From contig JBBECT010000002.1 in NCBI GenBank assembly GCA_040881665.1, positions 1-64,000 on the forward strand: 64,000 nt of DNA, in the 5' to 3' direction. Every line of letters begins with the position of its first letter. The first letter of the stretch is position 1. A model generated the notes under the pieces. That model saw only the letters and a list, made by a program, of their open reading frames with translations. It was not told the DNA's origin and ran no database searches. Below are positions 1 to 64,000 of this stretch, piece by piece. The stretch is from Actinomycetota bacterium (GTDB taxonomy: Bacteria; Actinomycetota; UBA4738; HRBIN12). The position numbers and the translations under genes were made by a program.

Positions 1-1
1 G

Positions 2-67
2 GAAAACGGGAGCATCATGTACGTCGTCCCGGACGAGATCGTGAAGCAGCTGCATCATCAGCTATAG
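2..67 (+). CDS. C-terminal end of a truncated unknown protein
   Basis: The second reading frame is open from the window edge and ends at a TAG, giving 21 residues that finish MYVVPDEIVKQLHHQL. The composition looks protein-like, with a charged amphipathic tail, but the piece is too short to assign a family. The rest of the gene lies outside the window. It may belong with the prepilin gene that follows on the same strand, but nothing proves this. Confidence 0.3.
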   Translation, partial: ENGSIMYVVPDEIVKQLHHQL

Positions 68-91
68 AGAAGCCTCATCGTGCTCGCCTCG

Positions 92-283
92 CTAGATCTC
101 TAGACCTTCGCGGGCAGCCAGGAACGCGATGCCGAGCGCAGCCGTGAGTCCGCCCACGATCGAGGTCGACGTGTCGGCTGTGGAAGAGGCAGGCCCGGCC
201 CTCTCGGGCGTGCTGGACGTACTGAGGAATCTAGCGCCAGCGTGGACGCCACGCTGACTTTGCGTGTTGGTCAAGAAGCTCAA
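92..283 (-). CDS. possible remnant of a surface-protein C-terminal anchor
   Basis: A 63-residue frame whose last third reads like a wall- or membrane-anchor tail: a Ser/Thr/Ala-rich linker, then a hydrophobic stretch (IVGGLTAALGIAFLAA) and a short charged end. There is no LPxTG motif and no convincing ribosome binding site. It could be the surviving end of a longer adhesin gene, or a chance frame. The opposite strand has no better frame here. Treat as doubtful. Confidence 0.22.
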   Translation of the reverse strand: MSFLTNTQSQRGVHAGARFLSTSSTPERAGPASSTADTSTSIVGGLTAALGIAFLAAREGLEI

Positions 284-367
284 CGCTGGCTTCGGAGTGC
301 GGGCAAAGACAGCGTGGGGTCGCTCTAGATCTTCCCGAGTCCCCGCTCAACCTGACCCACCACCCCG

Positions 368-637
368 ATGTCTCGCCTATTGACGTGCAGACCGATCGTC
401 AGCAACACTCCGAGACGGGCGGACGCCTTCTCGTAGCTTAGGTCCGACAACCAAAGCGAAGTTCGTCCACGGGGCGGCCTCTACCAGTTCGAATACGAGA
501 GCCTGTCCGTAGAGAGGTCTCTTGGGGGACTCGCCCCAGGGGTCCATAGGGTCAAGGTGCAAGCCTCCGTGTCCGGACCTGACACGCTCTTCACGCTCGA
601 TGACTGGCATCTCACCGTGGAGCGCCTGCGCATCTGA
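368..637 (+). pseudogene. decayed gene fragment with beta-sandwich-like end
   Basis: From 437 to the TGA at 635-637 one plus-strand frame reads like real protein: alternating hydrophobic residues, segments such as GGLYQFEYESLSVERSLGGL and a tail ending HLTVERLRI, as in a fibronectin-like or Ig-like domain. No start codon precedes it. The same frame is closed by TAG at 434-436, and an ATG at 368 only gives 22 residues before that stop. The simplest reading is a gene broken by frameshift or stop mutations. The minus-strand frame across the same bases (377-682) has no such character. Confidence 0.3.
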
Positions 638-874
638 CGCGGACCGAGGCAGGGCGCCGGGCGACCGTGGTCTGCATGTCACACGAATGGGGACTTTCGC
701 AGGGTGCTGGCGCTCGTCGGCGTCGCCGTTCGACTAGAGATCGACGGGTGAGATCCTCACACGCCCCGCCGGCACCGGCCCGAGAACTGGGACGCCTGCC
801 TAGATATCCATGGTCACGGCAAATCGGGTAGCTGTCTCGAGCAACGGCCTCTAACGCGGAGGGGGTACGTGCCG

Positions 875-892
875 ATACCTAAGATTAGGTAT
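875..892. promoter_or_regulatory. 18-bp inverted repeat at the prepilin start
   Basis: ATACCTAAGATTAGGTAT is a perfect 8-bp inverted repeat around a 2-bp centre, and its right arm overlaps the ATG of the prepilin gene. The position suits a repressor site or an mRNA hairpin controlling initiation. The half-site TACCTAA recurs inside the tandem repeats upstream of the integrase gene (7842-7865), so one protein might bind both places. That link is inference. Confidence 0.5.
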
Positions 893-1406
893 GGGAGATG
901 GACACACCGCCGTCGCCAGTCGGGAGGAGGGTTTCTCCCTCGTGGAACTTGGCGTGGTGCTCTTGGTGATCGGGATCCTGATTGGGATCGGTCTGAGCGC
1001 GTTCCGGGGTGCCGCTCGCGCCGCGGAGCTTGCTGCGGTCCGACAACGGGTGATGAGCGCCTATCGAGCCGAGCAAGCGCTGAAGATCTCCACCGGTGTC
1101 TATCTCGGCACGGCGACCGAACAGAGACGAGCTCTCCTGCGGAAGGAGGAACCCGGCCTGGACTGGGGATCGATGTCGGAGGCGAACGGAGAGGACGTGA
1201 TCGTCCGCGTGGGGCGATACACCGCGGCAGGAAAGCTCCACCGCCAGTCTTGGGTATGCGTGGAATCCGTGGCCTCATCAGGACAGCGGGTTGCCGTCGC
1301 GAATCTCTCGGTGGGTCCAGATGCAGGGACGTACTTCGCTGAAGGGAGCCAACGCCTGTGTCGCTCCCCTCGAACCTTCATTGGGTGGTCGACCCTCTCC
1401 TGGTAG
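891..1406 (+). CDS. type IV prepilin / pseudopilin
   Basis: The 171-residue product starts with a short charged leader followed by the class III prepilin signature EEGFSLVELGVVLLVIGILI. A prepilin peptidase would cut between Gly14 and Phe15 and methylate the Phe, and the glutamate five residues into the mature protein (Glu19) is present. The hydrophobic stretch forms the N-terminal assembly helix, and the remaining 130 residues are a small globular head with a Cys near residue 123 and another near 156 that could form the usual C-terminal disulfide. No peptidase, assembly ATPase or platform gene is in view, so this is an orphan or minor pilin. A GTG eight codons in would also keep the leader. 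Confidence 0.8.
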   Translation: MGDGHTAVASREEGFSLVELGVVLLVIGILIGIGLSAFRGAARAAELAAVRQRVMSAYRAEQALKISTGVYLGTATEQRRALLRKEEPGLDWGSMSEANGEDVIVRVGRYTAAGKLHRQSWVCVESVASSGQRVAVANLSVGPDAGTYFAEGSQRLCRSPRTFIGWSTLSW

Positions 1407-1530
1407 AGCGACGCTAAGGGTGGCCGTTCGTCCCCAATTCGGGCTAGGGCCAGAGACGTCCGGAACAGCGGGTGGCGAACTGGCCCTTCGGTACGTCTTG
1501 GGACGGGAGCCTCGGGGTAGGAAACGCATC

Positions 1531-1839
1531 ATGGCAACGACGGAGTTGGTGCGGGAGTCCGAGAGTCTGTGCATCGAGTTCGGATTGAAGGACTCCATCG
1601 ACATGATGGACCTGGCTCGGATCCGCCACTTCCTCCCCGAGCTCGTCATTCACGTGGAGGACGCCAGGGCCGTGCTGCACTTCCCCGTGCCAGGAGAGGG
1701 ACACCGCGATCGGGTCGAGCGGTTGGTCCAGGTGCATTCGGCGTTGGACATGATCGGGCTGCGCCCTGGTATCGACTACTGGATCGAGGGACTTGGCCTA
1801 ACCGATCAAGCAACGCCGACGGTCACCCTTACGAGCTGA
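1531..1839 (+). CDS. small protein of unknown function
   Basis: An ATG at 1531 gives 102 residues; the frame is open further upstream, but that part overlaps the prepilin gene and is Arg/Gly-rich in the manner of a shadow frame. GGTAGGAAAC lies just upstream as a weak ribosome binding site. The product is acidic, soluble and well composed (segments CIEFGLKDSIDMMDLARIRHF and later PVPGEGHRDRVERLVQVHS), with no signal peptide, TM segment or metal motif. I do not recognise the family. It sits 125 bp behind the prepilin gene on the same strand and may share its transcript. Confidence 0.55.
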   Translation: MATTELVRESESLCIEFGLKDSIDMMDLARIRHFLPELVIHVEDARAVLHFPVPGEGHRDRVERLVQVHSALDMIGLRPGIDYWIEGLGLTDQATPTVTLTS

Positions 1840-2055
1840 GTAGCACTCGGAGGGCCCTGTTCAGAGACACGCTGCTCAGGTTGGTCGGTCAGGGGCCTTT
1901 GGCGACAAGGATTTGATCAGCGACTCGGCGGGGGTTGCAGATCGGACTTTCTCCTGTAAAAATGGAGTCAACAAAGCGCACGGGTACCTGTCGGTGGGCG
2001 GATCAAAACGCTCACAGCCGCCTTGGCGGACTGGAGGCAGGCCCGGCGCTTTGTG

Positions 2056-2817
2056 CTATGTCGGAGCGAAGAACGGGGCGACCCAGGCGTGGCCCGAATC
2101 TTGACGGCAGGGAGGGTCTACGTTCACGGGTGGCTGCACCTTCAACCCATATGTCTTCAGCTTGCCGTACCTGCGCCACAGACACGGGTGAAGGATTTGC
2201 CAATACGTCTGATCGGTTGGACGTCCCTCGCCCGGACCTTCAAACGCCTGCCCTGTTGCTGAAGTGATGATGTCTGCGATCTGAAGGCGCTCATCTACGC
2301 CCGGGGTTGAGAAGCGGATTGGGAGATGTAGTGAATCCCACTTGATACTGGTGGTGCGCTCTTGGAGTAATCGCACATAGTCATGAGCTCGCTTGGGACG
2401 AGATCCCTTGAGGTGCGCGAACGTGATCGACCCGTGCAGTCCTGCACCTTGGAAGTACCAAGACGCTCGTTCGAGTACCAGCTTGATCATCCAGTTGTAT
2501 AGGTGCTCAGAACGCCATGGTCGCTTCTCGGGACCTGCTCGCTTGCAAAGGACAGCGGAGAACGCCTGGATTGGAGCACTTGCCACAGCCGTTGCGAGCG
2601 TCGTTCTGTGCTTCGACACGTAGTTGGAGAAGTGCAGTTCCTGCTTCGACCCAAAGCCACAATCTAGGCGCATCTGGGCCAGGCAATCCGCAAGCGCATG
2701 ATCGTCGCTGGGGAGACTGAAGAACCCGCCTAGGGAGAAATGGTTCTGCTTGGACGAGCTGCGTGTGCCAATGTCTCCTGAGTCATCCACGAACGCAAAC
2801 GCGGTAATGGGTGGCAT
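2056..2817 (-). CDS. DUF3800 domain protein
   Basis: The 253-residue product opens with AFAFVDDSGDIG, the acidic N-terminal motif of DUF3800 proteins, whose fold is thought to be related to RNase H, and contains the late family motif LQIADIITSATGQAF around residues 180-195, where an Asp follows the first Ile-Ala. The Asp pair at residues 10-11, the HFS segment and this second Asp would form a metal site if the RNase H analogy holds. The family is common on plasmids, prophages and islands and its role is not settled. The gene lies 33 bp behind a membrane-protein gene on the same strand, suggesting one operon. A host-defence or maintenance function is inference. Confidence 0.75.
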   Translation of the reverse strand: MPPITAFAFVDDSGDIGTRSSSKQNHFSLGGFFSLPSDDHALADCLAQMRLDCGFGSKQELHFSNYVSKHRTTLATAVASAPIQAFSAVLCKRAGPEKRPWRSEHLYNWMIKLVLERASWYFQGAGLHGSITFAHLKGSRPKRAHDYVRLLQERTTSIKWDSLHLPIRFSTPGVDERLQIADIITSATGQAFEGPGEGRPTDQTYWQILHPCLWRRYGKLKTYGLKVQPPVNVDPPCRQDSGHAWVAPFFAPT

Positions 2818-2850
2818 GCGGCCAAGCCTAGGGTCGGACTGACTAGAAGT

Positions 2851-3654
2851 TCAAGGAAGATGGCGCAGCATCCCTGTGCTGTCCCTGAAACGCTCCATCT
2901 CTGGCCTCCCGCCCAACCTCCGTGCTTCCCGGTCGAGGTCATCATGAAGCCGCTTTAGCTGACCGTAGTCAGGGACCTGTTGAATGTCCTCTCCGAGGAC
3001 TGCTACTCCGTGCTCGATCCACGCCACTAGCGCCCAGTACTGAAAGAAGAAGTCCCAGAACGGCTCCTGCGGTTCAGTCGGCGCTTTCCTTCCAAAGAGC
3101 AGTCGGCGGAGCCGTTCGCGATCTGCTGCGGAAGGAGAATCCCCTAAAAACTCCTCCCAGCCCAAAAGGGCTTGTTCCACATGTGTTTGAGCCATCTCGA
3201 CCTCACGCAAGAGCCACGCGTCGGCCTGCCAGGCAACCACCCGACCAAGGGGCTTGTCGCTATCCCTGAAGCGTTCGTTCACCTTCTCGGCAATCTGCGT
3301 CGCCAGTGAGTAGGGGGGCTCTGCAAATCCTCGGTAGAAGGCACTCAGATCGGCGTGAACAGCAAGGGTTGTCTCGTCAGCTGGCTCCGCTTGCGCGGTC
3401 CGCTTGGTGTAGACGGGGGGCCGCACCCGAAGCCGCTTCGCCCAGGACCAAAGAAGCACGACCAGGGACACAAGAACCAGGACTCCGGACACTGCATAGA
3501 GCCATGCGGCGAGTCGGGGGTTCCGTCCACTGTCAGCCGCCGTGTATGCCCAAGTTGCTGCAGCAACGGTGAATCCCATCAGAACCCCAAACGCTGCCCA
3601 GCGCCGCGCCTCGATCCCCAGGAACCCCGCTCTGCCGTCTGTCTCCTGCGCCAA
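2851..3654 (-). CDS. two-TM membrane protein with cytoplasmic domain
   Basis: 267 residues. Two hydrophobic segments near residues 18-37 (AAFGVLMGFTVAAATWAY) and 47-70 form a hairpin, followed by about 190 soluble residues rich in Glu, Arg, Trp and Leu, predicted helical (for example EKVNERFRDSDKPLG and REVEMAQTHVEQALLGWEEF). I do not recognise the soluble domain. The gene is immediately upstream of the DUF3800 gene and probably co-transcribed. Paired membrane effector and enzymatic partner is a layout common in abortive-infection systems, which is the only hint to function. The N-terminal hairpin could equally be a simple anchor. Confidence 0.65.
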   Translation of the reverse strand: MAQETDGRAGFLGIEARRWAAFGVLMGFTVAAATWAYTAADSGRNPRLAAWLYAVSGVLVLVSLVVLLWSWAKRLRVRPPVYTKRTAQAEPADETTLAVHADLSAFYRGFAEPPYSLATQIAEKVNERFRDSDKPLGRVVAWQADAWLLREVEMAQTHVEQALLGWEEFLGDSPSAADRERLRRLLFGRKAPTEPQEPFWDFFFQYWALVAWIEHGVAVLGEDIQQVPDYGQLKRLHDDLDREARRLGGRPEMERFRDSTGMLRHLP

Positions 3655-3767
3655 GTTGATACTCCCCCCGATCGAGGAAGCCTATTCGCTACTCCGTCTG
3701 GAGGGAGGAAATCAGCACTGCGCATGGGGCAAGTAGTGTCTTTCTGCACGGTGTCCTCCGCTGCTCG

Positions 3768-4139
3768 TCAGTCTCCGCGTGGTGTCGACTCGGTGTCGGG
3801 CGCCCGATCAGGGAGCTCCAGCAGCGTGCCCGCCCGCTCCTGAGCCTTTGTGTGCATCGCCCACTGCTCGGGGAGGTGTTCGAGGATCTCAGCGAGCGCG
3901 TGTTGTACGAGCGTGAGGTCGGCGCCTTCGCTGATATGGACATGGCACAGCGCGTCGGGATCGAGGAACGTGGCGACGGCCTGGACCGCGCAGACGCCGA
4001 GCCATCGGTTGGCGGGTGTCGGGGTCGAGAAGTATCGGATGTTCAAAGCCAGAGTGGGGTCGCCCTGATAGCTCTCGACGAGTTCGTCTCGAGTCGGCAT
4101 TTTGTCGGCCGGCACGTTGAAGGTGAGTTCACTGGTCAT
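3768..4139 (-). CDS. small unknown protein coupled to SWIM protein
   Basis: The frame is open to 4253, but the ATG at 4139 (MTSELTFNVPADKMPTRDEL) is preferred: upstream residues are shadow-like because they run inside the preceding gene, and starting here makes an 11-base overlap with its stop, typical of translational coupling. The 123-residue product is soluble and acidic, with a helical middle part (ADLTLVQHALAEILEHL) and a disordered Pro/Asp-rich end. No family recognised. It lies in the replication end of the integrated element. Confidence 0.55.
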   Translation of the reverse strand: MTSELTFNVPADKMPTRDELVESYQGDPTLALNIRYFSTPTPANRWLGVCAVQAVATFLDPDALCHVHISEGADLTLVQHALAEILEHLPEQWAMHTKAQERAGTLLELPDRAPDTESTPRGD

Positions 4140-4380
4140 CGTTGAGCGCCTCTCTCTCGGTCGGTCTGACGACAACGCGTTGTACCGCGGCCAGGTGACA
4201 GCACCGTCCTCGAGCGGGACAGGCGCACCACCAGTTGCCTTCGGCCCATGCACAGCGCCAAATCACACCTTGATCGGAGCGGACGTCGGCGATGATCTCG
4301 CGCTCGTCGGCGTAGAGGATGTTGACGCGGCCGCCGAGCAGATAGCGATCGGCTTTCTGCGGTACACCCTCACGCGGCAT
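4129..4380 (-). CDS. SWIM-type zinc-finger mini-protein
   Basis: 83 residues. The C-terminal half has WWCACPARGRCCHLAAV, matching the SWIM zinc-finger pattern CxC...CxH, a DNA- or protein-binding fold. The N-terminal half (NILYADEREIIADVRSDQG) looks like the small beta structure that usually precedes a SWIM finger. A GGGGAG ribosome binding site stands eight bases before the ATG. The gene begins inside the iteron array, its first codons containing one GGTACACCCT copy, so it or RepA may regulate this promoter. In mobile elements such mini-proteins are usually unannotated; binding of the nearby origin is speculation. Confidence 0.6.
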   Translation of the reverse strand: MPREGVPQKADRYLLGGRVNILYADEREIIADVRSDQGVIWRCAWAEGNWWCACPARGRCCHLAAVQRVVVRPTEREALNDDQ

Positions 4381-4516
4381 CGAGGTGCTCCCCGCGCCGA
4401 GGGGTGTACGGGTGTACCGGGGTGTCTATAGACACCCACCCCCAGTACACCCTCCCCACATCCTCAGGGGTGTCCCGTATGCCCCAGGTACACCCCAAGT
4501 ACACCCGGTACACCCT
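4361..4516. repeat. iteron array, probable replication origin or RepA operator
   Basis: Five direct copies of GTACACCC occur at 4362, 4445, 4488, 4499 and 4508, four of them as GGTACACCC or AGTACACCC. Two inverted copies GGGTGTAC lie back to back at 4402-4409 and 4410-4417, and partial copies GGGTGTC at 4420 and 4468. An 18-bp palindrome is in the middle. The array occupies the gap between repA and the SWIM gene. Closely spaced repeats beside a replication-initiator gene are the hallmark of iteron origins; the same sites may autoregulate repA. Repeats are seen directly, the origin role is inferred. Confidence 0.65.
4420..4437. repeat. 18-bp perfect palindrome within the iteron array
   Basis: GGGTGTCTATAGACACCC reads identically on both strands. 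Its arms are one-base variants of the neighbouring GGGTGTAC iterons (GGGTGTCT), so it looks like two iterons fused head to head around an AT-rich centre. Such a site suits binding of an initiator dimer or strand opening. Confidence 0.6.
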
Positions 4517-5631
4517 CATGCCCCCCTCCACATGGTCGCGGGCCCTTCCCTGTGGGTCGCCACCCGCTCGTCATCGCGGAGGATGTCCACCGCCTGCGAG
4601 GCGGTGTTCGTCCCGACCTTGAGCTCGGTGCGGATCCGCTCCCTCAATCGCTTCGTCGAGATGCCATCCGCATCGAGGAGGCCCAGCGCCTTCTCTGCCA
4701 CGCTGGATGCCTGCTCAGCTCGCGAGGCCACCTCGGTGACGATCGTCATGGACCCGTCGTCCTGGTCGATGACCGAGCACGAGAGGGGACGTTGCTTCCT
4801 ACCGCCGACGCGGGCCTTCCCGTGCGTGATGGTGAAGGAGCCATCACCTGTCGCTTGGAACTCGAGCAGCGAGTCGAACTTCTGCCCCTTTGCGCTCGCG
4901 CCACGGGGAGCACTCACGCCCCGCCGCCTCACGTTCGGCTGTGGATTGCCGGTGTGATCCAGTACCAGAACCGTGGCTCCAGTTGCCTCGATCAGCGGGA
5001 CTAGGACCTCCCGGTCGAGCGCGGTGATCTGAGCGTTGTCGTTCTCGTCCCCTGACCAGCACGCCGATAGCGTGTCGAAGACCACGAGTGCGCACCCCTC
5101 CACCTGATCAGCGATAGGGCGCACCATGTCCGGGACGAGTGCGACGCCGCCGTTCCCGAACCTCAGATGCTCGAGGTCCGGGCCGAGGCGGCCCAGCCGC
5201 CGTAGGTCCTCGGTTAGCGGGTTCTCCTCACTGAAGTAGGCGACGTCGATCCCCGCTTTTGACAACTCACTCGCCGTCCACAGTGCCCACAGAGATTTGC
5301 CACTCTCGGCCGGGCCAACTCCGATCACCCGCGCTCGCTCGGGAAGGAGCTTGTCCTCGTCGAGGAATTTCGGCTCCGGCACCCCGTTTGCGAGCAGAGC
5401 GCGAACGTCGAGCCACGGATCCCAGGGTGAGAGATCCTTTCCGGCACCGTCGAGGGAGGGAAAGGTCCAGCTCCCGTCCGGCTGCCGCATTCCACCCAGG
5501 ACCTGCTGCATCTCCTTGTCCGTGAGCGGTCTACGTCCTTGCTGTCCGTTAGACTGTGGGGACTGGTGAGGCTCCCTAGTACGCAGGCCCTCGGCGCTCC
5601 CCGCGCCGGGGGCTTCATTCTGGGGAGACAT
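4516..5631 (-). CDS. RepA-like RecA-fold ATPase / helicase
   Basis: Using the ATG at 5631 the product has 371 residues; an ATG at 5670 would add 13 poorly composed residues and overlap the previous gene more. Walker A GPAESGKS lies at 106-113, Walker B ALVVFDTLSA at 181-190, and VLVLDHTG at 222-228 resembles the sensor motif of the AAA_25 / RepA hexameric helicase group. The last 60 residues look like a winged helix for DNA binding. Such proteins load or drive replication of plasmids and integrative elements. The gene overlaps its upstream neighbour by 17 bases and ends within the iteron array. Role as the element's replication protein is well supported by context. Confidence 0.75.
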   Translation of the reverse strand: MSPQNEAPGAGSAEGLRTREPHQSPQSNGQQGRRPLTDKEMQQVLGGMRQPDGSWTFPSLDGAGKDLSPWDPWLDVRALLANGVPEPKFLDEDKLLPERARVIGVGPAESGKSLWALWTASELSKAGIDVAYFSEENPLTEDLRRLGRLGPDLEHLRFGNGGVALVPDMVRPIADQVEGCALVVFDTLSACWSGDENDNAQITALDREVLVPLIEATGATVLVLDHTGNPQPNVRRRGVSAPRGASAKGQKFDSLLEFQATGDGSFTITHGKARVGGRKQRPLSCSVIDQDDGSMTIVTEVASRAEQASSVAEKALGLLDADGISTKRLRERIRTELKVGTNTASQAVDILRDDERVATHREGPATMWRGA

Positions 5632-5950
5632 ACGGCACCGCCGTCCTGCGCCATGTGCTCTGCAATCCACCGTGACGGCGGATCCGACGCGACCTCATGA
5701 AGCCATCGTGCTCAATCAGTCCGAGCGCGTTGAGGCGAGTGAACAGTGCGCCGACGCTACCCGGCGAGCTTGGCTCGTTGTAGGTGCTGTCGTGCACCCC
5801 ATCGGCGTTCACGGCTTCGCCCTCGGGAAGCGAGGCGACCCACCGCACCCGCCCTTCGATCCACTCGCCGTCCGTACGCTCGGCACCCGCGATGCCCTGC
5901 GCTCGAGCGTTGGCCGTCCAGAGTGTGAGCTCCTCGGCGGCACCGTTCAC
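5615..5950 (-). CDS. small winged-helix-like element protein
   Basis: A GTG at 5950 overlaps the stop of the HTH gene by four bases (GTGA), a classic coupling junction, giving 111 residues. A longer frame exists upstream but is only the shadow of the HTH gene. The C-terminal half (VGALFTRLNALGLIEHDGF followed by SRRIRRHGGLQSTWR) resembles the short winged-helix proteins found next to primases and RepA proteins in phages and integrative elements of Gram-positive bacteria. It lies between the excisionase-like and repA genes in a tight operon, so a replication-accessory or regulatory role is likely. No catalytic motif is seen. Confidence 0.65.
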   Translation of the reverse strand: MNGAAEELTLWTANARAQGIAGAERTDGEWIEGRVRWVASLPEGEAVNADGVHDSTYNEPSSPGSVGALFTRLNALGLIEHDGFMRSRRIRRHGGLQSTWRRTAVPYVSPE

Positions 5951-6147
5951 GACGCCACCCCGCGCCGGTTCTCGTCCACCCACGCTCGCAGTTCCACGGG
6001 ATCGAACCGGATCGCGCGACCGAGTCGAACGTGAGGAATTCTGGGCGGAACGGCCTCGACCCAGGCATACAAGGTCGCGGACGAAAGCCCGGTGATCTGA
6101 GCGGCACCCTCGATGGTGAGGAGCGGCTCGAAAGTGGATGCCTCCAC
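5947..6147 (-). CDS. xis: excisionase-like helix-turn-helix protein
   Basis: 66 residues with a single MerR/AlpA-type HTH (HTH_17): LLTIEGAAQITGLSSATLYAW followed by the wing-like segment RLGRAIRFDPVELRAWV. This short protein family acts as recombination directionality factor or as activator of the integrase. It is the first gene of a tightly coupled operon (xis, orf, repA) reading away from the integrase gene, with a divergent 154-residue gene on the other strand. The region between (6148-6267) should hold both promoters; an inverted repeat CGGTG-T-CACCG at 6203-6213 may be an operator. Confidence 0.75.
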   Translation of the reverse strand: MEASTFEPLLTIEGAAQITGLSSATLYAWVEAVPPRIPHVRLGRAIRFDPVELRAWVDENRRGVAS

Positions 6148-6267
6148 GGCAGCCTCCCAGAGCCAACCCGTCCCTGGGTCGACATCAGCTGCCGGGAGTT
6201 CGCGGTGTCACCGGCCACCGATTATTCGGGGTTGCCGTAGAATCTGAACGGTGTAATTCTAGGGGCA

Positions 6268-6732
6268 ATGAGCGGAACAGACAAGACTCTGGCCGAGTGG
6301 GTCGGAGGAGATGAGCAAAGGGTCTTTCAGGCGATCTGCCAGGATTGTGGGCGGAACCTCGGGCGTCACGTTGCTTGGCGCGGAGACGACGGGATCTTGG
6401 GCGTGGACGACTACCTTTCCGCGACCGGCGGCTTCCGCTCCCCCGCCGACTTCCACTTCCCTGGGAGCAGGACACCACGCTCGAATCGAGGCACTCGGCC
6501 CGGAACAAAATCGAGGAACGGACAACTCAAAGGCGGCCAGCGAACCAAAGGCCTTGTCTGGGGGGCACCTTCGTACGTCCTCGACGCACGACTTGAGGGC
6601 TACCTCTATCGGTACTGCCCTTGCAACCTACGGGTCAACCGTGACGTGAAGCGGCGCGGTGACAAGCTGGGTCTCCTCACTGTCGATATCCCAGAAGCCG
6701 AGGACGAACGTCTACCCCGAGTGCTCTTCTAG
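6268..6732 (+). CDS. unknown protein with cysteine pairs
   Basis: 154 residues, divergent from the xis-repA operon. Two cysteine motifs, CQDC at about residue 24 and YCPC at about 118, could bind one zinc ion. The product is soluble and basic in its second half. AGGGG stands just before the ATG and TAGAAT at 6238-6243 is a plausible -10 box. The 3' end overlaps the convergent integrase gene by 21 bases. No family recognised. The position suggests an element regulator or accessory protein, for instance a control protein for int. Confidence 0.5.
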   Translation: MSGTDKTLAEWVGGDEQRVFQAICQDCGRNLGRHVAWRGDDGILGVDDYLSATGGFRSPADFHFPGSRTPRSNRGTRPGTKSRNGQLKGGQRTKGLVWGAPSYVLDARLEGYLYRYCPCNLRVNRDVKRRGDKLGLLTVDIPEAEDERLPRVLF

Positions 6733-7821
6733 AGCGACGACCGCCCCGCCCGATCGGTCGATCTCGTCCAGCGCATCGGCCAGCTCCTCGTCAAGGTGCG
6801 GGAACAACGCACCGTAGGTGTTCAGCGTCGTGGTGATCGACGCATGTCCGAGTCGCGACTGAATCGCCTTCGGGTGCGCGCCGGCCTGGATCGCGACGGA
6901 CGCGCCGAAGTGTCGGAGATCGTGCGGCGTCGGCGACGGTTTCACTTTCGCGGCCTTGACCGCCTTCGCCCAGTACCGCTTGCGGAAGCGATTGCCTGGT
7001 ATCGGCCCGCCCTCGGACGCGGTGAAGACGAGATCGGAGGACGGGAACGCCTCGGCGTGTGCAGCCAGCTCGTCGGCGATGAACTGCGGGATCGAGACGG
7101 TGCGTCGCTGCCCGCTCTTGGTCGGTCCGAACGCGACGTAGCCGCGAACCTCGGTCAGCTGTTCCTCGATGTCGAGCTTGCGCTCGAGCAGACGCACCCG
7201 ACTCCACCGAAGGCCCGCGACCTCGCCATAGCGCAGCGCCGCGTAGGCTTGCGTCAGAACGAGAGCGCGGAACCGCGGATTGATCTTCTCGGCGATCGTC
7301 TCGACCTCGGCGGGTGTCAGCACACGCGGCGCCTTGCGAGAGGTCGGTGGCGCGGGGACGTTGGTCGTCGGGTTCGCCGGGATCAGTCCGTCGTCGACCG
7401 CTTGGCGCAGGACACGGGCGAGCAGCTGACGAGAGAGCTGGATCGTTCGCGCCCCCACTCCCCTCTTGTCCAGATCCGCGATGAACCGGCGAACCTCGCC
7501 CTTGCCGATCTCGGCGAGCGGCATCTGCCCGAACCACGGGAGCACGTACAGACGCGCCTCCGTCTCGTACAGCGCCTTGGTTGACGGCCGCAGGTCGACT
7601 GCCGAGGCGAGCCAATCGGTGAGGTAGGACTCGAGTGGCTCGCGGCCGGCGGACGGGTCACGATAGGTTCCCTGCGACTTCGAGCCCTCGAGTTGCTTGA
7701 GGAACTCGTTAGCGTCGCGCCACCGGGGGAAGGACTTGTAGCGGACCCGCTTGGAGGGGTCTCGCCACCCCGCCTTGTACCGGAGGCCTCTCTTTCCCTC
7801 GACCTTCAGGATCCATCCCAC
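6712..7821 (-). CDS. int: tyrosine recombinase integrase
   Basis: 369 residues with the three parts of phage-type integrases: an N-terminal arm-binding domain (residues 1-55), a core-binding SAM-like domain (about 60-155) and a catalytic domain. The active-site residues are visible: Arg197 in AALRYGE, Lys235, His300 and Arg303 in HDLRH, His326 in RLGHAS and the nucleophile Tyr336 in LNTYGALFP. It would join the element to the chromosome at the 3' end of tRNA-Val, whose gene lies just upstream. Two tandem 12-bp repeats between gene and tRNA could be arm sites. All catalytic residues are intact, so the protein should be active. Confidence 0.92.
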   Translation of the reverse strand: MGWILKVEGKRGLRYKAGWRDPSKRVRYKSFPRWRDANEFLKQLEGSKSQGTYRDPSAGREPLESYLTDWLASAVDLRPSTKALYETEARLYVLPWFGQMPLAEIGKGEVRRFIADLDKRGVGARTIQLSRQLLARVLRQAVDDGLIPANPTTNVPAPPTSRKAPRVLTPAEVETIAEKINPRFRALVLTQAYAALRYGEVAGLRWSRVRLLERKLDIEEQLTEVRGYVAFGPTKSGQRRTVSIPQFIADELAAHAEAFPSSDLVFTASEGGPIPGNRFRKRYWAKAVKAAKVKPSPTPHDLRHFGASVAIQAGAHPKAIQSRLGHASITTTLNTYGALFPHLDEELADALDEIDRSGGAVVALEEHSG

Positions 7822-7841
7822 GGGCCGAAAGCGTACCGAGT

Positions 7842-7865
7842 TGCTACCTAATCTGCTACCTAATC
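7842..7865. repeat. two tandem 12-bp repeats upstream of int
   Basis: TGCTACCTAATC occurs twice without a gap at 7842-7853 and 7854-7865, just upstream of the integrase start and between it and the tRNA. Tandem short repeats at this position are typical arm-type sites for the integrase N-terminal domain or binding sites for the excisionase. The repeat is seen directly, the function is inferred from position. Confidence 0.6.
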
Positions 7866-7933
7866 CGGGGGGAAGTTCGGAAGTGCAACGGCCCGAGGGC
7901 CAAGAATCGGCCTCTGACCTGGGGTTGTCCCGG

Positions 7934-8005
7934 TGGGCGTGGTAGGGATCGAACCTACGGCCTCTCGCGTGTGAGGCGAGCGCTCTCCCGCTGAGCTACA
8001 CGCCC
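7934..8005 (-). tRNA. tRNA-Val (anticodon CAC)
   Basis: Read on the minus strand the 7-bp acceptor stem is GGGCGTG / CACGCCC, the D arm contains TAGCTCAGCGGGAGAGC, the anticodon stem-loop is CTCGC-CTCACAC-GCGAG with anticodon CAC, and the T arm contains GGTTCGATCC. The discriminator is A and no CCA is encoded. Its 3' end points to the integrase gene, so it is the probable attachment site of the element on its left. Confidence 0.95.
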
Positions 8006-8045
8006 GGGGGTCGACAAGCCTAGCACCGGGACCGAGCCGGTCCGG

Positions 8046-8085
8046 AAAAGGTGACGGCGGCGCGTGCCCGCGTCGCGCCGCCGTC
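8046..8085 (-). terminator. intrinsic terminator of the first propeller gene
   Basis: A 12-bp perfect stem (GACGGCGGCGCG at 8053-8064 paired with 8074-8085, 9-base loop) is followed on the minus strand by a short T run (complement of aaaa at 8046-8049). It lies downstream of the gene ending at 8210 and before the tRNA, separating the two transcripts. Confidence 0.6.
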
Positions 8086-8209
8086 GTCGCCGAGCCGCGG
8101 ATGGCAGCTCGGACGCTTTGATTTCCCCAGAGCGAAACCTGTAATACACCCGCTCCGCGGGTCGACGCAACCCCCGGAAGCAGATTCCTCACCCGGTCGA
8201 GACGGTCCT

Positions 8210-10168
8210 TTACGGAGCCAGCACGAACAGGCCCAAGGACCGCCAGTCGACCGAGTCGACCCCGCTGCCCCCGATCTGCGTCACGGCGCCGCTGGGAGCT
8301 CCGTTGACCCAGTTCACGCGAAAGAGCTTGCCCGTCGTGTTCTGACCGCTGCCGCTCTCGACCGCGACGACGAGCGTTCCGGACGCCATCGTCATGCCCT
8401 TCACCGAGCCCCAGGAGATCCCGCCCCCCGTGGTCGCGGTGAACTCCTCGCCGCCGAGGATGTTCGACTCCAGAGTGAAGTACCGGTAGAAGAGACCGTT
8501 CCGGCCGCTGATCGTGTAGTAGATGCGGTGGTTGTCGTAGAACAGCCCGGTGAGGTTCTGCGGCGCGAACCCACGCCCCTCGAGTCCCAGTGTCGGGATC
8601 TGCGTCGCAGAACCGAGGGTCGATCCGTTGAAGGTCCGGACGTAGAACTTCCCGTCGCTCGCCCCGTGGTACAGCTTGCCCGACAACATCATCGCCCCAC
8701 GCAGGCTCGACAGGCTCGCTCCCGTGCTCTGGGATGTCCCGTAGGTCGTGCCGTTGAACGTGCGCTTCGTGAACGCGCCGTTGGTCTCGACCCGGTACAG
8801 GTCGCCGGGAAGCGAGCCCGGCACGCCGACCGGCGGTGTCGTACCGCCGGCGACCGGGAACATCCCGACGCGAGCATGGAACTCGCCGCCGAGCTTGTCG
8901 GTGTCGCTGCCCACGTAGAGCCCTTGGTCGGTCGACACGAGCGCGAACGCGCCGACACCCCGCGACCGTCCGGGGTTCCAGGAGAACGGCACGCCGTTGT
9001 TCGGATCGATCGCCGCGATCCCGGGACGATCGACAGCGCCCGGTCCCTTCGAGTCGCCGGCGAACGGGTTGTTCATCCAGCGCTGGTGACCGCCGACGTA
9101 GATCGCCGTGCCGGTGATCGCCACGCTGTACAGGGTGTCGCCGCCCGTGTAGTCGACCCAGGTCGGCTGCAGGTTCGAGCCGCGGGCGCCGGTCTCCCAC
9201 CGCGACACCGTGTCACACAGCACCGGCGGCCCTCCGTCGTATGCGCCGGTGGTCGCCACCGCGAAGTAGGACCCGTCCAGGGAGATGTCCACATCACGCA
9301 TGTAGGTGTCGAACGAGCTGGAGCAATCCGAGGCCGGGAACCGGTTCGTCTGCCAGTTCGCGAGCGAGTCGGGCGTGCTCGACAGATCGACCATCGCGAT
9401 CTGCTCGCGAACCTGGCCGCCCGCACGCTTGAAGTTACCGATCGCGATCAGGGTCGACGCGTCGGGCGTCACGTCGATCTTGTTCACACTGGGGCTGCTG
9501 CCCAGGCGCGGCTCGGTGAACGGGATGTTCAGGTCGGCCGAGAGCGCGCCGGTCGTCGCGTCGACCGCCGCGAGTCCGCCACGCAGGACGCTCTTCACCT
9601 TCTTGAAGTCGCCGGCGAGGTACACCGTGGAGCCGCGAACGACGATGTCCTTGACGGCGGCGTTCGGGTTCGGCTTGAAGTTGCCCACCCGGGCTCCGGT
9701 CGCGACATCGAGGCGCGCGATCTTCTTCTGCGCCTGTCCGTCGACGTTCTTGAACGTTCCTCCGACGTACACGCTCGTCCCGTCCGAAGACGCGGCGAGC
9801 GTCTCCACGGTCCCGTCGAGCTGCGGAGCGAACGTCTGACTGACCTTGCCGGTAGCCGCGTCGAACGCGAACAGGTTCGTCCGCGGGAAGCGCGTGCTCG
9901 CTCCTGCGTTGCGGACCTCGTTGAACTTCCCGCCGGCCACGATCGTCGAGCCGACCTGCGCGATCGCTTCGACCTTGCCGTCGAGAACGTGCGGCGTGTC
10001 GTCGGAGGGGTCGTCGGACACGATCACCGCGTGCGGCACGTTCACTGCGCCCGCAGGCGCGAGGGGAACCAACCCCGCGACCAGTGCCACCGCCCAGAAC
10101 GCGACGACCACACTCGCCCGCGCCCGCCCGACGGCTCTGCCCGTCGCGTCGCTCGATCGATCCCGCAC
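8210..10168 (-). CDS. secreted beta-propeller protein, family member A
   Basis: A GTG at 10168 is chosen over the upstream GTG at 10237 because GGAGGT stands five bases before it; this gives 652 residues. A signal peptide follows (hydrophobic run VVVAFWAVALVAGLVPL, then APAGA). The rest is a repeated-blade propeller of the delta-60/DUF5122 kind: IVAGGKFNEVRN, VYVGGTFKNVDG, VYLAGDFKKV, IAIGNFKR, IYVGGHQRW, LYVGSDTDKLGG. It carries the signature shared by all four copies in this window: a Cys before FDTYMRDVD, then LCDTVSRWE and later YTGGDTLYSV. It has no fibronectin modules. Extracellular; binding partner unknown. A GC-rich terminator lies behind it. Confidence 0.8.
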   Translation of the reverse strand: MRDRSSDATGRAVGRARASVVVAFWAVALVAGLVPLAPAGAVNVPHAVIVSDDPSDDTPHVLDGKVEAIAQVGSTIVAGGKFNEVRNAGASTRFPRTNLFAFDAATGKVSQTFAPQLDGTVETLAASSDGTSVYVGGTFKNVDGQAQKKIARLDVATGARVGNFKPNPNAAVKDIVVRGSTVYLAGDFKKVKSVLRGGLAAVDATTGALSADLNIPFTEPRLGSSPSVNKIDVTPDASTLIAIGNFKRAGGQVREQIAMVDLSSTPDSLANWQTNRFPASDCSSSFDTYMRDVDISLDGSYFAVATTGAYDGGPPVLCDTVSRWETGARGSNLQPTWVDYTGGDTLYSVAITGTAIYVGGHQRWMNNPFAGDSKGPGAVDRPGIAAIDPNNGVPFSWNPGRSRGVGAFALVSTDQGLYVGSDTDKLGGEFHARVGMFPVAGGTTPPVGVPGSLPGDLYRVETNGAFTKRTFNGTTYGTSQSTGASLSSLRGAMMLSGKLYHGASDGKFYVRTFNGSTLGSATQIPTLGLEGRGFAPQNLTGLFYDNHRIYYTISGRNGLFYRYFTLESNILGGEEFTATTGGGISWGSVKGMTMASGTLVVAVESGSGQNTTGKLFRVNWVNGAPSGAVTQIGGSGVDSVDWRSLGLFVLAP

Positions 10169-10374
10169 GTCGCACCTCCAAGGCACGTGGTTCTCCACGT
10201 CGTTCGTTCGGTTCGCACCGGGGTGGTGCGGCGGCACTCAGACTAGCCCGCTGGTCCTACGGAGTACCACCCACCGTCGGCACCGACGGGGGAGGCGATG
10301 GGTCGTCCTTCGCCCTAAGGCCGACGACCGGGCAGGGCCGAGGCAGGCAGGGTCCACGGCTATCCTTCGTCGCG

Positions 10375-11115
10375 ATGGCCTCGTCCCGACACTGGTTCCT
10401 GCGCCCCCGGTGGATCGTCGCCACGCTGCTCGTGATCGTCGTAGCCGGTGTCTGCGCCCGTTTGGGCGTCTGGCAGCTCGACCGCCTCGAGCAGCGTCGC
10501 GCGCTGAACGCCCGCGTCGAGACCGGACTCCGGGCCCCGCCCGCTCCCCTCGAGGAGGTGCTCGCGAGTTCCGGTGCGGCAGGAGCCTCGTTCCATCGAG
10601 CGACCGTGACCGGGAGCTACGACCGATCCGGCGAGCTGATCCTGTTCGGCCGAACGCTGGACGGCAGACCGGGGAACCACGTCCTGACCCCTCTCCGACC
10701 GGACACCGGTGGTATGTCCGTGCTCGTGGATCGAGGGTGGGTTCCGATCGAGATCGACCGCCCGGAGGACGAGCAAGTCGCTCCCCCGCAGGGTGAGGTC
10801 AGTCTCACGGGGATCCTCGTCCCGTCCGAGGAGGAGGGAACGGGCCCGGACGCGAACGGCACCGTCGGCGCGATCGACGTCGACGCGATCTCCGCCTCGG
10901 GCGCTCCGCTCGTCCCGGGCATCTACCTGCGCCTCCAGGAGCAGCTGCCTCCGCAGCCGGACGTGCTCCCCGAGCCGGTTCCGCTTCCGCCACCGACCGA
11001 AGGCCCGCACCTCTCGTACGCGGTGCAGTGGTTCATCTTCGCGATGATCGCCGTGATCGGCTACGCGTTCCTGCTCCGGAAGACCGCGCGAGAGGAACGG
11101 ACCCGGGTCCCATAG
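10375..11115 (+). CDS. SURF1 family cytochrome oxidase assembly protein
   Basis: 246 residues in the SURF1 layout: one TM helix near the N terminus (WIVATLLVIVVAGVCARLGVWQLDRL, in which LGVWQLDR is the family motif), an extracytoplasmic domain with GSYDRSGELILFGR and VLVDRGWVP, and a second TM helix at about residues 213-235. SURF1 proteins help insert haem a into subunit I of aa3-type oxidases. The ATG at 10375 starts at the first TM; a TATCCT box at 10361-10366 nine bases before it and the lack of a ribosome binding site suggest a leaderless or very short-leader mRNA. The oxidase genes are not in the window except a possible subunit 4 gene at its far end. Confidence 0.85.
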   Translation: MASSRHWFLRPRWIVATLLVIVVAGVCARLGVWQLDRLEQRRALNARVETGLRAPPAPLEEVLASSGAAGASFHRATVTGSYDRSGELILFGRTLDGRPGNHVLTPLRPDTGGMSVLVDRGWVPIEIDRPEDEQVAPPQGEVSLTGILVPSEEEGTGPDANGTVGAIDVDAISASGAPLVPGIYLRLQEQLPPQPDVLPEPVPLPPPTEGPHLSYAVQWFIFAMIAVIGYAFLLRKTAREERTRVP

Positions 11116-11162
11116 CCCGATCCACGCTGGACGGGGCTCACCTCCTCGGTCAGGATGCCTCG

Positions 11163-11450
11163 ATGGGTTGCCTGATCGTCCTGTTCTCGTTCGCGCTGCC
11201 GCGCTTCGTGCTGTTCGTGCTGTGGGTCTTCACCGACTATCTGTCGCGAGGGTTCGACTCGTTCATCTGGCCGTTCCTCGGGTTCCTCTTCCTGCCCACC
11301 ACCACGGTCGCCTGGGCGGTCGCGGAGAACTCCTTCGACGACGGTGTTCGCTCGCTCGCCGGCGTCCTGCTGGTGATCCTCGGTGGCGTGCTCGACCTCG
11401 GGGTTCTCGGTGGCGGCGCACGGAGTCGACGCACGCGCTCCGCGGGTTGA
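11163..11450 (+). CDS. small multi-TM membrane protein
   Basis: 95 residues starting at the ATG at 11163, where the hydrophobic sequence begins (MGCLIVLFSFALPRFVLFVL). Three hydrophobic segments cover almost the whole chain, with a Gly/Arg-rich cytoplasmic tail. Small proteins of this type are common in actinobacteria and have no assigned role. It sits 47 bp behind the SURF1 gene and 39 bp ahead of lhr on the same strand. Confidence 0.65.
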   Translation: MGCLIVLFSFALPRFVLFVLWVFTDYLSRGFDSFIWPFLGFLFLPTTTVAWAVAENSFDDGVRSLAGVLLVILGGVLDLGVLGGGARSRRTRSAG

Positions 11451-11489
11451 GCACCCCCGCTTGTCGGCGGCCGCGGGTACGGTGACCGG

Positions 11490-14400
11490 ATGGCCCCAGC
11501 ACCACCCGACGCACCTCTCGACGCACCACTGGACGCACCACTGGACGCACCACTGGAGAGGTTCTCCCCCCCGGTCCGGGAGTGGTTCCGAGCATCCTTC
11601 GACGCTCCCACGCGGGCACAGCAGCTCGGCTGGCCGCCGATCGCCGACGGCGATCACACACTGCTGCTCGCCCCGACCGGCTCGGGCAAGACGCTCGCGG
11701 CGTTCCTGTGGGCGATCGATCGCCTAGCGACCCAGGCGGCACCGGAACCGCAGCGTCGCGCGCGCGTCCTGTACATCTCTCCCCTCCGGGCGCTCGCGGT
11801 CGACGTCGAACGGAACCTGCGCGCGCCGCTCGCCGGGATCCGTCACGCCGCCGACCGGACCGGGGCGAGGGTGCTGCACGAGCCGACCGTCGCGATCCGC
11901 ACCGGCGACACGCCCTCTCGCGAGCGTCGGCAGATCGCGCGACGTCCGCCCGACGTGCTGATCACGACGCCCGAGTCGCTCTATCTGATGCTGACCTCAC
12001 AGCAACGCGAGCTCCTGCGCTCGATCGAGGTCGTGATCGTGGACGAGATCCACTCCGTCGCCGCCACGAAGCGCGGGGCGCATCTCGCCCTGTCGCTCGA
12101 GCGACTCGAGGAGCTCTGCGACCGGCCGCCTCAACGGATCGGCCTGTCGGCGACCCAGCGTCCGCTCGAGGAGATCGCGCGCTTCCTCGGTGGCCACGAC
12201 GACGGCGGGGCGCTGCGGCCGGTCACGATCGTCGATGCCGGACGCAGCAAGCAGCTCGACGTCGAGGTCGTGGTGCCGGTCGAGGACATGGGAGAGCTCG
12301 GCACGCGACTCGACGAGCCGGCGGGTGGCCCCGCGGCCGCAGGGCCGCAGCACGCGAGCATCTGGCCGGCGATCCATCCTCGATTGCTGGAGCTGATCCG
12401 CGCGCACCGGTCGACCCTGATCTTCGTGAACGCACGTCGGCTCGCCGAGCGGCTCAGCGCGCAGCTGAACGAGCTCGCCGGGGAAGACCTCGTCCGCGCC
12501 CATCACGGCTCGATCGCACGCGAGCAGCGACTGGAGATCGAAGACCTCCTCAAGCGGGGCGAGTTGCGTGCGCTCGTTGCGACTTCCTCACTCGAGCTCG
12601 GGATCGACATGGGCGCGGTCGATCTCGTCGTCCAGGTCGAATCGCCGGGGTCCGTGGCCCGCGGCATGCAACGGATCGGGCGGACCGGTCATCGCGTCGA
12701 CGAACCGAGCCGCGGGAAGCTGTTCCCGAAATACCGGGGTGATCTGCTCGAGGCCGCCGTCGTCGTGCGCCGGATGCACGAGGGACTGATCGAAGAGACG
12801 CGGTTCCCCCGAGCGCCGCTCGACGTCCTCGCGCAACAGCTCGTGGCGATGGGAGCGGTCGACGAGTGGCCGGTCGAGGCGATGCGACGTGTCGTCCGGC
12901 GCGCGGCGAACTTCGCGGAGATCTCCGAGGGTGTGTTCGATGCGGTGCTCGACCTGCTCTCGGGCCGGTACCCCTCCGATGCGTTCTCCGAGCTGCGGCC
13001 GCGCCTGGTCTGGGACCGGGTCCACGGCACGGTGCGGGCGCGCGAGGGCGCGGGACGGATCGCGATCACCAACGGAGGAACGATCCCCGATCGAGGACTG
13101 TTCGGCGTCTTCCTTCCCGACGGAACCCGCGTCGGGGAGCTCGACGAGGAGATGGTGTTCGAGTCGCGTGCAGGGGAAGTGTTCGTCCTCGGCGCGAGCT
13201 CATGGAGGATCGAGGACATCACGCGCGACCGCGTCGTCGTCTCCCCCGCACCGGGTGAACCGGGCAAGACGCCCTTCTGGAAGGGCGACAAGCCCGGGCG
13301 TCCCCTCGAGCTCGGCCGGGCGCTCGGAGCGTTCACCCGCGAGCTCGTGGAGACCGACACGTCGGCGGCCGTGGCGAGCCTACGTACCGAGAACGGACTC
13401 GATGAGCTCGCGGCGCGCAACCTCGTCGCCTACCTCGACGAGCAGGCGGAGGCCACCGGCGCGGTTCCCGACGATCGCACGATCGTGGTCGAGCGGTTCC
13501 GTGACGAGATCGGTGACTGGCGGATGTGCGTCCTCTCACCCTTCGGGGCGAAGGTGCACGCGCCGTGGGCGCTCGCGATCGAGGCCCGGCTGCTCGATCG
13601 TCTCGGGCCCGGCGCGCAGGTGCTGTGGAGCGACGACGGCATCGTGATCCGGCTGCCCGAGGCCGAGGAGACGATCCCCCTCGACGACTTGCTGCTGGAC
13701 CCCGACACGATCGAGGACGAGGTCGTGCGCACCCTGCCGGGGACCGCCCTGTTCGCCTCGCTGTTCCGCGAGGCCTCGGGTCGTGCACTGTTGCTCCCCC
13801 GCCGCCGTCCGGGCGAGCGCACGCCCCTGTGGCAACAACGCCAGCGTGCCGCCGACCTGCTGCAGGCTGCGGCCGCCTATCCGGAGTTCCCGCTGCTGCT
13901 CGAGACGACGCGCGAGTGCCTGCGGGACGTCTTCGATCTTCCGGCATTGCGTTCGGTGCTCGGCGACCTTCGGTCTCGCACGATCCGCGTCGTCGCCGTC
14001 GACACCCCCCATGCGTCGCCGTTCGCGCAGTCGCTGTTGTTCGACTGGGTCGGGGTGTTCATGTACGAAGGGGACGCGCCGTTGGCGGAGCGACGCGCCG
14101 CTGCCCTCACACTCGACCCTGATCTGCTCCGCGAGCTGCTCGGCGACGGCGAGCTCCGGGATCTGCTCGACGCGTCCGCACTCGACCACCTCGAGCTCGA
14201 ACTGCAATCCCTGGTCCAGGGACGACGCGCGCGCTCGCTCGACGACGTGCACGACCTGCTTCGACGCCTCGGCGATCTGACGGCGACCGAGGTCCGCGCG
14301 CGATCCGAGGCCCCGGCGCACGAGGTCGAGGGCTGGCTGCGGCAGCTCGTGGACGACAAGCGTGCGATCTCGGTGCGGATCTCCGGTGAGGATCGCTACG

Positions 14401-15947
14401 CGGCCGTGGAGGATGCCGCGCGGATCCGCGACACGCTCGGAGTCAGTCTGCCGCGTGGCCTCCCGGCGGTGTTCGTCGAACCGACCGAGGCGCCGCTGGA
14501 GGGACTCGTCACGCGCTACGCGCGCACCCACGGGCCGTTCGTGGCGGCGGAGATCGCCTCGCGGCTTGGCGTCGGCGTCGATCGGATCCGCCGGGCGCTC
14601 GAAACCCTCGAGGCCGACCGGACCGTGGTCCAGGGTGCGTTCCGCCCGGTCGGCGTGGAGCGCGAGTGGTGTGACGCCGACGTTCTCCGTGTCCTTCGGC
14701 GTCGCTCGCTCGCGGTGCTGCGCAAGCAGGTGGAGCCGGTCGAGGCCGCAGCGCTCGGGCGGTTCCTCCCCTCGTGGCAGGCGGTGATCCGGCCGCGGGA
14801 GGGACCCGACGCGCTCGAGCGCGTGATCGACCAGCTCCAGGGCCTCGCGATCCCCGCCTCGGTGCTCGAGAAGGATGTGCTCCCCGCGCGGGTCCGTTCG
14901 TACCGCCCGGCCGATCTCGATGCGCTGGCCGCCAGCGGCGAGCTCGTGTGGACAGGGGCGGGGCCGCTCGGGGCAACCGACGGACGCGTCGCACTGTGGT
15001 TCCGCGACCGCCTCCCTCTCCTCGCACCGCGGGTAGCGGACGAACCCCCGGAAGGATCCCTCCACGACGCGATCCGGGCCCGGCTCGCCGCGCGCGGCGC
15101 GTCGTTCTGGAACGATCTGGTCGAGGCAGCCGGCACGGCGGACGAGCCGGTCGTCCTCACCGCCCTCTGGGACCTGGTGTGGGCGGGCGAGGTTACCAAC
15201 GACACCCTTGCACCACTGCGTGCCGTGCTCTCCACGCGAACCCGCGGACACGCGCGGGGAGGGCGGCCCCGACCCGGCCGGCTCCGCACGACGGGTCCAC
15301 CCGGGGGCGCCGGTCGGTGGTCGCTCGTCGCTCCGCTGCTGACGAGTTCCCACACCCAGACGGAGACCGCGCACGCTCGGGCGGAACAACTCCTCCAGCG
15401 TCAGGGGATCGTGACGCGCGAGGCGGTGCTTGCCGAGGGCGTCCCCGGCGGCTTCGCCGCCGTGTACGGCGTCCTCAAGGTGATGGAGGAAACGGGAGCC
15501 GTGCGACGAGGCTACTTCGTCGACGGACTCGGCGCCGCGCAGTTCGCCCTGCCGGGGGCGGTCGACCGGATCCGCTCGGTGCGCGTGGCGGAGACCACCG
15601 ACGCGATCGCGCTCGCCGCGACGGATCCGGCGCAGCCCTACGGCGCCGCGCTCGGATGGCCCGAGACCGCGGCGGGCCGGCCCGCGCGGGTCGCCGGTGC
15701 CTACGTCGTGCTGGTGGGCGGCGAGCTCGCAGCGTTCCTGGAACGGGGCGGACGATCGCTCGTGACCTTCGGCGTCCCCGTGACGTCGTGGATCGACGCT
15801 CTGACGGGCCTCGTCAAGGATGGCCGCGTGCGGAGGATCGAACTCCAGCGGATCGACGGGGCCCCGGCCGGCGAGGCCCCGACCGCCGACGAGCTCCGCG
15901 CCGCCGGGTTCGTCGATTCGTTCCGCGGACTGGCCCTTCGAGGTTGA
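11490..15947 (+). CDS. lhr: Lhr-type ATP-dependent DNA helicase
   Basis: 1485 residues, the full length expected of Lhr (large helicase-related, superfamily 2). Walker A APTGSGKT is at 61-68, the DEIH box at 185-188, SAT at 220-222 and motif VI QRIGRTGHR at 394-402. The Lhr winged-helix and beta-barrel domains follow, and the long C-terminal part is the Lhr-CTD, itself built of winged helices. Lhr translocates 3' to 5' and unwinds RNA:DNA hybrids; in mycobacteria it is DNA-damage induced. The start ATG lies six bases behind TACGGT with no ribosome binding site, suggesting a leaderless mRNA. The N terminus contains a DAPL repeat not expected in the family. Confidence 0.93.
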   Translation: MAPAPPDAPLDAPLDAPLDAPLERFSPPVREWFRASFDAPTRAQQLGWPPIADGDHTLLLAPTGSGKTLAAFLWAIDRLATQAAPEPQRRARVLYISPLRALAVDVERNLRAPLAGIRHAADRTGARVLHEPTVAIRTGDTPSRERRQIARRPPDVLITTPESLYLMLTSQQRELLRSIEVVIVDEIHSVAATKRGAHLALSLERLEELCDRPPQRIGLSATQRPLEEIARFLGGHDDGGALRPVTIVDAGRSKQLDVEVVVPVEDMGELGTRLDEPAGGPAAAGPQHASIWPAIHPRLLELIRAHRSTLIFVNARRLAERLSAQLNELAGEDLVRAHHGSIAREQRLEIEDLLKRGELRALVATSSLELGIDMGAVDLVVQVESPGSVARGMQRIGRTGHRVDEPSRGKLFPKYRGDLLEAAVVVRRMHEGLIEETRFPRAPLDVLAQQLVAMGAVDEWPVEAMRRVVRRAANFAEISEGVFDAVLDLLSGRYPSDAFSELRPRLVWDRVHGTVRAREGAGRIAITNGGTIPDRGLFGVFLPDGTRVGELDEEMVFESRAGEVFVLGASSWRIEDITRDRVVVSPAPGEPGKTPFWKGDKPGRPLELGRALGAFTRELVETDTSAAVASLRTENGLDELAARNLVAYLDEQAEATGAVPDDRTIVVERFRDEIGDWRMCVLSPFGAKVHAPWALAIEARLLDRLGPGAQVLWSDDGIVIRLPEAEETIPLDDLLLDPDTIEDEVVRTLPGTALFASLFREASGRALLLPRRRPGERTPLWQQRQRAADLLQAAAAYPEFPLLLETTRECLRDVFDLPALRSVLGDLRSRTIRVVAVDTPHASPFAQSLLFDWVGVFMYEGDAPLAERRAAALTLDPDLLRELLGDGELRDLLDASALDHLELELQSLVQGRRARSLDDVHDLLRRLGDLTATEVRARSEAPAHEVEGWLRQLVDDKRAISVRISGEDRYAAVEDAARIRDTLGVSLPRGLPAVFVEPTEAPLEGLVTRYARTHGPFVAAEIASRLGVGVDRIRRALETLEADRTVVQGAFRPVGVEREWCDADVLRVLRRRSLAVLRKQVEPVEAAALGRFLPSWQAVIRPREGPDALERVIDQLQGLAIPASVLEKDVLPARVRSYRPADLDALAASGELVWTGAGPLGATDGRVALWFRDRLPLLAPRVADEPPEGSLHDAIRARLAARGASFWNDLVEAAGTADEPVVLTALWDLVWAGEVTNDTLAPLRAVLSTRTRGHARGGRPRPGRLRTTGPPGGAGRWSLVAPLLTSSHTQTETAHARAEQLLQRQGIVTREAVLAEGVPGGFAAVYGVLKVMEETGAVRRGYFVDGLGAAQFALPGAVDRIRSVRVAETTDAIALAATDPAQPYGAALGWPETAAGRPARVAGAYVVLVGGELAAFLERGGRSLVTFGVPVTSWIDALTGLVKDGRVRRIELQRIDGAPAGEAPTADELRAAGFVDSFRGLALRG
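11508..11555 (+). repeat. four tandem 12-bp units in the lhr 5' end
   Basis: GACGCACCACTG occurs three times in exact tandem at 11520-11555, preceded by a diverged unit at 11508-11519. The translated product is (DAPL)4, a disordered addition ahead of the helicase core. Unit number could vary by slippage between strains. Confidence 0.8.
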
Positions 15948-15971
15948 CGCGTACCCGTGGCAGGCGCCCGT

Positions 15972-15997
15972 TGACCGGCCGGAACCGGGTCAGTTTT
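15972..15997 (+). terminator. probable terminator of lhr
   Basis: TGACCGG and a bulged CCGGGTCA form a short GC-rich hairpin followed by GTTTTC, 25 bases behind the lhr stop. The end of the stem overlaps the stop codon of the convergent LLM gene. The stem is imperfect, so the call is moderate. Confidence 0.4.
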
Positions 15998-16928
15998 CAA
16001 CCAATGGGAAGACCTCGGCCGCGAGCAGCTCGATCATGTCGAGGTCGTCGAACAACGAGTGGTTCAGCACGATCCGCTGCGCTCCCGCGTCGGCGAACGC
16101 TCGGATCCGCTCGGCGGCCCGGTCCGGTGTTCCGAACACGCACGTCTCGTCGATCCACGCGTCGTCGAGCTCGGGATCGAGCTGCTTCGCGCGCTCGACC
16201 CGCGCGCGCCACTGTGCCTCGGTAGCGCCCACGTAGCACCAGGTCATCACCGACGTCGTGAGGGTCTGCTGTCCACGGCCCGCCTCGTCGAGCGCGGAAC
16301 GAACCCGTTCGAAGCGCTCCTTGGCGACCGACGGTGAGGCCGAGACCGTGTTGAACTCGTCTGCCCACCGCACGATCAGACGGGTGAGCCATCGGCCGCC
16401 CGCGCCGCCGATCACGATCGGTGGGTGTGGCCGCTGCACCGGCTTGGGAAAGAACGATCCCCGCTCGAGCCGGTAGTGGGTCCCTTCGAACGCGAACGGA
16501 TCCTGCGTGAACAGCCCCTGGACGATCTCCAGCTGCTCCTCGAGCCGTTCGAATCGCTCGACCGTCGGAGGGAACGGGAGGCCGTGCGTGGCGTGCTCCT
16601 CCTCCCACCAGCCGGCGCCCATACCGAGGTCGACGCGGCCGCCGGAGATCCGGTCAACGGTGGCCACGACCTTCGCCAGGTGCGCCGGATGGCGGAACGT
16701 CACCGGTGACACGAGCGTTCCGAGCCGGATCCGTTCGGTCCGCGCGGCGAGCGCGGCCATCACCGTCCACGCGTCGGAGGAACCACGATCGGTCGAACCG
16801 TTCGTCGGGAAGTAGTGGTCGGAGGAGACCAACCCCTCCAAGCCGAGGCGCTCACAGGCCTCAGCGGCCGCGAGCCATTCCTCCCACGTGACGCCTTCCT
16901 GCCCCTCGAACATCAGGCTGTAGCGCAT
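15990..16928 (-). CDS. LLM-class F420-dependent oxidoreductase
   Basis: 312 residues of the luciferase-like monooxygenase TIM barrel. Family landmarks: MRYSLMFEGQEG at the start, EGLVSSDHYF (the SSDH region binds the cofactor), RIRLGTLVSPVTFRHPAHLA, DRISGGRVDLGMGAGWWEEEH and PPIVIGGAGGRWLTRL. It closely resembles the subgroup annotated as F420-dependent. F420 rather than FMN use is inferred from this similarity and from the actinobacterial setting. Substrate unknown. It is followed downstream of its own upstream neighbour, the haemoglobin gene, by only 12 bases, so the two are probably co-transcribed. Confidence 0.85.
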   Translation of the reverse strand: MRYSLMFEGQEGVTWEEWLAAAEACERLGLEGLVSSDHYFPTNGSTDRGSSDAWTVMAALAARTERIRLGTLVSPVTFRHPAHLAKVVATVDRISGGRVDLGMGAGWWEEEHATHGLPFPPTVERFERLEEQLEIVQGLFTQDPFAFEGTHYRLERGSFFPKPVQRPHPPIVIGGAGGRWLTRLIVRWADEFNTVSASPSVAKERFERVRSALDEAGRGQQTLTTSVMTWCYVGATEAQWRARVERAKQLDPELDDAWIDETCVFGTPDRAAERIRAFADAGAQRIVLNHSLFDDLDMIELLAAEVFPLVEN

Positions 16929-16940
16929 CGCACCGGCTCC

Positions 16941-17327
16941 CTAGTCCTGGTTCCGCAGGCCTTCGGAGGCCCAGTCGAAGTAGTCCAGCAGCGCGGTACG
17001 GACCTCGGCAGGCGGATCGACCGCATCGACGGCCGCGCGCATGTGCCCCAGCCACCGGTCCCGCGCGTCGGGCCCGACCGCGAACGGAGCGTGGCGCATC
17101 CGCAGCCGAGGATGCCCGCGTTCGTCGCTGTAGGTGGTCGGTCCGCCCCAGTACTGCGCGAGGAACAGAGTCAGGTGGCGTCGCGCCGGCGCCAGGTCCT
17201 CCGGCTGCGGGTACAGCGACAGCAGCACCTCGTCGGCGGCGACACCCTCGTAGAAGCGATCGACGAGGCGCTCGAAGAACGGCATCCCGCCCACGGCCTC
17301 GTACACGCTCGGCGATGCATCGACCAT
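16941..17327 (-). CDS. glbO: group II truncated haemoglobin (GlbO type)
   Basis: 128 residues with the group II signature in order: YEAVGGMPFFERLVDRFYEGV, an early Tyr (B10), QYWGGPTTYSDERGHPRLRMRHAPF with the proximal His F8 in MRHAPF, and RDRWLGHMRAAV with Trp at G8. This is the 2/2 globin fold with haem; roles proposed in actinobacteria are oxygen delivery and protection from nitrosative or oxidative stress. The gene lies 12 bases from the LLM oxidoreductase start and 25 bases after the LOG gene, same strand. Confidence 0.92.
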   Translation of the reverse strand: MVDASPSVYEAVGGMPFFERLVDRFYEGVAADEVLLSLYPQPEDLAPARRHLTLFLAQYWGGPTTYSDERGHPRLRMRHAPFAVGPDARDRWLGHMRAAVDAVDPPAEVRTALLDYFDWASEGLRNQD

Positions 17328-17352
17328 GCAGGTGAGTCTACGGGCGGTCGTC

Positions 17353-17904
17353 TCAGCCGCCGGTCCGCACCGCTTCGACGACGCGGTCGAGCAGCTCCCC
17401 TGCCTCCACGCCCACGATCAACGTCTCGCGATGCGCCCGGCGGAGGAACCCGCTCTGCTCCATCCGGTCGAGCTGTTCGAGCAGCGGGTCGTAGAACCCG
17501 TCGGCATCCAAGACCCCGACCGGCTTGTCGTGCAGGCCGATGTTGCGCCACGTCCACGCCTCGAACAGCTCGTCGAAGGTTCCCGCACCGCCGGGCAGCG
17601 CGAGGCATCCGTCCGAGAGCGCACTCATCAGTGCCTTGCGCTCGTGCATGCCCTCGACCACATGCAGCTCGGTCAGCCCTTCGTGCGCGACCTCGGGCCC
17701 GGTCATCGATCCCGGGATCACGCCGACGACCTCGCCGCCTCCCGCGAGGGCGGCGTCGGCAAGCGCGCCCATCGTCCCCACGCTCGCTCCTCCGTAGACG
17801 AGGCCGATCCCACGGGACGCGAGGGCACCGCCCACCTCGACGGCCACCTTCGTGAACGCCGGGGCGCTGTCGCTCGATGAGCCGCAGAACACACAGATCC
17901 GCAC
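17353..17904 (-). CDS. LOG family protein (cytokinin riboside monophosphate phosphoribohydrolase-like)
   Basis: A GTG at 17904 gives 183 residues starting VRICVFCGSSS, the exact start of the TIGR00730 family; the frame upstream to 18222 is Pro-rich and covers a divergent gene, so it is not coding. The catalytic motif PGGAGTFDELFE is at about residues 108-119. Family members release free bases from nucleoside 5'-monophosphates; in bacteria the physiological role is often nucleotide salvage rather than cytokinin production. First gene of a probable three-gene operon with glbO and the LLM oxidoreductase. Confidence 0.88.
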   Translation of the reverse strand: MRICVFCGSSSDSAPAFTKVAVEVGGALASRGIGLVYGGASVGTMGALADAALAGGGEVVGVIPGSMTGPEVAHEGLTELHVVEGMHERKALMSALSDGCLALPGGAGTFDELFEAWTWRNIGLHDKPVGVLDADGFYDPLLEQLDRMEQSGFLRRAHRETLIVGVEAGELLDRVVEAVRTGG

Positions 17905-18003
17905 GCGCCGGACGCTACCGCACACGGGCCCGCGCGGCGGCTCGGGCGGTGGGCTGGGCGGCGGGCTCCACACAGCCCCTGGCCCGAGTGGGGCCGGATG
18001 ACG

Positions 18004-18009
18004 TAGGAT
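18004..18009 (+). promoter_or_regulatory. -10 box of a leaderless transcript
   Basis: TAGGAT ends six bases before the ATG at 18016, which places the expected transcription start on the A of the start codon. No Shine-Dalgarno sequence is present between them. No clear -35 box is seen, as is common in actinobacterial TAnnnT promoters. Confidence 0.55.
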
Positions 18010-18015
18010 GGGTTC

Positions 18016-18210
18016 ATGGACGAGCCTCGCATCTACCGCACCGGGCAAGGAACGGTGATGCGGATCTCGGAGGACAACGAGGGTCGGCTCTCCGTCGAGC
18101 TCCTCAAGCAGGACGAATGGGCTCCCGGCCCCGTCAGGATGGCCGGGCTGCGCCTCGCGGATTCCACCAAGAAGCTCACCGCGCGTGAGATCCGCGGCCT
18201 CCCCGGCTAG
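18016..18210 (+). CDS. small conserved-looking protein
   Basis: 64 residues, charged and soluble: MDEPRIYRTGQGTVMRISED at the start, then a beta-rich middle part and a basic end (STKKLTAREIRGLPG). The TAGGAT box placed for a leaderless mRNA supports the start and the reality of the gene. No TM, signal peptide or known motif. It is divergent from the LOG gene and precedes the cold-shock gene by 157 bp. Function unknown. Confidence 0.6.
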   Translation: MDEPRIYRTGQGTVMRISEDNEGRLSVELLKQDEWAPGPVRMAGLRLADSTKKLTAREIRGLPG

Positions 18211-18367
18211 GTTCCGCCCCACGAACGTCCAGGTCCGAAGGGGTCCCGCGTGTCACCCGGAGCTGCTAGGCTTCACGCCGAGGGTAGCTATCGTGGTTCT
18301 GTGCTTCGAGCAGTTCCCTCCACCGGCCGACGTGGCCGGGTGTCGTGCAAGATAGGAGTGAGTGCTC

Positions 18368-18574
18368 GTGGCAACAGGTACCGTGAAGTGGTTCAACGCT
18401 GACAAGGGATTCGGCTTCATCACCCCCGAGGACGGCTCTGCCGACGTGTTCGTGCATTTCAGCGCGATCGTCGGCGAGGGGTACCGCAACCTCGAAGAGG
18501 GGCAGAAGGTCGAGTTCGACGTGACCCAGGGCCAGAAGGGCCCGCAGGCCGCGAACGTCAAGCCCAGCGCCTGA
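18368..18574 (+). CDS. cspA: cold-shock protein, CspA family
   Basis: 68 residues with both RNA-binding motifs of the cold-shock domain: KGFGFI and VFVHFSAI, in the typical context [20 protein letters not shown]. The GTG at 18368 is chosen over one two codons earlier because AGGAG lies nine bases before it and the product then has the normal Csp length and start. The protein melts RNA secondary structure and acts as an RNA chaperone. A strong terminator follows. The 157-bp leader is long enough to carry regulatory structure, as in other csp genes, but I could not identify one. Confidence 0.95.
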
Positions 18575-18601
18575 ACCCAAGACCCAGAGCGTTTCGCTGA
18601 A

Positions 18602-18626
18602 GGCCCCGGCTCCGGCCGGGGCCTTT
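18602..18626 (+). terminator. intrinsic terminator of the cold-shock gene
   Basis: GGCCCCGG (18602-18609) pairs perfectly with CCGGGGCC (18616-18623) across a six-base loop and is followed by TTT. It stands 27 bases behind the stop codon. Confidence 0.85.
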
Positions 18627-18907
18627 CGCATTCAACGGCTCGCGCAGCGGGCTCCACCCGGTATCCGGATCCGACCGGGGTCGGCCGGAGGTCTCCCTCA
18701 CACGTCGCCTTCGAAGTCGCTCTGCGCCTAGACCCTCGTGCGTACCCCGTTCCGGCCCGCAGGGTACCGCTCGCCCCTCCGCGCCCATCTCGTCCGACGC
18801 TCGCGACACGGTGCCCCCGTCCGTGCGTCCCCACGATGCGCACGACCTGGCATGGAATCGACTCCAGCCGGGTATCGCCGCCGGGACGACCAGCAGGGAG
18901 CGACGAG

Positions 18908-19135
18908 ATGGAGCCGAACGGGATGAGCAGGATCGGAACGATCGGCACGAACGTGGGCAACGCTTCCTTGAAGGGCTGGCGCGGGGCGGCGGTGGATCGC
19001 GTGGTGGCCCGGCCGGTCGCGAAGCGCACGTCGATCTCCGAGGAACAGGTTCGTGCGATCGTCGGTCTGCTCCTGCTCGCGTACACGGTGTACCGGCTCG
19101 CGAAGCCACTCGTTCGCGCTGCACGGGAACGCTGA
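18908..19135 (+). CDS. small single-TM protein
   Basis: An ATG at 18908 with GGGAG seven bases upstream gives 75 residues; earlier ATGs in the frame have no such site. The N-terminal half is Gly/Ala/Arg-rich and the second half holds one TM helix (VRAIVGLLLLAYTVYRLA) with a basic end. Its stop is one base from the ATG of the topoisomerase gene, so the two are translated together. No family recognised. The 281 bp between the cold-shock terminator and this gene hold nothing else that I can name. Confidence 0.55.
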   Translation: MEPNGMSRIGTIGTNVGNASLKGWRGAAVDRVVARPVAKRTSISEEQVRAIVGLLLLAYTVYRLAKPLVRAARER

Positions 19136-19136
19136 C

Positions 19137-20201
19137 ATGCCGCGCACCCGTCGGTCCGATCCGACGGCTCCCGGGATCACCCGCCGTCGCCGTGGGCGAG
19201 GTTTCGAGTATCTCGGCCCGGATGGAGCAACGATCCGCGACGATCGGACGCTCCACCGGATCCGATCCCTGGCCGTTCCTCCGGCGTGGGCCGACGTGTG
19301 GATCTGCGCGGATCCACGAGGACACCTGCAGGCAACGGGGGTCGACAATGCCGGACGCCGTCAGTATCGGTATCACGACGATTGGCGCACGCGCCGGGAC
19401 GCGGAGAAGTTCGACCGGATGCTCCGGTTCGCCGAGTCGCTCCCCGATCTCCGGACAACCGTGACCACCCACCTTCGCCGGACCCGTCCCGACCGGGAAC
19501 GCGTTCTCGCGTGCGCCGTCCGCATGCTGGATCGGGGCCTCTTTCGGATCGGGTCGGAGGTTTATGCCGCACAGAACGAGACGTTCGGTCTCGCCACGAT
19601 CCGCAGAGACCACGTGCAGGTGCGAGGGACGTCCGTGTCGTTCGACTACACAGCTAAGGGCGGCCTCCGCCGCACGCAAAGCATCGAGGACCCGCCAACG
19701 GCGCGTGTCCTGGCCAGCCTCAAGCGACGACGGGGCGGCGGCGAGGAGCTGCTCGCGTACCGAGACGCCCGGACGTGGATCGACGTCCGATCCGAGGACA
19801 TCAACGCGTACCTGAAGGACCACGCCTGCCCGGACTGCACGGCGAAGGACTTCCGGACCTGGCACGCAACGGTGCTCGGGGCGGTGGCTGTCGCCTCCGA
19901 CGCGACGGGAGCCCACTCGCCCTCGGCACGCAAGCGCGTGGTGTCGGCCGCAGTGAAGACCGTGGCGACGTCGCTCGGCAACACACCGACGGTCGCGCGA
20001 GACTCCTACATCGATCCTCGCGTGTTCGACCGCTTCCGCTCCGGATGGACGATCGCGCCGTCACTCGAGCTGCCCGGCGACGCCCTTCCCGGCGCAGCGC
20101 TGCAACTCGAGCTGGAACGCGCGGTGATCGACCTGTTGGAGGAACCTCGCACCTCCGAAGGCGTCGAACGCGTGACCGGCGAGCGAGCGGAAGCCGCCTA
20201 G
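19137..20201 (+). CDS. DNA topoisomerase IB (poxvirus type)
   Basis: 354 residues. The catalytic set of the small type IB enzymes is visible: Arg137 in RGLFRIGSEVY, Lys174 in DYTAKGG, Arg240 in KDFRTWHAT and the nucleophile Tyr291 in RDSYIDPRV. It nicks one strand and forms a 3'-phosphotyrosyl link, relaxing supercoils of both signs. Bacterial copies are usually horizontally spread and occur in soil bacteria, often near DNA-repair genes, as here with LigC and the LigD polymerase. A CPDC pair at 231-234 lies next to the catalytic Arg. The start follows the preceding stop by one base. Confidence 0.92.
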   Translation: MPRTRRSDPTAPGITRRRRGRGFEYLGPDGATIRDDRTLHRIRSLAVPPAWADVWICADPRGHLQATGVDNAGRRQYRYHDDWRTRRDAEKFDRMLRFAESLPDLRTTVTTHLRRTRPDRERVLACAVRMLDRGLFRIGSEVYAAQNETFGLATIRRDHVQVRGTSVSFDYTAKGGLRRTQSIEDPPTARVLASLKRRRGGGEELLAYRDARTWIDVRSEDINAYLKDHACPDCTAKDFRTWHATVLGAVAVASDATGAHSPSARKRVVSAAVKTVATSLGNTPTVARDSYIDPRVFDRFRSGWTIAPSLELPGDALPGAALQLELERAVIDLLEEPRTSEGVERVTGERAEAA

Positions 20202-20333
20202 GCGACGCCCGGCCCGTTCCGTGCCCGACCTGATCGACCGGCGGGTCTCAGCAGATGAACGGCGGACCCTGTGTCCGGGACCACGCCTCGCTACACTGCG
20301 CATCCGAGGCCAAGGACACGGAGGAAACAGCCC

Positions 20334-20765
20334 ATGAGCGACGCCGCCGTCGAAGCGAAGGCACTGCGGAACACCCCCTTCTTTTCCGGGCTCTCGGACG
20401 AAGACGTCTCGGAGATCATCGCGATGGGCGAACAGGCGTCGTTCGCCGAAGGCGAGCACATCGTGACGCAGGGGGACGTCGGCGACGCGATGTACGTGTT
20501 GCTGGAAGGCACGGCAGAGGTCGACGTCGGGGGCCGCTTCCACCGGCTGCACGCGGGCCAATTCGTCGGTGAGATGGCGTTGATGTCGTCCGGCCGCCGG
20601 CTCGCGACCGTGAAGGCCACCTCTCCGGTGGGGACCCTCCGGATCCCGGGCGAGGGGTTCCGCGCATTCCTCCTCGGGCATCCGCAGATCGCCGTCTCGA
20701 TGCTCGAGGCGCTCAGCGAGCGCCTGCGTGAGGTCGAGCAGCGGTTCGAAGCGTGGATGACCTAG
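20334..20765 (+). CDS. cyclic-nucleotide-binding domain protein
   Basis: 143 residues forming one cNMP-binding beta barrel: FSGLSDEDVSEIIAMGEQ at the start, GEHIVTQGDVGDAMYVLLEG, and the phosphate-binding cassette region GQFVGEMALMSSGRRLATVKA with the Gly-Glu and Arg that contact the cyclic phosphate. There is no HTH or kinase domain, so it acts as a stand-alone sensor or partner subunit. GGAGG lies nine bases before the ATG. Its stop is seven bases before the LigC start. A cyclase-like protein occurs in the window but far away. Confidence 0.85.
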   Translation: MSDAAVEAKALRNTPFFSGLSDEDVSEIIAMGEQASFAEGEHIVTQGDVGDAMYVLLEGTAEVDVGGRFHRLHAGQFVGEMALMSSGRRLATVKATSPVGTLRIPGEGFRAFLLGHPQIAVSMLEALSERLREVEQRFEAWMT

Positions 20766-20771
20766 CGGCGC

Positions 20772-21878
20772 GTGGCGATGCCTCCGGACCCGCGCCCGCG
20801 TCCCATGCTCGCCAAGGCCGCCGGCGAGCTCCCGGAGGGCGGCGACTGGTGCTACGAACCCAAGTGGGACGGCTTCCGCGCGATCGTCCGGGCGGGAGCG
20901 GACGACGTCCAACTCGACAGCCGCGGGGAACGCCCGCTCGGGCGCTACTTCCCCGAGCTGGTTGAGCTGCTCGGGACCCTCGGCTCCCGTCCGTTCGTGC
21001 TCGACGGGGAGATCGTGCTGGTGCTCCCGGCCGGCAGCCCGTACGGGACGGCCGCCGAGCTCGGACATCCGATCGACGAGCCGGCGATCGACTTCGACGC
21101 TCTCCAGATGCGTCTGCACCCCGCCGCCTCACGGGTGAACCGGCTGGCCGGGGAGATCCCCGCGACGTTCGTCGCCTTCGACGCGATCGAGATCGATGGC
21201 CGCGACCTCCGCTCCCTCGACACCGACTCGCGCCGCAGCGAGCTTGCATCGCTTCTCGCGACGGCCGGGGCCGAGGACCCACCGCGCGGACCGGAGGATC
21301 TGCGGCCCGGTCCGGGTCTCGTTCTCACCCCCCAAACCCGGGATCTGGAGCTGGCCAGGCGCTGGTTCGCCGACCTCGAGGGGTTCGGCCAGGACGGCAT
21401 CGTCGCCAAGCGCCGGGATCAGCGATACGTGGACGGTGAGCGCGTGATGGTCAAGGTCAAGCACCATCGCACCGCCGACTGCGTCGTCGGCGGCTATCGG
21501 ATCGAGAAGGACGGAGACGGCGTCGCCTCCCTGCTGCTCGGACTCTACGACGCCGAGGGAACACTTCACTACGTTGGCCACACGTCCGCGTTCCCGGCCA
21601 CACAGCGCCGTGCGCTTCGCGAGGAGCTTCAGCCACTCGAAGGAGGAACGAGCTTCCGCGACGGACGCACCCCCGGAGCCCCCAGTCGTTGGACCGGCAG
21701 CAACGAGCGTGCGTGGGTGGCGCTGGAGCCCACGCTCGTGTGCGAGGTGCGCTACGACCGCATGCAGGGCGTGCGCTTCCGGCACGCGGCGACGCTCGTG
21801 CGATGGCGGCCCGACCGCGACGCCGCGAGCTGCACGTTCGAGCAGCTGGCGATCGCCGGCTCACCCGGCTCAGTCTGA
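20772..21878 (+). CDS. ligC: ATP-dependent DNA ligase, LigC / LigD-ligase type
   Basis: 368 residues. Motif I with the adenylated lysine reads YEPKWDGFRA (Lys about residue 32), followed by LDGEIVLVLP (motif III/IV region), DGIVAKRRD and VKVKHHRTADCVVGGY (motif V region), then an OB-fold domain. The size and order match mycobacterial LigC, the stand-alone ligase of nonhomologous end joining and back-up repair. The start is GTG at 20772 or ATG two codons on. The last nine bases overlap the end of the convergent LigD-type polymerase gene. No Ku gene is in the window. Confidence 0.9.
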   Translation: MAMPPDPRPRPMLAKAAGELPEGGDWCYEPKWDGFRAIVRAGADDVQLDSRGERPLGRYFPELVELLGTLGSRPFVLDGEIVLVLPAGSPYGTAAELGHPIDEPAIDFDALQMRLHPAASRVNRLAGEIPATFVAFDAIEIDGRDLRSLDTDSRRSELASLLATAGAEDPPRGPEDLRPGPGLVLTPQTRDLELARRWFADLEGFGQDGIVAKRRDQRYVDGERVMVKVKHHRTADCVVGGYRIEKDGDGVASLLLGLYDAEGTLHYVGHTSAFPATQRRALREELQPLEGGTSFRDGRTPGAPSRWTGSNERAWVALEPTLVCEVRYDRMQGVRFRHAATLVRWRPDRDAASCTFEQLAIAGSPGSV

Positions 21879-22883
21879 CCGACGCCGGCGGCGCGAAGGT
21901 TGGACCCGGACGGGCTCGTTCGGTCCTTTCGGGAACTGCGGCGGCCACGGGGCGTCGCCGAGTCCGCCTTCCTCGTCCCGATCGGCGAGTGCGAGCAGCC
22001 GGTCGAGCGATGCGGGTTCGATCGTGGCGAGCCCCGCACCGACATCGCCACGGGTCGCCAGCCGTTCCCGGACCGTATCGATCCGGAACGCCGCCGGATC
22101 GACCGAGGCGACCTCGTCCCAGTCCAGCGGCGTCGATACTCGGGCGTCGGCGACCGGCCGCACCGAGTAGGCGGACGCGGTCGTGCGGTCGCGCGCGTTC
22201 TGGTTGTAGTCGACGAACACGCCATGACGTTCCTCCTTCCACCACGCGGAGGTCGCCAGGTCGGGAACGCGGCGTTCCACCTCGCGGGCGAGGGCCAGCG
22301 CGGCACGGCGTACCGTGGAGAAGTCGTGCTCGGCGACGATCCGGACGTTCGCGTGGATCCCGCGCTTGCCGCTCGTCTTCGGGAACGCGGTCAAGCCGAC
22401 TTCATCGAGCACGCCGCGGACGACGAGCGCGACCGATCGCACGTCGTCGAACGGCACCCCCGGAACGGGATCGAGATCGATCCGCAGCTCGTCGGGATGC
22501 TCGACGTCCCCGCTGCGCACCGGCCAGGGGTTCAGGTCGAGGCACGCAAGGTTCGCCATCCATGCGAGATGCGCGGCGTCCGCCGGCGCGATCATCTCCG
22601 CGGACCGTCCCGAGGGGAACCGGATCGTCGCGGTTCGGATCCAGTCGGACCGCTTCGCGGGGACGCGTTTCTGGAAGAAGCTCTCCTGGCCCACCCCGTT
22701 GGGGAAGCGCAGCATGATCGTCGGACGCTCGCCGCAGCCGACGAGCGCCGGTTCGGCGACGTCGATGTAATAGCGAACGAGGTCAAGCTTGGTGATGCCC
22801 GCCTCGGGGAACAGCACCTTGCCCGGGTTGCTGATGCGCACCTCGGTGCCGCCGACGTCGAGTTCGATGCTGCTCACACCCAT
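21870..22883 (-). CDS. LigD-type polymerase domain protein (PolDom / PrimPolC-like)
   Basis: 337 residues of the archaeo-eukaryotic primase-like polymerase found as the POL domain of LigD: VRISNPGKVLFPEAGITKLDL at the start, the catalytic acidic pair in LRIDLDPVPG, KTSGKRGIH (nucleotide-binding Ser/Lys/His) and VFVDYNQNARDRT with the third acidic residue. It adds ribo- or deoxynucleotides at breaks before ligation. As a separate gene convergent with ligC it forms a split version of LigD; a nuclease domain is absent from both. Confidence 0.9.
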   Translation of the reverse strand: MGVSSIELDVGGTEVRISNPGKVLFPEAGITKLDLVRYYIDVAEPALVGCGERPTIMLRFPNGVGQESFFQKRVPAKRSDWIRTATIRFPSGRSAEMIAPADAAHLAWMANLACLDLNPWPVRSGDVEHPDELRIDLDPVPGVPFDDVRSVALVVRGVLDEVGLTAFPKTSGKRGIHANVRIVAEHDFSTVRRAALALAREVERRVPDLATSAWWKEERHGVFVDYNQNARDRTTASAYSVRPVADARVSTPLDWDEVASVDPAAFRIDTVRERLATRGDVGAGLATIEPASLDRLLALADRDEEGGLGDAPWPPQFPKGPNEPVRVQPSRRRRRSD

Positions 22884-23021
22884 ACCTTCCCTGCCGCGGG
22901 GCAGGACGCGACGCGACCATCCTCTCCCCCGCCGAGCGAAGCGTCGAGCACGCCCTCGAAGCAGCTGTGGCAGGATGGCGGCTTCGAGCTGAGGTTGCCC
23001 GCAGGCCGAACGGGGGCGGAG

Positions 23022-23417
23022 ATGTCAGAGCGGGGAGCAACGGGGCAAGCGGCGGCGATCGCGCAGGGGTTGTGGGAGGCGCTCGGTGCGGGCGACTGGG
23101 ACGCCGCGCGCTCGATGCTGCACGAGGACTTCGTCCAGGAATGGCCCCAGTCGGGCGAGCGGATCGTCGGCCGCGACGACGCGTTGGAGATCGATCGCAA
23201 CTTCCCTGGCGGGCTCCCGGCGATGACCTTCCGCCGCACGGTCGCCGACGGTGATCTCGCCATCGTCGAGACCGAGCTTCGCTACGCGGACGGAAGCACC
23301 TATCACGGAGTGAGCGTGATCGAGTTGCGCGACGGCAAGGTCGTGAGAGAGACCGACTACTTCGCCGAGCCCTTCCGAGCACCGGAGTGGCGCTCGGCCT
23401 GGGTCCAACGGATGTAG
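23022..23417 (+). CDS. SnoaL-like / NTF2-fold protein
   Basis: 131 residues with the cone-shaped NTF2 fold pattern: GLWEALGAGDWDAARSMLHE, DFVQEWPQSGERIVG, then alternating strands ending GVSVIELRDGKVVRETDYF, typical of SnoaL_2 proteins. The family ranges from polyketide cyclases to enzymes of unknown substrate; nothing here points to one. GGGGGCGGAG directly precedes the ATG. The stop is 23 bases before the ATG of the exporter gene, so the two form an operon and the protein may act on the exported compound. Confidence 0.8.
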   Translation: MSERGATGQAAAIAQGLWEALGAGDWDAARSMLHEDFVQEWPQSGERIVGRDDALEIDRNFPGGLPAMTFRRTVADGDLAIVETELRYADGSTYHGVSVIELRDGKVVRETDYFAEPFRAPEWRSAWVQRM

Positions 23418-23440
23418 CGCCGGCTCGACCGGGAGGAACC

Positions 23441-25135
23441 ATGACGAGCACGCAGAAGCGATGGACGATGGTCGCCGTCGTCCTCGGTTCGGGGATCGTC
23501 TTCCTTGATTCCTCCGTCGTGAACCTCGCCCTTCCCCGGATCGGCGAGGATCTGCCGTCGGATCTGCTCGGGACGCTCGAGGCGCAGTCCTACGTGTCCA
23601 GCGGCTACCTCGTCTCGTTGAGCGCGCTGCTGATCCTCGGCGGCGCATTGAACGACTACTACGGGCGACGCAGGATGTTCGCGATCGGCCTCACGGGCTT
23701 CGCGGCAACCTCCCTGCTGTGCGGGCTCGCTCCCTCGATGGAGTTCCTGATCGTCGCACGGGTGCTGCAGGGCGCGGCGGGCGCCCTCGTCGTGCCCGGA
23801 TCCCTCGCGATCATCACCGCGAGCTTCGACGGCGAGGAACGGGGCCGGGCGTTCGGCGTGTGGGCGAGCGCGTCGGCCGCCACGACGATCCTGGGGCCGT
23901 TCGTCGGCGGCGTCCTCGTGAACTCGATCAGCTGGCGCATGGCCTTCTTCATCAACCTCCCCTTCCTGGTCGTGGCGATCCTCGCGACGCTCCGGTACGT
24001 GCCCGAGTCGCGGGACGAGGAAGCCACCGGCCACTTCGACTGGCTCGGGTCGGTCGTGATCGCCCTCGCCGTCGGTGGGCTCGCGTTCGGAACGATCCGA
24101 GGGGAGCAGGCCGGATGGGGCGAGCCGAGCGCGCAGATCAGTCTCGCGGTGGGGGTGGCGGCCGCGATCGCGTTCCCGATCATGATGGTGAAGCGCCGCG
24201 ACCCGCTCGTGCCGCCGAGCATGTTCCGATCGCGGAACTTCACGGTGACCAACATCTCCACCCTGGTGATCTACGGGGCGCTGTATGTCTCGTTGACCTT
24301 CCAGGGGATCTTCCTGATCGGGACCCTCGGCTACAACGAACCGGCGGCAGGGATCGCCGGCGTCCCGGGCACGCTGTTCCTCGTGCTGTTCTCGACGAGG
24401 TTCGGTGCACTCGCCGCGCGGCACGGACCTCGCCTCTTCATGGCGCTCGGCCCCGCGCTCATGGCGCTCGGTGTGCTGTGGTTCGTGCGGCTCCCCTCCG
24501 ACAGCGAGGCGTGGGTGCTCGGGACGTCGGGCAACGCATCCTTGCTGCCGCCGGCCGACTACTTCATCGATCTGCTGCCCGCGCTGGTGGTGTTCGGGAT
24601 AGGGCTGACGATCATGGTCGCTCCCCTCACGACCGCCCTGATGACGTCCGTTCCGTCCAGCAAATCGGGCGTGGCCTCGGCGATCAACAACGCGATCTCC
24701 CGCGTGGGCTCCCCACTGGTGAACGCCTTGATCTTCGTGGCCGTCGCGTCGGCCTTCTACGCCTCGATCGCCGAGCAAGTTCCGGGAACGGACGTGAACT
24801 CGCGGTCGTTCCGCAGCGACGTCGCCCCACTGAACGAGCCCGAGGGCGTGTCGCCGCAGATCGAAGCGGCAGCGCGCACGGCGTCGACGGATGCGTTCCA
24901 CCTGTCGGCGCTCGTGGTCGCCGGCCTGCTGATCGTCGGCGCCGCCGTCAACGCGATCGGGATCCGCAACCCGTCCCGGGCGGCCACCGGGCCCGGCGCC
25001 GAGCAGCCGCCTCCCGAACACGGCAGCGGGGGCTCGACCGGCCCGGTGCGCGGCACCCGCGAGGAGCCGCACCGGCGTCGCGCACCCCCGGTCCGCGAGC
25101 ACACGGGCCCCGCGCACGATCCCGCGGGACCGTAG
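23441..25135 (+). CDS. MFS multidrug exporter, DHA2 (EmrB/QacA) family
   Basis: 564 residues with about 14 TM helices. The DHA2 motifs are present: FLDSSVVNLALPRIGEDL in TM1, ALNDYYGRRRMFAIGL in the first cytoplasmic loop and LGPFVGGVLVNSISWRMAFFIN in TM5. It would export drugs or metabolites in exchange for protons. A periplasmic loop between TM13 and TM14 (after about residue 440) is acidic. The last 60 residues are a Pro/Gly/Arg-rich tail. The ATG has GGGAGGAACC immediately before it; an in-frame ATG earlier lies inside the SnoaL gene. Confidence 0.9.
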   Translation: MTSTQKRWTMVAVVLGSGIVFLDSSVVNLALPRIGEDLPSDLLGTLEAQSYVSSGYLVSLSALLILGGALNDYYGRRRMFAIGLTGFAATSLLCGLAPSMEFLIVARVLQGAAGALVVPGSLAIITASFDGEERGRAFGVWASASAATTILGPFVGGVLVNSISWRMAFFINLPFLVVAILATLRYVPESRDEEATGHFDWLGSVVIALAVGGLAFGTIRGEQAGWGEPSAQISLAVGVAAAIAFPIMMVKRRDPLVPPSMFRSRNFTVTNISTLVIYGALYVSLTFQGIFLIGTLGYNEPAAGIAGVPGTLFLVLFSTRFGALAARHGPRLFMALGPALMALGVLWFVRLPSDSEAWVLGTSGNASLLPPADYFIDLLPALVVFGIGLTIMVAPLTTALMTSVPSSKSGVASAINNAISRVGSPLVNALIFVAVASAFYASIAEQVPGTDVNSRSFRSDVAPLNEPEGVSPQIEAAARTASTDAFHLSALVVAGLLIVGAAVNAIGIRNPSRAATGPGAEQPPPEHGSGGSTGPVRGTREEPHRRRAPPVREHTGPAHDPAGP

Positions 25136-25148
25136 GGCGCCCGTCCGT

Positions 25149-26795
25149 TCAGCGACCGCGGGCCACGAGCTCGGAGAGGTCGTCGGCGAGGCGGTCGTTC
25201 TCCCGGGCGTCGATCGCGATCTCGACGACGCTGGTTCCTTCGTGCGCGAGTCCGGACCGCAGCGCGCCGGGAACCTCGGCTGCGGTCGAGGCACGGAACC
25301 CGGCCACGCCGAACGCGTCCGCCAGCGCGACGAAGTCCGGGTTCCCGAACCGTGTGCCGCTGACGTGTCCGAACGCTCGCCGTTGGTGGACCTCGATCAC
25401 GCCGTACGCGCCGTCGGTCCACACGATGTTGGTGAGTCGCACGCCGAGTCGCTTGGCGGTCTCGAGCTCCTGGATGTTCATCAGGAACCCTCCGTCACCC
25501 GACAGCGTCACGACCCTGCGGTGGTCTCGAGCCTCGAGTGCCACCGCGATGCCGGCCGGAAGGGCGAAGCCCATCGAGCTCGCACCGTTGGACATCAGCA
25601 CGGTGTTCGGCTCGTAGGTCGGCCAGAAGCGTGCGACCCAGAGCTTGTGGGCACCGACGTCGCTGATCAACACGTCGCCGCGATCCATCGCCTCACGCAT
25701 CGCGAGCAGCGCCGCCTGGGGCGTCGCTGGGTCGGCGGGTTCACCGGCGCCCGAGCGCAGCGCGCGGTCCAGCAGCGCCTCGTACTTCCGCGTGGCGGTG
25801 GGAACCTGCCGCGGTTCCAGGAGCGCGGCCAGGCGCAACACCGACGAGGCGATGTCGCCAATCAGCTGCACCCTCGGCACGTAGTGCGCGTCGATCTCCG
25901 CTGGGACCGTGTCGACACAGACGATGTCGAGATCGCCATCGGGGTTCCAGGCCTGCGGCGACCACTCGATCAGGTCGTAGCCCACGCACACGACCAGGTC
26001 GACGGTGCCGAGCAGCCCTCGCAGGTACTCGCGCCGAGCGAGCCCGGCCGTGAACAGGGAGCATCCGCTCCCGTGCTCCATCACCCCCTTGCTCATGAAC
26101 GTGTTGATCACCCCGAGACCCGACGAGTCGCACAGATCTCGCAGGGCGGGCGCCGCGTGCTGGCGGACCACGCCGTTCCCGGCGAGCACGACCGGGTGCT
26201 CCGCCGCGCGGATCAGGTCGACCGCGCGGGCGATCTCCTCCTCGAGGGGCGCCGAGCGTGGCCCCGGCGTCCGGCGCAGCGGGGTACCCGCGGCCTCCGC
26301 GCGCATCACATCCATCGGGAGCTCCAGGTGCGTGGCCCCGGGCTTCTCCTGCGCGGCGACCGCGAACGCCTTGCGCACCTCCTCGGGGACCGTCGCCGGA
26401 TCGTGCACCCGCGCGTTCCACTTCGTGACCGGTCGGAGCATCCGCATCACGTCGATGTACTGATGGCTCTGCTTGTGCATCTGGGCGAGCGGTGCCTGCC
26501 CGGTGAGGGCGACCATCGGGGCGAGATCGAGGAAGGCGTCGGCGACTCCCGTCGCCAGGTTCGTGGAGCCGGGACCGAGCGTGCCCAGACACACACCCGG
26601 ACGGCCGGTGACCCGTCCGTAGGCGTTCGCCATGAACGCCGCGCCCTGTTCGTGGCGGGTGGGAACGAACGTGATCGAGTCCGAGTTCGCGATCGCCTCG
26701 TTCAGGTCGATCGTCTCCTCCCCCGGGATGCCGAACACGTACTCGACCCCCTCGTTCTCCAGGCAACGCACGAGCAGTTCGGCCGCGTTCATCAC
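25149..26795 (-). CDS. acetolactate-synthase-like thiamine diphosphate enzyme
   Basis: 548 residues with the three ThDP-enzyme domains. The N-terminal Pyr domain shows VFGIPGEETIDL and the catalytic Glu49 in TRHEQGAAFMANAYGR; the central domain has the Rossmann-like part HPVVLAGNGV; the C-terminal PP domain has the cofactor motif SGDGGFLMNIQELETAKRL. It joins the large-subunit family of acetolactate synthase and related decarboxylases. No small regulatory subunit or other ilv gene is near, so a catabolic or accessory role is more likely than branched-chain amino acid synthesis. It converges with the exporter gene, 13 bases apart. Confidence 0.82.
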   Translation of the reverse strand: MMNAAELLVRCLENEGVEYVFGIPGEETIDLNEAIANSDSITFVPTRHEQGAAFMANAYGRVTGRPGVCLGTLGPGSTNLATGVADAFLDLAPMVALTGQAPLAQMHKQSHQYIDVMRMLRPVTKWNARVHDPATVPEEVRKAFAVAAQEKPGATHLELPMDVMRAEAAGTPLRRTPGPRSAPLEEEIARAVDLIRAAEHPVVLAGNGVVRQHAAPALRDLCDSSGLGVINTFMSKGVMEHGSGCSLFTAGLARREYLRGLLGTVDLVVCVGYDLIEWSPQAWNPDGDLDIVCVDTVPAEIDAHYVPRVQLIGDIASSVLRLAALLEPRQVPTATRKYEALLDRALRSGAGEPADPATPQAALLAMREAMDRGDVLISDVGAHKLWVARFWPTYEPNTVLMSNGASSMGFALPAGIAVALEARDHRRVVTLSGDGGFLMNIQELETAKRLGVRLTNIVWTDGAYGVIEVHQRRAFGHVSGTRFGNPDFVALADAFGVAGFRASTAAEVPGALRSGLAHEGTSVVEIAIDARENDRLADDLSELVARGR

Positions 26796-26831
26796 GACAC
26801 CGTACCGCCGGACTTCCCTAGACGTGGTCGC

Positions 26832-27188
26832 CTACGCGGCGTCGTAGCGCTCTCGGAGCACGCGCAAGCGCTCCCGTCCCGCGGTTGTGAGTTTCGTCCT
26901 GAGCCCGGGCACCGGCTCCACGAGGTGCTGATAGAACCCGGCGACGCCGCGGCCCCGACCGAACGCATGTCGGTCGCCGATCTCGAGGAATCGCCGACGA
27001 GACACCTCTCCACCTTCCCGATCGAGCTCGTCGAGAACGCCGAACATCATCCGCGCCCAGCGATCGTTCTGGCTCCGATCGAGCCCGAGGTCGATCCGCG
27101 CACTCCTGGTTTCGTCGGTCACGGCACGCAGCAATCGCTCGATCCGCTCGAGCCGCCGCTCCATGTCGATCAGTTGCAGCTGCTCCAT
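26832..27188 (-). CDS. unknown protein with coiled N terminus and winged-helix-like end
   Basis: The ATG at 27188, preceded by GGAAGGGG, gives 118 residues; the frame continues upstream to 27677 but that part is the shadow of the DUF488 gene. Residues 1-30 are a short coiled coil (MERRLERIERLLRAVTDE), then a segment rich in Arg/Asp and a final part GFYQHLVEPVPGLRTKLTTAGRERLRVL that looks like the recognition helix and wing of a PadR-type regulator. I do not recognise a defined family. Divergent from DUF488. Confidence 0.5.
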   Translation of the reverse strand: MEQLQLIDMERRLERIERLLRAVTDETRSARIDLGLDRSQNDRWARMMFGVLDELDREGGEVSRRRFLEIGDRHAFGRGRGVAGFYQHLVEPVPGLRTKLTTAGRERLRVLRERYDAA

Positions 27189-27371
27189 CTGGGGCCCCCT
27201 TCCCGGTTCCTCCGTCGTGCTCGCTGCCCATCCTCCTCCGCCTCGGGCGGTGAAGCGACCTTGGCCCCGCCGGGCCAAGACGTGCACGCGATCGCGAGTA
27301 GGCTGGAAGCGCCCGTCGAAGCCGGCCGGAACGCGATGCGGGCTGGAACGGGCGATGAAGGAGGACACGCC

Positions 27372-27743
27372 GTGACCGTCCGTTCGAAACGCGCGTACGA
27401 AGCCGCGACGTCCGCGGACGGACACCGAGTGCTGATCGATCGCCTGTGGCCGCGCGGGATCTCGCGCGACAGGGCTTCCCTGGCAGCCTGGGAACCGGAC
27501 CTGGCCCCGAGCGCCGAGCTTCGCACGTGGTTCGGTCACGACCCGGATCGGTTCGAGGCGTTCCGTCGTCGCTACATCGAGGAACTTCGCCGTCAACGAC
27601 CTCTGCTTACCGAACTCCGGCGACGAGCGCGGAAGGGCACGCTGACGCTCGTCTACGCCGCGAAGGACACCGAGCACAACGACGCAGTCGTGCTCGCCGA
27701 GGTCCTCCGTCGTGGACTGCCGAAAACGGGGGGGCGGACCTAG
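27372..27743 (+). CDS. DUF488 family protein
   Basis: 123 residues. The family pattern is clear: RVLIDRLWPRGISRDRASLAAWEPDLAPS, LRTWFGHDPDRFEAFRRRYIEEL and LTLVYAAKDTEHNDAVVLAEVL. DUF488 (YeaO-like) proteins are small, often metal- or stress-associated and of unknown activity. The GTG at 27372 follows AAGGAGGACACGCC, an excellent ribosome binding site, and fixes the start; the much longer open frame upstream is antisense to the acetolactate synthase gene. A Rieske fragment follows in another frame. Confidence 0.85.
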   Translation: MTVRSKRAYEAATSADGHRVLIDRLWPRGISRDRASLAAWEPDLAPSAELRTWFGHDPDRFEAFRRRYIEELRRQRPLLTELRRRARKGTLTLVYAAKDTEHNDAVVLAEVLRRGLPKTGGRT

Positions 27744-27745
27744 AC

Positions 27746-27970
27746 GGTGGCGAAGAGGTCGCGCCCGAAGGTCTCGGAGCGTCTCTGGTGGGCGACCAGG
27801 TCGTCGGTGTCGCGCGGGTCGGCGGCGACCTGCTCGCGTTCAGCGACGTCTGCACACACCGGGGCTGCAGCCTGACCTCCGGCGACGTCGTCGTCCACTC
27901 CGCAAGGTCGGGAGCATCGGCCAGTACCGCCCGGCCCCCGCCGTTCCGGCTCTCGACAATCCGTGACCGG
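27746..27970 (+). pseudogene. decayed Rieske [2Fe-2S] protein fragment
   Basis: Translation from 27746 gives LVGDQVVGVARVGGDLLAF then SDVCTHRGCSLTSGDVV, the first half of a Rieske domain including CTHRGC, which normally supplies a Cys and a His ligand. The second ligand pair (CPCHG) is missing; the frame continues into Arg/Ser-rich nonsense, while another frame gives a GPAVPAL-like remnant of the domain end. No start codon is present. This looks like a truncated, frameshifted gene for a small ferredoxin-type protein. The stretch 27744-28124 between two good genes holds nothing else. Confidence 0.5.
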
Positions 27971-28124
27971 TGGAGTAGACACACCAGGTCATCTCACCGA
28001 GAGCAACGTGCTCCCCCGCGGGAACAACAGCGCGAACCTTCAGTTCCCGGCCTTCACCGTGGAGGCCTTCGGCACGTCGACGTTCGGACAGAATGACGCC
28101 AGGCGCATCCGGTGAAGGACGACC

Positions 28125-28979
28125 ATGGCGCAGCTGCTCCACCGAACGCTGGGTGACCCGGACGAGGTCCGGGAGTTCCCTCTCGGCCGCCTTGAGCTGT
28201 TCCAGCTCGAGGATGTGGTGATCGGGGTGGGTACGTTCGAGCCAGGCTGGCGTTGGTCCGAACACATCAAGCCGGTCGCGGGGACCGACCTGTGCATGTA
28301 TCGGCATGTGGGCTACACGCTCGCCGGCGTGCTGCGCGTGCAGCTCGAGGACGGGACCATCACCGACGTTCCGGCGAACTCCGCCCTGCAGGTGCCCCCG
28401 CGCCACGACGCGTGGGTGGTCGGCGACGAAGCGCACGTTGCGGTCGACTTCGCCGGGATGCGGGCGTTCGCCCGGCCGGAGAGTCCGGACGAGCGTGTGC
28501 TCGCGTCGATCCTCTTCACCGACATCGTGGATTCCACCGGCACCCTCGAGCGGATCGGGGACGCGGCGTGGCGCGAGTTGCTGGGACGCTTCGAAGACGA
28601 AGCCCGGTTCGAGGTCGACACCTTCCGCGGACGCTCCTTCGGGCCCACCGGCGACGGATTCCTCGCGGTCTTCGACGGCGCCGCCCGAGCGATCCGCTGC
28701 GCGGGCGCCACGATCGAGGCCGCCGAGCGCCAAGGGATCCGACTCCGCGCGGGCGTTCACACCGGTGAGGTCGAGTTCGCGGCGGGAACCGTTCGGGGCA
28801 TCGCCGTGCACGCAGCCGCGCGTGTGATGTCGCTGGCGGACGCCGGGGAGGTCTTCGTCTCGGCGACCACCGCCGAGCTCGCGGCGGGCGCCGGGTTCAC
28901 GTTCGACGATCGTGGCGCCCACGAGCTGAAGGGCTTGAGCGGACCGCGGCAGGTCCTCTCCGCGACTCCCGCCGGGTAG
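28125..28979 (+). CDS. cupin - class III nucleotide cyclase fusion, altered active site
   Basis: 284 residues. The N-terminal half is a cupin barrel (GYTLAGVLRVQLEDG, ANSALQVPPRHDAWVVGDE). From about residue 127 a class III cyclase homology domain follows: ILFTDIVDST with metal-binding Asp133, PTGDGFLAVF with Asp177, and AAARVM with the transition-state Arg233. The purine-specifying Lys expected four residues before Asp177 is Gly173, and the usual Asn four before Arg233 is His229. Other family members with the His variant exist, so activity may be changed or lost. A small ligand bound by the cupin could control it. AAGGAC precedes the ATG. Confidence 0.8.
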   Translation: MAQLLHRTLGDPDEVREFPLGRLELFQLEDVVIGVGTFEPGWRWSEHIKPVAGTDLCMYRHVGYTLAGVLRVQLEDGTITDVPANSALQVPPRHDAWVVGDEAHVAVDFAGMRAFARPESPDERVLASILFTDIVDSTGTLERIGDAAWRELLGRFEDEARFEVDTFRGRSFGPTGDGFLAVFDGAARAIRCAGATIEAAERQGIRLRAGVHTGEVEFAAGTVRGIAVHAAARVMSLADAGEVFVSATTAELAAGAGFTFDDRGAHELKGLSGPRQVLSATPAG

Positions 28980-29152
28980 GTCCCCTCTGGTGCCCTGGCG
29001 ACGTCTGAGGGAACATGGCGGCGGCAGACTCTTGACGCGGGACCCGATCGGATAGCAGAGTGAGCCGGCCTCTCTAGGAACTCCCCTTCCGCGTGGCGAA
29101 CGAACAAATGATCCCGGCACCGCTTGAGGGCGGATATACAAGCGAGGCGAAG

Positions 29153-31309
29153 ATGCGAGGACAGAAAGCCGCGGCAATGACCAGGGTGCGCGTCGCCGCG
29201 CTGGCGGTCTCGGTCCTCACCCTGGTAGCGATCGGGATCCCGCCCACCCTGGCCGCTCCCTCGACCAAGAAGTACACCGCTGTCGTCACCCCGACCTCGG
29301 CCGCCGCAGGACAGACCTCCGTCCTCACGTTCCGCATCGGCAATAGCACCCTCAGCACCCAGGGACTGGGGTCGGCGAACATCTCGATCCCCGCCGGCTG
29401 GACCGTCGCGGTGTGTTCGCCGGCCGCCCCTTGTTCGGGAGTCACGCAGGATCCCTCCGATCTCAAGACGTCCGGTTCGCCGTCACGAACCTGGAATGCC
29501 ACGACTTCGGCCAGTGTGATCAAGCTGCGGAACCCCGGCCCCACCTCGGCCAACCGCCTCCGTCCGGGCGAACACGTCGATGTCGCCGTTGCCGCGGAAG
29601 CGCCGTGCTCGAGTGGCCCGGCGGCGTGGGCCACCGTGGTCAAGCAATCGAACGACTTCAGCGGTGTGGGGAACGACTTCACGCTCGTGGGCGGTTCCCC
29701 GACCGTGACGGTGACCGGGGCGTGTGGCGGAAGCCTCGATCACTTCACGGTGTCGGCTCCGGCCTCGACGGTCGCCGGGGAAGTCTTCCCCATCACCGTC
29801 GTGGCCGAGGACGCAACGGATCAGCCTGTGTCGAACTACGTGGGAACGGTGCAGTTCACGAGTAGCGATCCCAACAGCGATCTTCCGGCGGATACCGTGT
29901 TCACCACGAACGATCAGGGGAGCAGAACCTTCACCGGGATCGCGCTCCGAACGTCGGGGACACAGTCGATCTCGGTCCGCGACGCGGCCCTGACAAGCGC
30001 CACCGGCACCGCGTCGGTCGCCGTGGGCGCCGATCCCGCCGTTGCCGAGCTCGACATCACGGCGAGTGCGACCACGATCATCGCCGGGGGGTCCGTGACC
30101 TTCACGGCGACGGGCAGCGACCGGTTCGGCAATGCGCTGGGGGACGTGACCTCCTCGACCGGTTTCGAAATGACCAATGGCAGCTGCGTGTTGAATTCCT
30201 GCACAGGTACGGTGGCGGGTCAGCAGACCGTCACCGCGACGAACGGGTCCGCGCAGACGCTCGAGCAGATCCAGGTCGAGCCCGCAGCACTCGACCGCAT
30301 CCGTCTGACGCCCCGGTCCGCCACGATCACCGCCGGCCAAAGCCGTGGGTACACGGTTCGCGGTTTCGACGAGTTCGGCAATCTCCGTGGGAACCTCACG
30401 TCCGACGCGTCCCTGTCGATCGCTCCGGACGGAACCTGCGGTCCCAGCCGGTGCAGCGCAACGGTCGCCGGCCCGCACCTCGTCACGGCTGACGTCGGCG
30501 CGTTCTCCGACACTGCCGATCTGCAGGTCGACCCCGCGGCACCAGATCACCTCGCGTTCTCGCAGCAGCCCTCCCGGACCGAGGTCGACACCACGATCTC
30601 GCCTGCGGTGACCGTGCTCGTTTTCGATGAGTTCGGCAACCTGGCCGCCGGTTCCGCCACACCCGTCTCGCTCGCGATCGGGCCGAACCCACCCGACGCC
30701 GGCACCTTGAGCGGTGGAGGGCCCGTGGCTGCGAACGGAGGGGTCGCGACGTTCGAGGATCTCTCGATCGATCTCTCAGGTGTCGATTACACGCTCGTCG
30801 CGACCTCACCCGGGCTCGGATCCGCCACCAGCGATGCGTTCGAGATCTCCGACGTCCTCGAGGATTGTGCGCAGCAGGGCGGCTGTACAGGGACCGTTTC
30901 GGATGCAACGACCTCGGCGACAGTTACCGTCCCGGACTATGAAGGGATCGACGGGCAGGACGGTCGATTGTCCCTCACGCTCGATCCACAGAACGACGCC
31001 GACTGCGCGCAGGCGACGAGCGCGTCCGGATCGGCGATCTGGGTGGACCCACCGGCGGGAGAATCCTTCACCGCCCCGGTCCGCATCGACCTCGAGATCG
31101 AGAAGTCGGAAGCGCCGGGCACCGGGGTCGCGAACTTCGTCTTCTGCAAGGACGACGGCCCGGGAACCCCGTCGGAACGGTTGCCCGACTGTCGGAAGCA
31201 GCACCCGAGTCCGCCCTGTGTCCTGAAGCGATCCCGCAGCGGCGTCGGCGACCTTCTCGCGACGATCCTGATCCAGCCCCTCGATCCCCGACTGGCAACC
31301 CGGAAGTAG
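29153..31309 (+). CDS. secreted protein with Ig-like repeats
   Basis: 718 residues from the ATG at 29153 (GAGGCGAAG upstream); an earlier GTG at 29093 would add 20 residues ahead of the signal peptide. The signal sequence is VRVAALAVSVLTLVAIG followed by PPTLAAP. Then come several 90-100-residue Ig-like or invasin-like beta domains, recognisable by returning phrases such as DHFTVSAPASTVAGEVFPI, LDRIRLTPRSATITAGQS and PDHLAFSQQP, each followed by a Phe-Asp-x-Phe-Gly-Asn turn (FGNALG, FGNLRG, FGNLAA). There is no anchor motif at the C terminus, so it should be released or bound by partners. Probably an adhesive or structural surface protein. Confidence 0.75.
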   Translation: MRGQKAAAMTRVRVAALAVSVLTLVAIGIPPTLAAPSTKKYTAVVTPTSAAAGQTSVLTFRIGNSTLSTQGLGSANISIPAGWTVAVCSPAAPCSGVTQDPSDLKTSGSPSRTWNATTSASVIKLRNPGPTSANRLRPGEHVDVAVAAEAPCSSGPAAWATVVKQSNDFSGVGNDFTLVGGSPTVTVTGACGGSLDHFTVSAPASTVAGEVFPITVVAEDATDQPVSNYVGTVQFTSSDPNSDLPADTVFTTNDQGSRTFTGIALRTSGTQSISVRDAALTSATGTASVAVGADPAVAELDITASATTIIAGGSVTFTATGSDRFGNALGDVTSSTGFEMTNGSCVLNSCTGTVAGQQTVTATNGSAQTLEQIQVEPAALDRIRLTPRSATITAGQSRGYTVRGFDEFGNLRGNLTSDASLSIAPDGTCGPSRCSATVAGPHLVTADVGAFSDTADLQVDPAAPDHLAFSQQPSRTEVDTTISPAVTVLVFDEFGNLAAGSATPVSLAIGPNPPDAGTLSGGGPVAANGGVATFEDLSIDLSGVDYTLVATSPGLGSATSDAFEISDVLEDCAQQGGCTGTVSDATTSATVTVPDYEGIDGQDGRLSLTLDPQNDADCAQATSASGSAIWVDPPAGESFTAPVRIDLEIEKSEAPGTGVANFVFCKDDGPGTPSERLPDCRKQHPSPPCVLKRSRSGVGDLLATILIQPLDPRLATRK

Positions 31310-31327
31310 ACGAACGCACGAGCCGGG

Positions 31328-31399
31328 TGGGCGCTGTAGGGCTCGAACCTACGACCTCCGCCTTGTAAGGGCGGCGCTCTTCCGCTGAGCTAAGCGCCC
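31328..31399 (-). tRNA. tRNA-Val (anticodon UAC)
   Basis: Minus-strand cloverleaf: acceptor stem GGGCGCT / AGCGCCC, D arm TAGCTCAGCGGAAGAGC, anticodon stem-loop CCGCC-CTTACAA-GGCGG with anticodon TAC, T arm GGTTCGAGCC. Discriminator A, no encoded CCA. It is the second valine tRNA of the window, and reads GUA and probably GUG codons. Confidence 0.95.
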
Positions 31400-31445
31400 G
31401 GTCGAACCAGGATAGACAGCCCACGGACAGGTCGCCCGCGTCAGC

Positions 31446-32471
31446 CTATGGAGCCGCCCGCTGGGGCGGAGGTTCCGGGTCGAACCCGGATCTGGACGAT
31501 CCTGCGGTGGACGCGGTGCTCGCGGCCTCGCGGGAAGGAGCGGGGATCTCGAGCCGTCGCCGACCGTGGCGATGTTTGCCGCCCGCGTCCCGGCTTCGCC
31601 ATGCGGCCACCGTCGCGGCACCGAGCCCGAATCCGCCGGCCAGGATCCATACGAGCCCTCCCACCCACGGGATGAGCCCGACGACGCGCACGATCCCGAG
31701 CCCGGCGAGGAACGCGACGTACGGACCTTTTTCCGGCAGCACCAGTCGCCCGACGATCCAGCCGGCCCACGCGTGGCCGACCGAGAACAAGAATCCGAGG
31801 GCGAGCAGGAACGTCAGCCCGAGCGGGAGCACGACCAACGTCAGCATCGACAAGAGGGCGAGGATCGGGAAGCCGATCAACCAGGCGAGCCCCCACCCTG
31901 CCGACGGGAGCCACGCCTCGTGAGCGGTCTCAGCAACGCCATCGGACGCGCGCGGCAGCAGCCACAACAGGAGCAGCCCGAGCACGAGCGCGGAGATCGT
32001 CACGGCGAGCCACGCGGCGAACGCTCCGAACCAACCGACCGGTCCGCGCAGGCTGAAGGGGACGTCGGAGCGCACGCTGCCCTCGACCTGCGCTCCCCTG
32101 CGCACGATCACTTCCTGACGTGACAGGACGTCACCACGCACCTGCGCCGATTCCGCAAGCACCACAGGGCCGTCGAGGTTGACGACGCTTCCCCCCACCT
32201 GACCGCTGACCACGAGCTTCCCGCTCACGACCACGACGTCCCCGAGGGCGACACCCTGCACGTTCACCGACCCCCGGAACACGACGACCTGCCCGACGGT
32301 GCGTCCTCGCGGCACGTCGACCCGCCCCGACAGGACGATCTGATCCGGCGGCTCGACCCGCGGGTCGACCTGCGCGAGGGTCGGAGTGACCCAGAGCACC
32401 CCGAGCAACGGAACCGCGAGGGCGAGCAGAACGACGGAGCGAAGGATGGTTCGGAGCATCGGTTCCCGCAT
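31446..32471 (-). CDS. bactofilin-like membrane protein
   Basis: The ATG at 32471 gives 341 residues; a second in-frame ATG four codons on is possible. A signal/TM segment (VVLLALAVPLLGVLWV) is followed by an extracytoplasmic right-handed beta-helix of the polymer-forming (bactofilin-like) type: VVVFRGSVNVQGVALGDVVV, VSGQVGGSVVNLDGPVVL, ESAQVRGDVLS, GAQVEGSV. After residue 145 come four or five TM helices (LAVTISALVLGLLLLWLL and others) and a basic, Ser/Pro-rich cytoplasmic tail. The beta helix may polymerise on the outer face. Probably a cell-envelope scaffold protein; function inferred. Confidence 0.75.
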   Translation of the reverse strand: MREPMLRTILRSVVLLALAVPLLGVLWVTPTLAQVDPRVEPPDQIVLSGRVDVPRGRTVGQVVVFRGSVNVQGVALGDVVVVSGKLVVSGQVGGSVVNLDGPVVLAESAQVRGDVLSRQEVIVRRGAQVEGSVRSDVPFSLRGPVGWFGAFAAWLAVTISALVLGLLLLWLLPRASDGVAETAHEAWLPSAGWGLAWLIGFPILALLSMLTLVVLPLGLTFLLALGFLFSVGHAWAGWIVGRLVLPEKGPYVAFLAGLGIVRVVGLIPWVGGLVWILAGGFGLGAATVAAWRSRDAGGKHRHGRRRLEIPAPSREAASTASTAGSSRSGFDPEPPPQRAAP

Positions 32472-32515
32472 CCTACCGGCGGCGAGGGGACGACCGGGCA
32501 GCGGGCAGCGGCCCG

Positions 32516-32950
32516 CTAACCCGCAGCCTCGGCCACGATCGGGTCGAGTCGCAGCAGCGGTGCGTCCTCCTCGTCGGTCAACACGAGCATGGTCCCGTCG
32601 AACACGTACCCGTCGACCACCCCAAGAGCGTCGAAGAGTGACGCCTCGACCGCCAAGATGGGTTCGGGGCAGCCGATCGCCGTCGATTCGATCGGTCCGA
32701 ACGACAGAGAGCCGTTGCCGTCGGCCGAGTAGTCGGACCCGAAGGAGTTGCAGCCCGACGTTCCATCCATCTCCTGCTGCGCCGTTGAGAATCGCATCTC
32801 GGGATCGGTTCCGGGAGGAAACGCCGGACCCCCGACGACCTCCTCGACCGACCACGCGCCGGCGAGACGGTCCGCATCTCCTGAAGAGGAACATCCGGCC
32901 CCGCAGGTCGCGAGGCCGATCAGCGCGAGGAACACAAGCGCGCGTCGCAT
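32516..32950 (-). CDS. META domain lipoprotein (HslJ-like)
   Basis: 144 residues with an N-terminal signal (LVFLALIGLATCGAGC), where either Cys could be lipidated, then the META fold: LAGAWSVEEV, DGTSGCNSFGSDYSADGNG (the family's GCN motif) and a closing segment ending MLVLTDEEDAPLLRLDP. META proteins such as HslJ are small envelope stress proteins of unclear activity. A TACGCT box seven bases before the ATG and no ribosome binding site suggest a leaderless mRNA. Divergent from the gamma-glutamyltransferase gene. Confidence 0.78.
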   Translation of the reverse strand: MRRALVFLALIGLATCGAGCSSSGDADRLAGAWSVEEVVGGPAFPPGTDPEMRFSTAQQEMDGTSGCNSFGSDYSADGNGSLSFGPIESTAIGCPEPILAVEASLFDALGVVDGYVFDGTMLVLTDEEDAPLLRLDPIVAEAAG

Positions 32951-32989
32951 ATCGGTGAGCGTATCGCCCGACCTGGGAGACTGCCGCCC

Positions 32990-34618
32990 ATGCCGAGCCC
33001 CGCGGATGCCCCCGCTTTCCGGGCGACCGGCCGGCGATGGGCGGTCGCGACGCCGCACGCGGCGGCCACGCGCAGTGCAGCGCGTGCCTTCGCCGAAGGC
33101 GGCACCGCGGTCGACGCGGCACTCGCCGCCGCCACCTCCCTCGCGGTCGTCTACCCGCACATGTGCGGCGTCGGGGGCGACCTGTTCGCGCTCGTGCGCG
33201 AGCCGGACGGACAGGTCGTCGCGATCAACTCGAGCGGAGCGGCCCCGGCGGCGATCGATCCGGACGCCGTCCGCGCTTCACACGACCGGATGCCCGAACA
33301 CGGACCGCTGGCCGTCACCGTGCCGGGCGCCGTCGCGGGATGGGCGATGCTCCACGGCGAGGGTACGAACCTGCCCTGGCGCCGGCTGTTCGACGACCCG
33401 ATCGCTCAGGCGCGGGAGGGCGTCCCGATCGCGCGCTCCCTCGCGGCATCGATCGCGTGGCGCGGCCCGCGGCTCACCGACGACCCCGGCCTTGCTGCGG
33501 TCTTCACAGACGACGGCCGGCCGCTGACCGAGGGCGAGACGCTCCGGCAACCGGCTCTGGCCGCGACCCTGGAGGCGATCGCCGCCACCGGCGCCGACGC
33601 GATCTACGGAGGCGACGTCGGAACCCGGTACGCGGCCGGACTGCGCGCGGCCGGATCGCCGATCACCCGGCAGGACCTGATCGAACACGAGGCGGAACTG
33701 GGCGGACCGCTGCGCGGCCGCTTCCGCGACCTCGACGTGCTCGTCGTTCCACCGAACTCGCAGGGGTGGATCCTGCCCTTGATCCTCGCGGGGGTAGAGC
33801 GGCTCGGGCTCGACCCCGACCCGCTCGGTCCCGATGCGGCGATGCTCTCGGCCCTGTTCCTCGCGGCGTCACAGGATCGCGACCGGCACAACGCGGATCC
33901 GCGCGGAGGCGGGGTGCGGATCGACGCACTGCTCGACGAGGGCCACGTCGCCGACGTCGCCGAGAGCGCCCGTGACGCGCTCGATCACGCGACGCGTCAG
34001 GCCTCCCCCACCGCATCGATCCCGGACAGACCGGGCGGCGACGGCGACGGCGACACGATCGCGCTCGTCACCGCCGACGCACACGGCCGCGCCGTGTGCT
34101 TAATCCAGAGCCTCTACGACGGGTTCGGCGCACAGATCCTCGAACCCTCGACCGGGATCATCGCGCACAACCGTGGGGCGTGTTTCGTGCTGGACCCCGC
34201 CTCGCGCAACGTCCTCGCGCCGAGGAAGCGCCCGGCCCACACCTTGATGCCCGCGATGCTGACGCGAGACGGAGAGCTCGCGTTCATATCGGGAACGAAG
34301 GGCGGCGCGGCACAGCCGCAGATCAACGCGCTCAACATCCTGCGCTCCGTCGCGCTCGGACTCGATCCGGCGGACGCACTCGCCGCACCCCGGTGGATCG
34401 TCGACGACACGGGACCGGACGGCGACACCCCGTTCATCCGGGCCGAGGGGCGGGTTCCGCCCGCGGTACGCGAGGCCCTGGCCTCGACGGGTCTGGAGGT
34501 CGTCGTGGACGCCGAGGTCGATGAGGACACCGGCCATGCCCACCTGATCGCGGCCGGTGATGCGGGGTTCACCGTCGCCGCGGACCCCCGGTCGGACGGA
34601 GCGACGGAGGCCGGATGA
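32990..34618 (+). CDS. ggt: gamma-glutamyltransferase / gamma-glutamyl hydrolase
   Basis: 542 residues of the Ntn-hydrolase family. The N-terminal half has AVDAALAAATSLAVVYPHMCGVGGDLF and the Arg/Asp-containing substrate part; self-cleavage would occur before Thr356 in GDTIALVTAD, giving chains of about 355 and 187 residues. Later motifs include NRGACFVLDPASRNVLAPRKRPAHTL and ISGTKGGAAQPQ, the oxyanion-hole Gly-Gly. The enzyme cleaves gamma-glutamyl bonds, as in glutathione or capreomycin-type side chains. No signal peptide is seen, so the protein may stay in the cytosol, unlike the E. coli enzyme. Confidence 0.88.
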   Translation: MPSPADAPAFRATGRRWAVATPHAAATRSAARAFAEGGTAVDAALAAATSLAVVYPHMCGVGGDLFALVREPDGQVVAINSSGAAPAAIDPDAVRASHDRMPEHGPLAVTVPGAVAGWAMLHGEGTNLPWRRLFDDPIAQAREGVPIARSLAASIAWRGPRLTDDPGLAAVFTDDGRPLTEGETLRQPALAATLEAIAATGADAIYGGDVGTRYAAGLRAAGSPITRQDLIEHEAELGGPLRGRFRDLDVLVVPPNSQGWILPLILAGVERLGLDPDPLGPDAAMLSALFLAASQDRDRHNADPRGGGVRIDALLDEGHVADVAESARDALDHATRQASPTASIPDRPGGDGDGDTIALVTADAHGRAVCLIQSLYDGFGAQILEPSTGIIAHNRGACFVLDPASRNVLAPRKRPAHTLMPAMLTRDGELAFISGTKGGAAQPQINALNILRSVALGLDPADALAAPRWIVDDTGPDGDTPFIRAEGRVPPAVREALASTGLEVVVDAEVDEDTGHAHLIAAGDAGFTVAADPRSDGATEAG

Positions 34619-34760
34619 CCGACCGGCTCCAGTGGCAACGGAGGACGACCGATGCCTCGCATACAGGGCCGGTATCGGCCCTGCTGTCGCGCGTGCGCGA
34701 ACGGAAGGCGGCACACGACCCGAGCGGCGGAACGGGGCCCTGCGAGACCGAGGTTCGAGG

Positions 34761-36725
34761 ATGGACACACCGGATCGGCCGATCACCTCACGGGGTGCGA
34801 TGAGCACACCGGGGAGCGAGCTTCGCCGGCTGCGCTCGCTCGTGGCCGACCTCGACGCGGTCGTGTGGGAAGCCGACGCCGCGTCGTGTCGCTTCACCTT
34901 CGTCAGCGAAGGTTCGCGCGAGATCCTCGGGTACGCGCCGCAGGACTGGCTCGCCGACCCCACCTTCTGGGCCGACCACGTCCATCCCGACGATCGATCG
35001 GTGGCCGTCCGCGAGTTCATGCGCGCGGCGACCGACGGCGCCGCACGGGACTCGGAGTACCGGTTCATCGCACAGGACGGTGAGGTGGTGTGGGTCCGTG
35101 ACATCGGGCACGTGATCCTCGACGATCAGGGCAAGCCCCTGCTCGTGCGCGGCTTGATGATCGACATCTCGGCGCGCCACGCGCTCGAGGAACAGCATCG
35201 GGATGCGGAGACCCGGTACCGCGCTCTCGTCGAGCGGCTGCCGGCGATCGTTTACATCGAGGCGTTCGACGACGAGAGCCCCGATCCCGGCCGGCTCCTC
35301 TATGTGAGCCCCAAGCTCGAGGAGATCCTCGGGTTCGAACCCGCCGACTGGCTGGACGATCCCGTGGCATGGCGCCGCCAGTTCCATCCCGACGACGAGT
35401 CGTCGACCCGTGAGGCATACATCCACGCGCTCGACGACGACGAGCCGTTCACCGCCGACTACCGGATGTTCCACCGGGATGGGCGCATCGTGTGGATCCG
35501 CGACGACTCCGTCCTGGTTCGCGACGAGCGTGGCACTCCCCTGTTCTGGCAGGGCGTGATGTACGACATCACGGCGCATCGAGACGCGACCGAGCGCGCG
35601 GAAAGCAGCGAGGCCCGCTACCGAGCGCTCGTGGAACAGCTGCCGGCGATCGTCTACACGGAGCCGATCGGCGACGACTCGATGGACGTGTCCTACATCG
35701 GTCCCCGTTCGCGCGATCTGCTCGGGATCGACCCCGCCGAGTGGATGGCGGATCCGGACGTCTGGCTGCGCACGATCCACCCCGACGACCGGGAGCGCGT
35801 CCGCGAACTGAACGCGGTGGCCGACCGCGACGCCCGGCCGTTCCTCGCCGAGTACCGGATGATCTCCCGGGACGGGCGCACCGTCTGGTTCCATGACGAG
35901 GCGGCGCTCGTTCGGGACGAGCACGGACATCCCCTGCACTGGCAGGGCGTGATGATCGACATCACCGAGCAGAAGCGGGCCGACGACCTCGAACGGGATC
36001 TGCAGATCGAACGCGAGACCGCACAGCGACTGCGTGAGGTCGACGAGATGAAGAACACGTTCCTCCAGGCGGTGTCCCACGATCTTCGGACGCCTCTGGC
36101 CGCGATCCTCGGACTCGCGATCACGATGGGCAACGCGGAGGTGTCGATCTCGGCCGACGAGGTCACGGAGATGTCTTCACGGATCGCGTCGAACGCCCGC
36201 AAGCTCGACCGGCTCGTGACCGACCTGCTGGATCTCGACCGACTCTCGCGCGGGATCATCGAGCCGGTCCTGCGTCCGACCGATGTCGGCCACCTCGTCG
36301 CCTCGATCGTCGCGGAGTCCGACCTGCTCGGCGATCGCACGGTCGAGGTCGACACCGTCCCGGTGATCATCCCCGTCGACGCCGCGAAGCTGGAGCGGAT
36401 CGTCGAGAACCTGCTCGCGAACAGCGCGAAGCACACCCCGCCCGATGCGCGCGTGTGGGTCCGGATCGAGGGTGAGGACGGCGGCGCGGTGCTGACGGTC
36501 GAGGACGACGGACCCGGTGTGCCACCCGACCTGCGGGCGGAGATCTTCGAGGCGTTCCGGCGCGGCCCGTCGAGCTCGGAACACTCGCCCGGCGTGGGGG
36601 TCGGCCTGTCGCTCGTGGCGCGCTTCGCCGAACTGCATGCGGGACGCGCGTGGGTCGAGGACCGCCCGGGAGGCGGGGCATCGTTCAAGGTGTTCCTCGG
36701 CGACGCCTCGGCGCCGGTCGGGTAG
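34761..36725 (+). CDS. triple-PAS soluble histidine kinase
   Basis: The ATG at 34761 has GAGG seven bases upstream; ATG 34800 is the alternative. 654 residues, no TM helix. Three PAS/PAC units follow each other (about residues 27-140, 155-285 and 290-410), each ending in a typical PAC strand (LLVRGLMIDIS, FWQGVMYDIT, HWQGVMIDIT). The dimerisation helix carries the phosphorylated His440 in AVSHDLRTPLA, and the ATPase domain has the N box ENLLANSAKH, VEDDGPGVP and GVGVGLSLV. It senses an internal or diffusible signal. No response regulator gene is adjacent, so it is an orphan kinase. Confidence 0.9.
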   Translation: MDTPDRPITSRGAMSTPGSELRRLRSLVADLDAVVWEADAASCRFTFVSEGSREILGYAPQDWLADPTFWADHVHPDDRSVAVREFMRAATDGAARDSEYRFIAQDGEVVWVRDIGHVILDDQGKPLLVRGLMIDISARHALEEQHRDAETRYRALVERLPAIVYIEAFDDESPDPGRLLYVSPKLEEILGFEPADWLDDPVAWRRQFHPDDESSTREAYIHALDDDEPFTADYRMFHRDGRIVWIRDDSVLVRDERGTPLFWQGVMYDITAHRDATERAESSEARYRALVEQLPAIVYTEPIGDDSMDVSYIGPRSRDLLGIDPAEWMADPDVWLRTIHPDDRERVRELNAVADRDARPFLAEYRMISRDGRTVWFHDEAALVRDEHGHPLHWQGVMIDITEQKRADDLERDLQIERETAQRLREVDEMKNTFLQAVSHDLRTPLAAILGLAITMGNAEVSISADEVTEMSSRIASNARKLDRLVTDLLDLDRLSRGIIEPVLRPTDVGHLVASIVAESDLLGDRTVEVDTVPVIIPVDAAKLERIVENLLANSAKHTPPDARVWVRIEGEDGGAVLTVEDDGPGVPPDLRAEIFEAFRRGPSSSEHSPGVGVGLSLVARFAELHAGRAWVEDRPGGGASFKVFLGDASAPVG

Positions 36726-36769
36726 CCCTCAGGGTCCGGCCGGGCCTCAGCGCGTACCTCAGGGCACGA

Positions 36770-37303
36770 TCAGCGAGCCCGTGACTCGGGATCGATCGCG
36801 CTGCGGAGCCGGCTGAAGTGGCGCTCGAGCGTGTCCTCGAGCGCGATGCGTTCCCGATCGATCGCCGAGCGCAGATCGGCGCTCATCGATCCGAGCCGCT
36901 CCTCGAGGCGTCGCAGCTCTTCGGCGCTCGCGCCCGTGGACCTCGCGGTGTCCACGTCGTCGGCGAGCCGGCCGACGGTCTCGAAGATGCCCGACAGATC
37001 GCCCTCGAGCTTGCGCACCCGCTCGGCGAGCGGCCCGACGCGGCCTGTGTCCCCTTCCGCCGGTCCCGAATCGACCTCGACGGACACGTCCACGTCGTCG
37101 ACCACGACGACGGGGTCCTCGGCCGGTTCGGGCTCGGAGGAACGGGACGATGGAGCCGCACGCGCGGCGGGCGCCCCGGGCTCGGATCGCTCGCCTCGGA
37201 GCCGTCGCTGCAAGCCGAGCAGGGTGTCGACCACCTCCGCGTGCGTATCCGGATCTCGGTCGGGTGCCCCCGAGGCCGGCGTGCTGCCTCCCTGCGGTGC
37301 CAT
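36770..37303 (-). CDS. acidic coiled-coil protein
   Basis: 177 residues. The first 100 are Pro/Ala/Glu-rich and disordered with a very acidic stretch (DDVDVSVEVDSG), the last 80 form a long coiled coil (LAERVRKLEGDLSGIFETVG, then EELRRLEERLGSMSADLRSA). No enzymatic motif and no TM. It is convergent with the histidine kinase gene and lies 158 bp upstream of nothing but the gdh end. Possibly a structural or scaffold protein. Family not recognised. Confidence 0.6.
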   Translation of the reverse strand: MAPQGGSTPASGAPDRDPDTHAEVVDTLLGLQRRLRGERSEPGAPAARAAPSSRSSEPEPAEDPVVVVDDVDVSVEVDSGPAEGDTGRVGPLAERVRKLEGDLSGIFETVGRLADDVDTARSTGASAEELRRLEERLGSMSADLRSAIDRERIALEDTLERHFSRLRSAIDPESRAR

Positions 37304-37461
37304 CGTCGTCGGGTTCCTCTCCTCGTCGGTGGGCCAGCGTTCCTCGGCCGCACCACGGCGGAAGCATCCTAGGCCGCGACAACCCCAGCTGGGAAGTTAC
37401 CGAAGGTCCTGTCTTTCGGACCGCCTCGCACGGGCGAACGGCCGAAGTGCCGCGGGGGCCG

Positions 37462-40400
37462 TCAGTCGGGGATCAAGCCACGGAGCTGGCGTACGGCGAC
37501 GGTCGCCATGCTCAGGTCCAGGGTGGTCTCACCGCGCAGCGATCCGAAGAACCGCTGCAGCCGATCCCAGGCATCGTCGTGGGCCTCGAGGAACCGCCGA
37601 ACCACCTGCTCGGGTGGACCCTCGCCTCCCTCGTGGAGCACGTACTCGGCGAGACGGCGCCGCGCGAGCAGCAGGTCGTCCTCGGTCGCTTGGACGGCCC
37701 ACCGTTCCCAGCGCGACGCGCCCTCGATCCGCTCGAGCTGCGATTCGAGCCAATCGATGTGGAGGACGTCGCCCAGGACGAAGAACAGGCGCGCGATCTC
37801 CTCGAGCGGGCGGCCGGTGATCCGGCCGAGCTCGATGATGTCGGGCCCGTGGGCGAGCTCGGCCTGGAACGCGTGCCGGCGCGCGACGTCCTCGGGCGCT
37901 CCCCGGGCCACCAGGCGCTGGACCTCGGCCTCGCGCGCCTCGCGCCAGGCGGGCGGCCCGGCCTCGGCGATCACGTCGGACAGACGGCGGAACGACTCGT
38001 GCTGCTCCCCCACGGCCTCGGCGAGCCGCTTGCCGCTCGAGCGCGCGAGGTACCAGCGCGACGTCGTCTCGACGAGCCAGTCGATGCCCTCCATCAGCTC
38101 GTTCAGCAGCTTGGGATCCAGATGGCCGGAGAGCTCCTCGACGTCTTCCCAGCGTTCCACGGCATCGGTGACGTCGCGCGCGATCCGGTACGCACGAGAG
38201 ACCTGCGAGACCTGCGCGCCGGTCTCGAGCATGAGCCGCTGCGTGAACGTGATGCCCTGGGAGTTGACGATGTCGTTCGCGATGATCGTCGCGACCAGCT
38301 CCCGACGCAGCGGATGCTCGGGGACGAGGTGACCGAAGCGCTCGATCACCTTCGGCGGGAAGTAGCCGCGCACATCCCCTTCGAGGTAGGGCGAGTCGGG
38401 GAGGTCGGATTCCAGCAGCGATGAATAGAGCAGCCGCTTCGCGTACGCCAGCAAGACCGCGAGCTCCGGACGCACCATCCCGGTTCCCTGCCGGGAGCGT
38501 TCGGCCATCTCCTCGCTGGACGGGAGGAACTCGATCTGCCGGTCGAGCATCCCGTTGCTGTCTAGCAGCGACATCAGATCCTCGTAGGCCTCGAGCCGCT
38601 GCGCCGAACGCTCGACCTCCTGGGAAAGGATCTGGGCCTGCAGGAAGTTGTCGTACAACACGTGCGCGACGACGTCGCCGGCCACCTGCTCGACGAGCTC
38701 GTCGCGGCCTTCGACGGTGAGCTCGCCCCGAGAGATCGCGAGCCCGAGCAGGATCTTCAGGTTCACCTCGTGATCGGAAGAGTCGACGCCCGCGGAGTTG
38801 TCGATGAAGTCGGTGTTGATCCGCCCACCCGCGAGGGCGTACTCGATCCTTCCGAGCTGTGTCGCACCGAGGTTGCCGCCCTCGGCGACCACCCGCGCCC
38901 GGAGCTGGCGGCCGTCCACGCGGATCGCATCGTTCGCGCGGTCGCCGACGTCGTCGTGGGACTCCTCGCGCGACTTCACGTACGTTCCGATCCCGCCGTT
39001 CCAGAGCAGATCGGTCGGCGCGAGCAGGATCGCGTGGATCAGCTCGGGCGGGGTCATCGCCTCGGCCTCGATGCCGAGGGCCTCGCGCATCTGCGCCGAG
39101 ATCGGGATCGACTTGGAGGTGCGCGGCCACACGCCGCCGCCGGCCGAGATCAATGGCGCGTCGTAGTCCTCCCACGACGACCCGGTTCCGAGCTCGAACA
39201 GCCGGTGGCGCTCCTTGAAGCTCGCTGCCGCGTCGGGGCTCGGGTCCACGAAGATGTGGCGGTGGTCGAACGCGGCCACCAGCCGGATCTGCTCGGACAG
39301 CAGCATCCCGTTGCCGAACACGTCCCCGGACATGTCGCCGATCCCCACGACGCTGAACGGATCGGCCTGCACGTCCACCCCGATCTCACGGAAGTGGCGC
39401 TTCACCGACTCCCACGCACCGCGCGCGGTGATCCCGAGCTCCTTGTGGTCGTAGCCGGCGGAGCCACCGGAGGCGAACGCATCGCCGAGCCAGTAGCGGT
39501 ACTCCTGCGCGATCGCGTTCGCCGTGTCGGACAGCGCGGCCGTTCCCTTGTCGGCGGCGACGACGAGGTAGGGATCGTCGCCGTCGTGAGCCCGCACCCG
39601 GTGGGGACGCACGATCTCGCCGTCGATCCGGTTGTCGGTGACGTCGAGCAAGCCGCGCATGAACACCGTGTACTGACGCTTGACGTCCTCGCGCAGCTCG
39701 GCCGGATCGCTCGGTGGCCTGCGGAGCACGAACCCACCTTTCGAGCCGGTCGGAACGATGACCGCGTTCTTCGTCATCTGTGCCTTCATGAGGCCGAGCA
39801 CCTCGGTGCGGTAGTCCTGGGTGCGGTCCGACCAGCGGATCCCGCCGCGTGCCACCATCCCCCCGCGCAGGTGGATCGCCTCGACCCCCGACGCCCACAC
39901 GAAGATCTCGTACAGGGGGTGGGGCTTGGGCATCTCCGGCACCTCGGCCGAGCGCAGCTTGAGGGCCAGGCTCTGCCGGTCGCTGCGGTAGGCGTTCGTC
40001 CGCGTCGTCGCGAGGATCGCTCCCAGCGTTCCGCGCAGGATCCGGTCCTCGTCCAACGAGGTGACCTGATCGAGATCGGCTCGGAGCTCGGATGCGGTCT
40101 GTTCCGCTTCGTCGTCGCCGGCGGGTCGATCCGGGTCGAAACGCGCCTCGAACAGCCGCACGAGCTTGCGCGCCATGTGCGGATAGCGCACGAGGGTGTC
40201 GTTCACGAACGAGGGGGTGAACGACCAGCCCACCCGCAGCTGGAAGGTGCGATACGCCCGGAGCACGCCCACCTGAGAGATCTCCAGGTCCGCCGCGATC
40301 ACGAGCCGGTTCAACCAATCGGACTCGGCCTCGCCTTCCAGGATCGCCGTGATCGCGGAGGCGACCCGGCTCCCGCACGCCTCCAGGTCCAGGGGCGCTC

Positions 40401-42270
40401 CGTCGGATCCGAGCACGCCGAAGTCGTGGACGAAGGTGCCGCTCCGATCCCCGACCAGCCGTGTGGGGACCTCCTCGACCACGCGCAGCCCGAGCGCTTC
40501 GAGCACCGGCAGGATCTCCGAGAGCTGGAGCTTGCCGTCTTTGCGGTAGAGCGCGAGGCGGGTCAGGTCCTCGTGCGTTCCCGTCTCGCTCTGCAGACCG
40601 ATCACGAACGATCGATCGCTGTTGTCGAGCCGGTCGAGCATCTCGACGTCCGCTGCGGCGAGAAAAGGCTCGACCGACGAGGTGTAGTACTCGGGGAACC
40701 GGGGAACCCATCGCTCGGCCAGCAGCCGTCCGCGCTCGTCCCCGACCCGTTCGGCGAGCACATCGCGCAACTTGTCCTCGAACCCGCGCGCGAGCTCGGC
40801 GACCTCCCCCTCGAGCTGGGAGAACGACACGTCGGGGACGTTCCCCTCGACCCAGACCCGGAAATGGATCTGCGCCGGGTCCGCCTCGCCGAGGGCGAGG
40901 TGGTAGTCGATCGAGCTGCCGTGGAACCGTTCCATGAACAGGTCTTGCAGCTTGTGCCGCAGCTCGGCGTTGAACGCGTCACGAGGCAGAGCGACGAGCA
41001 GCGACACGCTGCGATCCACGAGGTCCCGGCGGACGAACAGGCGCACCGACTCGCGCTCTTGCAGCGCCAGGAGCCCCATCACGTTGTCGCGGATCTGTTC
41101 CCATGATGCGGAGAACAGCTCGTCCTTCGGGAACGACTCGAACAGCTGCACGACGGTCTTGTGGTCGTGCGAGCCCTCGAAGATGTCCTCGGCTTCGAGG
41201 ATCCGGAGCAGCTTCCGGTTGAGCAACGGAGTGTCGCTCGCCGACTCCATGTACGCCTTCGAGGTGAACAGACCGATCAACCGCGCCTCGCCGAGGAGCG
41301 TTCCGTCGGGACCGACCCGGCGGACGCCGATATAGTCCATCTTCGCGCGGCGGTGCACCGTCGAGGTGGCGTTCGTCTTGGAGATCACGAGCTGCTCGCC
41401 GCCCTCGATCCGCGCGCGTAGGTCCGGATCGATCTTCGCGAGCGGAACGGGCGCCGAGTACCCGGAGCGTTCCGGGTCGGACAGGATCCCCAGCCCCGTG
41501 TCCGGTCGCACCGCCAGCGCCTTGCCCTTCGCCGTGTCGAGCAGGTCGTACTCGCGGTAGCCGAGGAATACGAAGTTCAGGTCGAGCAGCCACTCGAGGA
41601 ACGCGACCGTATCCGCGATCTCCTTTTCGTCGTACAGGGGCGATCCGGCGCGTGCGATCTCGGCCATCGCTCGCACCCGTTCCTGCATCGCAACGAAGTC
41701 GCGGACCGCGAGACGCACGTCGCGCAGGACGCGCAGGATCGCGACCCGCAGATCCTCGAGGTCGCCGGAGGACGGGCGGCGATCGACCTCGACGTGGATC
41801 GCCGACTCGCGCGTCGGAGCCTCGCGCGCGTGCAGCACCCGGCGGATCCGTCCGTCGGGTCCGCGGTCGGTCCCGATCACCGGGTGGATCAGGCGGTGGA
41901 CACCGAGACCGTGCGCCACGATCTCCTCGGTGACCGAGTCGACGAGGAAGGGGGCGTCCTCGGTGCTGATCTCGATCACCGATCCGACGGTCGCGTATCC
42001 GTCCCGTTCGAGATCCGGGGTGAAGGCGCGGACGGCGACGGGTTCGTTGCCCCGCTCGTCGATGAAATCGAACAGGCCGAGAACGTGCGCGTAGACCTCT
42101 TCGACGGGGGCGCGGGAGAACTCCTCGTCCGGAAGCCGGCGCAGGTACAGGGTGGCGAACAGGGAGAGCGCCTCGGCGCGATCGGGGGGCAGCCGCTCGG
42201 CGATCCGTTCCAGCAGCCCTTTGAGGAGGGTGTCGTCGGCGAGCGCCGACCACGGATCTGTCGTGGTCAC
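37462..42270 (-). CDS. gdh: NAD-specific glutamate dehydrogenase, large (180 kDa) type
   Basis: A GTG at 42270 (GGGAGAGGG upstream) gives 1602 residues, the size of the L_180 class first described in Streptomyces; the 209 codons of open frame before it are Arg/Pro-rich and antisense to the next gene. The N-terminal third contains ACT-like regulatory segments; the catalytic core has VWASGVEAIHLRGGMVARGG, WSDRTQDYRTEVLGLMKAQM with the catalytic Lys, and VPTGSKGGFVLRR; the NAD-binding part includes VGIGDMSGDVFGNGM and WNGGIGTYVK. The enzyme deaminates glutamate to 2-oxoglutarate for amino-acid catabolism. 264 bp separate it from the divergent membrane-protein gene. Confidence 0.93.
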   Translation of the reverse strand: MTTTDPWSALADDTLLKGLLERIAERLPPDRAEALSLFATLYLRRLPDEEFSRAPVEEVYAHVLGLFDFIDERGNEPVAVRAFTPDLERDGYATVGSVIEISTEDAPFLVDSVTEEIVAHGLGVHRLIHPVIGTDRGPDGRIRRVLHAREAPTRESAIHVEVDRRPSSGDLEDLRVAILRVLRDVRLAVRDFVAMQERVRAMAEIARAGSPLYDEKEIADTVAFLEWLLDLNFVFLGYREYDLLDTAKGKALAVRPDTGLGILSDPERSGYSAPVPLAKIDPDLRARIEGGEQLVISKTNATSTVHRRAKMDYIGVRRVGPDGTLLGEARLIGLFTSKAYMESASDTPLLNRKLLRILEAEDIFEGSHDHKTVVQLFESFPKDELFSASWEQIRDNVMGLLALQERESVRLFVRRDLVDRSVSLLVALPRDAFNAELRHKLQDLFMERFHGSSIDYHLALGEADPAQIHFRVWVEGNVPDVSFSQLEGEVAELARGFEDKLRDVLAERVGDERGRLLAERWVPRFPEYYTSSVEPFLAAADVEMLDRLDNSDRSFVIGLQSETGTHEDLTRLALYRKDGKLQLSEILPVLEALGLRVVEEVPTRLVGDRSGTFVHDFGVLGSDGAPLDLEACGSRVASAITAILEGEAESDWLNRLVIAADLEISQVGVLRAYRTFQLRVGWSFTPSFVNDTLVRYPHMARKLVRLFEARFDPDRPAGDDEAEQTASELRADLDQVTSLDEDRILRGTLGAILATTRTNAYRSDRQSLALKLRSAEVPEMPKPHPLYEIFVWASGVEAIHLRGGMVARGGIRWSDRTQDYRTEVLGLMKAQMTKNAVIVPTGSKGGFVLRRPPSDPAELREDVKRQYTVFMRGLLDVTDNRIDGEIVRPHRVRAHDGDDPYLVVAADKGTAALSDTANAIAQEYRYWLGDAFASGGSAGYDHKELGITARGAWESVKRHFREIGVDVQADPFSVVGIGDMSGDVFGNGMLLSEQIRLVAAFDHRHIFVDPSPDAAASFKERHRLFELGTGSSWEDYDAPLISAGGGVWPRTSKSIPISAQMREALGIEAEAMTPPELIHAILLAPTDLLWNGGIGTYVKSREESHDDVGDRANDAIRVDGRQLRARVVAEGGNLGATQLGRIEYALAGGRINTDFIDNSAGVDSSDHEVNLKILLGLAISRGELTVEGRDELVEQVAGDVVAHVLYDNFLQAQILSQEVERSAQRLEAYEDLMSLLDSNGMLDRQIEFLPSSEEMAERSRQGTGMVRPELAVLLAYAKRLLYSSLLESDLPDSPYLEGDVRGYFPPKVIERFGHLVPEHPLRRELVATIIANDIVNSQGITFTQRLMLETGAQVSQVSRAYRIARDVTDAVERWEDVEELSGHLDPKLLNELMEGIDWLVETTSRWYLARSSGKRLAEAVGEQHESFRRLSDVIAEAGPPAWREAREAEVQRLVARGAPEDVARRHAFQAELAHGPDIIELGRITGRPLEEIARLFFVLGDVLHIDWLESQLERIEGASRWERWAVQATEDDLLLARRRLAEYVLHEGGEGPPEQVVRRFLEAHDDAWDRLQRFFGSLRGETTLDLSMATVAVRQLRGLIPD

Positions 42271-42534
42271 TGCGTATCCCTCTCCCGGCACGCCCCGTCG
42301 GCGGGCGGTTTGACCTGTTCGGGGACGTCGTCCTCGACGGTAGTGGACGCTCCGGGGGCCAGCAACCGTCCGGAGTGGACAGGAGGCCGACCGGCATCTC
42401 GTGCGTCCCGGCGGGTCAAGGCGCTCGGAACGACTCAAGGAGCCCTCCGGGCCGCCGATGGGGTGGTAAGGAAGGCCGTGCGTGGCGGATCCTCGCGCGC
42501 GCGTGTCTGTGTGGGGAGCGAGGTGAGGAGAACC

Positions 42535-43662
42535 ATGCTGTTCATCGCGATCGGGATCGTGGCCGCCGCGTTCGGCCTGCTCGACTACCTGGAGATCGTG
42601 GACACCCCGACGTCGTTGGTACTCACCGGCGTCGGCGCGGTGACCCTGCTGGCGGGGATCGGCCAGCTCCAGAAGGACAAGCGTGCGAAGACCGAGACGG
42701 AGACGGTCGCCTCGAACGGCGCCGCCGCGACCAACGGTCACGCCCCCAACCCACTCGCTGCAGCCAACGGTGTGGAGGCTCCCGCCGCCAACGGCACCGC
42801 GGTCGCCGTGGCGGAGAAGCGATCTCTGTGGGAGCGCCTCAACAAGCCCGTCGGCGGCGGAGAACCCAAGGCCGCGAAGCAGGGCAAGGGCAAGCACCGG
42901 CGCGGATCCACGGACCCCGAACCGACGGCCGAACCGCTGCCGGCAGGCGCCGTCCCGCCGTCGCCGGCCGGAGTGGGAACCCCCGCTGCCGCCACGGCTG
43001 CCCCCCTCGCCGCCCCCGCGCAGGGTCAGCCGGCAGAACCGGCCCCGACCGAGAAGGTCTCATTCTGGAAGAAGCTGAACCAACCGGTGGGCAAGGGCAA
43101 GGAAGCGGGACCGGCCCCGGAGGCCGACGCCGACGACGGCAGCACGAAGCGCCGCGGTCGTCGTCGGAAGAAGGACCAGGACGAAGGGCCGCTGTTCCCC
43201 GACTCGATGGGCGAGACCCCCGACCCGTTCGTTGCCGAGGCACCCGCGGGAGCGGTGCCACCCGCACCGGTGCCGGTCGCTCCCGCGCACGCTCCGACAC
43301 CACCCGAGTTCGAGGAGGTCTGGGGCACTCAACCCAACACCGATCCCGCTGCGCCGCCCGCTCCGGCCGCTCCGCCGGCGCCCGCGACGCCGCATCCCGG
43401 TGCCGAGCCGCAGCGGATCGCCGCGGCCGGAGGGGAGATCGCCTGGGAGCAGCTCGACCCGGCGGCAGCCTCCGGCGAGGCTCCGCTCCAAGGAGGAGCA
43501 GGCGGTGCGGGTTCCGGAACCGAGCAGACGGCTTCGATCGCGACGGCGGTCGCCGAGCCGCAGGTCGAGGCGCCCCGGCGCGGTCGCCGCGTCTGCAACT
43601 ACTGCTGGGAGCCGAACGATCCGACCGCGTCGGTCTGCGGCTCCTGTGGCGCGGCTCTCTAG
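42535..43662 (+). CDS. membrane protein with repeated W-LN-PVG motif and zinc ribbon
   Basis: 375 residues from the ATG at 42535 (AGGAG five bases upstream). Two short TM helices begin the chain (FIAIGIVAAAFGLLDYLEIV and SLVLTGVGAVTLLAGIG), followed by about 270 disordered Ala/Pro/Gly-rich residues. Within these the phrase SLWERLNKPVGGG recurs as SFWKKLNQPVGKG about 80 residues later, each followed by a basic patch. The end is a CNYC...CGSC zinc ribbon. Such proteins may tether partners to the membrane through the repeated motif and the zinc finger. I know no named family; low-complexity sequence makes homology hard to judge. Confidence 0.65.
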   Translation: MLFIAIGIVAAAFGLLDYLEIVDTPTSLVLTGVGAVTLLAGIGQLQKDKRAKTETETVASNGAAATNGHAPNPLAAANGVEAPAANGTAVAVAEKRSLWERLNKPVGGGEPKAAKQGKGKHRRGSTDPEPTAEPLPAGAVPPSPAGVGTPAAATAAPLAAPAQGQPAEPAPTEKVSFWKKLNQPVGKGKEAGPAPEADADDGSTKRRGRRRKKDQDEGPLFPDSMGETPDPFVAEAPAGAVPPAPVPVAPAHAPTPPEFEEVWGTQPNTDPAAPPAPAAPPAPATPHPGAEPQRIAAAGGEIAWEQLDPAAASGEAPLQGGAGGAGSGTEQTASIATAVAEPQVEAPRRGRRVCNYCWEPNDPTASVCGSCGAAL

Positions 43663-43698
43663 CGGACCCGCGGCGCCCAACGACATCCCAGTCAGGCA

Positions 43699-43736
43699 CG
43701 AACGTTCCGAGCCCCGTTGACGGGGCAGGACGTTCG
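43699..43736. terminator. nested hairpin between two genes
   Basis: An inner stem GCCCCG / CGGGGC (43711-43716 with 43721-43726, loop TTGA) sits inside an outer 7-bp stem CGAACGT / ACGTTCG (43699-43705 with 43730-43736). It lies 37 bases behind the zinc-ribbon gene and 45 bases before the lipoprotein gene. No T run follows, so it may end or attenuate transcription, or be an mRNA processing structure. Confidence 0.4.
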
Positions 43737-43780
43737 GTTGCAGGATTCGCCTCGGCCGCCGACCCGGCCCATCCGCTCGT

Positions 43781-44863
43781 ATGCAGACTCGCCGGCCCCA
43801 CACTCGATCCGCGCGCGAACGGTTCCGAGCCGTTCACACGCTGTCGGTGCTCGCGCTGGTCGCGTTGCTGGCGTCGTGCACCGGCTCCACGGAGGATGTG
43901 CCCTCACCGAGCGCCGCGATCGGGGCCGCTCCTCCCGTCGGTGAGCCGACCCCACAGGAGGACTGCGCCCACATCGACGCCGCGACGGGGACCGTGACGA
44001 CGTTCCGAACGCGATCGAAGGCGTGCGTGGACGCCGGACGGCTCGTCGCCTATCGGTGCGGGCGTCGCCTCGACCCCGTCGTCGTGCTCCGGCTCGCCGG
44101 TGCGCACCCGCGCTCGTTCATCGGCGGACGGTTCTCGGTCGGGGTGCGCGAGCTCCCCGAGGGAGCGCGCCGGATCGGTGCCACCGACGCCGCAGTCGTG
44201 TGGACGATCGACGACGGTTCCGGCGGTCAGACCGTCTACGTGGACGAGGCCGGGACGATCCGTCGGTGGCTCGAGATGCCCGCGGCCGGCCGGGTGAGCG
44301 ACCCTCCGGAAGCGTTCCTGCTGGGCGACTCGATCCTCGACGGCGCACGGTACGAGCTCGAGGCCGACCTCGCGGGATGGGTGACGACGATCGACGCGGA
44401 GATCGGACGGGGTTCGGCGGCCGGCATCGTCTCGGCACAGGAGCACATGACCTCGCAGGCCGCCACGGGCGGCACCGGCCCCACGGTCGCGGTCATCGAG
44501 CTCGGGACCAACGACGCCGATCCGGCGCTGCTGGCCGAAAGCGCGGCGACGATGTTGGAGAGCTTCGCGCGAACTCCGGTGGTCGTCTGGGTGACGGTAC
44601 GGTCGCCGATGGAGCCCGCTGTCGAGGTCAACCGGCAGATCCGTCGCGCGGTTGCTGCGGCCCCGAACGCGACGCTGGCCGATTGGAACCGCGCCGTTCC
44701 CGACGACGCGCTCCAGCCCGACGGCGTGCACCTGTTGCCCCAGAGGACGCACGAGTTCGCGGATTTCCTCACCCCGTACCTGGAGGCCTGGCACGCGGCG
44801 GCCAGGGGTGAGGGCGCCAGATCCTGCGGGTCGGAGGTCGCCGCCGCGCTCGCCGAGCGTTGA
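43781..44863 (+). CDS. GDSL/SGNH hydrolase lipoprotein
   Basis: 360 residues. The signal peptide ends in LLASC, so Cys33 should be lipidated and the protein anchored outside the membrane. After a 140-residue region of its own, the SGNH domain shows block I AFLLGDSILDG with nucleophile Ser184, IELGTND (block III) and the Asp314/His317 pair in DGVHL (block V). Such enzymes remove acyl or acetyl groups from envelope polymers or lipids. The substrate is unknown. Four cysteines in the region before the catalytic domain may form disulfides. Confidence 0.8.
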   Translation: MQTRRPHTRSARERFRAVHTLSVLALVALLASCTGSTEDVPSPSAAIGAAPPVGEPTPQEDCAHIDAATGTVTTFRTRSKACVDAGRLVAYRCGRRLDPVVVLRLAGAHPRSFIGGRFSVGVRELPEGARRIGATDAAVVWTIDDGSGGQTVYVDEAGTIRRWLEMPAAGRVSDPPEAFLLGDSILDGARYELEADLAGWVTTIDAEIGRGSAAGIVSAQEHMTSQAATGGTGPTVAVIELGTNDADPALLAESAATMLESFARTPVVVWVTVRSPMEPAVEVNRQIRRAVAAAPNATLADWNRAVPDDALQPDGVHLLPQRTHEFADFLTPYLEAWHAAARGEGARSCGSEVAAALAER

Positions 44864-44981
44864 CCCTCCACGCGGGACCGCCGCCGGGCGGTTCCCTGCC
44901 TGACTAGGATGACCTCGGTCCACCAGGGCTGTGCGTTCCCGGGCCCGTGCGCCCGGGAACCGAGGGGAGATCCGGCTACCC

Positions 44982-46364
44982 ATGAGCGAGTACCGCACCG
45001 AATCCGACACGATGGGCGAGATCGACGTCCACCGCTCGAAGTATTGGGGGGCGCAGACGCAGCGCTCTCTTCACCACTTCTCGATCGGCGACGACCGCAT
45101 GCCGGACGAGATCGTCCGCGCGATGGGGGTCCTGAAGAAGGCTGCCGCGTTGGCGAACCAGGACGCCGGCCGCCTCGACCCCGCGGTCGCGGGGCACATC
45201 GTGGCCGCCGCCGACGAGGTGATCGCAGGCGATCTCGACGAGCACTTTCCCCTGTACGTGTGGCAGACCGGCTCGGGCACCCAGACCAACATGAACGCGA
45301 ACGAGGTGATCGCGAACCGCGCCGCCGAGCTCGCCGGCGGAGAGCCGGGTCGCAAGGATCAGGTCCACCCGAACGACCACGTGAACATGTCGCAGTCCTC
45401 GAACGACACGTTCCCGACCGCGATGCACGTCGCGTCCGCGACGGCGATCGTCGAGCACCTCGTTCCCAGCGTGCGTGCCCTCCGCGATGCCCTCGACGCG
45501 AAGGCCGCCGCGTTCTCCGACATCGTGAAGATCGGACGCACGCACCTGCAGGACGCCGTGCCGATCACGCTCGGACAAGAGTTCTCCGGCTACGTCGCGC
45601 AGCTCGATGACGATCTCGAGCGACTCGAACAGACGCTGCCGGGGCTGTACGAACTGGCGATCGGTGGCACCGCCGTCGGCACCGGCCTGAACGCGCCCGA
45701 GGGCTTCGGTGAGGCGGCCGCGGCCAAGATCGCCGACCTGACCGGGCTGCCGTTCACGACCGCGCCGAACAAGTTCGCGGCGCTCGCCTCCCACGATGCG
45801 GTCGTATTCGCGTCCGGAGCGCTCGCGACGCTCGCCGGCAGCCTGATGAAGATCGCGAACGACATCCGCTGGCTCGGTTCCGGCCCCCGCAGCGGTCTCG
45901 GGGAGCTTGCCCTGCCGGAGAACGAGCCGGGCTCGTCGATCATGCCGGGAAAGGTGAACCCGACGCAGGCCGAGGCGATGACGATGGTCTGCTGCCAGGT
46001 CCTCGGCAACGACACGACGATCAAGTTCGCGGGCTCGCAGGGCAACTTCGAGCTGAACGTGTTCAAACCGGTGATGGTGCGCAACTTCCTGCACTCGGCG
46101 AACATCCTCGCCGACGCGTGCCGCACGTTCCGCGAGTTCTGCATCGAGGGACTCGAGCCGAACCGCGAGCGGATCGATCAGCTGCTGAACGACTCGCTGA
46201 TGCTCGTCACCGCCCTGAACCCGCGGATCGGCTACGACAAGGCGGCACAGATCGCCAAGAAGGCCCACGAGGAGGGAACGACCCTGCGCGAGGCCGCCCT
46301 CACCCTCGGCTACCTCAGCGACGCCGAGTACGACGAATGGGTCCGCCCCGAGGACATGGTCTGA
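44982..46364 (+). CDS. fumC: class II fumarate hydratase
   Basis: 460 residues from the ATG at 44982 (GAGGGGAG upstream), normal for class II fumarases. Signatures: [53 protein letters not shown] with the catalytic His region, and the superfamily stamp [16 protein letters not shown] holding the catalytic Ser loop. It is the cobalt- and iron-free citric-acid-cycle enzyme. It is followed by 269 bp without a gene, in which I see no riboswitch or promoter that I can support. Confidence 0.95.
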
Positions 46365-46633
46365 TCCGGGATGATCAGCGCCCCGCGTCGTGCTCCTGTT
46401 TCCCGCCTCCCATGCCTGCCAGCCTAGCCTGAGGCAGGATCGACCGCCGATCAGCGGCGCCCGGCCGTTCGAGGGTAGTCGGAGGGCGGGCGTCCTACGC
46501 CCCTCGGATGCGTCCTATGGCGGATGCCGTAGGCGGTTGAACCGGTTACCGTTGCCCGAGGCCGACACCGGACTCCCCCGGGCGTGGCGGCGGGGCGTCG
46601 GGCCCCGGCACAAGGCGGACGGAAGCGGATCGT

Positions 46634-49600
46634 ATGGGGCTCAAGTCACTGCGCGTACTCCTCACCTTCTTCCTGCTGGCCGGCATCGTGCTGGCCCTCC
46701 CGGCGGCGCCCGCCGTTGCCGAACCGGTTCCCCACCCCTCGATCGTCTCGCCAGACCCCGACGACGGCACCCCCCACGTCCTCGACGGCCGGATCAACGA
46801 CATGGCCCAGATCGGCGATCGCGTGGTCGTGGCCGGCAAGTTCACCCAGACGCGCGACAGCGGCAGCCCGACGATCCAATCCCGGACCAACGCGGCGTCG
46901 TTCCTGGCCTCGACGGGCAAGCTCACGAGCTTCGCGCCGGTGCTCGACAGGCAGGTCAACGCGGTCGTCGCCCACCCGGATGGGCAACACGTCTATCTCG
47001 GCGGCGAGTTCAACACGATCGACGGCATCAAGCGCCGCAAGGTCGTGAAGATCGACCTGGCCACCGGCAACGTCGTCACCGCGTTCAAGGCCGCGGCAGA
47101 CGGCAAGGTGATGGACCTCGCGATCGCGAACGACCGCCTCTACATCGCGGGCCAGTTCAAGAAGATCAACAGCATCCCTCGCGAGGGATTCGCCGCCGTG
47201 GACCTCAACACCGGTGCGGTCGACGCGAACGTTGCCGTTCCCTTCACGGTGCCCGCGAACGGCGTTCGCATGGTGCGCAAGATCGAGGTCACGCCGGACG
47301 GCTCGAGGCTCTTCGCGATCGGCAACTTCACGATCGTCGGCGGACTCGACCGGTACCAGATCGCCGCGATCGACCTGACCACCTTTCCCGCCACCGTCGC
47401 GAACTGGCAGACGAACGGATACAAGTTCCAGTGCTACGACGACTTCGACAGTTACGTCCGCGACCTCGACATCGCTCCGGATGGCTCGTGGCTGGTCGTC
47501 ACGACGACCGGTGGCTACGGCGGGGGACCGCCGAGCCTGTGCGACACGATCGCGCGATGGGAGACCGGCTCGGTCGGCACGGACCTGCAGCCGACGTGGG
47601 TGAGCTTCACGGGCGGCGACTCGACCTACAGCGCCGCGATCACGGGTGAGGTCGTCTACGTCGGCGGTCACCAGCGCTGGCAGAACAACATGTACCGGGC
47701 CGACGCCGAGGGACCGTTCGCGGTCCCCCGCGAGGGCCTCGCGGCGTTGTCCTCGCAGAACGGGATCCCGTTCCGATGGAACCCGGGTCGCCAGCGTGGT
47801 GTCGGCGTCTTCTCCTTGGTCTCGACCGCAGCGGGCCTGTGGGTCGGTAGCGACACGGATATGCTTGCCGGTGAGTTCCACGCGCGGATCGGCTTCTTCC
47901 CCCTGCAGGGCGGCGCGATCGTGCCGGCGAATCGTCCCTACCGCCTGCCGAACGACCTCGTCAACATCTCGGCCGTCTCCGGCGGGGGCAACGGTCAGCT
48001 GATCCGCCGTTCCTACGACGGGACGACGATGGGTACCCGCACCACCCTGTCCGTGCCGAGCATGGCCAACGCACGCGGCGCGTTCGCGTTGAACGGCAAG
48101 GTCTACACGGGCTGGAGCGACGGAAGGCTCTATGTCCGTTCCTTCAACGGATCGACCTTCGGGGCAGCGCAACTGGTGCCGATAGCGGGTGTCGACACGA
48201 CGCCCGGAACGAGGTTCAAGATCCCGGGTACGACCACGACGATCCCGAAGTTCAGCGATCACCTGAAGCTCATGACAGGGATGTTCTACGACGCCGGCCG
48301 CCTCTACTACACGATCTCGGGAGATTCCCGCCTGTACGCGCGTCACTTCAATCCCGAGAGCGACATAGTCGGTGCCGAGCTCTTCGTGGCGTCGACCACC
48401 GCCGACGGCGTCGCTTGGAACAACGTCCGCGGCGTCACCCTCGCGAACGGCAACCTGTACTACGCCCTCACGGACGGGAAGCTGTACCGCGTCGCGTGGA
48501 ACGGCTCGAAGCCCACGGGGTCCTCCGTCCAGGTCGGAGGGTCGGGCACCCCGGACAACTACGACTGGACCTCGCGCGGCATCTTCGCCTTCGCACAAGC
48601 CGTCGACACCAACGCCCCCACGGTCCCGGGTACGCCGGGCGGGACCAGCACGCGGATCGGGGAGGTCGACCTGCAGTGGGCGGCCTCGGACGACACCGTC
48701 AGCGACAGCCTGACCTACCGGATCTATCGCGACGGAGACCCGGTCGCGGTCGGCGAGGTCGACAGCTCGTCGAAGTCCACGGTGACATTCACCGACACGA
48801 CTGCCGTTGCCGGCGCGATGCACACCTACACCGTCGACGCGCGAGACGCGACCGACAACGCCTCCGCGAAGAGCCCGGCCTCGGATCCGATCACTGTGGA
48901 GGCACCGGACTCGGTTCCCCCGTCGATCCCCGGGACACCGAGCGGGACGAGCACGCGGATCGGCGAGGTCGACCTGGAGTGGGGAGCGTCCGACGACGAA
49001 ACGAGCGATGACCTGACCTACCGCGTCTACCGGGACGCCGAGCCGACGCCGGTCGGAGAGGTGTCCAGCTCGTCGACGACGACCGTGACGTTCACCGACA
49101 CGACCGCCGTTCCCGGCGCGACGCACACCTATACCGTCGACGCGCGGGACGAGCTCGACAACGCCTCCGCCGAGAGCCCGGCGTCCGCGCCGATCCAGGT
49201 GCTGGCCCCCGATACGACCCCGCCGACCGTTCCGGGCATCCCGAACGCCACCGCGCTGTCGAAGACGAAGATCGACCTGTGGTGGGCGGGGTCGAGCGAC
49301 GATCACAGCGCGCAGATCACCTACCGCGTGTTCCGCGACGGGGATCCCACGCCGGTCGGCGAGATCACCAGTGCCGACGGTCTCGTGAACTTCACCGACA
49401 CGGGGCTCGAGCCCGCGAGCACTCATACCTACACCGTGGATGCGACCGATGAGGCCGACAACACGAGCGCCCCGAGCGATCCGTCCGAGCCGGTCGCCAC
49501 GCTGGGCATCGTGTTCTCCGACGACTTCTCGACCGAGGACTTCTCGAAGTGGACGAACTCTGTGCGGATGTCGATCGACGCGACCGACGGCAGCCCCTCG

Positions 49601-50056
49601 GCTCCGAGCGCGAAGATGGAAACGGTCTCCGAAAGTGCGAACGCGTTCGTCACCCTCCCCGACGCGCTCGCGACCGCCTGCGTCAGCGCGCGCGTCAACG
49701 TGCAGAGCACCGGCGGCTCCGCCCTGGACCTGTTGCGCCTCCGCGGGCCGGGAAACACACAGCTCGTCAAGAGCTACGTGTCCGCGGCCGGCGTGCTCTT
49801 CATCCGGAGCGACTTCGCCGCAACGCAGAAGAACTCCTCGACGAGCCTGCCTGCGGGATGGAACGAGATCGAGCTGTGCGGCTCACCGGGACCGACCTCG
49901 ACCTGGGACCTGTACCTGAACGGGTCGAAGGTCGTCGACGCGTGGCAGGCGGACACCGGCACCCTCGGTGTGGGACGCGTCCAGATCGGCGACACCCTGA
50001 GCAAGACGGTCACCGCGGGGTGGGACGACGTGATCGTCGACACCGTTCCCGAGTAG
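46634..50056 (+). CDS. secreted propeller protein with three fibronectin III modules, member B
   Basis: 1140 residues. Signal peptide (VLLTFFLLAGIVLALPAAPA then AVA), propeller of the same family as the 8210-10168 gene to about residue 650 with the shared marks: a Cys before FDSYVRDLD, LCDTIARWE and SFTGGDSTYSA. Three fibronectin III modules follow at roughly 657-755, 757-855 and 858-955; the first two are so alike, also in DNA, that one is a recent duplicate. Residues 957-1140 form a concanavalin-like domain (FSDDFSTEDFSKW to GWDDVIVD). GGAAG lies upstream of the ATG. Extracellular; likely to bind polysaccharide or a partner. Confidence 0.8.
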   Translation: MGLKSLRVLLTFFLLAGIVLALPAAPAVAEPVPHPSIVSPDPDDGTPHVLDGRINDMAQIGDRVVVAGKFTQTRDSGSPTIQSRTNAASFLASTGKLTSFAPVLDRQVNAVVAHPDGQHVYLGGEFNTIDGIKRRKVVKIDLATGNVVTAFKAAADGKVMDLAIANDRLYIAGQFKKINSIPREGFAAVDLNTGAVDANVAVPFTVPANGVRMVRKIEVTPDGSRLFAIGNFTIVGGLDRYQIAAIDLTTFPATVANWQTNGYKFQCYDDFDSYVRDLDIAPDGSWLVVTTTGGYGGGPPSLCDTIARWETGSVGTDLQPTWVSFTGGDSTYSAAITGEVVYVGGHQRWQNNMYRADAEGPFAVPREGLAALSSQNGIPFRWNPGRQRGVGVFSLVSTAAGLWVGSDTDMLAGEFHARIGFFPLQGGAIVPANRPYRLPNDLVNISAVSGGGNGQLIRRSYDGTTMGTRTTLSVPSMANARGAFALNGKVYTGWSDGRLYVRSFNGSTFGAAQLVPIAGVDTTPGTRFKIPGTTTTIPKFSDHLKLMTGMFYDAGRLYYTISGDSRLYARHFNPESDIVGAELFVASTTADGVAWNNVRGVTLANGNLYYALTDGKLYRVAWNGSKPTGSSVQVGGSGTPDNYDWTSRGIFAFAQAVDTNAPTVPGTPGGTSTRIGEVDLQWAASDDTVSDSLTYRIYRDGDPVAVGEVDSSSKSTVTFTDTTAVAGAMHTYTVDARDATDNASAKSPASDPITVEAPDSVPPSIPGTPSGTSTRIGEVDLEWGASDDETSDDLTYRVYRDAEPTPVGEVSSSSTTTVTFTDTTAVPGATHTYTVDARDELDNASAESPASAPIQVLAPDTTPPTVPGIPNATALSKTKIDLWWAGSSDDHSAQITYRVFRDGDPTPVGEITSADGLVNFTDTGLEPASTHTYTVDATDEADNTSAPSDPSEPVATLGIVFSDDFSTEDFSKWTNSVRMSIDATDGSPSAPSAKMETVSESANAFVTLPDALATACVSARVNVQSTGGSALDLLRLRGPGNTQLVKSYVSAAGVLFIRSDFAATQKNSSTSLPAGWNEIELCGSPGPTSTWDLYLNGSKVVDAWQADTGTLGVGRVQIGDTLSKTVTAGWDDVIVDTVPE

Positions 50057-50078
50057 CACACACGAACCCGGAGTTGCG

Positions 50079-52127
50079 TCAGGCCTCGGTGGCCGGGACG
50101 CCCCCCGACGTGTATCCGACAGGCTCGCGAACGATCCGGCCCGAGCCCGCGTCACTCGAGCGCCCGAGATGTGAGCGGCCCAGGACCAGGGCGAGGGCGT
50201 AGAGGACCGCGACCGGCACGAACAGAGCGCGGTAGCCGACCATCAGCGCGCCGTACTCGAGGACCCCACCCGCGATCGCTCCCAACAGGTTCGTTCCGAA
50301 CGCGATCGTGGACGACCCCACGTCGCGGAACCGATCCGCGAAGATCAGGTTCCCGAACATCACGGGCGCGAACCCGAGCGCCACGGCGGCGGCGAACCGC
50401 GGCACGAGATCGAGGCCCAGCAGCGCACCCGGCGGGATCGCCCACGCGATCGCGATCGACGCGAACAGCGGCACGTACAGCAGCCGAGGCCGCCGGACGG
50501 GCCACCGGCGGGTGATCTCCACCGCAAGGTAGACCGAGACGAGGATGCCGGCGAACACGAGCGCGTTCACGAACCACGTCGTGCCGAACAGCAAGGCAAA
50601 CCGGACGACGTTCATCGTCTCGAGCAACAGGAACGCCGCCCCCATGCAGAACAGGTCCAGGTACGGCCGCATCTGCCCGAAGCGCGCCCCCGACAGCCGG
50701 ATCGCGAGCGCCGAGGCGAGCAGGATCGCCACGAGCGCCAGCTGGTAGAACCCGGGGATCCCACGCTCGGCGAGGTAGGGGAACGGGAAGTCGTCGGTAT
50801 CGGGCACCGGGCTCGTCGCGGGGCGCTTCCAGACCTCCTCGCAGACCACGTTCGAAGCTCCCACCCCGGCCGTCAGGGCGACCCGCGGGCGCGGCCCCGC
50901 CCCGGGCGAGACGTCGACACAGGGCGGCGAGCCCAGCACGCCGTCCAGGGTGTCGGCGTAGCGGTCCACGACGCTCGGAAGGAAGTAGTGGTACATCGAC
51001 ACGACACCCTCGCCGGTCAGGTGGTCGCGCACCTCCTCGATCGCCTCGCGCGTGAACAGGTAGTTCTCCAGGCGGAGCGAGGACTGGCCGGCCAGCGCCG
51101 TCAGCGAGTCCGGGATCGCGAACAGCACGAGGTCGTACCGGGTGTCGGTGTCGTGCAGGAACGCCCGCGCGTCCTGCACGTGCACCGAGACCCTCGGATC
51201 GCCGTACGGGAGATCCGGATGCAGCTCCCGCCCGAGATCGGCGAGCGTCGGATCGATCTCGACCGCATCGACGTGCTGCGCGCCCTGCGACAACGCGATC
51301 GCGACGTCGTTCCCGCTGCCCGCGCCGACGATCAGGACGTTCCGCAGAGGATTGTCGGGAGAGCGTTCGTACGGTTCGAAGCGGAACTGCTGCTCGGCCC
51401 GCAGGTAGGACAGGGGCATGATCCGCTGATGCGGACGACCGTTGACGCTGATGTCGATGCTGCCGTCCTCGGCCGTCTCCGACAGGGAGATGCGTTGGTA
51501 GGGCGACCACGAGGTCCGTGCCGCGAGCGAGAGCGTGGCGAGGACCACGAGGAACACTGCGAGCGAACCGACCGCGAACGCGGTCCGCAGGTTCGCCGCG
51601 ATCAGGACGGCAACGACCGCCAGTCCCCAGATCACGGGGGGCAGACCCGCGAAGGCGAGCACGGAGAACGCGACGATGCCGAGGATGCTGCCGAGGATGT
51701 CGAGTCGGTAGGCCTCCAGCGGTGAGAACCGCGCGAAGGTCCGAGCCACGCCCTCGGCGATCGTGGCCATCACGACGAACGCGAGGACGAACATGACCGG
51801 CAACGACACCCACTTGGGCAGCGCCGGCCACCCGAACCCGCCCACGACCTGCAGCACCCCGTCTATACGGCCGCCCTGCACGGGGAACAGGGCGATGAAG
51901 AGCACGAGGACGGCGAGAGCCAGCGGAGCGAACCGGAACAGGTCCCGATCGGCCCCCGCGCGCAGGAACCCGACCCCGATCCCCAGGAAGCTCGCGAGCA
52001 GGACGAAGTTCGTGAAGAACGACAGGTAGACGTTGTACGCGCCGCCCCACCGGATCAGGCCGAGCTCCACGAACAGCATCAGGAAGCTCAGCAGGACGAG
52101 TCGAGAACGGTTCCCTGGCCCGGCCAT
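50079..52127 (-). CDS. membrane protein with spermidine-synthase-like domain
   Basis: 682 residues. About seven TM helices lead into a soluble SAM-dependent domain whose glycine-rich loop reads VLIVGAGSGNDVAIAL with the acidic residue in VDAVEIDP, then the catalytic-region Asp of VHVQDARAFLHDTDTRYDLV; another six TM helices close the chain. The family is the large membrane-bound spermidine-synthase-like group widespread in actinobacteria, whose aminopropyl-transferase activity is unproven. The polyamine-binding residues cannot be judged by eye. It sits on the opposite strand between two propeller genes, next to tRNA-Met. Confidence 0.82.
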   Translation of the reverse strand: MAGPGNRSRLVLLSFLMLFVELGLIRWGGAYNVYLSFFTNFVLLASFLGIGVGFLRAGADRDLFRFAPLALAVLVLFIALFPVQGGRIDGVLQVVGGFGWPALPKWVSLPVMFVLAFVVMATIAEGVARTFARFSPLEAYRLDILGSILGIVAFSVLAFAGLPPVIWGLAVVAVLIAANLRTAFAVGSLAVFLVVLATLSLAARTSWSPYQRISLSETAEDGSIDISVNGRPHQRIMPLSYLRAEQQFRFEPYERSPDNPLRNVLIVGAGSGNDVAIALSQGAQHVDAVEIDPTLADLGRELHPDLPYGDPRVSVHVQDARAFLHDTDTRYDLVLFAIPDSLTALAGQSSLRLENYLFTREAIEEVRDHLTGEGVVSMYHYFLPSVVDRYADTLDGVLGSPPCVDVSPGAGPRPRVALTAGVGASNVVCEEVWKRPATSPVPDTDDFPFPYLAERGIPGFYQLALVAILLASALAIRLSGARFGQMRPYLDLFCMGAAFLLLETMNVVRFALLFGTTWFVNALVFAGILVSVYLAVEITRRWPVRRPRLLYVPLFASIAIAWAIPPGALLGLDLVPRFAAAVALGFAPVMFGNLIFADRFRDVGSSTIAFGTNLLGAIAGGVLEYGALMVGYRALFVPVAVLYALALVLGRSHLGRSSDAGSGRIVREPVGYTSGGVPATEA

Positions 52128-52151
52128 GAGCGAGAACCCTACCGTGTGGGG

Positions 52152-52225
52152 TGGGGCGGGCAGGGCTCGAACCTGCGACCGACGGATTATGAGTCCGCTG
52201 CTCTAACCGACTGAGCTACCGCCCC
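52152..52225 (-). tRNA. tRNA-Met (anticodon CAU), elongator type
   Basis: Minus-strand cloverleaf: acceptor GGGGCGG / CCGCCCC, D arm TAGCTCAGTCGGTTAGAGC, anticodon stem-loop GCGGA-CTCATAA-TCCGT with anticodon CAT, T arm GGTTCGAGCC. The first acceptor pair is a Watson-Crick G-C pair and the anticodon stem lacks three consecutive G-C pairs, so it is not the initiator. tRNA-Ile2, which also has CAT, usually has another anticodon stem, so elongator Met is preferred. Confidence 0.92.
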
Positions 52226-52416
52226 TGTCCGACCCTGAACCTACCCTGCCGGGGCAGCCGGCGCCTCTAGCCGCCCGGGGACCGTAGGTCCTGGGGCTTC
52301 CGCCCGATGCCGTATCCCCCGTCCGGGGCTACCATGTGCGCTTCGGGGGAACTCTCCGGGCGTCCGGTCCCGCTCGGGGTCGACCGCACGCATCGAGTCC
52401 TACAGGAGCCGATCTG

Positions 52417-55400
52417 GTGGCGAAGAGCATCCGCAGCACGGTCGTCGCCATCGCGTTCCTGACCCTCGCCCTCCCGGCGGTCCCCGCTGCAGCCCAGCCC
52501 GTCGTGCACCCGGGCCTGACGTCGGAGAACCCGCAGGACGACACCCCGCATGTGGTCGACGGGCGCGTCAACGCGATCGTCCAGACCGGGAACCTAGTCA
52601 TCGCTGCCGGCAACTTCGACCAGGTGCGGAACTCGGGGACCTCGACCTTCCTGACGCGCCGCAACATCTTCGCCTTCGACGCCACGACGGGAGTCGTGGA
52701 CCCCGACTTCAACCCGAACGTGGACGGCGTGATCGAGTCCCTGGTCCTGTCGCCGAACGGGCAGGCCGTCTATCTCGGCGGCGTCTTCAACAACATCAAC
52801 GGCACGCTGCGGCGCAAGGTCGCGAAGCTGAGCGCGAGCACCGGCAACCTGATCACGGCGTTCGAGGCAAACTTCAACGCCGAGGTGCTCGACCTCGAGG
52901 TCGCCAACGACCGTCTCTACGTCGCCGGCGCGTTCACCACGGTGAACGGCTCCACCGGCTCGCTGCGCAGCCACTTCGCCGCCCTCGACCTGAACTCCGG
53001 CGCCGTGGACCCAAACGTGAACCTCCCGTTCACGCAGGCGTTCGAGGGTGACTCCGAGGTGGCGCAGATGGCCCTGTCCCCCGACGGCAGCCGGCTCGTC
53101 GCGATCGGCAACTTCAGGCGCGTGAACGGGAAGGCTCGCGTGCAGCTCGCCGTGCTGAACCTGGCCGAGCCCACGGCCAAGCTCGCGAACTGGAAGACGA
53201 GCTCGTTCGAACCGACGTGCTCGGGCGCGTTCGACTCCTACCCCACCGATGTCGACGTCTCCCCCGACGGAACCTACTTCGCGGTCACGACCACCGGAGC
53301 CTGGCGGCCGAACCTGCTCTGCGACACCGTGTCTCGCTGGGAACTGAACGTCACGGGCACCTCGATCCTGCCGACCTGGATCGACTGGGCGGGCGGAGAC
53401 ACGACCTACAGCGTCTCGCTCAGCGGCCATGCGGTGTACGTCGGCGGGCACTTCCGCTGGTGGAACAACCCCTACACCTCGAACCAAGCGGGCGCCGGGG
53501 CCGTCCCCCGCGAGGGGATCGCCGCTCTCGACCCGGTCAACGGGCTTCCCTTCGACTGGGACCCGGGACGCGATCGGGGTGTGGGCGTGTTCTCGTTCGT
53601 TCCGACCGATGCGGGACTGTGGGTGGGCAGCGACACCGACACGCTCGGGCACGAGAACCACGAGAAGATCGGGTTCCTTCCCCTCGCCGGCGGCGTGACC
53701 GTGCCGCCCAGCGACGTCCCGCAGCTGCCGAACGACCTCTACGTGATGCGCCGGACGAACCAGGGCCAGCTGTTCCGCTACGCCTTCGACGGGACGACGC
53801 TGGGCCCGCGCGTGAAGAAGACGACCGCCGTCAACTGGAACTCGGCCCGCGGGGCCTTCACGGTGAACGACACGCTCTACACGGGGTGGAGCGACGGCAC
53901 ACTGCTGGCTCGCAGCTTCGACGGAACCACGCTCGGTGCCGCGCAGACCGTGGACCTGCACGACCTCGACGTGATCGCGCCGGGAAGCTCGTTCCGTATC
54001 CCCGGCACCACCCTGAACGTCCCGCGCCTCGACGTGCACCTGACCAACGCCACCGGGATGTTCTTCGACCAGGGGCGTCTCTACTACACGGTGCAGAGCG
54101 ACCCACGCCTGTACTACCGGTACTTCACGCCGTCGTCGCGCGTCGTCGGCGCGATGCTGCACGTCGCGGACACCACCGCCGAGAGCGGCATCGACTGGGG
54201 CGGGGTGCGCGGGATGACGATGGCCGGCGATTCCCTCTTCCTGGTCGACGCCTCCGGCGTGTTGTCCGAGGCGGACTTCGGGAACGGAGACCCCAGCGGA
54301 CCCCCGACCTCGATCAGCGGCCCCGGGATCGACGGCGAGACGTGGACGGCGCGCGGGCTCTTCGTCCTCGATCAGCTCGTCGACACCTTCCCGCCCTCGA
54401 CGCCGGGAACGCCCACGGCAGCGAGCGTGCGCGAGGGAGAGGTCGACCTCGCCTGGCAGGCGGCGACCGATTCCGGATCGGACGTGCTGACCTACCGCGT
54501 CTTCCGCAACGGCACCCCGGCCCCGATCGTCGAGTTCGACACCGCGGACCAGGGCCAGGTCACCCACACCGACGTGGGCCTGACGCCGGGGGCCCAGCAC
54601 ACCTACACCGTCGAGGTCGAGGACGCGGCCGGGAACACCGCCACGAGCGCGGTCTCGAACCAGGTCACCGTGCTCGGCCCCGACACCCTCGATCCGACCG
54701 GGCTCGGAACGCCCACCGGGGTCGCGAACGGCAAGACGAAGATCGACCTCCAATGGCAGGCGGCGACCGACGACCGCAGCACGACGCTCACCTACCGGGT
54801 CCTTCGGGACGGCGATCCCACGCCGGTCGGCGAGTTCGATTCCGCGGCAACGGGAACGATCCCCTTCACCGATACGGGACTGGATCCGGGATCGACCCAC
54901 ACCTACGTGATCGAGGTCGAGGACGAGGCCGGGAACACGGCCACGAGCGCCGCGTCCGCTCCGATCACGACCGGCGGCGTGCTGTTCGCCGACGACTTCT
55001 CGTCGGGAAACCTCGCCGCGTGGGACGACATCGACCAGATGACGATCGATAACTCCCAGGGGGGCCTCGCTCCGCCGAGCGCCCGCTACGAGACGGCCGG
55101 CAACAACGCGTCGCTGCGTGTGAACCTCCCGGCGCCGGTCGATGAGATCTGCATGAGCGCCCGGATCCGCGTCTTCGACCGCGGCACCAGCGGCCTCGAC
55201 CTGCTCCGCGTTCGGACCGCCGGCGATGGGAAGGTCACGAAGACCTATGTGAACAGCTCGAACGTCCTCGTCCTGCGTTCCGAGCTGGCCGCCACCCAGA
55301 AGCTGTCGGGGACAACGCTTCCGACCGGATGGAACGAGCTGGAGATGTGCGGCGAGGTCGGGACCACGAGCACCTGGGACCTGTACCTGAACGGCACCAA

Positions 55401-55527
55401 GATCGTCGACGCCTGGCAGGCCGACGTCGGGACCACCGACATCGGCCGGATCCAGATCGGTGACACGAACAGCAAGACCGCCACCGCGAACTGGGACGAC
55501 GTGGTGGCCGACGGCGAGCCGAACTAG
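52417..55527 (+). CDS. secreted propeller protein with two fibronectin III modules, member C
   Basis: The GTG at 52417 has AGGAG eight bases upstream and gives 1036 residues. Signal peptide (STVVAIAFLTLALPAVPA, cut near AAAQ), propeller to about residue 650 with the family signature (Cys before FDSYPTDVD, LLCDTVSRWE, WAGGDTTYSV, YVGGHFRWWNNP), two fibronectin III modules (about 656-752 and 755-850) and the same C-terminal concanavalin-like domain as member B, from FADDFSSGNLAAW to WDDVVADGEPN. This and member D stand in tandem, 140 bp apart. Highly similar sequence in the propeller suggests recent duplication. Confidence 0.8.
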   Translation: MAKSIRSTVVAIAFLTLALPAVPAAAQPVVHPGLTSENPQDDTPHVVDGRVNAIVQTGNLVIAAGNFDQVRNSGTSTFLTRRNIFAFDATTGVVDPDFNPNVDGVIESLVLSPNGQAVYLGGVFNNINGTLRRKVAKLSASTGNLITAFEANFNAEVLDLEVANDRLYVAGAFTTVNGSTGSLRSHFAALDLNSGAVDPNVNLPFTQAFEGDSEVAQMALSPDGSRLVAIGNFRRVNGKARVQLAVLNLAEPTAKLANWKTSSFEPTCSGAFDSYPTDVDVSPDGTYFAVTTTGAWRPNLLCDTVSRWELNVTGTSILPTWIDWAGGDTTYSVSLSGHAVYVGGHFRWWNNPYTSNQAGAGAVPREGIAALDPVNGLPFDWDPGRDRGVGVFSFVPTDAGLWVGSDTDTLGHENHEKIGFLPLAGGVTVPPSDVPQLPNDLYVMRRTNQGQLFRYAFDGTTLGPRVKKTTAVNWNSARGAFTVNDTLYTGWSDGTLLARSFDGTTLGAAQTVDLHDLDVIAPGSSFRIPGTTLNVPRLDVHLTNATGMFFDQGRLYYTVQSDPRLYYRYFTPSSRVVGAMLHVADTTAESGIDWGGVRGMTMAGDSLFLVDASGVLSEADFGNGDPSGPPTSISGPGIDGETWTARGLFVLDQLVDTFPPSTPGTPTAASVREGEVDLAWQAATDSGSDVLTYRVFRNGTPAPIVEFDTADQGQVTHTDVGLTPGAQHTYTVEVEDAAGNTATSAVSNQVTVLGPDTLDPTGLGTPTGVANGKTKIDLQWQAATDDRSTTLTYRVLRDGDPTPVGEFDSAATGTIPFTDTGLDPGSTHTYVIEVEDEAGNTATSAASAPITTGGVLFADDFSSGNLAAWDDIDQMTIDNSQGGLAPPSARYETAGNNASLRVNLPAPVDEICMSARIRVFDRGTSGLDLLRVRTAGDGKVTKTYVNSSNVLVLRSELAATQKLSGTTLPTGWNELEMCGEVGTTSTWDLYLNGTKIVDAWQADVGTTDIGRIQIGDTNSKTATANWDDVVADGEPN

Positions 55528-55666
55528 TTCCTCCGGGTCGTTCCGGAGGAGAAACCGTCCGGGAGGCTTCACGGTCCCCCGATCGGGGTACAGAATCGAC
55601 GCGGGCGAACATGTGTCGGAGCGGCGACGACGGACCGTCGCCGGTGCCAACTCCAATGGGGGAAAA

Positions 55667-57619
55667 GTGCTCGCGAAGAAGCTCGGTTCCATCCTCGGGG
55701 TCGCGACGATCCTGACGGCGGGCATGATCGCCCCGGTCGCGAAGGCGCAGCCCGTCGGGCACCCGATCCTCGTCTCCGAGAACCCGATCGACATCACTCC
55801 GCACGTGCTCGACGGCCAGGTCCGCGCGATCGCGCAGGTCGGCGACCAGGTGGTCGTCGGGGGAACGTTCAGCGAGGTCCGCAACCAAGGCTCCCAGACG
55901 GTGCTGACGCGCCGCAACCTGTTCGCCTTCAGCGCGGCGACCGGCCGGATCGACACCGACTTCAACCCTCGACCCGACGACGTGGTCGAATCACTCCAGC
56001 CGGCGCCCGATGGCGCCCACGTGCTCGTGGGCGGCAGCTTCAACACGATCGACGGGCAATCGCGGCGGAAGGTGGCTCGGATCCGCGCGAGCGACGGGGC
56101 CCTCGACCAAGCCTTCGAAGCCGACTTCGACGCCAAGGTCCTCGACCTGCTCGTGGTCGGGCAGCGGCTCTTCGTGGCGGGGGCGTTCCACGGGGTCGAG
56201 GGGGTGGACCGCGAAGGGCTCGCGGCCGTGGACGTCGCCACGGGCGCGATCGACCCCGGCGTGAACGTGCCGTTCACGCAGCCGTTCCTGGGACAGGGGA
56301 CGCAGGCGGTGCGCAAGATCGATGCGAACCCCGCCGGACGACGGCTCGTGGCGGTCGGGAACTTCACGCGCGTGAACGGCAGGATCCGCTCCCAGGTCGC
56401 CGTCCTGAACATCGCGAAGGCACCGGCGAGGGTGGTTCACTGGCGTGCGCGCGGGTTCGAGGAGGAATGCTCGCCGGCGTTCGACTCCTACATGCGGGAT
56501 GTCGACGTCGACCCGCAGGGGCGCTATTTCGTGGTCGTCACGACCGGCGCCTGGCGCCCCACCCTCCTGTGCGACAGCGCCTCGCGCTGGGAGCTGGGAG
56601 CCAAGAGCCTGAACGTGCAGCCCACGTGGATCGACTGGACCGGCGGGGACACGATCTACTCGGTCTCGACGACGGGAACCGCGGTGTATGTCGGCGGGCA
56701 CTTCCGCTGGTGGAACAACCCCTATGCATCCAACGCCGCGGGTGCGGGAGCCGTACCGCGGGAGGGCATCGCGGCCCTCGACCCCCTCAACGGGCTCCCG
56801 CTGAACTGGGACCCCACACGCGATCGCGGTGTCGGGGTGTTCTCGTTCGTTCCGACCTCCCAGGGGATGTGGGTCGGCAGTGACACGGACGGGCTCGGAG
56901 GTGAGTTCCACTCCCGCGTCGGGTTCTTCCCGCTCGCGGGCGGCAGGAGCGTTCCGCCCAGCGTGGTCGGCACCCTTCCCGGCCAGCTCTACGAGCTACG
57001 CCGCAGCGACGGCAACATGGTGCGCCGCTCGTTCGACGGATCGGACCTCGGTTCGCCATCGACGGTCGCGCCCGGCGTGAACTGGGCCACCGCACGAGGA
57101 TCCTTCGAGGTGAGCGGGGTGCTGTACACGGGCCGAGACGACGGGCGGCTGATCGCGCGAACCTTCGACGGGACGAACACCGGCCCGGCCCAGACGGTCG
57201 AGCTGTACGACCTGGACAGCCGGGATCCGGCCAGCGCGTTCCGCATCCCCGGCACGAACCTTCCCGTCCCCCGGTTCGATCGCCATCTGATGAACGCGAC
57301 CGGGATGTTCTTCGATCAGGGGCGCCTGTACTACACCGTCGCCGGAGAGCCGCGCCTGTACTACCGCTACTTCACCCCCTCCTCGAGGATCGTCGGTGCG
57401 GTCCTGCACGTCGCCGATACCTCCGGCGCGAATGGGATCGACTACGGCTCGCTGCAGGGCATGACGATGGCTGACGGGCAGCTCTTCGTGGTCGACGCCG
57501 CCGACCGGCTCGCCTCCGCCCCGTTCACGAACGGCGTTCCCGACGGACCGGCCACGCCGATCAGCGGCCCGGGGATCGACGGGATCGACTGGACATCACG
57601 CGGCCTGTTCGTCTCCTGA
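55667..57619 (+). CDS. secreted beta-propeller protein, member D
   Basis: A GTG at 55667 behind GGGGGA gives 650 residues; the open frame upstream has no signal peptide of its own. Signal sequence (LGSILGVATILTAGMIAPVA, cut near KAQP), then the propeller only, with Cys before FDSYMRDVD, LLCDSASRWE, WTGGDTIYSV, YVGGHFRWWNNP and RLYYTVAGEPRLYYRYF. It ends where members B and C begin their fibronectin region. Closest in sequence to member C. Probably secreted and soluble, or held to the surface by partners. Confidence 0.8.
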   Translation: MLAKKLGSILGVATILTAGMIAPVAKAQPVGHPILVSENPIDITPHVLDGQVRAIAQVGDQVVVGGTFSEVRNQGSQTVLTRRNLFAFSAATGRIDTDFNPRPDDVVESLQPAPDGAHVLVGGSFNTIDGQSRRKVARIRASDGALDQAFEADFDAKVLDLLVVGQRLFVAGAFHGVEGVDREGLAAVDVATGAIDPGVNVPFTQPFLGQGTQAVRKIDANPAGRRLVAVGNFTRVNGRIRSQVAVLNIAKAPARVVHWRARGFEEECSPAFDSYMRDVDVDPQGRYFVVVTTGAWRPTLLCDSASRWELGAKSLNVQPTWIDWTGGDTIYSVSTTGTAVYVGGHFRWWNNPYASNAAGAGAVPREGIAALDPLNGLPLNWDPTRDRGVGVFSFVPTSQGMWVGSDTDGLGGEFHSRVGFFPLAGGRSVPPSVVGTLPGQLYELRRSDGNMVRRSFDGSDLGSPSTVAPGVNWATARGSFEVSGVLYTGRDDGRLIARTFDGTNTGPAQTVELYDLDSRDPASAFRIPGTNLPVPRFDRHLMNATGMFFDQGRLYYTVAGEPRLYYRYFTPSSRIVGAVLHVADTSGANGIDYGSLQGMTMADGQLFVVDAADRLASAPFTNGVPDGPATPISGPGIDGIDWTSRGLFVS

Positions 57620-57719
57620 CCGGCACGTCGGCCGGCCCCTCCGACACTCCCCGCCACCGTGTTCGAGGCTCCTTCATGCTCTATCGTCGTGCGCACCGAC
57701 GCGGGGAGGGATCAACCGG

Positions 57720-58745
57720 ATGCAGCTCGGCATGATCGGACTCGGACGGATGGGCGCGAACATGGTGCGCCGCCTGCACCGAAGCGGGCACGAGTGCGTC
57801 GTCTACGACGTCCATCCCCCAGCGGTGCAGACCCTGGTCGCCGACGGGGCCACGGGGGCAGGCTCGCTCGAGGAGTTCGTCGGCGCCCTCTCCCCTCCCC
57901 GTCACGTGTGGCTCATGGTCCCGGCCGCGGTCGTCGATCCGACGCTGGCCGGCCTCGTTCCCCTGCTGCAGGCCGACGACGCCGTGATCGACGGCGGGAA
58001 CTCCTACTACCACGACGACCTGCGCCGGGCGAAGGATCTCGCCCCGAAGTCGTTGCACTACGTCGATGTCGGGGTGAGCGGCGGCGTCTGGGGTCTCGAT
58101 CGCGGCTACTGCATGATGATCGGCGGCGAGGACGCGATCGTCGATCGCCTCGATCCCGTGTTCGCGGCCCTGGCGCCCGGCGTCGACGCCGCACCGCGCA
58201 CCGAGGGCCGCACCGGGGATCCCTCCCGGGCCGAGCAGGGCTACCTGCACTGTGGTCCCAACGGCGCCGGCCACTTCGTGAAGATGGTGCATAACGGGAT
58301 CGAGTACGGCCTGATGGCCGCCTACGCCGAGGGACTCAACGTGCTCGAGAACGCCGACGTCGGCAACCGGACGCGCGACGTTGACGCCGAGACCACGCCG
58401 CTGCGCGATCCCGACCTGTATCGCTACGACCTCTCCCTGCCCGACATCACCGAGGTCTGGCGTCGAGGCAGCGTCGTCTCCTCGTGGCTGCTCGACCTGA
58501 CGGCGGAAGCACTCGCGGAACACCCGACGCTCGAAGGGTTCGAGGGACGCGTCTCGGACTCGGGTGAAGGCCGCTGGACCGTGCTCGCGGCCGTGGACGA
58601 AGGGGTGCCGGTCCCGGTGATCAGCGCCGCTCTGTTCGACCGGTTCACGAGCCGCGAGGCCGCCGAGTTCGAGCACAAGGTGCTGTCGGCGATGCGGTTC
58701 GGGTTCGGCGGTCACCTCGAGAAGCTCGAGGACGGCTCCTCGTGA
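57720..58745 (+). CDS. gnd: 6-phosphogluconate dehydrogenase (decarboxylating)
   Basis: 341 residues, the short GndA/NAD-type form. The dinucleotide fold begins [18 protein letters not shown]; further motifs are [34 protein letters not shown] and [20 protein letters not shown] with the catalytic Lys. It converts 6-phosphogluconate to ribulose 5-phosphate. GGGAGG lies upstream of the ATG. Its TGA overlaps the GTG of zwf by four bases, so the two oxidative pentose-phosphate enzymes are translated together. Confidence 0.93.
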
Positions 58746-60124
58746 GCCATGACGCCCAGGCCGACGCCCTCGTGTTCTTCGGCGCGACGGGCGACCTCGC
58801 CTACAAACAGATCTTCCCCGCGCTGCAGTCGATGGTCCGTCACGGCACGCTCGACATCCCGGTGATCGGCGTCGCGAAGGCCGGGTGGACCCTCGACGAT
58901 CTCTGCAAGCGAGCGCGCGAGAGCGTAACGGCCCATCCGGGCGGGCTCGACGAGCACGCGTTCGCCACGCTGATGAAACTGCTGCGGTACGTGGACGGGG
59001 ACTACAACGATCCCGCGACGTTCGCGGACCTGCGCACGAAGCTGGGCGATGCCCGCAGGCCGATGCACTACCTCGCGATCCCTCCCAGCCTGTTCCCCGT
59101 GGTGATCGAGGCGCTCGGGTCGAGCGAGTCCGCGAAGGATGCCCGCGTCGTCGTCGAGAAGCCGTTCGGGCACGACCTCGCCAGCGCCCGGCGCCTGAAC
59201 GGGGTGCTCCACTCGGTGTTCGACGAGCGTTCGATCTTCCGGATCGACCACTACCTCGGGAAGGACCCGGTTCAGAACCTCTTCTACTTCCGGTTCGCGA
59301 ACACGTTCCTCGAACCCGTGTGGAACCGGCGATACGTCCACAGCGTGCAGATCACGATGGCCGAGGACTTCGACGTGGCCGATCGAGGCGCGTTCTACGA
59401 CTCCGTCGGCGCGGTCCGGGACGTCGTGCAGAACCACCTACTCCAGCTGACGGCGATGGTCGCGATGGAACCGCCCGCGAGCGCCGAACAGGACTCGATC
59501 CGCAACGAGCGGGCGAAGATCATGGAGACGATCTCCCCGCTCCGGCCCCGCGACGTCGTTCGCGGGCAGTACGAGGGATACCGATCGGTCGAGGGGGTGC
59601 GTGCCGATTCCACGATGGAGACCTACGTCGCGATGCGGTTCCACGTCGACACCTGGCGCTGGCAGGGCGTTCCGTTCCTGATCCGCGCGGGCAAGTGCCT
59701 CCCGGTGACGACCACCGAGGTCGCCGTGGAGCTGAAGCGGCCTCCCTCGACGGTGTTCCCCGACGTGGCCAAGGGGCACCCGAACATGTTCCGGTTCCAG
59801 GTGACGCCCGGGTTCAAGATCTCGCTCGACGCCCGGGCGAAGCAGCAGGCGGCGGGGCTCGTGGGCGAGGACGTCGACGTCGACTTCGCGAACCGGCCCT
59901 CCGACGACCTTCCTCCCTACGAGCGACTGCTCCACGAGGCGGCACGCGGCGACCAGACCCAGTTCGCACGGCAGGACACCGTCGAAGCCGCCTGGCGGAT
60001 CGTCGACCCGATCCTCGACGACGCGGTGCCCGTTGTCCCCTACGCGAAGGGGAGCTGGGGTCCGGCCGAAGCCGACGAACTGACCGAGCACGTCGGCGGC
60101 TGGCACGCGCCGGACATGGACTGA
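58742..60124 (+). CDS. zwf: glucose-6-phosphate 1-dehydrogenase
   Basis: 460 residues. The NADP fold starts [20 protein letters not shown]; the active-site block [15 protein letters not shown] carries the catalytic His and Lys, and [14 protein letters not shown] completes the C-terminal lobe. The GTG at 58742 overlaps the gnd stop (GTGA). First step of the oxidative pentose-phosphate pathway. The usual actinobacterial partner OpcA is not next to it; a HAD phosphatase gene follows after eight bases. Confidence 0.95.
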
Positions 60125-60131
60125 CCCGCGC

Positions 60132-60812
60132 GTGGCCGATCGCGAGCGCGTCGTCGCCCTGACCGACGTCGACGACACGCTGCTGGACAACGACCGGGTC
60201 ACCGCCGACCTGCGGGCGCACCTGGATGCGACGTTCGGCGTTCCGCTCCGCGAGCGGTACTTCGAGATCTTCGAGCAGATCCGCGAGGACGAGGGCTTCG
60301 CCGACTACCTCGGCGCCCTCCAGCGCTATCGGCTCACGAACCTGCACGATCCGCGCGTGCTCGAGATGTCGTCCTGGCTCGTCGACTACCCCTTCGCCGA
60401 GCGCGTGCTCCCCGGGGCGCTCGACGCCGTGCGCCGGCTCGAGCGGCTCGGAACGACCGCGATCCTCTCCGACGGCGACGCGGTCTTCCAGCCGCGCAAG
60501 ATCGTGCGCTCGGGGCTGTGGGACGCGGTCGCCGGGAACGTGTTGATCTACGTGCACAAGGAGGAACAGCTCGCGTACGTCGAGCGCCGATTCCCCGCCG
60601 AGCGCTACGTCGTGCTCGACGACAAGCTGCGCATCCTCACGGTGATCAAGCAGGCGTGGGCTGAACGGGTCACGACCGTGTTCGTCCGCCAGGGGCACTA
60701 CGCCCTCGACCCGGACATCGTGGGCGCCTACCCCGCGGCGGACGTGACCGTCGACGCGATCGCCGACGTCGCCGCCCTCACCGACCGCGACCTCGGGCGG
60801 CTCGCCCGATAG
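60132..60812 (+). CDS. HAD superfamily hydrolase
   Basis: 226 residues with HAD motif I LTDVDDTLLDND (nucleophile Asp), a helical cap (about residues 30-85), motif II in TAILSDGDAV, the basic residue in HKEEQLAYV, and motif IV in YVVLDDKLR. Probably a sugar-phosphate phosphatase in view of its place between zwf and pgi, but the substrate cannot be read from sequence. GTG start; the gene follows zwf by seven bases. Confidence 0.8.
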   Translation: MADRERVVALTDVDDTLLDNDRVTADLRAHLDATFGVPLRERYFEIFEQIREDEGFADYLGALQRYRLTNLHDPRVLEMSSWLVDYPFAERVLPGALDAVRRLERLGTTAILSDGDAVFQPRKIVRSGLWDAVAGNVLIYVHKEEQLAYVERRFPAERYVVLDDKLRILTVIKQAWAERVTTVFVRQGHYALDPDIVGAYPAADVTVDAIADVAALTDRDLGRLAR

Positions 60813-60826
60813 GTCGATGTATACAA

Positions 60827-60851
60827 GAGTTACCCCGAGTTATCCGAGTTA
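60827..60851. repeat. three GAGTTA repeats before pgi
   Basis: GAGTTA occurs at 60827, 60837 and 60846, 10 and 9 bases apart, that is on the same face of the helix, in the gap between the HAD and pgi genes. This spacing suits a regulator binding site for pgi. TAAACT at 60865-60870 could be the -10 box of a pgi promoter. Confidence 0.4.
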
Positions 60852-60902
60852 CGTCCGAGGTCGGTAAACTCCGCATACTTCGGCGCGAGGAGGGATCCGA
60901 CC

Positions 60903-62543
60903 CTGGATACGGAACGACTGCGCCTGCGTCCTGCGTACCGTGCGCTCGAGGAGCACCACGCCGAGCTCGCCCCCCGGACGTTGAAGGAGCTGTTCGCCCA
61001 GGATCCGGGCCGGGGAACCCGCATGGCCCTCGAGGCCGAGGGCCTGTACCTGGACTACTCCAAGCATCGGGCGACCGACGAGACCCTCCGTCTCCTGGTT
61101 CGGCTCGCCGAGGAGTCCGGCCTGCGGGCACGGATCGACGCGATGTTCGCCGGGGAGCACATCAACGTCTCGGAGGACCGCGCGGTGCTCCACGTCGCCC
61201 TTCGGGCGCCGCGCGACGCAGAGCTCGTGGCCGACGGCGCCGAGGTCGTCCCGGAGGTGCACGCCGTCCTCGACCGGATGGCGGGGCTCGCCGAGCGGAT
61301 CCGCTCGGGCGCATGGACCGGGCACACCGGCAAGCCGATCCGCAACGTGATCAACATCGGGATCGGTGGCTCGGACCTCGGGCCCGTGATGGCCTACGAG
61401 GCGCTGCGACACTACGCGCGACGGGACATGACGTTCCGTTTCATCTCGAACATCGACGGGACCGACCTCGTCGAGGCGACGCGTGACCTCGACCCCGCGG
61501 AAACCCTCTTCGTCGTGTGCTCCAAGAGCTGGAGCACGCTCGAGACCCTGACGAACGCCACGAGCGCTCGCGACTGGCTGCTCGCGGGACTGGGCGGCGA
61601 CGAAGCGGCGGTCGCGAAGCACTTCGTCGCCGTCTCGACCAACGCCGAGGGCGTGGCGGGGTTCGGGATCGACACCGACAACATGTTCGGGTTCTGGGAC
61701 TGGGTCGGCGGCCGCTACTCGGTCGACTCTGCGATCGGAGTGTCGCTGATGATCGCGATCGGACCCGAGCGGTTCCGCGAGATGCTCCATGGGTTCCACG
61801 CGATCGACGAGCACTTCCGCTCGGCGCCGTTCGAGCGAAACCTCCCCGTGCTGATGGGGGTGCTCTCGGTGTGGTACGCGACGTTCTTCGGCGCGCAGAC
61901 CCTCGCGGTGCTCCCCTACGACCACTACCTCGGGCGGTTCCCCGCCTACCTGCAGCAGCTCGAGATGGAGAGCAACGGCAAGCACGTGACGCTCGAGGGC
62001 GTCCCCGTCGACCACGACACCGGGCAGATCGTATGGGGACAGCCCGGCACGAACGGCCAACACGCCTTCTACCAGCTGATCCACCAGGGGACGCGCCTGA
62101 TCCCGTGCGATCTCATCGGGTTCACCCGCACGCTGAATGAGGTCGGCAACCACCACGACCTCCTGACCGCGAACCTGATCGCCCAGACCGAAGCGCTGGC
62201 GTTCGGCCGGAGCGCGGACGAGCTCCGGGCCGCCGGGGTTCCCGAGGCGCAGATCCCCCACCGGGTGTGCGAGGGGAACCGGCCCACCACGACCCTGCTC
62301 GCCCGCGAGCTGACGCCCGAGACACTCGGCAAACTGATTGCGCTCTACGAGCACCACGTCTTCGTCCAGGGCACGATCTGGTCGATCGACTCCTTCGACC
62401 AGTGGGGGGTCGAGCTCGGCAAGATCCTCGCGAACCGTGTGATCCCCGAGCTCGGAGCGGCCGAAGTTCCCGACCTGACGCACGACTCCTCGACGAACGC
62501 CCTGATCCGCCGCTACCGCCGCGACAACGACCGCCCCGTGTGA
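60903..62543 (+). CDS. pgi: glucose-6-phosphate isomerase
   Basis: The TTG at 60981 would remove the conserved N terminus, while the in-frame sequence before it ([18 protein letters not shown]) matches the family start. No ATG, GTG or TTG lies there; a CTG at 60903 has AGGAGG nine bases upstream and gives 546 residues, the normal length. Core motifs are [19 protein letters not shown], the Ser-rich phosphate site in [13 protein letters not shown], and [12 protein letters not shown] with the catalytic Lys near the end. It interconverts glucose 6-phosphate and fructose 6-phosphate, completing the cluster with gnd and zwf. Confidence 0.93.
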
Positions 62544-62553
62544 GCTGAGCGGA

Positions 62554-63609
62554 TCAGTTCGCGGGCAGCGGTTTCGCGCCCGAACGGCGCCGGGCGAGCC
62601 AGTACGCGATGCCACCCACCGGCATCGGGAGCCAGTACGAGACCAAACGGTAGGCCAGGATCGCCAGGACCGCTTCCGCACCGCTGACTCCGGCCAGGGC
62701 GAGGGTTCCCGTCAGCCCCGCCTCGACGAAGCCCAGCCCGCCGGGGGTGAGCGGGATCATGCCGAGGACCATCGACGACGCGTAGGCGAGCAGCACGAGC
62801 GGCGGGTCCGGACGCGCGCCCACAGCGGTCAGCGCCGCGAGCAGCGCGAGGTAGTCCAGGAGCCAGTTCGCGAGGGAGGCCAAGACGGCCTTCCACCAGT
62901 CCGAGCGCAGCGTCGTGCGCAGCAGATCCCGTTCGTCCACGAGCCGCTCCGCCAGCTGCTCGCCCGAGGCCGGACGACGCATCCGCCGGAGGACCCACGC
63001 GATCGCATGCCCGACCCGCTCGACCGGCCGGTCGCGGAACAGCAGCATCGCCCCCGCGGCGAACGCCAGCCCGAGCACGGCACCACCGAGCCACACCGCG
63101 TGGACGAGCCCGTCGGGGATCCCCGCGCTCGCGAGCACCGCGGGCACCGACAGCAGTGGGAGGGCGAAGATCGTCGCCGTGCTGATCAACGACGCGGCCG
63201 TGACGCCGGTTCCCACCCGCGTCGCCTCGACGCCGCCCTGGACCATCAGGGTGTACTGCGCCGCGGCGCCCGCGGCCGCGCCCCCGGGAACCACCCGGCC
63301 GACCGCGTTCCCCGCGAGCTGCGCCGTTCCGATCGCGAACCACTTGCGCGAGCGCAGCGTGATCGCGAGCAGCACCCACATCGCGGCGAAGCTCGCCGCC
63401 TCGAGGGCGAGCATCGCGAGGAACCACCCCGGGGCGATCTCGTCGAGGTCGGGCACCGCCGAGAACACCTTGGCGAGCGACGGCCACAGGATGTAGAGCG
63501 CTACCGCCGCCACGAGCAGGAATGCGACCCGCGTCAGGATCCGACGCCGCAGGGAGCCCGACGGTGCCGAGGCGGGGTCGGGCGGGCGGGGGGTGGTTCC
63601 GTCGCTCAA
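62554..63609 (-). CDS. lysylphosphatidylglycerol-synthase-type membrane protein
   Basis: A TTG at 63609 overlaps the upstream stop by four bases (TTGA) and gives 351 residues; the longer open frame before it is antisense shadow. Six to eight TM helices with the family stamp PLTPGGLGFVEAGL near residue 295 and GNAVGRVVPGGAAAGAA around 108. It belongs to the UPF0104 / LPG_synthase_TM group, which in MprF flips or makes lysyl-lipids; the aminoacyl-transferase half is absent here, so it is the transporter-like part only. Translationally coupled to the gene before it. Confidence 0.8.
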   Translation of the reverse strand: MSDGTTPRPPDPASAPSGSLRRRILTRVAFLLVAAVALYILWPSLAKVFSAVPDLDEIAPGWFLAMLALEAASFAAMWVLLAITLRSRKWFAIGTAQLAGNAVGRVVPGGAAAGAAAQYTLMVQGGVEATRVGTGVTAASLISTATIFALPLLSVPAVLASAGIPDGLVHAVWLGGAVLGLAFAAGAMLLFRDRPVERVGHAIAWVLRRMRRPASGEQLAERLVDERDLLRTTLRSDWWKAVLASLANWLLDYLALLAALTAVGARPDPPLVLLAYASSMVLGMIPLTPGGLGFVEAGLTGTLALAGVSGAEAVLAILAYRLVSYWLPMPVGGIAYWLARRRSGAKPLPAN

Positions 63610-63998
63610 GCTCTGCTCTCGCGCATCAGCCCCAGCACCGCGATCGTCACGATCGCGAGACCCACCGGCGACAGGAGCAGCCCGAAGATCACCGCCGCTC
63701 CGAGCACCACGACCCCGGCAACGAACACGATGGGCCACATGCTCGAGAACGGGAACGCACCCACCTCGCGACCCGCCGCGTCCTCCGGCAGTGCGGTTGC
63801 ATCATCACCGGGCGCCGCCTGCCGGTCGCGGAAGACCCCGTGGTAGATCAGGTAACCGGCGACCGTCGCGGTCATCAGAACCCAGACGGCGAGCAGGACG
63901 CGCCCCTCCTCCTCGGACAGCTCCACGAACCAGTAGGCGACCGCGACGACGGTCGCGAACAAGCCGACGCCCAGGAAAGCCTTGGCCAGGGTCTTCAC
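63606..63998 (-). CDS. cytochrome c oxidase subunit 4-like membrane protein
   Basis: 130 residues from a GTG two bases inside the window edge; the true start could lie further out. Four TM helices in two pairs: residues 4-24 and 35-53, then 85-103 and 108-125, with an acidic Pro-rich loop between and the phrase FPFSSMWPIV before the third. This layout resembles the small actinobacterial oxidase subunit IV (CtaF), which caps the aa3 oxidase, but other small membrane proteins fit as well. The stop overlaps the TTG start of the next gene by four bases. Confidence 0.5.
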   Translation of the reverse strand: MKTLAKAFLGVGLFATVVAVAYWFVELSEEEGRVLLAVWVLMTATVAGYLIYHGVFRDRQAAPGDDATALPEDAAGREVGAFPFSSMWPIVFVAGVVVLGAAVIFGLLLSPVGLAIVTIAVLGLMRESRA

Positions 63999-64000
63999 GG

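Follow-up and report, generated by a model that had tools for sequence, protein, structure and literature searches.

Where would a small integrated element that carries its own helicase gene begin to replicate, and which of its proteins would recognize that place? The question arises in the window, by which we mean the whole 64,000-nucleotide stretch of an Actinomycetota genome that was analyzed, where a compact group of short repeats lies behind a repA gene. Our comparisons indicate with good probability that this array of 155 bp serves as the replication origin (oriV) for an integrative element associated with tRNA-Val, and that the adjoining RepA-type helicase would be its initiator, acting via its C-terminal domain on the iteron GTACACCC.

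The array itself is well defined. Exact copies of GTACACCC lie five times on the plus strand (4362-4369, 4445-4452, 4488-4495, 4499-4506 and 4508-4515) and twice on the minus strand (4402-4409 and 4410-4417), and a degenerate inverted copy, GGGGTGTCCC, occupies 4467-4476 on the minus strand, with degenerate inverted copies similarly placed in two related loci (G002 and G046). Eight exact matches were counted in the 64 kb, compared with 0.71 expected, and seven of these eight fall within 4362-4515; none of 100 shuffles reached eight. When 8-mer density was scored on both strands in 3190 sliding segments of 200 bp, the maximum of seven was found at the array only, the next best place holding four, and in 1000 dinucleotide shuffles of the array region the most frequent 8-mer never exceeded three copies. 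In the middle of the array lies a perfect 18-bp palindrome, GGGTGTCTATAGACACCC (4420-4437), the arms of which resemble an inverted iteron pair (GGGTGT...ACACCC) flanking a TATA core, and similar AT-core palindromes are present in relatives. A palindrome of this length was reached in 18 of 5000 shuffles of the array region, which is mildly unusual, and taken alone it is not striking, because a second 18-bp palindrome is present in the window at 61291. The earlier note had described five direct and two inverted copies with an 18-bp palindrome in 155 bp between repA and the SWIM-like gene, a description that proved exact to the base.

The rightmost iteron abuts the repA stop codon (4516-4518), which places the array downstream of repA and outside its promoter, and the leftmost, outlying iteron at 4362 lies within the first codons of a small SWIM-like ORF (4129-4380, minus strand). 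We also observed a 20-bp repeat, GGTGCTCCCCGCGCCGAGGG, present with 90% identity at 4384-4403, before the SWIM-like start, and at 5593-5612, near the helicase start, which is perhaps a shared leader element.

The array belongs to a gene group that reads on the minus strand away from a tRNA-Val gene (cac; 7932-8005, minus strand), which was detected by ARAGORN and was the sole match of an Rfam search, and which is the presumed attachment site. Next to it lies a tyrosine integrase gene (6712-7821; Pfam Phage_integrase, E=9e-21), followed by an HTH_17/AlpA-like gene for an excisionase or regulator (5947-6147; Pfam HTH_17, E=4e-11; PHROG 66 excisionase, E=2.2e-8), a gene for a small protein that overlaps the repA start (5615-5950; translation winged-helix-like by eye only, with no Pfam family match), repA (4516-5670, with a likely ATG start at 5631), and the array. 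Beyond the array come the SWIM-like gene, whose translation shows a CxC...CxH pattern and has no Pfam match, a small ORF without a family match (3768-4139), and genes for a membrane protein (2851-3654) and a DUF3800 protein (2056-2817), both probable cargo that was assigned to the element from gene direction alone. All of these genes are on the minus strand. Near the contig start, positions 891-1406 encode a pilin-like protein in which the N-methylation motif is matched weakly. One 50-kb stretch contains four genes for large proteins that are paralogs at about 50% identity (8210-10237, 46637-48595, 52390-54369 and 55661-57622); one of them lies directly beside the tRNA-Val gene of the element, and the copy at 55661-57622 contains an internal TGA.

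The earlier proposal of a tRNA-integrated element receives indirect support from the integrase, the HTH_17 gene and the tRNA-Val gene, as well as from three relatives in which the same module is accompanied by intact tRNA attachment repeats. A search of positions 1-6700 for a second attachment copy returned nothing longer than 11 exact bases (base 1 of the window is the first base of contig C2), and no second site was found elsewhere in the genome. One candidate left end on another contig (G000:C6:99563; 33 bp, 85%) was rejected as a piece from the 3' end of another tRNA, with compensating base differences in the T-stem and a prophage remnant alongside. That fragment (G000:C6:99563-99595; L006:1501-1533; L128) has no tRNA gene attached and is followed, near the end of C6, by phage tape-measure-like and capsid-like genes; the region is probably what remains of a prophage that integrated at a tRNA gene of this genome. 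A left attachment site missing from the contig, together with the small size of the element and its few recognizable genes, would suit the view that the array is a decayed relic which has lost both its mobility and its function. We regard this as improbable, as the integrase, excisionase-like and helicase genes are all open, the Walker and catalytic residues of the helicase are conserved, and none of the seven iterons deviates from the exact sequence.

What kind of protein is encoded next to the array? The repA product matches Pfam AAA_25 (PF13481; E=1.6e-11), and a profile of 17 relatives matches RSF1010 RepA (1g8y) with E=1.6e-13, far ahead of RadA. In a Foldseek search with the predicted structure, RSF1010 RepA (1nlf/1olo) was best by TM(target), at 0.62/0.63, among the best 50 matches listed. 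The Walker A sequence is GPAESGKS, and residues E149, D199, H239 and R256 are conserved across the 17 sequences. By profile and predicted fold, the window RepA is thus a member of the RSF1010-RepA-type helicase family, in agreement with the RecA-fold RepA named in the earlier note. The structure model built from the 17-row alignment was usable for the core and the C-terminal helices, and a two-sequence AlphaFold model (pLDDT 41) was discarded. C-terminal to the RecA core, the model places three helices (317-335, 339-350 and 354-366; pLDDT about 65-82) where relatives carry a short HTH-like domain; this region (about residues 317-366) is modestly predicted to be an HTH-like domain with a putative role in DNA binding. 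Pfam and PHROG scans of the element gave no Rep_3, Rep_1 or RepA_C initiator. No close RepA relatives were found in viral contigs by a pattern scan, and tblastn with the window RepA against phages and plasmids returned no match.

The nearest relative, at 40% identity, is encoded in an actinobacterial MAG of the same family (G009; VAYX01000013.1), and its locus has the same layout with a different iteron. In the gap between the helicase stop codon and the SWIM-like gene of G009, the iteron C[C/T]AGACCC and the palindrome CCCACCCCCTCTATAAGAGGGGTGGG occur in the same place and order as in the window, and an outlying iteron copy, equivalent to the window copy at 4362, lies just before the SWIM-like gene, the product of which is shortened (L018:913-1107). 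The G009 element is complete, with a length of 11.1 kb between 39-bp identical direct repeats, one of them in a tRNA-Arg gene with the integrase gene just inside. In this element, 160 bp that include the SWIM-like gene start are present twice, at 93% identity (L034:9087-9246 and 12851-13013), the second copy being broken and 3.8 kb away; the element also has an IS481-type transposase gene (L034:5856-6800). Direct repeats at tRNA genes were likewise found in the G002 element (66 bp, 94% identical) and the G061 element (48 bp, 100% identical), which points to a recurrent module of tRNA-integrated elements; within the AAA_25 superfamily, the helicases of G002, G046 and G061 are distant relatives.

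Four of these arrays could be compared by the distance of each iteron from the palindrome center, in helicase orientation (> and < mark the two iteron directions). The positions are -83>, -74>, -63>, -20>, +15<, +23< and +63> in the window; -72>, -62>, -51>, -25>, +17< and +52> in G009; -65>, -55>, -23>, -10>, +18<, +53> and +70< in G002; and -66>, -56>, -46>, -20> and +54> in G046. Iteron order and approximate spacing thus agree despite different iterons. Pairwise agreement was matched by random layouts in 0.3-7% of cases, in a comparison that, like the choice of palindrome, was made post hoc with the sequences already seen. Conservation of the repeats near related repA genes had been named in advance as what the origin proposal depends on: the architecture was kept, whereas the letters of the iteron differ. 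Together with the repeat density, this shared layout argues for the iteron-type origin beside a RecA-fold RepA that had been suspected from the window alone. A further homolog (G025; L023:5617-6139) is split by a frameshift and has no array, and a tRNA-Arg gene is found some 400 bp away; this locus is a decayed relative of the window element, and being frameshifted and without an array it was counted neither way.

To what extent is the arrangement found beyond these elements? PF13481 was searched in 61 genomes sampled from the phylum, and of the AAA_25 genes with the best scores we examined ten that are neither DnaB nor RadA. An iteron cluster with an AT-core palindrome was found at the helicase 3' end in five of them (G046, G002, G004, G061 and L044), compared with none of about 18 DnaB/RadA loci (Fisher p=0.003); the array was absent from the other five, and the association is thus not universal. 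Related helicases also led to viral contigs, of which 18 representatives at 70% identity provided sufficient sequence, and in ten of these the helicase 3' end was the most repeat-dense place of the 6-9 kb locus (1.6 expected, p=9e-7). In Streptomyces phage mu1/6 (gp21 region, DQ372923), many ACCTGCCC repeats and the palindrome CCCTCTCTAAAGAGAGGG lie at the 3' end of an AAA_25 helicase gene; here and in relatives of this phage the repeats are inside the helicase coding sequence, in the linker, so that origin and protein linker would share the same DNA. In the mu1/6-type actinophages L106, L107, L108, L110 and L111, the iterons encode a Pro/Gly-rich linker that joins the HTH-like domain to a C-terminal CxxC...C zinc ribbon. 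Two freshwater viral contigs (L074 and L098) carry a sequence like a tRNA/tmRNA 3' end, GGGTTCGACTCCCAGCAGCTCCACCA, about 150-210 bp past the helicase stop codon and behind the array, which is possibly their attP. An origin of this type had been called less usual, a judgment that no longer holds, as the layout of helicase, iterons and palindrome is met repeatedly in elements and phages of Actinomycetota. The open literature searched, as distinct from subscription papers including those on mu1/6, contained no prior description of the arrangement of AAA_25 helicase and iterons.

These comparisons also bear on whether the array could be an operator, at which the HTH_17 protein, the small winged-helix-like protein or the SWIM-like protein would repress the SWIM-like operon, with no role of the array in replication. 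The array does span the SWIM-like gene leader and overlaps the first codons of this gene with one iteron, and G009 retains the outlying copy at the SWIM-like start. However, the number of copies over 155 bp and the dyad symmetry exceed those of usual operators, the helicase gene is the constant partner across elements while the downstream gene varies, and arrays also occur inside helicase coding sequences. We accordingly give little credence to a purely regulatory array, and consider it likely that autoregulation by the initiator exists in addition to origin function.

If the array is an origin, it should be possible to see which protein the iterons follow. The palindrome core hardly varies among 31 freshwater viral contigs, and the iterons are either GGGACA or CAGACA (30 contigs classifiable). 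Comparison between the two iteron classes gives 81% identity for the helicase core and only 41% for the C-terminal 75 columns, which are 73% identical within the main class; one contig, L101, retains the GGGACA iteron despite a divergent C-terminal domain. Iteron class thus tracks the C-terminal domain in this viral group, as would be expected if this domain reads the iteron. The pattern, in which kinship among the compared contigs is uncorrected, supports a reading role of the helicase C-terminal domain and is not proof of it.

The origin role would be the same if the iterons were bound instead by the small 5615-5950 protein, which would then recruit the helicase in the way that RepC recruits RepA in RSF1010. 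Its gene precedes and overlaps the helicase gene, its G009 counterpart is fused to the helicase N-terminus (503 aa, L034:7449-8960; weak match to 5633-5941), and a separate iteron binder is known in RSF1010 (PMC4234260). Nevertheless, the product matches no recognized family, many array-bearing relatives have just a helicase with its own C-terminal domain, and the viral iteron class followed that domain, which together make the small protein a rather unlikely reader, though one to be kept in mind. Far less credible is a parS-like partition site bound by ParB, with the origin elsewhere: the families identified on the window element include neither ParA nor ParB, an integrated element does not need partition, the repeat class in one viral group goes with the C-terminal domain of the helicase, and the repeats of mu1/6-type phages lie within the helicase coding sequence.

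With the helicase as reader, the following sequence of events may be proposed. The C-terminal HTH-like domain of RepA would bind the GTACACCC iterons, and their opposed orientation about the palindrome would bring two hexamer rings face to face, as proposed for SaPI Rep. The DNA would open first at the palindrome core, TCTATAGA, RepA would load itself onto the single strands, and host primase and polymerase would then copy the excised circle. Priming is assigned to the host because the element yielded no primase domain; no separate helicase loader was detected there either. RSF1010 RepA serves strand-displacement replication, and a theta mode therefore remains an assumption for the window element.

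Several known systems share parts of this design. In SaPI Rep and SCCmec Cch2, the C-terminal domain recognizes iterons directly downstream of its own gene (PMC7581432). The window element resembles them in being integrative and in combining a proposed initiator helicase with iterons immediately behind its gene, a position kept in G009. It differs in the helicase family, which is AAA_25 of the RSF1010-RepA type, in the AT-core palindrome in the middle of the array, and in that no packaging or SCC genes were recognized by Pfam and PHROG. By analogy, the best reading is that the window system works like these pairs of initiator helicase and origin, without belonging to them. The oriV of RSF1010 contains iterons and short inverted repeats, with RepC as a separate iteron binder (PMC4234260). 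Helicase family (1g8y, 1nlf, 1olo), iterons and short inverted repeats in the origin are thus shared; unlike RSF1010 and other IncQ plasmids, the window element is integrated, has neither a RepB' primase nor a RepC initiator among its main ORFs, and encodes a helicase with its own C-terminal HTH-like domain.

Phage mu1/6 differs in being a complete temperate phage, in the DnaB-N domain of its helicase and in an array within the linker coding sequence before the C-terminal zinc ribbon; its repeat region has no origin annotation in DQ372923. For actinomycete integrative and conjugative elements (AICEs), the published replication types are RepSA (rolling circle), RepAM and Prim-Pol/RepPP, alongside an FtsK-like Tra (PMC3218068). 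The window element has an integrase and an actinobacterial host in common with those of the pSAM2, pMEA300 and SLP1 type, which replicate on excision, whereas RepSA, RepAM, Prim-Pol and FtsK-like Tra are absent from it according to Pfam, and it is thus no AICE. In pRN1-type plasmids, which encode a Prim-pol and SF3 helicase with a C-terminal winged helix, the origin lies directly downstream of the replication gene (PMC4234260). The likeness extends to the helicase with a C-terminal domain and to a structure-forming element, although a large stem-loop stands there in place of the iterons.

A wider proposal may be made, for which we see an about even chance: the window would represent an undescribed and widespread class of origins, in which an RSF1010-RepA-type helicase with a C-terminal reading domain is its own initiator and loader. 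Its fixed grammar would comprise tandem iterons, an AT-core palindrome of inverted iteron halves and opposed iterons, placed in or behind the helicase gene, with iteron letters that swap together with the domain. If true, an AAA_25 helicase gene with 3' iterons and an AT-core palindrome would be a simple origin signature for unannotated actinobacterial elements and phages, and such small cassettes of origin plus helicase would provide shuttle-vector replicons for hosts without any. DnaB/RecA-fold helicases normally depend on an initiator and a loader; the arrangement suggests that such a helicase can itself take the initiator role, an idea that a single purified protein and a DNA of 160 bp would suffice to test.
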